Shown here in pieces: positions 1-35,200 of a DNA stretch of 35,200 nucleotides (position 1 is its first letter; each line of letters starts with the position of its first letter). The notes under the pieces are model-generated. The model saw only the letters and a program-made list of their open reading frames with translations, was not told the origin of the DNA and did not search any database. The DNA is taken from positions 1 through 35,200 of the forward strand of contig JABWCM010000024.1 in assembly GCA_013360285.1 (NCBI GenBank), read 5' to 3'. A program made the position numbers and the translations under genes. The DNA is from Myxococcales bacterium (GTDB lineage Bacteria; Myxococcota_A; UBA9042; JABWCM01).

Positions 1-99
1 CGGATCGTCCAAAAAAATCCTGAGTCATATCGGGAATATGCCGCAGGGATTTTTGTGGGCGAGGCGGCAAAAGCCGGCCAGGACAAAAATTTCATCTAA
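1..99 (+). CDS. C-terminal end of an unidentified protein (partial)
   Basis: Frame 1 is open from the window edge to a TAA at 97-99, giving a 32-residue tail (RIVQKNPESY...AGQDKNFI). Its composition, with alternating charged and small residues and an amphipathic helical look, resembles a genuine protein end more than the other two frames do. A second frame is also open across this stretch to 274 but gives a strongly basic, low-information peptide, so I prefer frame 1. I do not recognise the family. The gene is cut off by the window, and the only downstream transcription stop visible is the intrinsic terminator at 283-317. Confidence 0.45.
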   Translation, partial: RIVQKNPESYREYAAGIFVGEAAKAGQDKNFI

Positions 100-282
100 C
101 AACATCAGACACTTAGAGAACCGGAACGTCGATATTGCCGCGAGCCAATACCCGGCGAAAATCACAGAGAAACGACGATCAGTCGAGTACCGGCAACGCG
201 AAATGAGGCTGATGCAGAGTGTGCGCTACATTCAAGTAGGTACAAAGACCGAGAGCATCCGGTCCACAGGTTAAAGATTCTT
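100..282 (+). other. Untranslated stretch before a terminator; possible 3' UTR or small RNA
   Basis: About 180 bases separate the end of the partial gene at 99 from a strong intrinsic terminator starting at 283. An open frame runs from ATG 38 to TAA 274, but it overlaps the better-looking frame 1 end, has no ribosome site and gives a basic peptide with no recognisable motif. The stretch could be a long 3' UTR, a small RNA released from it, or an independent small RNA ending at the terminator. No known RNA family was recognised and no clear promoter was seen. Confidence 0.25.
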
Positions 283-317
283 AAACGGCGCTGATGATAC
301 CAGCGCCGTTTTTTTTT
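283..317 (+). terminator. Rho-independent terminator
   Basis: A perfect 11-bp stem pairs 283-293 with 301-311 around a 7-base loop, followed by an unbroken T run from 309 to 317. It ends the transcript entering from the left edge and isolates the DUF164 gene that follows. Its T run overlaps the first possible TTG start of that gene at 316, which is one reason to place the start further down. Confidence 0.9.
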
Positions 318-393
318 GTTTGGGGGACTACTGTTGCCCTGGTTTCAGCGTGCGTTACGTACGCAAAACCGGATCGAAATTGGAGGCCGTTCC

Positions 394-1116
394 TTGAGAC
401 AGACCATGGTTGCCCTTAGGGCCGTGCAGACCATCGACAATGAAATTCACCACTATAACCAACAACGACAGGAGCTGCGGGATCGCCTGGCGCGATTGGG
501 AGAACTTCTGAGCCACGGTCAGGCTGAGCTGGACGAAAAGCAGCAAAAACTTGCCAATGTCGAGAAGTTTTATCGTGAAAAAGACATGGAGCTGAAGGCC
601 GACATCGAACGAGCGGCGAAGGCTAAAAACAAACTGTCGTCATCGATGAAACAAAAAGACTATTTGGCGGCCCAGAAGGAGATTGAAAATTTGCGCCGAG
701 CGAATACCCAAAAGGAAGAGGAAATTCTGAAGCTTTTGGAAGCAATTGAAGAATATCGTAGCGGCGTTCGGGTAGATGAAGCAAAACTCAAAGTGTTGTC
801 CGACGAACTTAGCGCCGAAGAAGCGGGCAGTGCTGAGCGGCTCGCTGAATTGGATCGTTGTATCGCAGAAATCGAAGCACGTAAGTCTGGGCTGTTGGAG
901 ATAATTCCGCGGCCAATTATGAGCAAATATGCGCGAATATTGCTGAATCGAGACGGTTTGGCGGTCGTGGAGGTTCGTGACGGTACGTGCATGGGTTGTA
1001 ATTTGCAGATTCCGCCGCAAAGTTACATCCAGTTGTTGCGAGTCGAAGCGATTATGAACTGTCCACAGTGCCAGCGGTTCATCTACGCACCGGAGACGAT
1101 CGCGGAATCAGACTAA
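394..1116 (+). CDS. DUF164 family coiled-coil protein with C4 zinc ribbon
   Basis: The product is about 240 residues. Residues ~10-175 are a long heptad-rich, Glu/Lys/Arg-rich coiled coil. The C-terminus has a four-cysteine zinc ribbon with CMGC at 199-202 and CPQC at 223-226. This is the layout of the zf-RING_7/DUF164 family, whose biochemical role is unsettled; nucleic-acid or protein contact through the ribbon is usually suggested. I place the start at TTG 394, because GGAGG at 382-386 lies 7 bases upstream and the resulting N-terminus fits the family; ATG 406 is the alternative. The frame stays open back to TTG 316, but that codon sits in the U-tract of the preceding terminator. rnpB begins 25 bases after the stop, as in several related genomes, so read-through into rnpB is possible. 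Confidence 0.85.
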   Translation: MRQTMVALRAVQTIDNEIHHYNQQRQELRDRLARLGELLSHGQAELDEKQQKLANVEKFYREKDMELKADIERAAKAKNKLSSSMKQKDYLAAQKEIENLRRANTQKEEEILKLLEAIEEYRSGVRVDEAKLKVLSDELSAEEAGSAERLAELDRCIAEIEARKSGLLEIIPRPIMSKYARILLNRDGLAVVEVRDGTCMGCNLQIPPQSYIQLLRVEAIMNCPQCQRFIYAPETIAESD

Positions 1117-1141
1117 GAACACGACGTCGCGACCCCACGGG

Positions 1142-1588
1142 GTTGCCGTATCGACCGGTGGACGAGGGACACAAGAGCAGGTGGCCGCTGCGCCTTTTTG
1201 GCGGAGAGGAAAGTCCGAGCTCCATAGGGCAAAGGTGCTGGATAACGTCCAGTGGGGGCGACCCCAAGGAAAGTGCCACAGAAAATAGTCTGCGATCCCA
1301 GATCTTCGGAACTCGGGTCGCGAGGGTGAAAACGTGCGGTAAGAGCGCACGGTCACGGCAGGTGACTGTCGTGGCGGCAAACCCCACCTGGAGCAAGACC
1401 AAATAGGGAAGCGTCATGTTAAAGCATGACACGGGCGGCCCGTCCGCGCTTCCGGGTCAGGTCGCTGGAGGAGCGTGGTAACACGATTCGTAGAGGAATG
1501 GTCACCGCCTGTTTGATGGAGACATCATGCAGGAACAGAACTCGGCTTACGCGTTTGTGTCTACTGGTCCGCCGGTCCATACGGCAAC
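1142..1588 (+). ncRNA. rnpB: RNase P RNA, bacterial class A
   Basis: This is the catalytic RNA of RNase P, which trims tRNA 5' leaders. Universal blocks are present: GAGGAAAGTCCG at 1205-1216, the GGTAAGAGCGCAC block near 1338-1350, the AAACCCCACCTGGAGCAAGACC block near 1379-1400, and ACAGAACTCGGCTTAC at 1535-1550. The CCGAG of the 5' block covaries with CTCGG near the 3' end (CCGGG and CCCGG in E. coli). The ends were set by the P1 helix: 1142-1163 pairs with 1567-1588 at 20 Watson-Crick positions, plus one G-T and one mismatch in 22. That P1 is long for the class. A T run at 1599-1604 follows and may mark the transcript end. Confidence 0.95.
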
Positions 1589-1627
1589 TCGGAACGGCTT
1601 TTTTACAACCATATGTTTGGCCGGATT

Positions 1628-3640
1628 TCAGTGCTGATATCGCGCTGCCGTGCCGTTGTGAATGTCCCACTCGACCAACGGCACAACTTCACCCGGTCGG
1701 ACAACAAAATTGTCGATTTCGGGTAATTCGATTCGTTTTCCGTAAAGATAAAGCCGCACCCATACCCGTATCGGGAACTGTCCCCCGCCGGATTTTTCAA
1801 CTGCAACCACCGATTTTCCCGGTCCGATGACCGCTGGGTCCACCTGCAACAATTCCAGCGGCAGACCATCGGGTTGAGCGATAATACGTGCCGCCTGTTG
1901 CCCCTCAAATACGGCCCATGACGGAACAGAATTTTCCCAGAGTGGCGGATACTTAGGGTGAGCCCACGATTCCAAAGCCTGGGCAGGTATCAGCTTTAAG
2001 TTAACATTTTCGCCCGGATCTTCCCACCTTAATTCCATGTGAACAGCCGACTGCGGTCGTACAGTGATTCGTGTGACCGCATCGTGTTGAGATTGTTGAG
2101 ATGTTTTGTAATCAAACACTCCGAGGTGAACGATATGTTCTCCGGCTGTATAGGCTTTCCATTGCGCCACCGTAGATGTTTTGGAAATGCCTGGCCTCGG
2201 ATTACCATCAGGAACAGTAATATTCCATTCGTATTTGCTAATATAAGACGATTCGTCGGTTTTGGGTGCCACGCCGATGCTGGATGCGCCGTCCACGGTC
2301 AGGATCGTGGGTATGTCCTTTAGAAACACTTCGGTTTTGTTTGCGGTGATGAGCGGATGGGGGCGATTGCCCTCCAGGAGGAGGTAGGTTAGCCCCCCGA
2401 TCATCGACCCCGCCGCGCAGCTCTGGTAAGAAAAAGCGTCCGCCAGTAATAGAGAGTACAACGATGCCCCATCCGGGCCTGTGCCCCAAGCGGTCTGTTG
2501 CCCGGGCAACAAAACCTTCGACTGGGTAGCGATTCGGATTCCTTGCTGTGCCGTGCCACAAACACCGGTTCCAACACAGCCATTGAGTCCGACCCACGCT
2601 AACTTTGTGATGAAAGGACAGTCCTTGTGAGACCCACAAACACTGCGCCATAGCGCTGCGTCGTCCAGATTTCCCGAGTAAAGTGCCCAACGCCATCCTT
2701 GCGTTGAACCCGCAGGTCTGATCATGGCGTAGCGATCACCAAACGTACCGAAATAAGCACGGATGTCGATTTTCTCTCCCACTTCCACGGGCATCGTTGA
2801 GTCACCTGGTAGCCGATAACATAAGGATAAAGGAGCGTTGCCGCGATCAAAATGTTTGGATGTTGTGGGGGGCGGTGACAGTAATTTTAGAAGGTGGTCG
2901 TTGGGTTCGCACCCATCGATATCGGGATTGGCGATGCTGTGCATGACCACCGTTGCGTCGTATAACGTCACCAATTGCCCCGATGTGATTTGGGGAAATG
3001 GTATTTCGAGACGGACCGTCGGCCCAATTGGCAAAGGGCACGACGCAACGTCGATCCGACAAACACCGTCGTTGCTGCATCGTTCATTGGCGGCACAGTC
3101 CTGGTCCCAATCACAGCGACCGGTTGTTTCCAATACCAGGTTGCGCGCCTCCCCAAAGTACAACGGTGTTTCCGAGTCACATGGGAACACCGCGGCGACA
3201 GAAAACACGAACACACCAGCGTCGTCAGGAATAGCAACCCCACCGAGACGCCCTGACTCCCTGTCCAACGTAATGCCCGAGGGAAGGTGACCGTTGGTCA
3301 ATTTCCAACACACAGGGATCGGTGGTGTCTCGAGGACTGAAAACTGTTGCGAGTAGGGTACTCCCGGTCTGACTTCGGGCAACGTGGCTGCTTTTGGTGT
3401 GATGGTCAGCGGAGTCGATTTGGTTTCCGGTGTCGACGGGGTCGGAGGGGTCTCTAATGGACCGGCAGGGGTATTTGCAGGCGGAGTGATATATTCTTCC
3501 AACGTAGTGTTGGAAAAGTCGCCGCAGCCGACGAACAACAAACAAAACGCTGCAATATAAACGAATTTTCTGGATCTAACCGGTGTACCCCAGCGATGTC
3601 TACGCCGACTAGCAGTGCTTGGTACTTGCGAAAACCACAC
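1628..3640 (-). CDS. Large extracellular lipoprotein with Ig-like, Cys-rich and PKD-like regions
   Basis: The product is 670 residues. A basic N-region, a hydrophobic stretch and the lipobox LFVGC put the lipidated cysteine at ~39, so it is probably a surface or periplasmic lipoprotein. A Pro/Thr-rich linker (~50-80) is followed by a putative Ig domain of the He_PIG type (~85-155, with LPSGITLDRESGRLGG), a cysteine-rich segment (~174-200, CDWDQDC...RCSNDGVC) and a PKD-like region (~435-505). The C-terminal beta domain (VHMELRWEDPGENVNLKL...) resembles a domain common at the ends of deltaproteobacterial surface proteins. The start is GTG 3640, with AGGAG 6 bases upstream. No enzyme motif is visible, so a binding or structural role is only inferred. 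It is convergent with rnpB, with 39 bases between. Confidence 0.8.
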   Translation of the reverse strand: MWFSQVPSTASRRRHRWGTPVRSRKFVYIAAFCLLFVGCGDFSNTTLEEYITPPANTPAGPLETPPTPSTPETKSTPLTITPKAATLPEVRPGVPYSQQFSVLETPPIPVCWKLTNGHLPSGITLDRESGRLGGVAIPDDAGVFVFSVAAVFPCDSETPLYFGEARNLVLETTGRCDWDQDCAANERCSNDGVCRIDVASCPLPIGPTVRLEIPFPQITSGQLVTLYDATVVMHSIANPDIDGCEPNDHLLKLLSPPPTTSKHFDRGNAPLSLCYRLPGDSTMPVEVGEKIDIRAYFGTFGDRYAMIRPAGSTQGWRWALYSGNLDDAALWRSVCGSHKDCPFITKLAWVGLNGCVGTGVCGTAQQGIRIATQSKVLLPGQQTAWGTGPDGASLYSLLLADAFSYQSCAAGSMIGGLTYLLLEGNRPHPLITANKTEVFLKDIPTILTVDGASSIGVAPKTDESSYISKYEWNITVPDGNPRPGISKTSTVAQWKAYTAGEHIVHLGVFDYKTSQQSQHDAVTRITVRPQSAVHMELRWEDPGENVNLKLIPAQALESWAHPKYPPLWENSVPSWAVFEGQQAARIIAQPDGLPLELLQVDPAVIGPGKSVVAVEKSGGGQFPIRVWVRLYLYGKRIELPEIDNFVVRPGEVVPLVEWDIHNGTAARYQH

Positions 3641-3702
3641 AGCCCGCTCCTGATGATCGCCTTCCGCGAATCGTGCCGCCCCGCGCCACGATGTGATTTT
3701 TC

Positions 3703-3731
3703 ACTATAAAGGCGGGAGCGCGCGGGAGCAA
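3703..3731 (-). promoter_or_regulatory. Candidate sigma-70 promoter for the 670-aa lipoprotein
   Basis: On the minus strand TTGCTC (3726-3731) and TATAGT (3703-3708) are separated by exactly 17 bases. The -10 matches consensus at 5 of 6 positions, but the -35 is weak. The predicted start would leave a leader of about 57 bases before GTG 3640. The rest of the gap up to 3917 shows nothing else I can name. Confidence 0.45.
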
Positions 3732-3917
3732 GCTCAATCTGTGTTCTGTTATCGGACAGACGGGCGTCGCAACGCAGTCGTCGACGGAGTGAATGCCTTT
3801 GACATGTGCTCAGTTTGTGGAGTTGTTTAGTAATATAGTGATCGCCGGGTGCGGCGGCCACGATTTAGAACCGTGAACTACTTAACATGCGGAGATTCAT
3901 GGGAGTGCAGTGGGTTC

Positions 3918-4823
3918 CTAATGCTGCTCGGACTCCCACACCGAACGGATTCCCTCGCGGTATGAAGGGTAGGTTAGAACCACGCCCAATTCGGTGTGAA
4001 ACCGGTCATTTCGAATCCGCTTGCTATCCATGACGAGTGATCTCCGAGACGGATCCCACTCCTTTGTAGCTTGGTCAACAGACAACGGTTCAGGAAGGGC
4101 AATTCCGAGCAATTCGGAGCAATACCGGGCGACGTCGCTCAGCAGTGCCGGTTCGTCGTCAGACAATAGGTACGTTCGACCTGTACGCCCCCGATGTAAT
4201 GCGGCCACCACTCCCTGGGCGAGATCGTCAACATGGATCCGATTGGAGTAGGAATTGTGGCCATCAATCAACTGGAAGCGTCCGCAACGAATTCTATCCA
4301 GCAAACTGCGGCCTGGCCCGTAGATTCCTGGCAGGCGAGCGATTATCACTGGAAAATGAACTCGGTTGTATAACGAAAGAAGCAGATTTTCAGCGTTCAG
4401 TCGGCGAATACCAGCGGACGATGAGGGTGTGCATTCTGACTCTTCGTCAACCCACGCACCCTGTTTGTCACCGTAAACCGAAGTGCTACTTAGGTAGACC
4501 ACCCGATTCAATTCAAGTGATAACAGCACTTTGGCAAGATCACCTGTCGGATCGTACGGATCGTTCCATGGTGGACCGACACAAATGACGGCATGATCTA
4601 TGGAAATAGGAAGACGTAAAGGCTCAAGGTCAGGTTGTATACGATATAGGAGCGGAATCGCCCCCGAACGCTCAATTTCCGAGAAGCGGTCTGAATTTTG
4701 GGTTGTTCCGACAACGGGGATACCGCGCTGGGTCAGCAAACGGGCTATCGCCATCCCCGAATAGCCGCAACCGACGATCAGTACACCTGATGGCGTCCAG
4801 TCGCTGGACGGGGTAGATGACAC
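3918..4823 (-). CDS. Atypical SDR-family NAD(P)-dependent epimerase/reductase
   Basis: The product is 301 residues. Residues 14-23 hold a Rossmann GxGxxG (VGCGYSG). The strand motif VVYLSSTSVYGD, the ARLPGIYGPGRS segment and the IHVDDLAQGV segment are typical of NAD-dependent epimerase-like extended SDRs of the YeeZ type. The usual YxxxK catalytic pair is not evident: the corresponding stretch reads IRRLNAENL. It may therefore be an atypical SDR with changed chemistry or a binding role. The GTG start at 4823 directly abuts the TGA of the preceding cysteine-synthase-like gene (TGAGTG), so translation is probably coupled. The substrate is unknown; the pairing suggests a joint pathway with the PLP enzyme. 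Confidence 0.8.
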   Translation of the reverse strand: MSSTPSSDWTPSGVLIVGCGYSGMAIARLLTQRGIPVVGTTQNSDRFSEIERSGAIPLLYRIQPDLEPLRLPISIDHAVICVGPPWNDPYDPTGDLAKVLLSLELNRVVYLSSTSVYGDKQGAWVDEESECTPSSSAGIRRLNAENLLLSLYNRVHFPVIIARLPGIYGPGRSLLDRIRCGRFQLIDGHNSYSNRIHVDDLAQGVVAALHRGRTGRTYLLSDDEPALLSDVARYCSELLGIALPEPLSVDQATKEWDPSRRSLVMDSKRIRNDRFHTELGVVLTYPSYREGIRSVWESEQH

Positions 4824-5750
4824 TCAGATGTCCCACAGTCTTGTCGAAAAATAACGTTCACCAATGTCACATAACAGTGTCACAATCACACCTTTCTTGA
4901 TTTCTTTTGCAACATCGTACACCCCCGCCATGTAGGCTCCTGAACTTTGTCCGGCAAAAAGTCCGGAACGGGCGAGTTTCTGTGACATTTCCCATGCGGT
5001 GTCCACGTCGCTGGGCCACCGCCTGGTGATCACCGATTCGTCGAGGATCTCTGGAACGATGTCCTCCGGGCTGCCCAGCGGTTTTAGTCCCTCCACCCCC
5101 GGGAATGCGTCGGGTATGATGCAATGAATCTCAATGTTGGGGTTGAGTTCCCTGAGGCGTCGACCGATTCCGGTGATCGTGCCGCCGGTTCCGACCCCTG
5201 CAACAAAGTGCGTTATCTTACCGCCGGTCTGTTCCCAAATCTCAATTGCGGTTGTGTCATAGTGGGCTCGCCAGTTATTTGCGTTGCCATACTGATCACA
5301 GAAGAAATATTTCTCAGGGTTTGCTTTGTATTTTCTTCGCACTTCACGCAGTGCTTCGTCGTAGCCCAATTGCGCATCCGTGAACGTGATAGACGCGCCA
5401 TGTGCTAGGATACGGCGTTTGCGTTCGCGACTCGCGTTATCCGGGACGACCATTTCCACGGGAAGCCCCATTACCCGTCCAATCAACGAATAGGCAATTG
5501 CTGCGTTTCCGCTGGATGAATCCAGAATGGTTCGGCCGGGATGAAGCTCGCCGCTAAGATAGGCGTCGCCAAGCATTCGCAACACCGGGCGATCCTTTAA
5601 GGAGCCGCCAGGGTTGAAGAACTCGACTTTGGCGTACACTTCCAGATCCGGAAACTCATCCCGAAGCAGGTCGATACGAACCAGCGGGGTGTTGCCGATA
5701 AGTCTTAACACCGGGAATTTTTCAAATAAACCGTCAAACGTTTTGGTCAC
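4824..5750 (-). CDS. PLP-dependent cysteine synthase family protein
   Basis: The product is 308 residues. It belongs to the fold-type II PLP family (CysK/CysM/cystathionine beta-synthase). The PLP lysine sits in GGSLKDRP (K52), the substrate loop is SSSGNAAIA (~78-86, in place of the usual TSGNTG), and the phosphate loop is GVGTGGTITGIGR. A C-terminal SSGAYMAG segment follows. The family makes cysteine from O-acetyl- or O-phosphoserine and a sulfur donor; the exact substrate cannot be read here, and the altered asparagine loop leaves other beta-replacement reactions possible. GTG 5750 is chosen because AAGG lies 8 bases upstream; GTG 5759 is in frame but has no spaced ribosome site. It is first in a two-gene unit with the SDR. 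Confidence 0.85.
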   Translation of the reverse strand: MTKTFDGLFEKFPVLRLIGNTPLVRIDLLRDEFPDLEVYAKVEFFNPGGSLKDRPVLRMLGDAYLSGELHPGRTILDSSSGNAAIAYSLIGRVMGLPVEMVVPDNASRERKRRILAHGASITFTDAQLGYDEALREVRRKYKANPEKYFFCDQYGNANNWRAHYDTTAIEIWEQTGGKITHFVAGVGTGGTITGIGRRLRELNPNIEIHCIIPDAFPGVEGLKPLGSPEDIVPEILDESVITRRWPSDVDTAWEMSQKLARSGLFAGQSSGAYMAGVYDVAKEIKKGVIVTLLCDIGERYFSTRLWDI

Positions 5751-5835
5751 GGTATACACCTTGGCGCGGTATCGGGGAACGCGATCCTTTCTCCCGTTTT
5801 GGAGCGGGACCGCTTATCCCGGGCGAAGATGCAAT

Positions 5836-5864
5836 TCCATAAAAGGGCCTACTCAGAATGTCAA
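5836..5864 (-). promoter_or_regulatory. Candidate sigma-70 promoter for the cysteine synthase-SDR pair
   Basis: A perfect TTGACA (5859-5864, minus strand) is followed after 17 bases by TATGGA (5836-5841), which matches the -10 at half its positions. The resulting leader of about 80 bases contains overlapping short inverted repeats around 5793-5812 (CTCC/GGAG and CCCG/CGGG) that could form alternative hairpins, but I recognise no riboswitch. Confidence 0.5.
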
Positions 5865-5988
5865 GCGCGTCAAATTGTGGGAAACCATGTTGGTTTGGGT
5901 CGACCAATCATCAAAGTTGTTAATTGTGTGGGCTGTTGATGGTGGGCTGTTGCGTGTTTCATTCGTTATTTGAATGATGTGGAAGAAC

Positions 5989-6447
5989 TCATCGCGCAAT
6001 TGCCTGACGGGTAACCGCTTCGGTCGCTGTCCCCTCGTTGTTTGTTGCGCCCGGTCGTAAGACGAAGCGCACTTCTTTGGTTGCGGCGTGCACTACGTAG
6101 ATCCGTTGGTTATTGCTGTTGGGATCGACCGGAAACAAGAAAAATCCCGGCCGGTTCTTGTCAAAGCCCTGGGTGTAACCCCACAACTCTTCGTCGTCTT
6201 CGAAGCGCACGACTGTTTTTCTGCCGTAGCCCAGATTGTGCTCAAAGTCTTTGAGTTCCCGGTGGGTTGGTTCGCCGTGGAAATCACGGACAAAAAACAG
6301 AGCTTTGCACTCATTCAATCGAAATACGTGCACCATACCCGTCCTTGCGTCCGCTACATTCACGGTGTCGTTTCCCTGTCGGAAGTTGACTAATGTGCCT
6401 TTTAACAGCCGTCCATCCCGAAATCGCACTACAACTTTGTTCATCAT
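5989..6447 (-). CDS. Small protein with two DUF6982-like repeats
   Basis: The product is 152 residues. It has two similar halves, each starting with a VVRF(R/E)D motif: KVVVRFRDGRLLKGTLVNF at the N-terminus and KTVVRFEDDEELWGYTQGF in the middle. The second continues into NRPGFFLFPVD and a strand ending KEVRFV. This matches my recollection of DUF6982-type beta domains of delta-type bacteria, sometimes described as PilZ-like; no function is established. There is no signal peptide or membrane segment, so it is probably cytoplasmic. The frame is open upstream to 6534, but a strong purine-rich ribosome site (GGAGGGGAGG) ends 5 bases before ATG 6447, with a second ATG at 6444, so the longer form is rejected. 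Confidence 0.75.
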   Translation of the reverse strand: MMNKVVVRFRDGRLLKGTLVNFRQGNDTVNVADARTGMVHVFRLNECKALFFVRDFHGEPTHRELKDFEHNLGYGRKTVVRFEDDEELWGYTQGFDKNRPGFFLFPVDPNSNNQRIYVVHAATKEVRFVLRPGATNNEGTATEAVTRQAIAR

Positions 6448-6520
6448 CGCTGCCTCCCCTCCGTGGGTGTGTGGTGTTTGGGGTTCCGGCGACCACTGAT
6501 CACCAGTTCGTTCCCTTAAG

Positions 6521-6539
6521 AAATATTTCAGCAATATTT
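6521..6539. promoter_or_regulatory. Palindrome, possible operator
   Basis: AAATATT (6521-6527) and AATATTT (6533-6539) form a perfect 7-bp inverted repeat around 5 bases. It lies just after the predicted transcription start of the promoter at 6548-6576, where repressors often bind. It is too A/T-rich and lacks a T run, so it is not a convincing terminator. Confidence 0.3.
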
Positions 6540-6547
6540 AGGCCAAA

Positions 6548-6576
6548 ATTTGAGGCTTAATTCGATTGGTTTTCAA
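6548..6576 (-). promoter_or_regulatory. Candidate sigma-70 promoter for the DUF6982-like gene
   Basis: On the minus strand TTGAAA (6571-6576, 5 of 6 consensus) is separated by 17 bases from TCAAAT (6548-6553, 4 of 6). The leader would be about 95 bases. Confidence 0.45.
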
Positions 6577-6899
6577 CTGGTCGGTGAACGAGAACTGTGT
6601 CACTTAAGATCTCAAAAACAAAGGCTTATCCGCCAAATGTTGTCGCGTCATTGTGTGGGCACAACCGTCCCCACAGTGACGGATCGGGTGTGACATTTAT
6701 GACAGCGTTACGGAACTGTTACACTGTCACATAACGATATGACCTGATCGGGTGGTATCTGACGTTTTTCGTGGCACTCCGCGTCGGATGGTCGATCAGT
6801 AAGTTATAATACATCCCGTGTTGTGGGGTCTTGCATGTGTGGTAGAAGGCGACTTCCGGTTGGCCCTCATTTGACACCATCTTGTGGTAGAGCGAATCT

Positions 6900-7724
6900 A
6901 TGAACTCCGTCAACCCGGCGCTTGTACTTGTTGCACATGGATCTCGTTCTTCGGAATGGAATGCCCGGATTCTTGATTTGGCCGCGTTGGTTGGGCAAGA
7001 CCCGACGATCAGACGGGCCTTTACAGGTGGGGTGGCCGCGGCATTTTTGGAAGGGCACCACTTCCCTATTGCACCAACGATTTCGGATCTATTGGCAAAA
7101 GGAGCAACAAAGATCGTTGTAGTTCCGGTTTTCTTGACCGCATCTGGGCATCTTGAAGATGACATTCCGACAATTTTGGGACTCAAAGACGACAAATCAG
7201 CTCGTACAGCACTTGTGGCCGAGAATGTGTCAATTTTACCTGCTGGTCTACCGATTGTCCTGGCTCAACCCCTCGCCGCATCTACCGTCTTGCCGCGTAC
7301 TGTGGCGAAACGTGCGGCGTTGCTGGTGCCTCCACAGAACGAAGCGGGTGTCATGCTGGTGTACTACGGATCCAGTAACTATGCTGATCGATGGACGGCG
7401 TTGTTGGAGGTTATTGGGGCACATCTTGTGTCGCTGGGGTATGGAAGTTGGGAACACGCGGCTGTAGGGCACGTTGTTCAGGGAAGCGCCGTGCCTGTTT
7501 TTCTTGCGATTCGGCGGCTGTTGGAGCGATGCCGAAAAGTGGCAGTGGTGCCCTTGTTGGTCAGCCGAAGTGGATTTCAAGACGTCGTGATTCCGGAGGC
7601 GTTGCAGAAGCTCGAACCAGACCATCGGGAACGGGTGTATTACGCGGCGGATGCAATCTTACCCGACCCGGAAATTGTGGATTGGGTTGTGTTGACGGCA
7701 TTCATGACTCTCGAGAAGGGCTAG
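6900..7724 (+). CDS. CbiX/SirB-type sirohydrochlorin chelatase, degenerate second domain
   Basis: The product is 274 residues. Two tandem class II chelatase domains are visible. The first has VAHGSR (H13) and FLTASGHLEDDIP (H84), the two metal-binding histidines of CbiX-type enzymes, which insert cobalt or iron into sirohydrochlorin. In the second the equivalent sites are YYGSS (Y156) and SRSGFQDVVIP (F226), so both histidines are lost. Loss in the second half is known in two-domain SirB-like proteins and suggests a structural role. No other tetrapyrrole gene lies nearby, so cobalamin, siroheme or another metal product cannot be decided. The start ATG 6900 has only a weak AGAG upstream. It is convergent with the ROK kinase gene, with 45 bases between. 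Confidence 0.8.
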   Translation: MNSVNPALVLVAHGSRSSEWNARILDLAALVGQDPTIRRAFTGGVAAAFLEGHHFPIAPTISDLLAKGATKIVVVPVFLTASGHLEDDIPTILGLKDDKSARTALVAENVSILPAGLPIVLAQPLAASTVLPRTVAKRAALLVPPQNEAGVMLVYYGSSNYADRWTALLEVIGAHLVSLGYGSWEHAAVGHVVQGSAVPVFLAIRRLLERCRKVAVVPLLVSRSGFQDVVIPEALQKLEPDHRERVYYAADAILPDPEIVDWVVLTAFMTLEKG

Positions 7725-7769
7725 CCCGGATTTTTTACGAATGACCCCACACCCGCTTTACCAAAGGTT

Positions 7770-8732
7770 TCACGGCGAACCGTTGTTCGTGATGCGGGCA
7801 AAAGCCGGGGCGGTTGCACCCAGGATTCCCGCACTATTCCCAAGAGAACCGGTAAAGATTTTCACATTGGAATGGACGGCTCGAAATGAGTGGGACTCCA
7901 TCGTGTGGCGCATTGGGACTTCAAACAGAGGAAAAGCGGCGGCTACGCCACCTCCGAGGCCGATGTGCTTGACGTTCAATACGTTTAATAGGCTCCCTAG
8001 GGCCAATCCTAAGGCATATCCCATCGACTCGAAGCACTCCAAGGCTGCTTCATTGCCGGAAACGGCAAGATCAGCAACAAATTTGGGCAAGTTCGGATCG
8101 TTGATCCAACGCGATGCGTCGTCGATTTCCAGTTCCCGTTCCATGACTGCCCTCCGAAGGCCGACCTGAGACGCGTATTGTTCAAGGCAGCCAAAACTGC
8201 CGCACCCACACGGATGGCCGTGGGGAAAGACCACCATATGACCAATTTCACCTGCCATACCGCTTTCGCCGCGCCACAACTCTCCGTTTAAGATAAGTGC
8301 ACCGCCAACACCAGTTCCGAGTGTCAAAAAAATTAGATTGCGAATTCCTTTGGCGGAGCCGAACAAAACTTCGCCCAAGGCGACCGAATTTGCATCGTTT
8401 TCGATAAAAATCGGCACATCTACCCCTGATTCGGAGAATTTCTGAGCAAGTGCAAAGTTGTCCCAAAGAGGAAAATTGGGTGATTGGGTTACGATTCCGG
8501 CTTGTGCGTCGATAACGCCTGCGACTCCGATTCCCACGGCCGACAATTTTTGTGTGGTTCCGCACGCGTTGTAGAGCTCTTTAAGGGTACGAATCAATCC
8601 GGTTTCGGTGCGGATTTCTTCCCCAACCGCTACCGAGACTTCGTCGCTGATGTGACCTTGTAGGTCGACAACTCCGGCTTTGATGTGGGTACCACCGATG
8701 TCGATTCCAAGTACCGCGTAGCCCTGGTTCAT
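7770..8732 (-). CDS. ROK-family sugar kinase (glucokinase-like)
   Basis: The product is 320 residues. Motifs in order: the ATP phosphate loop DIGGTHIKAG (~11-20), a second phosphate motif LTLGTGVGGAL, the sugar-binding MAGEIGHMV, and the ROK zinc site CGCGSFGCLEQYAS. These mark a ROK hexokinase that phosphorylates glucose or a related sugar at the expense of ATP in the cytoplasm. No helix-turn-helix is present, so it is a kinase and not a repressor. The frame extends upstream to 8786, but ATG 8732 overlaps the TGA of asnB as ATGA, which is the natural coupled start. It is last in the glycosyltransferase-asnB-ROK operon, so its sugar phosphate may feed glycan synthesis. Confidence 0.88.
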   Translation of the reverse strand: MNQGYAVLGIDIGGTHIKAGVVDLQGHISDEVSVAVGEEIRTETGLIRTLKELYNACGTTQKLSAVGIGVAGVIDAQAGIVTQSPNFPLWDNFALAQKFSESGVDVPIFIENDANSVALGEVLFGSAKGIRNLIFLTLGTGVGGALILNGELWRGESGMAGEIGHMVVFPHGHPCGCGSFGCLEQYASQVGLRRAVMERELEIDDASRWINDPNLPKFVADLAVSGNEAALECFESMGYALGLALGSLLNVLNVKHIGLGGGVAAAFPLFEVPMRHTMESHSFRAVHSNVKIFTGSLGNSAGILGATAPAFARITNNGSP

Positions 8733-10630
8733 ATTGTGGATGTTCCGTAGTTTCGCTGCCATAATTGAAAGATAATGAGCGACCAAAGTAATTTACGGTG
8801 GTCGGCTCTGCCGGATAGGTGCTCCTGAAATAACATCTCGACATATTCTGGGCGGAAAAACCGGTCGCGGTTCAGCTCCGAGGCGGACAACAAGTCCTTT
8901 GCCCACGAGAGCAGTGGCCCCTTGAGCCATTCGGCGATGGGGATTCCAAATCCTTTTTTGGGCCGATCGAGAACTGCATTCGGAAGCCGATTGCGCAGCA
9001 TCTTTTTTAAGAGGTATTTCATGGTCCAGCCGCGGAGTTTCAATCGAGTTGGCAATGCTGCGGCAAATTCCACGACCCGATAGTCCAACAGAGGGGCACG
9101 TGCTTCCAAGGCGTGGGCCATGGTGGCGCGGTCCACTTTGACCAGGATGTCGTCGCCCATGTACAATTTGCTGTACAAGTAACTTAACGTATCGAAATCA
9201 TCCCGAGCAACGAGGCGTAATCTATGTTGTTCGACATCTTCGAACAGATCAAGATCCTTCGTGGAATCCAATACGTCGTTTGTCAGAAGAGACTGTTGGC
9301 GGATCGGGTCGAAGGCGCCAATCCAGACAAAGTGACTATTTAGTGGTCCAAACTGAGCACCTAGGAGCAGTCGTTTCACTTTGTAGTCAAAGCTGATGTT
9401 GTTGGTGGATACCGGAAGCTGGCTTGCTAACTTAGGAAGCAGGGAAGTGGTCACTTGCTTTGGTAGATGCCGCAGAAACGTGGCAATCTTGTGGGCCAGA
9501 AAAGTCGGATAACCGAGAAACAACTCGTCTCCGCCGTCCCCGCCCAGGGCGACGGTGACATGTTCCCGAGTAAACGCGCTCAGCAAATAGGTAGGAATCA
9601 GCGATGCGTCGGCCATGGGCTCGTCGAGTGTTTTCAGAATCCCCGGGATCATTTCGAGCATCGTTTCCGGTTCGAGTATCCGTTCGTGATGCTGAGTGCC
9701 AAAATGATTGGCCACGAGTCTCGCGTAGCTCGATTCATCAAAACTTTTGTCTTTGAACCCAATGCTAAACGTATGTATACGGTCTGGTGGCATCTGCGCG
9801 GCCATCAACGCGACAACACAACTCGAATCAATTCCGCCGGACAAAAAGACTCCGAGCGGCACGTCGGAGCGAAGGCGCAAACGTACCGAATCCATGAGCA
9901 ATTCCCAAAGCGTTTGGGCAAGATCGGCTTCGGACTGTTGGGGCGCTTCCGGAAATCGTATGTCCCAGTACGGTTGGCATGCACGAATTTGCCCATTTTG
10001 CCACTCAAGATACCAACCTGCCGGCAGTTTTTTTACCGCGGTCAGAATGGATGCAGGCGACGGCACGTAGTCGAACAGAAGATATTTTCGTAAGCTACCA
10101 AGATCGATGTTGCGACTGATCCAGGGATGAACGAGCAACGCCTTTAGTTCAGAACCAAACACAAGGCCGTCTTTGGTTTCCGCGTAGTACAACGGTTTTT
10201 TTCCCATCCGATCGCGTGCCAACACAAGCCGTTTTCGACGATCATCCCAAATAGCAAACGCAAACATGCCGTTGAGGCGGCGGAACAATCCGGTATCCCA
10301 AGATTCGTACCCGTGAACCAATACTTCTGTGTCGCTGTGAGTGCGAAAAGTGTGGCCACACGCTTTTAGTTCTGAGATCAATTCGATGTAGTTGTATACC
10401 TCGCCGTTAAATACAGTTGTGATGACGTTATCTTCGTTGTACAAGGGCTGATGACCGCTAGCGAGATCGATAATGGAAAGCCTGCGATGTCCCAGAAATA
10501 CTCCGTTCTGAACATGAAACCCTTCGTCATCCGGGCCACGGTGTGCGAGGGTTCTTGTCATCCGGCGTAGGACATGTTCGGGGGTTTCAGGACTCTGTCC
10601 AGAGACAACAAATCCGGCAATTCCGCACAT
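8729..10630 (-). CDS. asnB: Asparagine synthase (glutamine-hydrolysing)
   Basis: The product is 633 residues, the usual length for AsnB. The N-terminal glutaminase domain (class II) starts MCGIAGF, so Cys2 is the nucleophile after Met removal; HRRLSIIDL (~49-57), NGEVYNY (75-81) and D100 are its glutamine-binding residues. The synthetase domain follows with the pyrophosphate loop SGGIDSS (264-270), the ALGGDGGDELFLGYP segment and a conserved RPKKGFG near the C-terminus. It amidates aspartate using ATP and glutamine. Next to a polyprenyl-type glycosyltransferase such enzymes often belong to exopolysaccharide loci and may amidate another carboxylate; that is inference. ATG 10630 lies one base after the stop of the upstream gene. 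Confidence 0.93.
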   Translation of the reverse strand: MCGIAGFVVSGQSPETPEHVLRRMTRTLAHRGPDDEGFHVQNGVFLGHRRLSIIDLASGHQPLYNEDNVITTVFNGEVYNYIELISELKACGHTFRTHSDTEVLVHGYESWDTGLFRRLNGMFAFAIWDDRRKRLVLARDRMGKKPLYYAETKDGLVFGSELKALLVHPWISRNIDLGSLRKYLLFDYVPSPASILTAVKKLPAGWYLEWQNGQIRACQPYWDIRFPEAPQQSEADLAQTLWELLMDSVRLRLRSDVPLGVFLSGGIDSSCVVALMAAQMPPDRIHTFSIGFKDKSFDESSYARLVANHFGTQHHERILEPETMLEMIPGILKTLDEPMADASLIPTYLLSAFTREHVTVALGGDGGDELFLGYPTFLAHKIATFLRHLPKQVTTSLLPKLASQLPVSTNNISFDYKVKRLLLGAQFGPLNSHFVWIGAFDPIRQQSLLTNDVLDSTKDLDLFEDVEQHRLRLVARDDFDTLSYLYSKLYMGDDILVKVDRATMAHALEARAPLLDYRVVEFAAALPTRLKLRGWTMKYLLKKMLRNRLPNAVLDRPKKGFGIPIAEWLKGPLLSWAKDLLSASELNRDRFFRPEYVEMLFQEHLSGRADHRKLLWSLIIFQLWQRNYGTSTI

Positions 10631-10631
10631 G

Positions 10632-11636
10632 CTATTGTCCCAAGGATCCTCGATCCTGGTTGCGGGGCGAGTCGATGTTCAGCGTGCGCTTGACGATGAA
10701 CGGAGGCTTGTTCTGACTCTCGTAGTAGGTGCGAACGTTGAGTTCGGCCAGCAACCCGATCAGAATTACCTGCATGCCGACAATTCCAAAAAAAATAGTT
10801 GAATAGAAGAACGGGTCCGTGAACACCGGTGGGCCGCCCCAAAATTCCGGACCACCAAACGCTTTTTTTCCCACGACAATGAGAGCGCTACAAAGCGCCG
10901 CCAAAAATCCCAACATGGCAAAACGCCCAAAGAAGTACAGCGGTTTGGTGGCGTATCCGACGAGAAGCCGAACGGTCAATAGGTCTAAAATTACCCTAAA
11001 CGTCTTTTTCAGTGTGTACTTGGATTGGCCAAACTTGCGCGGATGATGAGTGACCGGTATTTCGGTTACACGTCCGCCGGCCCAATGTGCATACACAGGA
11101 ATAAATCGATGCATCTCGCCATAGAGATTCACGTTTTGCATTATTTCCCGCTTGTACGCGGTTAGTGTGCAGCCGTAGTCGTGTAAGTTTACGCCGGTGA
11201 ATCGCGAAATAATGCGGTTGGCGATTCGGGATGGAAGTGTCTTGGTAAGATAGGAGTCTTGTCGTTTGAGGCGCCAGCCCTTTACGACGTCGTAACCTTT
11301 GTCGATTTCTGCCAACAAGCGTCCGAAATCCTTGGGATCATTTTGTAGGTCTGCATCAATCGGAATCAGGATGTCCCCCGCGGCGAACTTAAATCCTGCG
11401 TCCATGGCTGCGGTTTGACCAAAGTTTCTTCTGAAAGCGACAACCTTTACGGCGGAGTCTTTGGCGGCCATGTCCTCCAGAATGGCCAAGCTTCGATCTG
11501 AACTTCCGTCATCACAGAATACCATTTCGTAGGATTTTCCAAGTGCGTCCAACTCTCGTTTCAACGCCGCATACAGCGGTGGCAAACTCTCTTCTTCGTT
11601 GAACACCGGGACCACCACCGATACGTCTATTTTCAT
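10632..11636 (-). CDS. Family 2 glycosyltransferase, DPM1/GtrB-like, membrane anchored
   Basis: The product is 334 residues. The GT-A domain starts with VSVVVPVFNEEESLPPLY and has the nucleotide-sugar motif CDDGSSD (41-47) and the metal-binding DADLQND (94-100). The QSKYTLKK segment is typical of polyprenyl-phosphate hexose synthases. Two C-terminal membrane helices lie at ~236-257 and ~272-298. The family (DPM1, GtrB, ArnC, YfdH) moves a sugar from a nucleotide donor to undecaprenyl phosphate on the cytoplasmic face. It is first in an operon with asnB and the ROK kinase. ATG 11636 has only a weak GAGAT-like ribosome site; no better start exists. Confidence 0.9.
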   Translation of the reverse strand: MKIDVSVVVPVFNEEESLPPLYAALKRELDALGKSYEMVFCDDGSSDRSLAILEDMAAKDSAVKVVAFRRNFGQTAAMDAGFKFAAGDILIPIDADLQNDPKDFGRLLAEIDKGYDVVKGWRLKRQDSYLTKTLPSRIANRIISRFTGVNLHDYGCTLTAYKREIMQNVNLYGEMHRFIPVYAHWAGGRVTEIPVTHHPRKFGQSKYTLKKTFRVILDLLTVRLLVGYATKPLYFFGRFAMLGFLAALCSALIVVGKKAFGGPEFWGGPPVFTDPFFYSTIFFGIVGMQVILIGLLAELNVRTYYESQNKPPFIVKRTLNIDSPRNQDRGSLGQ

Positions 11637-11688
11637 TGTAAGATCTCGAAAGTATTGATAAATAGCAAATCAGCATGAACGTTTCGGG

Positions 11689-11717
11689 ATCTTACTTCCG
11701 GGGTCGTTCCGGGTCAA
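11689..11717 (-). promoter_or_regulatory. Candidate sigma-70 promoter of the glycosyltransferase-asnB-ROK operon
   Basis: On the minus strand TTGACC (11712-11717) is followed after 17 bases by TAAGAT (11689-11694). A 10-base perfect palindrome TTTACGTAAA (11720-11729) sits 2 bases upstream of the -35 and could bind a regulator. The leader would be about 45 bases. Confidence 0.5.
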
Positions 11718-11768
11718 CCTTTACGTAAATGATTTTCCAATATGTGTCATGATGTCATTCGGCGTTCG

Positions 11769-11788
11769 ACGTGATGTTCATTTCACGT
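11769..11788. promoter_or_regulatory. Inverted repeat in divergent promoter region, possible regulator site
   Basis: ACGTGA (11769-11774) and TCACGT (11783-11788) form a perfect 6-bp inverted repeat with an 8-base spacer between the glycosyltransferase operon and the metallophosphoesterase gene. The size fits a dimeric regulator, but no known consensus is matched with confidence. Confidence 0.25.
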
Positions 11789-11842
11789 TCGGAATCGGGT
11801 GGCTGTATCGAAACACACTCCAAGAGCGGCCTGAATTGTTAA

Positions 11843-13321
11843 ATGAGAAACAAGAAAGAGAAAATTGAGAGTTTAAGCGGTAGTGGCGGCCTGAATTTCC
11901 GAAAATTCAGCTATTTGTTGATTGGTATCTTCTGTGTGGCTTGCACGCAATATTCTGACTCGGATGTGAAGGCGCGGGCTAGTTCGGTCTCCCGGGACAC
12001 GGATTTAGCAACCTCCCAGGTTGAGCCACTACGTGAGCGTTCAACGTTGCCGAATATGGCACCGACGATGGGGTCATGGGTAACCCAGATGAATCGGGAA
12101 CCCACTGCGATTCATATGACGTGGTCGCAGCCGGATGCCGCTGATGGGATGACGTTTAGTTGGTCTACACGAAACGCGGATGACGACAATTATACACCGC
12201 GTGTGTGGGTCGTACCCAAGGACCTAACCGTTTTGGATGGCGATACTATTCAAATGCCGTTGTCGCCGGAATTTGTCCATGATGGATACGGGATCGTGTA
12301 CAAAGAGAATCTGCTCGGAGTGGATTTCGGGTTGAAACGATATGTCGTTTGGCACGTAGAGGTAGACGGCTTGGAACCGGATACCGAATACGTTTATCGA
12401 GTCGGGACGTGGGCTGACTTCGACGGTACTCATTTAATCGCGCCCGATCTTTCGTTAGCGATGTCATTTCGCACTGCGCCCCAAAAAGGTGTTCGCCAAC
12501 CGCTCAAATTTATTCTGGCTGGTGACAGCAGGGGTGGAACTTGGGAAATTCACAAACATATCGGCAAAATGAACGAACATAAGGTGCTGGCATGGTTCTT
12601 TAACGGCGACATGACGCAGGCAGGGACTCAATCTGAATGGGGTCAATGGTGGGATGCGATGTCTCCGGTTACCACTCGCGGCTCGCTTATGCCGGTGCAG
12701 GGTAACCATGAAGTATTTGCCAACGTTTTTTATGAGCAGTTTGTGCTGCCACGGCATTCGGAGCTTCCTTGGGAATGGCAGGAGCATGGATGGGCTGTGG
12801 ACGTGGGCAATGTGCATTTTGTCGGGTTGGACTCCAACTCCGACTATAGTGTCGAGGCACTCGTTGGATGGTTAAGAGAGGACTTGTTGAAGGCGCGCAA
12901 CGATCCAGACATTGATTGGATTGTTGCGATGATGCATCACCCGGCCTGGTCCTCTTCCAAACATGGGTCTACCGACCGGGTACGCCATCATTGGGTGCCA
13001 CTGTTTGATGAGGCGATGGTGGACGTTGTTTTTGCTGGCCATGACCATAATTTCGAGCGCACAAAACCGCTGCGTGGTTTTGATATCGTCGATTCGGACC
13101 AAGGCACTATTTATGTGGTTGCAGGTGCTTTTTTCTCACCTCCATATCAAAATGGTCGGAGTTGGTTTACCGATGTGTCGTTTTCCGGTGAAGGAGGAAG
13201 TTACGTGGTGATGACCACGACCGAATCTACGTTGGAAATCCTAACCTACAGTGGAAACAGCGAAACGGTTTTGGACCGGTACGAAATCCGAAAAAAGAAC
13301 ATTCCTCGAACGACATATTGA
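11843..13321 (+). CDS. Purple-acid-phosphatase-like metallophosphoesterase lipoprotein
   Basis: The product is 492 residues. A hydrophobic N-terminus ends in a lipobox-like CVAC (Cys34), suggesting a lipid-anchored exported protein. A fibronectin-like N-terminal domain (~76-212, ending DGLEPDTEYVYRVGTW) precedes the catalytic calcineurin-like domain. Metal ligands are readable in order: AGDSRGG (D228), FNGDMTQAG (D256), VQGNHE (N288, H289), MMHHPAWS (H365/H366) and FAGHDHNFERT (H400, H402). This is the order found in purple acid phosphatases, which hydrolyse phosphate esters outside the cytoplasm; the substrate is unknown. The start ATG 11843 has no strong ribosome site. Repeat A begins 51 bases after the stop. 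Confidence 0.88.
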   Translation: MRNKKEKIESLSGSGGLNFRKFSYLLIGIFCVACTQYSDSDVKARASSVSRDTDLATSQVEPLRERSTLPNMAPTMGSWVTQMNREPTAIHMTWSQPDAADGMTFSWSTRNADDDNYTPRVWVVPKDLTVLDGDTIQMPLSPEFVHDGYGIVYKENLLGVDFGLKRYVVWHVEVDGLEPDTEYVYRVGTWADFDGTHLIAPDLSLAMSFRTAPQKGVRQPLKFILAGDSRGGTWEIHKHIGKMNEHKVLAWFFNGDMTQAGTQSEWGQWWDAMSPVTTRGSLMPVQGNHEVFANVFYEQFVLPRHSELPWEWQEHGWAVDVGNVHFVGLDSNSDYSVEALVGWLREDLLKARNDPDIDWIVAMMHHPAWSSSKHGSTDRVRHHWVPLFDEAMVDVVFAGHDHNFERTKPLRGFDIVDSDQGTIYVVAGAFFSPPYQNGRSWFTDVSFSGEGGSYVVMTTTESTLEILTYSGNSETVLDRYEIRKKNIPRTTY

Positions 13322-13372
13322 ACGGGAATCGTTGAACTTATCGCCTTTTTTGTTGCGAACCCTGGTGAGAAG

Positions 13373-13513
13373 GTCAGTGGAAATAGATGACTGGATCTGG
13401 AGCGGCCGCTATTTGCCGATTTGCCCGGTCCCGTCCTTGCGGAATATTCCCGATATTCCTCAGTCCGGTCCCGTCCAATTCAGCGCTAAATTAGCTCGCC
13501 CAGGGTCACTTCC
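13373..13513 (+). repeat. Dispersed ~140-bp repeat, copy A (decayed)
   Basis: This stretch aligns along its whole length with the reverse complement of 15655-15796. Near-identical blocks include GAAATAGAT, CGGCCGCT, GCCGATTTG, TCCCGTCCTTGC, GAATATTCCCGATAT, AATTC, TAAATT and the end CACTTCC. By eye about three quarters of positions match. The palindromic arms seen in copy B are largely lost here. It lies just downstream of the metallophosphoesterase stop, in the sense orientation of that gene. Confidence 0.8.
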
Positions 13514-13530
13514 GGCTTGAAGCTGACCCT
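13502..13530. terminator. Hairpin between convergent genes, possible bidirectional terminator
   Basis: AGGGTCA (13502-13508) pairs with TGACCCT (13524-13530), and TTC/GAA extends the stem inside. It overlaps the end of repeat A and lies between the convergent metallophosphoesterase and small lipoprotein genes. There is no immediate T run on either strand, so a termination role is uncertain. Confidence 0.3.
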
Positions 13531-13554
13531 CTGAGAGATGTGGGCTGGGAACTG

Positions 13555-14022
13555 TTATTTTTTCGTTGTTCCTGGCTGAAAATCGCCGTTGCCGGTGTTT
13601 TGGGCACTTGGTTCGACAATCGGAAGGGTAACAGTCACCGCGTTGGACGTGTTTCCGTGCGCGTCATCTGCGGTGAGATGCAGTTCCACAACGCCCGGAT
13701 CGGGAAGCTGTAGTGCGAAAGCCACGACGGCTTTGCCTTGTACTAGACCTTCTGCTCCTTGAATCTCGGCTTCGTTGGTCATTGTTTCCAGACCTTTGTC
13801 TGTTTTGATATGGGCTTGTGCGGTATGGATGTCGCCATCGGCGTCTTGAAAATCAAACGTGATTTGGAGAGTTTGTTGGCTACCGCTTGTAACTTGCTGC
13901 ACGTTTGCTTGCGGATTGGAGATAATCGGTGCTGTGCCTGAACCGCTGGTGGATTGGTCGTCTTCGCATCCTCCCGCTGTGACAAGTGTTGCCAAAATAA
14001 GTAGTGCCCAACGTGTCTGCAT
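13555..14022 (-). CDS. Small lipoprotein with Ig-like fold region
   Basis: The product is 155 residues. A short basic start, a hydrophobic stretch and the lipobox TAGGC (Cys ~19) give a lipid-anchored exported protein. After a Ser/Gly linker the rest is one beta-rich domain with DFQDADGDIHTAQAHI and HLTADDAHGNTSNAVTVTLP, resembling cadherin- or PKD-like modules that bind calcium through DxDxD-type loops. No enzyme motif is seen. ATG 14022 is chosen because GAGG lies 7 bases upstream; the in-frame TTG at 14034 overlaps that ribosome site. It follows the aldehyde dehydrogenase by 25 bases, so it is probably in the same transcript, though a functional link is not obvious. Confidence 0.8.
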   Translation of the reverse strand: MQTRWALLILATLVTAGGCEDDQSTSGSGTAPIISNPQANVQQVTSGSQQTLQITFDFQDADGDIHTAQAHIKTDKGLETMTNEAEIQGAEGLVQGKAVVAFALQLPDPGVVELHLTADDAHGNTSNAVTVTLPIVEPSAQNTGNGDFQPGTTKK

Positions 14023-14047
14023 TTTTTTCCTCAAGATAAGGTTGATT

Positions 14048-15493
14048 CTATTTTCGATACCGATCCCTGATTACCAGCATACGGATTTCTGTCATTTCTT
14101 CCATTGCGAACCGCACTCCTTCCCGCCCGAGTCCGCTATGCTTTACGCCACCGTACGGCATGTGATCGACTCGCCATGATGGGACGTCGCCAATAACCAC
14201 CCCGCCGACCTCAAGCTCATCCCAGGCTTTGTGCACCTTGTAGATGTCGTTGGTAAAAACGCCGGCTTGGAGCCCATAGTCGGATTCGTTAACCATACGA
14301 AGCGCTTGGTCAAAGTCGTCGTACGGAGCCAGAACCGCGACGGGTCCAAATACCTCACGGCACACGATGGGTTCGTCTGTGGGTACGTTTTCCAACAGCG
14401 TTGGCGCTATCATATTGCCGTTACGTTTGCCGCCACAAAGGACCCGCGCTCCTCTTCCGATTGCCGACTGAATCCAACCCTCGACGCGTATTGCTTCTTC
14501 TTCGGAAATCAGCGGTCCGATGGATGTGGCTTCGTCTTTGGGGTTCCCGACCACCAGCGCCTTGGTTTTTTCGACAAGAGTGGTTTTTAGAGACTCATAA
14601 ATTTCTCGATGCGCGAAAATTCGTTGTACGCTGATGCAGCTCTGTCCGGATTGATAAAACGCTCCAAACGTGATCCGCTGAGCGGAATCCTCAATGGCGG
14701 CGTCAGAATCAACAATAACGGCAGCGTTCCCACCCAATTCCAGCGTTACTTTTTTGTTTCCGGCGCGGCTTCGTAAGTCCCATCCAACCTGTGGAGATCC
14801 GGTGAAGCTCAGGAGGCGGATCCTGGGGTCGGACGCCAATATTGAAGCGGAGTGCCGATTCGCCGGCAAAATGGAAAACGAGCCCTCGGGGAGGTCCGTT
14901 TCGGCGAGAATTTCGCCAATCAGGATGGCACCAATCGGAGTAGCACTTGCCGGTTTCAACACAAACGGGCAACCGCTGGCAATTGCGGGCGCAATCTTAT
15001 GTGCAACTAAGTTAAGCGGGAAGTTAAATGGTGAAATAAATCCACACGGGCCTATCGGGACCCTTTTCCACATGCCCTGATAGCCGCGGGCTCGCGCGCT
15101 GATTTCCAACGGCAACACCTCACCGGTTTGACGAGTGGACTCTTCCGCGGCGATTCGAAAAGTGTCGATCAATCGTGTTACTTCGCCGCGACTATCCCGA
15201 ATCGGTTTCCCAGCTTCAACACACAACGCCCACGCCAATTCATCTTGCCGCTGTTCAAAACGTTTGACACAGTGCAGAAGCACTTGTTGCCGCTCATAAG
15301 CTGCCAAATTACGCAGAGTGCCTAACGCCGCGACCGCGGCACTGATTGCAGATTCAATCGTTTCTGTAGTGGCCAACGATACCGTAGAGACGATGGCCCC
15401 CGTCGTCTTGTCCGCAACCGGTAATGTGTTGCCGGCTTGCTCTGGAAACACAGGGCGACCGGCAAGATAATAGGGGTACTGGGTGGCCAACAT
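14048..15493 (-). CDS. NAD(P)-dependent aldehyde dehydrogenase
   Basis: The product is 481 residues, a full-length ALDH-superfamily enzyme. Catalytic and cofactor residues are present: N157 in ISPFNFPLN, K180 in VLKPASATP, the FTGSPQVG loop (230-237), the general base E252 in LELGGN and the nucleophile C286 in QSGQSC. It oxidises an aldehyde to its acid with NAD(P). The closest-looking families are non-phosphorylating glyceraldehyde-3-phosphate and lactaldehyde/succinate-semialdehyde types, but the substrate cannot be set from sequence alone. ATG 15493 has AGGA about 5 bases upstream. It is first in an operon with the small lipoprotein, and both genes lie between repeats A and B. Confidence 0.92.
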   Translation of the reverse strand: MLATQYPYYLAGRPVFPEQAGNTLPVADKTTGAIVSTVSLATTETIESAISAAVAALGTLRNLAAYERQQVLLHCVKRFEQRQDELAWALCVEAGKPIRDSRGEVTRLIDTFRIAAEESTRQTGEVLPLEISARARGYQGMWKRVPIGPCGFISPFNFPLNLVAHKIAPAIASGCPFVLKPASATPIGAILIGEILAETDLPEGSFSILPANRHSASILASDPRIRLLSFTGSPQVGWDLRSRAGNKKVTLELGGNAAVIVDSDAAIEDSAQRITFGAFYQSGQSCISVQRIFAHREIYESLKTTLVEKTKALVVGNPKDEATSIGPLISEEEAIRVEGWIQSAIGRGARVLCGGKRNGNMIAPTLLENVPTDEPIVCREVFGPVAVLAPYDDFDQALRMVNESDYGLQAGVFTNDIYKVHKAWDELEVGGVVIGDVPSWRVDHMPYGGVKHSGLGREGVRFAMEEMTEIRMLVIRDRYRK

Positions 15494-15560
15494 CGGAGTC
15501 CTGGCGTCTGCACCTGCGACGACTCAAACGGATACCTTCGCACAGTGAGAAATGTGGACG

Positions 15561-15589
15561 ACCCTACCGGTGCCGCGGCGGGTGGTCAA
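15561..15589 (-). promoter_or_regulatory. Candidate sigma-70 promoter of the aldehyde dehydrogenase operon
   Basis: On the minus strand TTGACC (15584-15589) and TAGGGT (15561-15566) are 17 bases apart, giving a leader of about 60 bases before ATG 15493. The -10 is weak (3 of 6). Repeat B lies further upstream; nothing else is seen between 15590 and 15654. Confidence 0.45.
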
Positions 15590-15654
15590 GAGTTCGAAAT
15601 GTGAGGGAAGTAAGATAACGATCTCAGGAACGTTCAGAGGGGCAGCGGAAATAA

Positions 15655-15796
15655 GGAAGTGTCCCTGGTCGAGCCGAATTTAAGCCGAATTGTTCTGGAC
15701 CGTCCTTACGGTATATCGGGAATATTCTGCAAGGACGGGACTGGACAAATCGGCCAAAAGCGGCCGATACAGGGACGTTTATCTATTTCTGCTGAT
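15655..15796 (-). repeat. Dispersed ~140-bp repeat, copy B (structured)
   Basis: This is the better-preserved partner of copy A, in opposite orientation. A core of 116 bases is bounded by GTCCCTG (15661-15667) and CAGGGAC (15770-15776). Inside, 15684-15709 and 15729-15754 are 26-base arms that match as inverted repeats at 20 positions around a 19-base loop. A second perfect hairpin, ATCGGCC/GGCCGAT, lies at 15749-15768 with a 6-base loop. The copy starts 12 bases after the stop of the DUF4340 gene, in its sense orientation, and its hairpins could end that operon's transcript. No transposase is present nearby. Confidence 0.8.
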
Positions 15797-15808
15797 TCTT
15801 CCAGCATT

Positions 15809-17680
15809 CTATTTGAGATCCTTAAACTTCGTCATGATGTTTTTTGCCTGAAACTGGTTGATTGTCACGATCTGCTGAGCCCAGTCTACCTCGGATGTCG
15901 CAATGGCATAGTTGTCATTCTCTTTTGTACTTTCGCTGATAAGCAGTTCGTGTGTTGTTCCCGATTTCATTGTGACCAAGACACGGAAGGCCGTTTCTGT
16001 CAGTCCGGCTTCCTCGCGTGTCATGTCGCCGACAAACGTTCTGGCTTGGAGGTTAGTTAACGAGTTCAGCATGGTATTTAATGCTTGCTCTTTGGGTTTA
16101 TCGACGATCTCGGTTCCGCGTTTGGCCAAAAATGGTGTGTCCGTGCCAGTAGAAGCGGGATTTCGCTCGATCACATAACTCTCGGCGGCAGAAATCACTT
16201 CCACCTTATCGATGTCGTCTTTTACAAGGTCAAAAATCTGTTTGTTACGAAAGTCGTCTGCGGTTTTGCCGACGAATTTTTTCGCCATAAACGATGTGAC
16301 TTTCCAAATTTCATCTGGTTTTGTGTCACTTTGAGCCCAATGAGAACCGTCTCGTTCTTCGCCGATTGTGAGGCGAACGTCTCCGCGACTTGTGCGAAAG
16401 ACAATTCGAGTGGCAGGTGCTGCTGGTCCTAAGCCTTTTGCCTCCAATTCAAGGGGTTCTGCGAATTCTGAGACAGTCCACGTTTCTATATCCCGCAGCA
16501 GTGCTTCTATTTCCGTTTTCCCAACCTTGTATGCGTTTGCTGGGTCGAAAATCCACTCCTCACCACTGCGTACAAGTCCAAACCCGGAGGTTTCAAAACG
16601 GACACTCTGGATGTCTGGTCCTTGAAACGACAACACGTTTTTCTGGCGTAAGTCATTGACTGTTTTCTTAAGACTATCAGCAGTGTATTTGTTCAGCGCA
16701 AACACTTCGTCGCCGTCTCCCAACATCGCATAGGTCTTTTCACCTTCTGTGTTGCCGAGCTTTAATTCAAAGGTTTTTCCATCAAACAGCTCTGCGCGAA
16801 CGACGGTTGGATTTGCTGATAGCCCGGTGTCTTTACCTTCAACGGAATCCAGATACTCGCTTACGCGCACACCCGCAATTGTGCCGGCGAGTGCGTCGAT
16901 TGTGCCGGCTTCAAATCCCTCCGGTTTGACAAATACCCACTTTGCGACTCGGGCTGATTCTTTGTCCTCGCCTTCTTTTGCATCTGGAGCTGGTGGTGGC
17001 GCTTTGTCCTCGAGTACGATTTCCGGGTGGGTTTCGTTGGCGGGATTTCGTATCTCGACTCGGCGGATTTGATCCCGTTCAAAATCAAACAATTTCTTTG
17101 CTCGAAGATCACTTGGTGACACATCGAAAGGACTGTTGAGGTCTTTGCCCCCAACCAGGAAAATGGTTTGTTCGTCGGCCGCCAACACCCAAGTGTCGAC
17201 ATTGTCCGGACCGCTTTCCAAGTCGTCGTCTGATTCCTTTTTACCGGCGATAAATGACCCCAGCAAAGCACTATCTCGATAATACTCGACTTTAATTCGT
17301 TCGTCCTTTGCCAAGCCATAATCGGCTAACTCAGATTCAACTACGGACTTGGAAAATTGGCTCTCGCTCGGCGTTTGTAGAGGCAACATCATCGTACGGA
17401 TCCGGAATTCCTCTACCTTGGACTCCTTCGGCGCCTTCATGCGCCAAGTTTCTCCGTCGCGCTCCAAAACCGTCGTGACACCTTTGCGTTCAATGACAAT
17501 CTTGGTGAGGCCATTTAGTTTGACCTCGCCGCTGCTCTTGGTGGCGACTTTTGGGTCCTCAAGAAACCCCGGGAGCGACAGCGACGCTGGTTGTGTCGGT
17601 TTCGTTGTGTATTTGATGTACAATACAGTTGCCAACAGCGCAACGAATAGTCCCAAAACCATCAACGTTTTTGTGTTCAT
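15809..17680 (-). CDS. DUF4340 domain protein, membrane anchored, in Gld-type ABC operon
   Basis: The product is 623 residues. One N-terminal membrane helix (~5-23) is followed by a large presumably periplasmic part. The DUF4340 pattern recurs about three times, each copy containing a DLR(A/Q)KK- or DFRNK-type motif followed by a strand that leads into a VE- or VRFE-containing segment. DUF4340 proteins are commonly encoded directly after GldG-family genes. Their role is not established; a periplasmic partner of the transporter is the usual inference. ATG 17680 has AAGGAG 7 bases upstream. It lies 19 bases after the GldG-family gene and is last in the operon; repeat B follows its stop. Confidence 0.85.
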   Translation of the reverse strand: MNTKTLMVLGLFVALLATVLYIKYTTKPTQPASLSLPGFLEDPKVATKSSGEVKLNGLTKIVIERKGVTTVLERDGETWRMKAPKESKVEEFRIRTMMLPLQTPSESQFSKSVVESELADYGLAKDERIKVEYYRDSALLGSFIAGKKESDDDLESGPDNVDTWVLAADEQTIFLVGGKDLNSPFDVSPSDLRAKKLFDFERDQIRRVEIRNPANETHPEIVLEDKAPPPAPDAKEGEDKESARVAKWVFVKPEGFEAGTIDALAGTIAGVRVSEYLDSVEGKDTGLSANPTVVRAELFDGKTFELKLGNTEGEKTYAMLGDGDEVFALNKYTADSLKKTVNDLRQKNVLSFQGPDIQSVRFETSGFGLVRSGEEWIFDPANAYKVGKTEIEALLRDIETWTVSEFAEPLELEAKGLGPAAPATRIVFRTSRGDVRLTIGEERDGSHWAQSDTKPDEIWKVTSFMAKKFVGKTADDFRNKQIFDLVKDDIDKVEVISAAESYVIERNPASTGTDTPFLAKRGTEIVDKPKEQALNTMLNSLTNLQARTFVGDMTREEAGLTETAFRVLVTMKSGTTHELLISESTKENDNYAIATSEVDWAQQIVTINQFQAKNIMTKFKDLK

Positions 17681-17699
17681 GGTGTCACTCCTTTGTAAC

Positions 17700-20138
17700 T
17701 TAAACTGAAAGGCGGCTCTTTCTGGATTTACGTACGGCCATTGCCCCTACTCCAAAAAGCACAAACAGAAACGGGACGCCGATGATATTCGCGTACTTGG
17801 TGATGCTCTGTGTTGTCTCGGTCACGTTTTTGAGCGGCCGGTGTAGGTACCCTTTAGAGCGGATTTGAACCAGCGCATCGTTTTGCACTCCCCAATCCAT
17901 GATGTTGAACAATAAACGCAGGTTATCCTCAACCGTCTCGCGGATTTGTGTGATGCGCAGTTGCCAGTTCTGGTATTTTGCCTGGTAATTTTGCAACTCG
18001 TTAATAAAGTTCATTCCACCTTGCGCGACTTTGGACATGTCGAAACCTGCCAGTATATCTTTGGCGTTGATTCCGCCGATGCCGAGATTTGACGCGATCA
18101 CCAGGATACGTATCGTTCCCTTTTCGACGATTTTACGTGCTTTGTCCTCATCCGCGGCTTTTTTCTTGTCTTCTTCGGTTGCGTCTTCTGCTGTTGGTTT
18201 TGTTGGAATTGTCTTGCCGACAAATGCACTTGCAGCTTCGCCGGTAACCAGGACGGCAACTGGAACGACACCGGTTGCTTGAGAGGATCGGGCGATGTTG
18301 ATGGTTTCGGGCGGAAGAAGTGGAAGACCTCCGGATGAGATGCCGGCGGCGTCACGGACAACGGCGTTTGCCGACGACTGTACCAGTACGTCTGCCGTAA
18401 CCCCTGGTTGTTTTTGTGCGTCGATGCGAATGCTCGAAACATACGGCAGTGTTAGATTATCGACGCCGCGTAACAGCACATGCTCACTGTTAAGGTTATC
18501 GAAGGAAGGTAAGAGAGGATAGGGAAAAGCCCTCTGAGTCTGCCACCGAAGCCTGCTGTTGGCGGGACCGGTTGTGACAGTCAATACGATCGGATCGTGG
18601 CTCACCGGCTCCATGATCAGGTCGTTTTGAATCGTTATACCAAAATGCGTAAGGAAATCATTGAGGTTGTGCGGGTTTTCGGTGATGGCTGTATATTCCA
18701 TGTCCGGTTCATCGCCAAGATTCGCACCTGGTTTGATGTTCAGCACCGAGATGTCCCACACGTTGGACAGAACCACAATGGATTTGCCCCTCATTGCGAA
18801 CTGATCTAATTCAAAGAGTTCACGGTCGTTTAACTTCTGTGTCGGTCCAAACAGAACCAAGGCTTCGATATCGTCTGGAACTTGGTTGTTGAGATCGATC
18901 TTGGCGATATCAAATCCGTTTCGCTTAAATAAGTTCTGATTAATACCTTGATTGATTTGATTGATAATTTGTTCGATTTGTTGGGCCTGCCCGATGATTT
19001 GTTGCGTCATGGGGTTGTTCTGACCCAACAAAGCGGCCATCTCGGGGCGCACCAACTGTTCGTCGTTGGCAAAGGGGCAAAATTCCCCGTGTCCGCATAC
19101 GAAGCCGATTCGTTTCTGGCCGGGGCTGTTTACGAGGTTGTTGTGGTCGTTGTCGACTTCTTTGAATACGGTATCAATAACAGTACGCAGCTCGGTTGCA
19201 ACGGTGGCATCAGCAGCCTCGGTGGAGTCCAGCGCTTTGAGAAAAGCGTCCAGGGTTTCCATGAACTGGTCGATGTCGCCCAACAGTATCTCTACGTATT
19301 CATTTTTGTGTTTGCGGAGATCGGCGTTGTGCGCCGCCATTTTGTCTTTTGCAAGTTGACATGATTTTTCAATTTCGGGCTTTTTGGACCGCATTTCCGT
19401 AATATCTTTGGTGCGTTGTTCTGCCGCAGCCATTAGGCCTTTCAGCCCGTCTTCTCCCCCGTCTGCATCATCTTTTACCGTGGCCTGCACAGCTTTGTTG
19501 CATGATTCCACTGCGTCAAAGACTTCTTTTCCTTTCGACAACATGTCTTTCATGAGAAGGCTTTTCTCGTACTTGTCTTTCAGTCGGACCAAGATTTTCG
19601 TGATGTCGAACTCAAATGTGGCCGGGTCGATAGCCAGTGGATAAACCTCTTTTACGTTTTTGTAGTGGAACGTTGCCCCGAGTGCGTAGCGTTCGAATTC
19701 AAGACGCCCTTTGTCGACTTTTGCTTCTTCGCTTGTAAACAAGGTGAGTTTCGCTTTTTCGGCTTCAGCTTCGACGTTGTCGGTAACATAAGATATCGAC
19801 ATTCTGCCGTCGGAAAACGCTTTGTATTCCTCAAGTATGTCACGCAATTTCAGGTCTGCGCCTCGAAGGGTTCGATTTTGGCCATAACCCAGTTTCACAG
19901 AATCCGGAAGCGGCTCCGAAATAAAAACTCGGACGGTCAAATCATCTAACGCCTGCACAGCCGACTTCGAAGCTTCGCTCAACGTGTGTATCTTGTTTTG
20001 GGTGAGATCCGCCCGAGCGAAAAAATGCGGTGCCACAAAAAAGTTGATGAGGATCAGGATGCCAATAGCCGCCAGCAGCGTGATTAGCGCATTGGAGCCC
20101 GAAATTATTCGAGATTTTTTGTCCACTTGTTTTGCCAT
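17700..20138 (-). CDS. GldG-family ABC transporter auxiliary protein with coiled-coil insertion
   Basis: The product is 812 residues. A membrane helix at ~17-36 is followed by the GldG/ABC_transp_aux N-terminal pattern (FFARADLTQNKIHTLSEAS, with the conserved R/D/L/T). The second domain begins at KRIGFVCGHGEF (~342). A final membrane helix lies near 785-803, followed by a basic tail. Between ~188 and 340 is an extra Lys/Glu-rich, probably helical insertion with Cys213 and Cys260; C348 and C354 flank the GHGE motif. A second Lys/Glu-rich linker lies near 640-680. ATG 20138 is chosen because GGGAGG lies 10 bases upstream; the frame runs open 312 bases further but overlaps the permease. GldG works with GldA and GldF in Bacteroidota gliding; here only an analogous envelope transport role is inferred. 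Confidence 0.88.
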   Translation of the reverse strand: MAKQVDKKSRIISGSNALITLLAAIGILILINFFVAPHFFARADLTQNKIHTLSEASKSAVQALDDLTVRVFISEPLPDSVKLGYGQNRTLRGADLKLRDILEEYKAFSDGRMSISYVTDNVEAEAEKAKLTLFTSEEAKVDKGRLEFERYALGATFHYKNVKEVYPLAIDPATFEFDITKILVRLKDKYEKSLLMKDMLSKGKEVFDAVESCNKAVQATVKDDADGGEDGLKGLMAAAEQRTKDITEMRSKKPEIEKSCQLAKDKMAAHNADLRKHKNEYVEILLGDIDQFMETLDAFLKALDSTEAADATVATELRTVIDTVFKEVDNDHNNLVNSPGQKRIGFVCGHGEFCPFANDEQLVRPEMAALLGQNNPMTQQIIGQAQQIEQIINQINQGINQNLFKRNGFDIAKIDLNNQVPDDIEALVLFGPTQKLNDRELFELDQFAMRGKSIVVLSNVWDISVLNIKPGANLGDEPDMEYTAITENPHNLNDFLTHFGITIQNDLIMEPVSHDPIVLTVTTGPANSRLRWQTQRAFPYPLLPSFDNLNSEHVLLRGVDNLTLPYVSSIRIDAQKQPGVTADVLVQSSANAVVRDAAGISSGGLPLLPPETINIARSSQATGVVPVAVLVTGEAASAFVGKTIPTKPTAEDATEEDKKKAADEDKARKIVEKGTIRILVIASNLGIGGINAKDILAGFDMSKVAQGGMNFINELQNYQAKYQNWQLRITQIRETVEDNLRLLFNIMDWGVQNDALVQIRSKGYLHRPLKNVTETTQSITKYANIIGVPFLFVLFGVGAMAVRKSRKSRLSV

Positions 20139-20161
20139 GATCCAACTTCCTCCCGTTGTGT

Positions 20162-20911
20162 TTACGCCTTCCACTTGCGGCTTTGAAGTGAATAGGTCGA
20201 CAGAAGCACCGCCAAGACGATTAGGGATAAGAAAAACACCAGATCGCGTGAATCGATTATTCCGCGCGAGATGTTCTGGAAGTGATATTTGAAGCTGATG
20301 AGGTGGAGGGTCTCGCGTGTGCTTTCCCAGGCGGCCCCGATTAAGGTATCGACAAAGTAAAAGCCGGCGCAGATCAAGACACCCAGAAGAAATGCTACGA
20401 TTTGGTTTTTGGTCCATGTGCTGGTCATCAGCCCGATGGCGCAATAACACGCACCCACAAGCAACAGACCGAAATAACCACCAATAATCGGACCTGTGTC
20501 GGGGTTTCCAAGCATGTAGACGGTAACAACATAGGGCAGGGTAAGCGCGAGTGCGACTATTAAAAACATCAACGCGGCAAGGAATTTGCCAAGAATAACC
20601 TCGTGGTCCCTTACAGGAAGCGTAATGAGTAACTCCATGGTTCCGCTGCGTTTTTCGTCGCTCATCAACCGCATGGTGATCGCGGGTAGGAACACGACAA
20701 ACAACAGCGGAACGCCTTCAAACAGCACTCGAAGGCTTGCTTCGTTGGCTTCAAAGTAGTCTGTCGCGCTTGCGTAGGGATCTATGGTTAACCAGCCGAA
20801 AAAGAACTGAAGGCCGGTGAGTACCAGAAATACCGTGATGGCGATGTACGCGATAGGTGAGCTGAAGTAACTCATGAATTCGCGTTTTCCGATGATCCAA
20901 ATCTTCTGCAT
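20162..20911 (-). CDS. ABC-2 type transporter permease (GldF-like)
   Basis: The product is 249 residues with about six membrane helices. It opens MQKIWIIGKREFMSYFSSPIAYI, the classic GldF/ABC-2 start, and keeps the MRLMSDEKRSGTMELLITLPV signature after the second helix. It forms the membrane channel of the exporter powered by the upstream ATPase. The start is ATG 20911, with GAGGAG 6 bases upstream; the open frame extends to 21031 but runs into the ATPase gene. The GldG-family gene starts 23 bases after its stop. The exported substrate is unknown. Confidence 0.9.
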   Translation of the reverse strand: MQKIWIIGKREFMSYFSSPIAYIAITVFLVLTGLQFFFGWLTIDPYASATDYFEANEASLRVLFEGVPLLFVVFLPAITMRLMSDEKRSGTMELLITLPVRDHEVILGKFLAALMFLIVALALTLPYVVTVYMLGNPDTGPIIGGYFGLLLVGACYCAIGLMTSTWTKNQIVAFLLGVLICAGFYFVDTLIGAAWESTRETLHLISFKYHFQNISRGIIDSRDLVFFLSLIVLAVLLSTYSLQSRKWKA

Positions 20912-20955
20912 ACGTGTCTCCTCGTGGGACGACCGGTGCCCAGTCAGTGCGTCGC

Positions 20956-21906
20956 CTATACGGCCTGAGTAAGTTTGCGAAAGATGCCTTCCAGATCGAG
21001 TGAGTCCCGCCGAAGTTCGACCACTGTCCATCCTTCATCAACGGCCAAATTGAAGATGTCGGGCCGAACGTCTGTGCCAATGTCTGATTGAATTTCGAAC
21101 CGAATCGATTTGCCGGCGCCTGGTGCCACGGCCACGGAATGAACATGTGTGATTCGACTCAGGCGATGGCGTGCAGCGTCCTGGTCCATCGGACTGTTTT
21201 CCGGTTGAGCGACTTGGAGAAGCACCCGCGCTTCTCGGGCGGCTGAAGCTTCCAGTTCGGCCGGTGTGCCGTCGGCGACGATGTTGCCTTGATGGATGAT
21301 GAGTAGGCGGTCGCACGTTTGGAGTACTTCCGGAAGGTTGTGAGTAGAAAGTATGATGGTGTGGTTTTTTCCTACTTCCTTGATTAACGTACGAATCTCG
21401 ACGATCTGATTCGGGTCGAGCCCGCTTGTCGGTTCATCCAAGATCAATATTTGTGGTTCATGGATCATCGCTTGCGCAAGACCCACGCGTTGTTTTTGCC
21501 CCTTTGACAACGTGCCAATTTCTTGGCCAATGAATTTGGTGGCGCCACATTGTCGGGTGATTGTTGCAATACGATCATGGCGACGGCTTTTGGGAATTTC
21601 CCGCATTTCAGCGACGTACTGCAGGTAATCGTATACGATCATGTCGGAATACAGTGGAGTCGACTCGGGTAGGTAGCCGATTTTTTTTCGCACTTCGACC
21701 GGATTGTCATACACGTCATGCCCATCAACGGTGACCGACCCCGCGGTTGGTGACATGAAGCACGTTAGGATTTTCATCGTCGTGGTTTTCCCTGCGCCGT
21801 TTGGCCCAAGGAATCCGACGATTTGTCCCCGTGGGACCTCAAATGAGATCCCTCGTAGGGCTTGGAAGTCTCCGTAGGATTTCTGTAGATTGGCAACTTT
21901 TATCAT
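20956..21906 (-). CDS. ABC transporter ATP-binding protein (GldA-like)
   Basis: The product is 316 residues. Walker A is GPNGAGKT (34-41), the Q-loop region is GYLPES (~77-82), the signature LSKGQKQRVG starts at 133, Walker B ILILDEP ends at E158, and the switch His lies in ILSTHNLPEV. A ~90-residue C-terminal extension (from ~225) resembles the DUF4162 tail of drug/GldA-type ATPases. It drives the ABC-2 permease. ATG 21906 has GAGGGG 6 bases upstream. It is first in the operon ATPase-permease-GldG-DUF4340, with intergenic gaps of 44, 23 and 19 bases, so the four products are probably made together. Confidence 0.93.
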   Translation of the reverse strand: MIKVANLQKSYGDFQALRGISFEVPRGQIVGFLGPNGAGKTTTMKILTCFMSPTAGSVTVDGHDVYDNPVEVRKKIGYLPESTPLYSDMIVYDYLQYVAEMREIPKSRRHDRIATITRQCGATKFIGQEIGTLSKGQKQRVGLAQAMIHEPQILILDEPTSGLDPNQIVEIRTLIKEVGKNHTIILSTHNLPEVLQTCDRLLIIHQGNIVADGTPAELEASAAREARVLLQVAQPENSPMDQDAARHRLSRITHVHSVAVAPGAGKSIRFEIQSDIGTDVRPDIFNLAVDEGWTVVELRRDSLDLEGIFRKLTQAV

Positions 21907-22001
21907 GTTTTGCCCCTCGGCTTGATTTTGCGCGAGAAAAAACCCAAATCACACCACCCTATTCCCGGTGTTGAGGCATTGCCCCAAAAAAATCGTGGCG
22001 C

Positions 22002-22029
22002 AATGTAGGACAGGAAAATATTGTGTCAA
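22002..22029 (-). promoter_or_regulatory. Sigma-70 promoter of the GldA-type ABC operon
   Basis: On the minus strand a perfect TTGACA (22024-22029) is followed after 16 bases by TACATT (22002-22007, 4 of 6). The leader would be about 90 bases. A palindrome GTATAC abuts the -35. The MITE-like element ends 16 bases upstream. Confidence 0.55.
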
Positions 22030-22045
22030 GTATACAGGGTGCTCA

Positions 22046-22147
22046 ACATAGCCCACTTCGTGCTTCCAGACGAAAAACGTTCGACAGTCAAATCCACGGC
22101 CGCTTCGGTCATGTTACCCACAAGCTCGTGAGAGATGTGGGCTATGT
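22046..22147. repeat. MITE-like 102-bp element with 11-bp terminal inverted repeats
   Basis: ACATAGCCCAC (22046-22056) and GTGGGCTATGT (22137-22147) are perfect 11-bp inverted repeats bounding 102 bases. A second hairpin, CCCACA/TGTGGG, lies inside the right end. It has no coding capacity. Its right end encodes the final residue and the TAG stop of rsmI, which suggests insertion into or at the end of that gene. I see no clear target duplication. Confidence 0.5.
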
Positions 22148-22969
22148 GTCTGTCTGCAGCGCATTGGTAAGTGATTTTACTAAGTTGATGGATTCCTTTC
22201 TAAAGTAGGCGGTAGCGATTGCCGCATCTCTTCGGCTGAGTCCTCCTGCGAGCAATGCACGCAGGTCGTTTTGGATTTCTTCTGTGCCGGGAGAGTCGTT
22301 CCTAGTCGTGAGATTGAAAACAACTGTTGCTTCTCCACGTAGCGCGGTTGGAGCGATGCACATTTGACTTGCTAATCCCCGATGAAACGTCTCATACACT
22401 TTTGTCATCTCCCGGGCCACAACAACGTGTGCGTCTGGCCAAACGCCGGCTACGGCGTTCACAAAGAGCTGTGCATCTCTGCCCGGCACGTAGGCGATGT
22501 AAGTGCCCGAATATCTTACGCGTTCGTGGAGCCACCTCGTTAATTTACCGGGTTTCTTTGGAGCAAAGCCGATAAAATGGAAGGGTTCCGGAGGTAATCC
22601 CGATGCGATCAGTGCGGTGATTGCTGCATTTGGTCCGGGAATGGGCTCTACCACAACGCCGTAAGCAATTGCCTGTCGAACGAGTGCAAATCCCGGATCG
22701 CTGATCAGGGGTGTTCCTGCATCCGAAACGAGGCCTACGTGTTGCCCCGACCGTATTCGTTCGATCACTGTTTCTATTCGGGTGTGTTCGTTGTGTTCGT
22801 TCAGACTCAGGATTTCTTTTGCGGAAATCCCATGCGCGGTGAGTAATGCTGCCGTGTGGCGGCTGTCCTCTGCGCAAAGTAAATCGACGATACGTAGCGT
22901 TTCCAACGCACGAAGTGTGATGTCCTTTAAGTTACCAATTGGCGTGGGAATAATAGAAAGCCGTGACAT
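22142..22969 (-). CDS. rsmI: 16S rRNA (cytidine-1402-2'-O)-methyltransferase
   Basis: The product is 275 residues. The TP-methylase fold is marked by IPTPIGNLKDIT at the N-terminus, the LCAEDSRHTAALL segment, the SAM-binding loop LVSDAGTPLISDPG and PIPGPNAAITAL. RsmI uses S-adenosylmethionine to 2'-O-methylate C1402 in the ribosomal decoding centre. ATG 22969 is the natural start: MSRLSIIPTPIGN fits the family, and it lies 8 bases after the stop of the giant TPR gene. The open frame continues upstream to 23137 but overlaps that gene. There is no strong ribosome site, so coupling with the TPR gene is likely. The stop codon lies inside the MITE-like element, so the last residues may differ from relatives. 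Confidence 0.92.
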   Translation of the reverse strand: MSRLSIIPTPIGNLKDITLRALETLRIVDLLCAEDSRHTAALLTAHGISAKEILSLNEHNEHTRIETVIERIRSGQHVGLVSDAGTPLISDPGFALVRQAIAYGVVVEPIPGPNAAITALIASGLPPEPFHFIGFAPKKPGKLTRWLHERVRYSGTYIAYVPGRDAQLFVNAVAGVWPDAHVVVAREMTKVYETFHRGLASQMCIAPTALRGEATVVFNLTTRNDSPGTEEIQNDLRALLAGGLSRRDAAIATAYFRKESINLVKSLTNALQTDT

Positions 22970-22977
22970 AGTCTCGA

Positions 22978-25900
22978 CTAGGGTTCGATCTGGATGCCGA
23001 GTGCCTGCCGAAGTTCCTGGTATTTCGGGCTGACAACAAATACCACGAGGTCTTTGGCCTGATCCTTTACCGGAAGTTTGGCAAGGGAGAAAATACCCGA
23101 CTTCAGGGCAGCGAGCGCAGCACCGACATCGTTGCACATCAACATGCCTGCATGGTTTCCGGTTAGTTCGACGTTGTTAAGCCATTGGCTTAAGTTAACA
23201 TCAGTCTTACTTGCTCTTTCCAGCAGTTCGGTTAGCTGTTCCCTCCGGCCTGGAGACAGGTTGCGACTGATTTCCGTTGCAAGTGCGGTGACTTCCGGCG
23301 AATCAGGAAGGTTCATTTTTGGTAAAGCGACTTTCATTGCCGCCACGAATAACGTTTTCAGTTCGGGCCGTGTGTAAATCGCCGCCATGATGTGCACAGG
23401 CAAGAAGTAAGTTAAGCACTTCCCGATCAGGAATGCCAACTCTACTTCATTACGCCCTTTCAGCATGTCCGCACCAATAACTATCGCTGGAGGACTGAGA
23501 TTTTCGATGCGGATTCCCAATTGTCGCGGTGAAACATAGATTTTAGGCTCCGTGACACCAAGTGCCTTTGTTATCTTAACAAGTACATTTGCAAACATGG
23601 TGCCGTCATCCAGCGACATCTGGTCTTTCTTTTTGAGATCCAAGTCTTTCAGCGTTGTCGCGCGAAGCTCGTTACCCAGCGCCTCATACAGAATCTGGAA
23701 AATTTGCCCAATGAGCACATCCCCGGAATCCGCAAATAGGTTTGTTTGCCAAAGTTTGCTGTCAAGAGGGCGCCTGGCGTTGGCCATCTTCGGTTCGGCA
23801 TACTCTCGGTAGAAACGTTGAAATTCATCGTCCGCTGGTGCCAATGCGGCGATAACCCCAGCCGTGCACCATGCGCTATCTAAGTCGTCTAACTCTCGCT
23901 GCAAACGGAATAATGCTCGATAGCTGCCGATTCGTTTGTCGGGTTCCAAAAGAATCAGATGACGATGCGCGGCAATTGCACGTTCTTTGGACCCCGACGA
24001 AACTTCGTGCAACTCAGCCAAGATCTCATAGACCGCGGTATCGTTGGGTTTACGTTCTGCCGCGAGTTGGAAAGCCGAAGCCGCGTATTCGTAGTCTTTG
24101 AGGCGGGTTCGGTATATTTCGCCTAGCCCGCGGTACAACTTGTACTCCAGGTCATGCATCCCGCGGTTTGCAATTCGTTCTAACATACGCCGGTACGCAC
24201 GCTCTTCTTCCTTCCATGCTTTTTTGCGAGTCCATAATTCGTCTAGCGCTCGAAAAGCCTCCAGACGGTTCGGATCGAAATCCAGCGTTTGGTCAAGGTA
24301 ATGCGCTGCCTGGTCCTCGTCATTCAGTTCGTCTCGGTATACCGCGGCCAGCATGAAACTGTAGTTGGCTTTGGTTTGTGGATCATCTTCACCTTCGAGG
24401 AGTTGTTGCAGTGTATCGATTGCCTCCGTAAAGTCGCGACGTTGCAGAAACACTTCGAGCAGCTTCACAAGGGCTGCTTTCGAGTTTGGTTGTGTGTCGA
24501 GTGCGTCTCGCCAAGCCGACACGGCGCCGTTGATATCGCCGAGCTTTTCCTTGTAAATGTCGCCGATTTCTAACTGCAATGCCAGTTTTTCGATTGAATC
24601 GGCCTTTAAGCTGACAATTTCCTGCTGGTAACGTACGAGGTCCGACCACATTTCGTTGTCACGCGCGATCTGAATCAGGTTCGACAACGCGTCACTGTCG
24701 TTGGGGCGCAACTCAACTACTTTTTCGAGATATTCGATTGCTTTCGTGTCACGGTTGGTTGTAACTGCAATTTCCCCCAAAGCCATGTAACAGTCAGCCA
24801 ATTCTGCATCACCGGCTTCGTGTCTGATGCGCTCAACCAATTCGAGATAATAACGTTCCGCGTCGTCGTAGCGCTCACGTTTTAGGTTCAACCGCGCCAA
24901 ACCGCGCAGAGTTGGGACGTGATGTGCGCGTCGTTCGTATGCCGATGAGTATGCACTCAGGGCAGCTTGAGTGTCTCCAAGGCTTTCTTTGCTTCGACCG
25001 ATAAGATAGTACAACTCCGCGGCTTTTTCGGGATCTGCTTCGGATTGAACCTTACCGACCATCATAGACAACAACGGTTCTGCTCGTGCCCAGTTTTCCT
25101 GCTTGATGTAGATTTCGGACAACGGCACGGCCGCTTCCGGAAAATCCGGGACTCGTTCAAGTGCCCGTTCGTAGTATTCTACCGCGTGGTGCACATCAAG
25201 CAGGCGCTCTCGGTAGACTTCAGCAATTCGAGAGAGGGTGGATGCCCGCAGTTCGTCGGAAGTGTGGAGTTCCTCCTCTTTCAGCAGTGCGTTGACTACC
25301 TGTTCCCAGTCGTTGGTTGCCGCGTGGACCTGTTGTAGCGCATGGACCGCCGTTAGGGATCGTGGCGCTTCCGTTAGCGCGCGATCCAATTCCGACACCG
25401 CGTCTTCGGGTGACAACATCTTTTCGGAGTAGACCTCCGCCTTTTGGCACCGCAAGGCTGTGCGTTGTTCACCGCTCGCCGTTTCCAATTTGCGGTCGAG
25501 AACAAAGATGACCTGTTCCCAGAACCCGTTATCGCGGTATAGCTGCTCCAGGGCATCCAGCGCTGAAGCATGGGTGCGATCAATGTCCAAGATGCGTTCG
25601 AACGTTCGAATCGCGTCGTCTAGGTTCATGACCTTGTCACGATGGACCGTCGCCATTCGTGTAAGCAAAACGGTTCGTGCCTGATCGCTGGATGCGACCT
25701 CGATGTGACGCTCCAATGTTTGCACTAGATCGTTCCACTGCTCGACCTCTTCGTAGATTCGTTCGAGGTTCGCGAGGGCGTTTTCATCCATTGGATCGAT
25801 GTTCAAGATTTCGTGAAAATAGTCGGCTGCTTTGAGTTTGTTGCCGAAAATTTCTTCCTGAACCAGCGCAATCTTTTCGCAAAGCCCCTTTTTGCCCTCA

Positions 25901-28900
25901 TCCGAATCAGTTCCTGCCAGCAAACGCTCGTATACTTGTACCAATCCATCAAAATCGTTGCGTTCTCCATAAAGTCGCTCCAATTCGCCTAACGCGTCGG
26001 CGTTAATCGGATCGACCTCCAATACGCTTTCATACGCTTCGATCGCCTTTGTTGCGTCTCCCAACTTGTCGAAGTAGGTGGTTCCGATCCGCAATCGATA
26101 CGAAAGTTCGCGATCCGGATATACTCTGCCCAACATCTCCAGGATCTCGATCAGTTCAGGCCACTGCTGGCGCGATTCATAAAGCCGTTCCAGGGCGACG
26201 AGCGCTTGATGCTCCATCTCATCCAGATCGAGAACGGCACGATACGCCTGAATTGCAGCTTCGGTGTCGCTGAGTTGTCGTTCATAGACGTCGCCGATAC
26301 GAACCGCCAGGCGAGTTCGTTCGTGGTAGTCGGCTGTAACGTCGGCCAACGAGCGTAATGCGGTGATAAGTTTGGGCCATTGCTCAAGCAGCGTATATAA
26401 CTCAACCAGTGCCTTAAGTGCCTCTTCGTGATCGTCTTGAAGTTGGAGAACGGTTTCAAATTGGACAACCGCATCTTCCAGATTGTCGACCTCGTCGCGG
26501 ACAACGACACCTAACCGGAATCGGTAGTCTGCCTGAAGCAACGGATCTGTCATCCGTGGAATAACCTCGCGCCAGACGGCCGCCAAGTCCTGCCAAGCGC
26601 TGATTTTTGCCGCTATTCGCTGCAATTCGGTCAAAGTATGAATATTCTCCGGGTCATCGTGTACAGCACGCTGTAAGACCAGGAATGCCGCGTCGTTGTC
26701 AGTAAGTTTCGTTTCGTAAACACGGGCAAGGTTTTGTAAGATAAGGACCCTATCAACTGCATCGGGCGTGTGGTCAACACGTGTCAACAGGAGTTCACTC
26801 AATTCCGTCCACTTATCACCGGATTCATAAATGCGTTCGAGTTTTGCTCCTGCTTCGAAATTTGCCGGATTCCGATGCAAAATAGCCTCATAAGTAACCG
26901 CTGCTGCACCGGCATCGTGCAGTTTTTCGAGTTGCAGCTCCGCAAGCTGCATTTCAATATCTGTCGCTTCTTCGGATTGACCCTGTTCGTGCCGTAGTGC
27001 CGATTTTCGACGTAGGGTGTGTGCTGTGTCGCTCCACCTGGATTCCGAAGAATACAAACGCTCAAGCATCTCCAACGCCCGTTCATTTGCGGTATCCAGG
27101 CGCAGAACCTCCTCCCATGCCTCAATCGCACCGATGGGCTGTCCGAGCACGTCTAGGCGCAATTCCGCCAGCTCGATCCACAGGTCGCGTAACGCGTCTC
27201 CAGAAAACGAGTCCGTAAGCACTAGCCGTTCCAAGATATCGACCAACGGCTCTAATGCAGATGCGTCGCGGTAGATCTTACGAAGGCTCACCAGAGCCTC
27301 CTGGTCATCCGGTGCCGATGCCAAACACTGTTCCCAATGATGCTGCGCAGAAAGAGGATCGTTTAATACATCACGCCATAACCGGCCGAGCTTACGGTGA
27401 ATGGCTTGGCGGCGTTCTACTTCGGAATCAGACAACAAGGACAATTCTCGGTCCAAGGCCTCCGCTAGAGCGTCGTTTTTGTCCAGATTCTCAAGAATTC
27501 GCTGTTGTTCCGCCAGTGCCGAACGTCGAGTTGGGTCAAGAAGCAAAATCTCTTCCCACAACTCTGCCGCTTCGTTGGGTTTGTCGAGCTTCGTCTCTGC
27601 CAACCACGCCATACGTTCGAAAAGAACGATTCGTTCTTCGACGGTAGGAACCAGTGCGGACAGTTGACGGTAGGTGCCAAATAGGGGTTCCCAGTCGTCT
27701 TCACCGGCTTCGTATATGTCGGCAAGAGCACGTAATGCAGGCATGTCGCTGTCGTTGATGTCCAAAATAGCCCGGAATGCAGCAATTGCCTCGACGCGGT
27801 TGTCGAGTTTGTCGCGATGTAATGCGCCTAGTCGTGCCAAAAGACGAATACGATCATCGTCGTAGTCCGCACCGGAGATTTCCCGACGCAGGATTGGTTC
27901 CAAGGCATCGTAACTGTTGCCCGCCGAATAAATTTCGTCCAAGGCGATAAGCGCATGGCGGTTTTCTTCATCCAACTCAAGAATCTGCAGAAGCAACAAC
28001 TCTGCTTCCGTTTCCGCCGAGAGTTTTTCCCGGTAAATCACTACCGCGCGGTGCCACAATGAGATGCGTCGTTCGACGTCGTTGGTGAGGTCGGCTGCAC
28101 GCAGAAGAATTGTTGCAAAATTACTCCACTCGTCCGTTAACTCAGCAAGCTCCTCCAGTTTGGCCAGGACAAAATCGTCTTGCGGATCAATACAAAAAGC
28201 CTCTCCGTACCAACGAATTGACTCGTCCGGTTTGTCCAGCTTGTCCAGATTCAGATCCGCCAACCGGCGCATTAAATCGCCTTTGTCCTGCGGGTCTTTT
28301 GTCTCTTGTAGACGGATTTCGTACAATGAGTGTAACGATCTCCACGCTTGCCGATCGAGGTACACCGGCTCCAATATCTCGGCGATTTCTGCTCGATGGT
28401 GACCCGCCTCACAAAGTCTCCATAATTCGGAAATAGCCTCGTCGTTACCTGGAGACAGGTACAGCGTTTCTCGGTAAGACTCAAACGCAATTCCGGGATT
28501 GGCGAGATGATCTTCGGCGATTTGAGCAAGGCGGAAATACAACGATACCTTTTCATCAACATTGTTTGTCTGCTCGATTTCCGCGCGCAGAACATTCGCT
28601 AGTTTCGGCCACGCCTCCGATAGCTGGTACAACTCATCAAGGGCCTGCAGTACGACCGTGTTGTGGGGATGGTCCGCCAACAACGCCTCATAACGTTCAA
28701 TTGCCCGGGGTGCGTCACCGAGATGATCTTTCAAGATTGCGGCGACTCGAAGTCGAAGTTCCAATTCTCGGACTGGATCACCCAGAGTTTTTGTTGCCGC
28801 AGTGAACAATCCCTGCAACTCTTCGTAGAATCCGTTTTCCGCGGCCAACCGTTCAAGCTCTTTCGAAACCGCCATATCGTTGGGGTCTTCCCGAAATGCT

Positions 28901-31900
28901 TTGGCATAACCTTCGAACGCCAGCTTTTTATTGCCAAGTTGATGTTCCGCCAACTCGCCCATACGTCGCAGTAACTTTATCTTACCGACAGAGTCGTCGC
29001 GCTGCTCCACCATAAAGGAGTGAAGGTCATATAAACGTTGGTGTTGATCGGAGATTTCCAGTACTGGAACCAGCGCTTCGAACGCCACTTCCCGTTCGTC
29101 TTTGCTGAGAATAACGTTTTCTAGGGCGTTGATCGTACGTTCGTCGTCGATGTGGTTTGCCAATAACAAACGGTACGCGTCAACAGCTTGGTAGTTATCA
29201 TTTAGTTCGTTTTCCCAGATTTGCCCGATGCGAAACTGGATATCCGCCCATTCTGCAGGTGATACCAGAGGTTGAATCCGTTTGAGGGTATCAAGGAGGT
29301 CTAACCAATCAGATTTCTGGGTGAAAAGCGCGTCCAGGCCCCGTAAAGCGTCAAGATCGTCGTTCTTCCACTCCAAGATCATTCGGTAGGAATCCACAGC
29401 GTCATCAAGATCGTCGAGCTGAAGCTCAAAAACCTCCGCGCGCTGAATCGCCAGCGACTTTTTGGCATCGAAATCACTCCCCGCTAAATCGATTTTGCGA
29501 GCGAGGACAGCCACTAGTTGTTCCCAACGTTCGACTCGTGCGTACAAACTCTCGAGGGCGTTGAGAACACTTTCGTCGTCAGGACTGATTTCCTGCACAC
29601 CTTCGTATAGGTCGATCGCTTGTTCTGGTTGATCGAGTTCTGCCGCGGAAATCCGACCAGCCTCCTTCAGCAATTCCGACTTTTCGTCAAAATTTAGCAC
29701 GAGAGTGGCCTTCTGTCGTAGTATTTCAACGAGTTTCGACCATTCTCTGCTGTTGCGATACAACCGCAACAACGCGTCAATAGCTGGCATGTCGCCGGGC
29801 TCAAGATCCAAAACCGCTCGATAATGTTTGATGGCCAACTGCGAGGACACCGATTTTTGATCAGCAACCTCCGCAACAATTCGATGGATTTCCCTCTGCT
29901 TTTGTGGCTCGGTCACTGTGTCGACAGACGCGGCAAGTAGTGCAACCAGGTCAGAGTGATTGCCAAGAACATCTGCCAGGCGGAGTAATTCGACGAGTGT
30001 GTCGTCGTGAGCCGGGAGGGTCTGGTACGCAGAGCCGTAATATAAGAACGCTGACTCCGGATCACCGCCTTTGCTTTCGTACAGTTCCGCAATGCGGAAA
30101 TCCAACGCTACGCGAGTTTGTGGGTCCTGGCTTGCTTCTTTTTGTACTTCGTAAATGTCCACTAACTTAAGCCATTCGTCATGGCGCCGATAATACGGCT
30201 CAAGCAGTGCAGCGACCGCGACGGCTTGAGTTCGAGCTGCAAACAGACGCTCCAATGCCGCAACTGTTTTTGTATTGTCTGGGTCGATCCCGAGAATCAT
30301 TGCGTGGATATCAATGGCGCCGGTTATGTCGTCCAGCCGACTTTCCCGGGTGCTCGCGAGTCGACCCAGCAACTCAACTCGCTCGACGTCATTGTTCGCT
30401 AGGCGTTCCAGCTCTTGCAGGGTCGCGGCAAGCTCGGTCCATCGTGCGCCCTGCGAATAAAGATATTCAAGGCGTCGGTGCGCAGAAACGCGATCTCGGT
30501 CGATATCGAGAATTTCGTTTGCTGTAGCGATTGCCTCATCCAGATTATTTAGTTGGTTCGACCAAATCTGTTCAATTCGAAACAAATAGTCGATTTTTTG
30601 TTCAAATTCGGATGCAAGATCCACTTTGCGCCGGTAGATAGCTAGCAGGTTTTGCCACTGCTCTGTTTGTCCGTAGATTTGCTCCAACGGATCCAAAGCC
30701 CCGGAATCAGTCGGATCCGCTTCGAGCGCAAGTTCATAATGAAGCTGTGCGTTCTCGAGTACCTCAAGTTTTTCTCGGTAAGTGGACGCGATGGTTAAGC
30801 GGATTTCCCGCTGTAACGTTGGATCCTCGACAGCATCCACTTTCGACTCATACAATTCGATAAGTGGATACCAGTTTTCAATGCTTTCCGCTAAGTCTTC
30901 AAGTTGTTCCCGTACACCGGTACTGCTCGGATCGAGCAAAAATATCCGCGCGTGGCTTCTAAACGCCCGAAACTCGTCGCTTATGCGATCACGATACAGT
31001 TCACCCAAGCCCTGCAACAACCCGATTTTGTCGGAGGCGTCGGTACAATAACCCACCTGCAGTTCGTAGATATCAGACAGGCGCTCCCAATCTCCCCGGC
31101 GCCGATAGACAGGACCAAGAATGTTGGTAATCTGTCGCTGTATTTCTGTTGCGGTGATCAACTCTTCGAGTGACTTACGCGCTTCATCGGAATCCGGGTC
31201 GCTCTCAAGTGCCTCGCTTAAGTGATGAACAACAGTCTCTAAATTTCCTCCTGTTGCGTAAGTTAGCTGCGCTAGTTGGATGTGTACCGCGGCAAGTTCC
31301 TGCGGGGGTGCTGTGATGTCGGAATTCAACAGCTCGAGTTCTTTACGAAGAACAGAAAGCAGTCCATCGTAGTCTTCCTCGATTAAATAAAGTGCCGAAA
31401 GCTCCCGATGAACCCGCGCGTCGTCTGGAAAACGCGCCAACAGCTCTTTTAAGACATTGGCAGCTTCTTCGTTGTTGCCGAGTTTGTCGCGCCATACCGC
31501 CCCTAACTTAAACAGCACGTCCCGCTCTTCTTCTTCGTGTTGTGCAAGTTGTCGTTTTCGTTTGTAAACTTCAACGAGTAACCGCCAATCCTCCATTTCT
31601 ATGTACAATCCTTCGATTGCATCCATTGCCCGGTGATTTTCCGGGTCAAGAACGATAGACATTTGAAAGTGGCGCAGCGATTGATTCAAATCGCCGACGT
31701 AGTCCCGATACACTTCGGCGGCGCGAAGCTGGGCTTCCAACTTCACGTTTGTATCTGAAATACGAGGAATGGTGTCTTCCAGCACAGCAACGTATGTATC
31801 CCAGTTGTCACTTAACGCACACAAACGTTCCAACTCACGTCGGCTGCCTTCGTCGTCAAAGTTCTCTTTGTAAACTTGGACATAGCTGAAAAGTGCTTTT

Positions 31901-33732
31901 TCTGGGTCGGAGAGTGCATCCTCATACAATCGGGCGAGTTCCAACAACAGGTTTTGTCGTGATGTTGGGTCGGACTCGTCAGCGAGTTGAATTTCAAGGA
32001 CTTCCGCCAGTTTGTTCCATTCCGCCTCATCTCGGTAGAGGGGGGCCAATCGACGGGCGACTTCGCCGTTTTGGGGATCGATCGCAAGTGCTTGTTCCAG
32101 CGTCTTGATCGCTTTCTGTGGTTGTTGCTGCTCGTGAATCAGGAGTTCTGCGCTCTTAAATAAGAGACCGATTTGATCCTCTGGTTTTTCTAGTGTTTTG
32201 ATTTGTGCGTCGAGTGTGCGCACCAATTCGGCGACAGTCCCATAACGGCGGTAAAACCATTCCAAGCCGTCCCAATCACGAGCTGCGAGATAGTGCTTTC
32301 TGAGTTCGTTTTGGGCTTTTCGATGGTCGGGTTGGTCTTCGAGAATACGTTTCCAAACCTGAGTTGCTCTGGTTTCATCTTCAAGGCGGGCAGAAATAAC
32401 CAAACCCAACTTCTCGAGCAGCGCGACTCTATCGGCCGAATTTTGAGTGATTTCTATGCGCTTTTCGAGGATATCGACTAGCTTTCCGTAGCTTTTCTCG
32501 CGTTCGTAGAGCGATTCAAGATTTTCGAGGGCTTCTTTGTGATGCGAATCGAGGGAAAGCATGTCTTCCCACAGCCCGATGGCTGCCGACGGCCGCCTGA
32601 TTTTGTCCGCCGCAAATCTTGCCAACTCCAGAAACTTCTTACGCCGATGTTCCTCGTTGGCTTCGAGGGCGACCTCCCGCCGGGCGATCTCCAGATAGTT
32701 CTCGTAATCTCGCCGTTTTTCGTAAATGTCCTTAAGCTGCTCAATCGCTTCACGGTTTTCTGTGTCCAACTCCAAAATTGCGCTATAGCTCTTCAAAGCC
32801 TCCGCGGAATTGGAGAAGCGCTCCATCATGATTTGGGCAACCTGCCGATGGAGTTTGATTAACTCGGATTTCTCTTTTGTGTGGCCGATTTTTTGTTGAA
32901 GCACTCGAACGAGGTCCGGCCATCGCTTCATTGCATTGTATTGTTCGACAAGTGCGTTCAACGCCGTCGAATTTCCTGGATCCAATTCCAGGATTGACTG
33001 ATAGGTCGCACTTACTTTGGTTTCGCTTTTGATGTGGTCGCGAAAGATTTCGATCATTTGGTCGTAGATCGCTATCTTACCGGCCACATCGGAATCTGCT
33101 TTGGTTTTTAGCTTTTCCTGAAGAAGTTCAATGAGGCTGTGCCACTTTTTTACTTCGATATAAAGGGAGGTAAGTGCTGTCTCCGCCTCTTCGTCGGCGG
33201 GGCGCAGTGCGCGTACGTCGGACCAGAACGCGATCGCTTTGTCGGGCTTGTCCGACTTTGAAGCCATGATGGCCAATTTTCGCTTAACCGCAGCCACCTC
33301 TTCCGGACTTTGAGGGTTATTGGCCTGTTCCATTGCGAACTGTTCTAGGCGCCGCCAGTTGCCGCGTTTGGCGTAGAATTCCAGGTAGAAATCGTTGTAT
33401 TCCTGCTCAAAACCCGCACTGTGACCTTCTAGACGGCGAAAATACAGCTCAGCTTTGTCGCTATTGTCCAGTTTTTTCCAATAAAACAACCCCAGATGCC
33501 CGTAAAGCAGCGTAGCAACTGCTTCGTTGTTGCAGGTTCTTGCCCGCAAGTCGACGGTACGCAAAAAAGGTTCGGGATCGACTTGGCCGCTATAGGTTTG
33601 GGCCAACTGGCGGTGTAGTTCGGTCAGCCCTTCGAGGTCTCCCGCGTCGGCGAGGGCGGCCTGGAGTTTCTCCGCGGCCTCAATGTTCCAGGGGTGCTGA
33701 GCCAGCGTTGCTTTTAGAACGGAAATGTCCAT
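22978..33732 (-). CDS. Giant TPR-repeat protein with unique C-terminal domain
   Basis: The product is about 3,584 residues, with no signal peptide or membrane helix, so it is probably cytoplasmic. From residue ~1 to ~3,320 it is a regular chain of roughly 42 units of ~72 residues. Each holds two helical-hairpin TPR-like motifs with the recurrent pattern AL..LE.LY....W..L...L, then a helix around a K-D-A-I..Y/W...L.LDP segment. The last ~265 residues are different, globular and hydrophobic, and contain EVELAFLIGKCLTYFLP, which sits where an M48-type metallopeptidase helix would be but lacks HExxH. Such chains act as scaffolds. ATG 33732 is preferred because GAGG lies 10 bases upstream; an ATG at 33741 is too close to it. 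rsmI follows 8 bases after the stop. Confidence 0.88.
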   Translation of the reverse strand: MDISVLKATLAQHPWNIEAAEKLQAALADAGDLEGLTELHRQLAQTYSGQVDPEPFLRTVDLRARTCNNEAVATLLYGHLGLFYWKKLDNSDKAELYFRRLEGHSAGFEQEYNDFYLEFYAKRGNWRRLEQFAMEQANNPQSPEEVAAVKRKLAIMASKSDKPDKAIAFWSDVRALRPADEEAETALTSLYIEVKKWHSLIELLQEKLKTKADSDVAGKIAIYDQMIEIFRDHIKSETKVSATYQSILELDPGNSTALNALVEQYNAMKRWPDLVRVLQQKIGHTKEKSELIKLHRQVAQIMMERFSNSAEALKSYSAILELDTENREAIEQLKDIYEKRRDYENYLEIARREVALEANEEHRRKKFLELARFAADKIRRPSAAIGLWEDMLSLDSHHKEALENLESLYEREKSYGKLVDILEKRIEITQNSADRVALLEKLGLVISARLEDETRATQVWKRILEDQPDHRKAQNELRKHYLAARDWDGLEWFYRRYGTVAELVRTLDAQIKTLEKPEDQIGLLFKSAELLIHEQQQPQKAIKTLEQALAIDPQNGEVARRLAPLYRDEAEWNKLAEVLEIQLADESDPTSRQNLLLELARLYEDALSDPEKALFSYVQVYKENFDDEGSRRELERLCALSDNWDTYVAVLEDTIPRISDTNVKLEAQLRAAEVYRDYVGDLNQSLRHFQMSIVLDPENHRAMDAIEGLYIEMEDWRLLVEVYKRKRQLAQHEEEERDVLFKLGAVWRDKLGNNEEAANVLKELLARFPDDARVHRELSALYLIEEDYDGLLSVLRKELELLNSDITAPPQELAAVHIQLAQLTYATGGNLETVVHHLSEALESDPDSDEARKSLEELITATEIQRQITNILGPVYRRRGDWERLSDIYELQVGYCTDASDKIGLLQGLGELYRDRISDEFRAFRSHARIFLLDPSSTGVREQLEDLAESIENWYPLIELYESKVDAVEDPTLQREIRLTIASTYREKLEVLENAQLHYELALEADPTDSGALDPLEQIYGQTEQWQNLLAIYRRKVDLASEFEQKIDYLFRIEQIWSNQLNNLDEAIATANEILDIDRDRVSAHRRLEYLYSQGARWTELAATLQELERLANNDVERVELLGRLASTRESRLDDITGAIDIHAMILGIDPDNTKTVAALERLFAARTQAVAVAALLEPYYRRHDEWLKLVDIYEVQKEASQDPQTRVALDFRIAELYESKGGDPESAFLYYGSAYQTLPAHDDTLVELLRLADVLGNHSDLVALLAASVDTVTEPQKQREIHRIVAEVADQKSVSSQLAIKHYRAVLDLEPGDMPAIDALLRLYRNSREWSKLVEILRQKATLVLNFDEKSELLKEAGRISAAELDQPEQAIDLYEGVQEISPDDESVLNALESLYARVERWEQLVAVLARKIDLAGSDFDAKKSLAIQRAEVFELQLDDLDDAVDSYRMILEWKNDDLDALRGLDALFTQKSDWLDLLDTLKRIQPLVSPAEWADIQFRIGQIWENELNDNYQAVDAYRLLLANHIDDERTINALENVILSKDEREVAFEALVPVLEISDQHQRLYDLHSFMVEQRDDSVGKIKLLRRMGELAEHQLGNKKLAFEGYAKAFREDPNDMAVSKELERLAAENGFYEELQGLFTAATKTLGDPVRELELRLRVAAILKDHLGDAPRAIERYEALLADHPHNTVVLQALDELYQLSEAWPKLANVLRAEIEQTNNVDEKVSLYFRLAQIAEDHLANPGIAFESYRETLYLSPGNDEAISELWRLCEAGHHRAEIAEILEPVYLDRQAWRSLHSLYEIRLQETKDPQDKGDLMRRLADLNLDKLDKPDESIRWYGEAFCIDPQDDFVLAKLEELAELTDEWSNFATILLRAADLTNDVERRISLWHRAVVIYREKLSAETEAELLLLQILELDEENRHALIALDEIYSAGNSYDALEPILRREISGADYDDDRIRLLARLGALHRDKLDNRVEAIAAFRAILDINDSDMPALRALADIYEAGEDDWEPLFGTYRQLSALVPTVEERIVLFERMAWLAETKLDKPNEAAELWEEILLLDPTRRSALAEQQRILENLDKNDALAEALDRELSLLSDSEVERRQAIHRKLGRLWRDVLNDPLSAQHHWEQCLASAPDDQEALVSLRKIYRDASALEPLVDILERLVLTDSFSGDALRDLWIELAELRLDVLGQPIGAIEAWEEVLRLDTANERALEMLERLYSSESRWSDTAHTLRRKSALRHEQGQSEEATDIEMQLAELQLEKLHDAGAAAVTYEAILHRNPANFEAGAKLERIYESGDKWTELSELLLTRVDHTPDAVDRVLILQNLARVYETKLTDNDAAFLVLQRAVHDDPENIHTLTELQRIAAKISAWQDLAAVWREVIPRMTDPLLQADYRFRLGVVVRDEVDNLEDAVVQFETVLQLQDDHEEALKALVELYTLLEQWPKLITALRSLADVTADYHERTRLAVRIGDVYERQLSDTEAAIQAYRAVLDLDEMEHQALVALERLYESRQQWPELIEILEMLGRVYPDRELSYRLRIGTTYFDKLGDATKAIEAYESVLEVDPINADALGELERLYGERNDFDGLVQVYERLLAGTDSDEGKKGLCEKIALVQEEIFGNKLKAADYFHEILNIDPMDENALANLERIYEEVEQWNDLVQTLERHIEVASSDQARTVLLTRMATVHRDKVMNLDDAIRTFERILDIDRTHASALDALEQLYRDNGFWEQVIFVLDRKLETASGEQRTALRCQKAEVYSEKMLSPEDAVSELDRALTEAPRSLTAVHALQQVHAATNDWEQVVNALLKEEELHTSDELRASTLSRIAEVYRERLLDVHHAVEYYERALERVPDFPEAAVPLSEIYIKQENWARAEPLLSMMVGKVQSEADPEKAAELYYLIGRSKESLGDTQAALSAYSSAYERRAHHVPTLRGLARLNLKRERYDDAERYYLELVERIRHEAGDAELADCYMALGEIAVTTNRDTKAIEYLEKVVELRPNDSDALSNLIQIARDNEMWSDLVRYQQEIVSLKADSIEKLALQLEIGDIYKEKLGDINGAVSAWRDALDTQPNSKAALVKLLEVFLQRRDFTEAIDTLQQLLEGEDDPQTKANYSFMLAAVYRDELNDEDQAAHYLDQTLDFDPNRLEAFRALDELWTRKKAWKEEERAYRRMLERIANRGMHDLEYKLYRGLGEIYRTRLKDYEYAASAFQLAAERKPNDTAVYEILAELHEVSSGSKERAIAAHRHLILLEPDKRIGSYRALFRLQRELDDLDSAWCTAGVIAALAPADDEFQRFYREYAEPKMANARRPLDSKLWQTNLFADSGDVLIGQIFQILYEALGNELRATTLKDLDLKKKDQMSLDDGTMFANVLVKITKALGVTEPKIYVSPRQLGIRIENLSPPAIVIGADMLKGRNEVELAFLIGKCLTYFLPVHIMAAIYTRPELKTLFVAAMKVALPKMNLPDSPEVTALATEISRNLSPGRREQLTELLERASKTDVNLSQWLNNVELTGNHAGMLMCNDVGAALAALKSGIFSLAKLPVKDQAKDLVVFVVSPKYQELRQALGIQIEP

Positions 33733-34292
33733 GTGCGGCATGCCTCAAAGGTTGGCTCTCAAAAGCCGGTCGGATTGAACGGGCGGAGCTGCTGTTTTTA
33801 GTTGTTCTGGCGAATTTCCAAGTCCGTATCAATTCAATCGTGTCGTGGCTTTGTATTACGTGTCGTCACGCCAAGATCCCGAACCGTGGATTGGGATTCA
33901 GTGCTTTCGGCGAAACACTCTGTTTTTCCGAGGAGCACCTGTTTTTGTAACACCAGTTAACATTACTGAGTTGTTTACCCGATAGCCAACGTATCACGTG
34001 GTTGTCGGCGCTTCGTCTGACTTGCCTTCGGTCTAACCCAAAGGCCGCATCGTTATAGCATAGGAAAAACAGGGCAACAAGCCACATGTTCTGTGCATAA
34101 TACCTTTAAATTACAATTGGTTGTGGAGCAATGAGGAGCTGGATTCGTTTCATGCCGTCGAAAATGGCGAATGGAGTTCTGTACGACGGGTGTTTTCTTT
34201 GGAACTACGAGTGGCGCAATAGACGATCTCGACAAACTCAATGGATTTCCGGCAGAATGTTATAATGATAGGTGAAAATAGTTCGCATATGA
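33733..34292. other. Intergenic region upstream of the giant TPR gene
   Basis: About 560 bases between two leftward genes. I see no convincing promoter, RNA gene or repeat. A perfect TATAAT at 34261-34266 has no matching -35 and faces away from both genes. Two short minus-strand frames (33866-34087 and 34053-34241) lack ribosome sites and family resemblance. The TPR gene must be transcribed from somewhere here. Confidence 0.5.
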
Positions 34293-35200
34293 CTATGAAC
34301 TGCTGAATTTGTTCTGTTGCGGGGTAGTTTGCCGAACTATATCCCAGATCAGGTTATGTAAAGCCGGACGGAAGGTTTTGATGGCATCGTTGTTTCGGGT
34401 TGGATGAACACGATTGGACAACAAAACCACCGTGGCACAAAGTGATGGAACAATCCACACCGAACACCCGGTAAATCCGAGATGACCAACGGCGTCACGA
34501 GGAATATTGTTTCCACCGCTGCTTCCGGTGACCGACGGCGTATCCCACCCAAGTCTCCATGTACCCAAATCAGCGGGCGATATTTTGTTGCCGAAGTGTC
34601 CGCGGGTGTCATTTTGTGAAAATCGGCCACCCGTGGTCCAGAATAACTTTACCGTCTCCTGCTTTACAGGGCCGAATCCATAATAAGAGTTCAAGAGGTG
34701 GTCCGCCCACTTCCCGACGTCGTCTGCCGTCGAAAATAACCCCGCATGGCCGCAGACACCGCCGAGAGCAAACGCGTTTTCGTCGTGAACCTGCCCAACT
34801 ATGACACGTTTTCGGATAGGACACAGTTCAGTGGCCGCGGAGAAGTTCGCGAGTGGCGAATCACCGGAAGTCCATTCGTTCGTTCCAACAAATCGAGTCG
34901 AAGTAAGATGCCAGGGTGTCAATACGCGCGATTTGATGAGTTCATCAAGACTCTGTTTGAACCTGCTTTCAAACCACCACCCCAGAACGATATAGCCGAT
35001 GTCTGAATAGGTCGGAGTCGTTGCCGTATTTTGGATTGGTAACTTAGCCACTTCGGACTGAATCCATCCTCTGATAAGCCGCTTTGCCTCATGGCTGCCC
35101 GGTACGGTATCGGGATGTTGTTCCCAAAGCCGATGGCCGAGTGGCAACCAGGCGGGTAGTCCCGAAGCGTGCGCCAATATACTTCGGATTGTCAGGCCGG
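34293..35200 (-). CDS. Serine hydrolase, beta-lactamase/esterase family (partial, N-terminus beyond window)
   Basis: The frame is open to the right edge, so the true start lies outside. The visible ~302 residues begin GLTIRSILAHASGLPAWLPL, the segment after the catalytic SxxK in class C beta-lactamase-like proteins. The second motif reads YSDIGYIVLG (usually YxN) and the third is HLGFTG (the usual HTG with Leu for Thr). VCGHAGLFSTADDVGKWADHLL is also typical. Members include esterases, D-Ala-D-Ala peptidases and transpeptidase-like enzymes, so the substrate is unknown; a signal peptide, if present, would lie outside the window. The nucleophile serine is not in view. Confidence 0.85.
   Translation of the reverse strand, partial: GLTIRSILAHASGLPAWLPLGHRLWEQHPDTVPGSHEAKRLIRGWIQSEVAKLPIQNTATTPTYSDIGYIVLGWWFESRFKQSLDELIKSRVLTPWHLTSTRFVGTNEWTSGDSPLANFSAATELCPIRKRVIVGQVHDENAFALGGVCGHAGLFSTADDVGKWADHLLNSYYGFGPVKQETVKLFWTTGGRFSQNDTRGHFGNKISPADLGTWRLGWDTPSVTGSSGGNNIPRDAVGHLGFTGCSVWIVPSLCATVVLLSNRVHPTRNNDAIKTFRPALHNLIWDIVRQTTPQQNKFSSS

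Follow-up and report, generated by a model that had tools for sequence, protein, structure and literature searches.

The window, that is, the whole stretch of DNA analysed here, is a whole contig of 35,200 bases. Its minus strand carries the gene of a giant tetratricopeptide repeat (TPR) protein, followed by rsmI, with these features:

22142..22969, minus strand: rsmI, encoding 16S rRNA (cytidine1402-2'-O)-methyltransferase (TIGR00096, 190.7 bits against a cut-off of 167.9)
22978..33741, minus strand: giant TPR protein coding sequence (supported by collinear orthologues that are 3,577-3,671 aa long)
22981..23784, minus strand: predicted pseudo-M48 (gluzincin-like) C-terminal domain (CTD), about residues 3320-3587 (model, structural matches and profile matches)
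23167..23169, minus strand: E3525, at the putative place of the third zinc ligand of M48 peptidases, with ExxxD changed to ExxxN (register with M48 relatives)
23407..23421, minus strand: putative degenerate HExxH site, KCLTY, residues 3441-3445, where HELGH of M48 relatives aligns (alignment registers)
23911..33279, minus strand: 42 TPR-pair units of about 72 residues each, residues 155-3277 (position-specific model and Pfam TPR families)
24103..24285, minus strand: conserved block in the TPR pair preceding the CTD, residues 3153-3213, ...WTRKKAWKEEERAYRRM...LGEIYRTR (dense invariant columns)

The stop codon of the giant gene (TAG) is followed by 8 bases and then by the ATG of rsmI. This gap and the TIGR00096 match confirm the statement of an earlier note made from the letters of the DNA (the sequence-only reading) that the two genes stand in line, 8 bases apart. 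The rsmI gene directly follows the giant in 18 of the 81 loci examined, the window's included; the other downstream neighbours form smaller clusters with no nameable theme. The adjacency to rsmI is no direct evidence on expression, which the sequence-only reading had suggested to be constitutive. Upstream of the window's giant lies a beta-lactamase-like gene and then the end of the contig, and many contigs of relatives also end early. Elsewhere in the window (15809-21906, minus strand), genes for a GldA/GldF/GldG-type ABC transporter are followed by one for a DUF4340 protein; the NCBIfam matches to GldA (327 bits) and GldF (216 bits) are both under their cut-offs, and the Pfam ABC_transp_aux match is over its cut-off.

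Size, repeats and relatives of the giant

The giant has 3,587 aa when translated from the ATG at 33741 and 3,584 aa from the ATG at 33732. The latter codon has GAGG 10 nt upstream and gives a protein starting with MD, a start also seen in the mechanical open reading frames of four relatives (L052, L056, L063 and L068). The giant is a real protein of 411 kDa with a pI of 4.8, and hydropathy analysis revealed neither a hydrophobic N-terminus nor a clear transmembrane segment. Its maximum 19-residue hydropathy mean, located in the CTD, is 1.66, a value that does not speak for a membrane-spanning stretch in this copy. In the CTD region of two relatives the values rise to 1.85-1.92, and the maxima of the GltG- and GltJ-like proteins of the window's own genome are 2.2 and 3.2, respectively.

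The repeats dominate the protein. Residue-similarity autocorrelation peaked at a lag of 72, the unit starts run from residue 155 to residue 3206, and 24 of the 41 spacings are exactly 72 residues. The 42 units share a mean identity of 19.6% and score 52-101 bits against a model built from the same units, that is, in-sample, whereas the maximum among 50 shuffles was 7.4 bits. Pfam TPR families match the giant over their cut-offs. An AlphaFold model of the last 698 residues (pLDDT 92.6) showed four helices per 72 residues, corresponding to pairs of TPR-like hairpins, and a solenoid that runs into the CTD; the closest structures to this model were YrrB (Z 18.3 over 191 residues), MamA (Z 17.2) and the TPR region of OGT (Z 16.9). 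The giant thus has the 34-residue helical hairpins, stacked in a superhelix, of a TPR solenoid, and the long superhelix of about 42 units described by the sequence-only reading was recovered by the unit count, the Pfam families and the model of the last 698 residues.

Within the window's class, we found 18 full-length copies, the window's included, with lengths of 3,577-3,671 aa. Identity to the window's giant ranges from 24.9 to 39.2% in the remaining 17; across all pairs of the 18, the median is 33% and the minimum 22%. Compared with the window's protein, insertions total no more than 47 residues and deletions no more than 33 in 14 of these 17, and the remaining three have 64-98 inserted residues, partly as a result of the mechanical choice of start codon. 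Because the length is conserved in relatives with few indels, it does not result from frame errors, which the sequence-only reading had named as a possible source of length variation and which we ruled out. A 4,291-aa open reading frame lies antisense to the giant gene of one relative (L058, 3679-16554, minus strand) and is probably a mere effect of base composition.

The register of the units is also maintained. For eight relatives, unit identity in the aligned register was 24.5-40%, as against 11.6-17.9% one unit off. At this low identity, the best ungapped placement was collinear for 14 of the 42 units in L066, 28 in L068, 15 in L209, 11 in L268 and 19 in L224. Twelve giants of other classes, of which 11 stand behind gltG, have 3,351-4,216 aa and pair with 3,327-3,573 of the 3,587 residues of the window's protein; their large length differences are mostly N-terminal, near residues 3, 53 and 108, and few are internal. 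The fixed order of the units and the N-terminal location of most of the length change suggest that the units have individually conserved roles, so that the protein would seem to be a specific scaffold rather than a repeat array that grows and shrinks.

The C-terminal domain and the M48 peptidases

No TPR unit falls within the last approximately 270 residues of the giant. A model of the CTD computed from an alignment of 55 CTDs had a pLDDT of 93.2 and a pTM of 0.89. The top VIA-align matches were Ste24p (Z 8.2, 179 residues, rmsd 8.0) and BepA (Z 7.8, 156 residues, rmsd 4.6), followed among others by BlaR1 (Z 7.6), ZMPSTE24 (Z 7.5) and minigluzincins (Z 6.4). The first 11 rows were all HExxH-type metallopeptidases, which we take to be of the gluzincin kind. 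The CTD therefore has an M48-type fold by Z scores that are moderate and that are supported by profile matches. The sequence-only reading had surmised such a core, and the confident model, its M48/M56-type top matches and the profile matches to M48 bear it out.

In genomes without a better match, the CTD profile matched true M48 peptidases with E values of 1e-5 to 2e-4 per genome. We examined ten loci with such weak matches in nine genomes: five align in two separate segments in the correct order, three align in the second segment only, and two encode divergent CTD-type proteins. The five that align in two segments show the M48 signature; for example, ELEFIIGHELGHI of the M48 relatives pairs with elAFllakeLtll of the CTD profile, and AELSCDRAGLL pairs with velTanraGll. 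All four M48 relatives tested were over the PF01435 cut-off. The M48 peptidases at L193, L194, L196, L197 and L199 form a group that may represent the closest active relatives of the pseudo-domain; they have a motif of the HELGH type and a helix resembling W...AEL(S/T)C(D)RAGLL.

That the CTD is a helical domain that resembles gluzincins and is no relative of M48 is very unlikely in our estimation. Such a reading would fit the Foldseek result, whose best match was weak (E 0.048), the Z scores of about 8, a range in which a common arrangement of helices is possible, and the hhalign comparison with 22 M48 domains, which gave the expected register weakly (probability 1.4%, P 0.035; P 0.14 with the alignment A1). 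Likewise, no Pfam family occurred in more than two of the 55 CTDs even at E<=1, PF01435 was not among the families listed for them at that level, the single Pfam match of the window's CTD (E 0.22) was taken as chance, and a PDB sequence search with the CTD alignment found no chain. However, the CTD profile reaches true M48 peptidases in two ordered segments with the HELGH-type motif and ExxxD in register, and the 11 best structural rows belong to a single type of enzyme.

The catalytic site has been lost. HExxH was found in none of 80 CTDs and nowhere in the window's protein, which has KCLTY at the place of HELGH; in most CTDs the motif is replaced by K/R-x-L-T/A-aromatic or aliphatic. In 49 of the 55 aligned CTDs, K or R occupies the place of the first zinc ligand, and the acidic place of the third ligand has D or E in all but one (54 of 55). 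We therefore rejected an active peptidase, and the peptidase fold with a lost HExxH proposed by the sequence-only reading stands. The CTD shares the core fold of the PF01435 family (BepA/YfgC, Ste24p and ZMPSTE24), with the HExxH and ExxxD helices in register, but CTDs of the window's type lack HExxH and are not matched by PF01435. On the structural matches, the profile matches in register and the loss of HExxH, the CTD is best read as a predicted pseudo-peptidase of M48 descent.

The glt genes and the candidate function of the giant

Among the matches listed, 63 giants lie outside the window's class, and 47 of them have a GltG-model match 0.8-3.6 kb upstream on the same strand. The genes upstream of the other-class giants are a TPR gene that is lipoprotein-like by its N-terminus and a gene with gliding_GltG as its best NCBIfam model, which scored 433-459 bits in three cases against a cut-off of 650. 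Besides an FHA domain, these GltG-like genes encode an AgmX/PglI C-terminal domain, whose match exceeds its cut-off. One contig (G052:C25, loci L267/L268) has the order gltD-like, gltE, small gltF-like, gltG, TPR lipoprotein-like, giant, gltJ, in which the gltD- and gltF-like genes were named by size and place only; its GltJ match was the best among 282 genomes. A second contig (G073:C83, locus L273) has the order gltF-like, gltG, TPR lipoprotein-like, giant, rsmI. Since its giant stands between gltG and rsmI, this contig bridges the glt arrangement and that of the window. All glt equivalog matches are below the curated NCBIfam cut-offs: none of 190 genomes passes that for GltG, and none of 282 passes that for GltJ.

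In the window's class, the DNA upstream of 13 giants extends over 3.7-7.5 kb and contains no gltG, by a search that found its positive controls. Five further giants of the class, the window's included, have less than 1.5 kb upstream and are uninformative on this point. The window's own genome carries such genes on other contigs. C101 has a gltD-like gene and genes matching GltE (98 bits), CglF (49 bits) and GltG (301 bits), with the equivalogs under their cut-offs, and its gltG precedes a TPR lipoprotein-like gene and a trypsin-like gene. C97 has a GltJ-like gene (113 bits, under the cut-off), and C213 has an ExbB-ExbD-ExbD-TonB_C cassette that resembles the AglRQS motor.

In Myxococcus xanthus, the gene order is given as gltD-E-F-G-H-I-J (PMC3169522; Luciano et al. 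2011). Table 1 of that paper describes GltI (AgmK, MXAN_4863) as a 4,132-aa protein with TPR only and without a signal peptide or transmembrane segment; its two listed TPR matches start at 3114 and 3186, 72 residues apart, and agmK/gltI was recovered in transposon screens for gliding defects (PMC3169522). A 2026 review terms GltI a 'large scaffold protein' that, with GltG, links AglQ to MreB (PMC13104615), and a 2012 paper cites AgmK within a complex that binds FrzCD and, in a survey with strict BLAST criteria, lists AgmK homologues in two myxobacterial strains only (PMC3447774). Published accounts of its location disagree: AgmK is described in one review as a 3,812-aa transmembrane protein (PMC9120999), and an AlphaFold model in another suggests that GltG and GltI may thread through peptidoglycan, which is stated there as untested (PMC12288465).

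We likened the giant to GltI by this published description. As described, GltI is a giant TPR protein encoded after gltG and before gltJ, and a relative of the window's protein fills that place in G052:C25. At 3,584-3,587 aa the window's protein is slightly shorter than GltI/AgmK (about 3.8-4.1 kaa) and is still of giant size, and by hydropathy it resembles GltI in its lack of a signal peptide or transmembrane segment. There are also differences. Whereas gltH, for a predicted outer-membrane barrel, lies between gltG and gltI in M. xanthus, the loci of the giants have the TPR lipoprotein-like gene there. In the window, rsmI follows the giant, and the genome's own gltG is on another contig. Because gltG and gltJ do not adjoin its gene, we term the window's protein GltI-type rather than GltI; this membership rests on gene order, size, the repeat and collinearity with giants in the place of gltI. 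The description in PMC3169522, as far as it covers GltI, does not mention a CTD, and our search of the open-licence PMC literature found no description of an M48-like domain in GltI. The giant is most likely a known protein whose far end seems to have gone unrecognised.

We consider it probable (about 0.7) that the giant serves the Agl-Glt (gliding transducer) machinery of Myxococcota as a giant cytosolic scaffold of the GltI/AgmK type. That machinery is the likely partner system of the giant, and it was missed by the sequence-only reading. The acidic superhelix would lie in the cytoplasm beneath the inner membrane, where it may gather the cytoplasmic parts of the machine, namely, the FHA domain of GltG, the zinc-ribbon N-terminus of GltJ, the AglRQS motor, and MreB with its adaptors. 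According to the model, the dead peptidase domain may bind but not cut a partner peptide in the cleft that once took the substrate, and such a grip would anchor the end of the solenoid.

A different history is unlikely but deserves consideration: the giant may once have been GltI and, in the window's class, have left the gliding machine for some other assembly in the cytosol, in which case rsmI would be a neighbour that is stable in place but unrelated to it. Such a departure would agree with the missing gltG upstream of all 13 informative class giants, with rsmI after the giant in the window and in nine further loci assigned to the class, and with a class length nearly fixed at about 3,587 when the other classes vary, mostly N-terminally. 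However, gltD-E-F-G-like, gltJ-like and motor-like genes all remain in the window's genome, and the collinearity of the window's protein with the Glt-linked giants extends almost from end to end.

BepA (YfgC) likewise combines a TPR solenoid with an M48-type domain; it is an active, periplasmic zinc peptidase with few TPRs placed after the peptidase domain. It is highly improbable that the giant is a BepA-type proteostasis factor acting on envelope proteins, since the shared combination of M48 and TPR and the high rank of BepA in the structural comparison of the CTD are set against a giant with no hydrophobic N-terminus, 80 of 80 CTDs devoid of HExxH, a reversed domain order, 42 units instead of a few, and relatives whose giants stand in the gene order of glt clusters.

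If the giant is an orthologue of GltI, a scaffold that had no partner to its name gains a candidate machine and a putative binding domain that lends itself to study. The family would then extend to Myxococcota groups for which metagenomes are the main source, with its units conserved one by one, and would end in a defined 270-residue pseudo-peptidase that is well folded in prediction and could be expressed alone. If M. xanthus GltI has the CTD, the least understood of the Glt proteins would gain the functional domain that it has lacked so far, and this domain would link the motor to its cytoplasmic track.

Other carriers of the C-terminal domain

The sequence-only reading had called the CTD unique to this protein, a view that we rejected: the domain occurs in 107 of 190 sampled Myxococcota genomes, often in several and in up to ten copies each, and a second copy in the window's own genome forms the end of an approximately 1,360-aa protein encoded on contig C97. 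The carriers are giants of about 3,350-4,200 aa, with a single frame of 4,677 aa, and shorter proteins, and Lujinxingia, Enhygromyxa and Plesiocystis are among them in the best 80 of 117 loci. The paralogues have about 500-2,260 aa and, in those inspected, carry the CTD at or near the C-terminus as the giant does, but they are far shorter and stand in different gene contexts. More tentatively, and with some doubt, we propose that the dead M48 domain serves for docking throughout the phylum, where it would cap a family of TPR scaffolds, the GltI-type giant being the largest, and may grip a partner peptide in its former cleft.

Among the relatives sampled, 22 genomes of one family of the window's class (f4) lacked the CTD, and 30 genomes of other families had it. 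Family f4 is apparently a natural loss of the CTD, or of the giant, within the class. The 190-genome GltG survey included 16 f4 genomes, which had GltG-model matches despite the missing CTD.

Other giant TPR proteins of the same class have no pseudo-M48 end; they are encoded at L284 (2236-13776) and L287 (2380-13857) on the minus strand and at L285 (2152-11244) and L286 (2258-11308) on the plus strand. These CTD-less giants have 3,825-3,846 aa, or 3,016-3,030 aa in family f4. Because this second kind of giant occurs in the class, the description 'giant TPR' alone is not diagnostic.

The gene of the own-genome paralogue (L033, 4578-9513; 1,359 aa) is convergent with an intact M48 peptidase gene (HEIGH), with 16 bases between them. 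Short paralogues of about 495-780 aa are encoded at L210, L211, L215 and L219; Ser/Thr protein kinase genes lie near those of L211, L215 and L219, and a BipA GTPase gene lies near those of L210 and L211.
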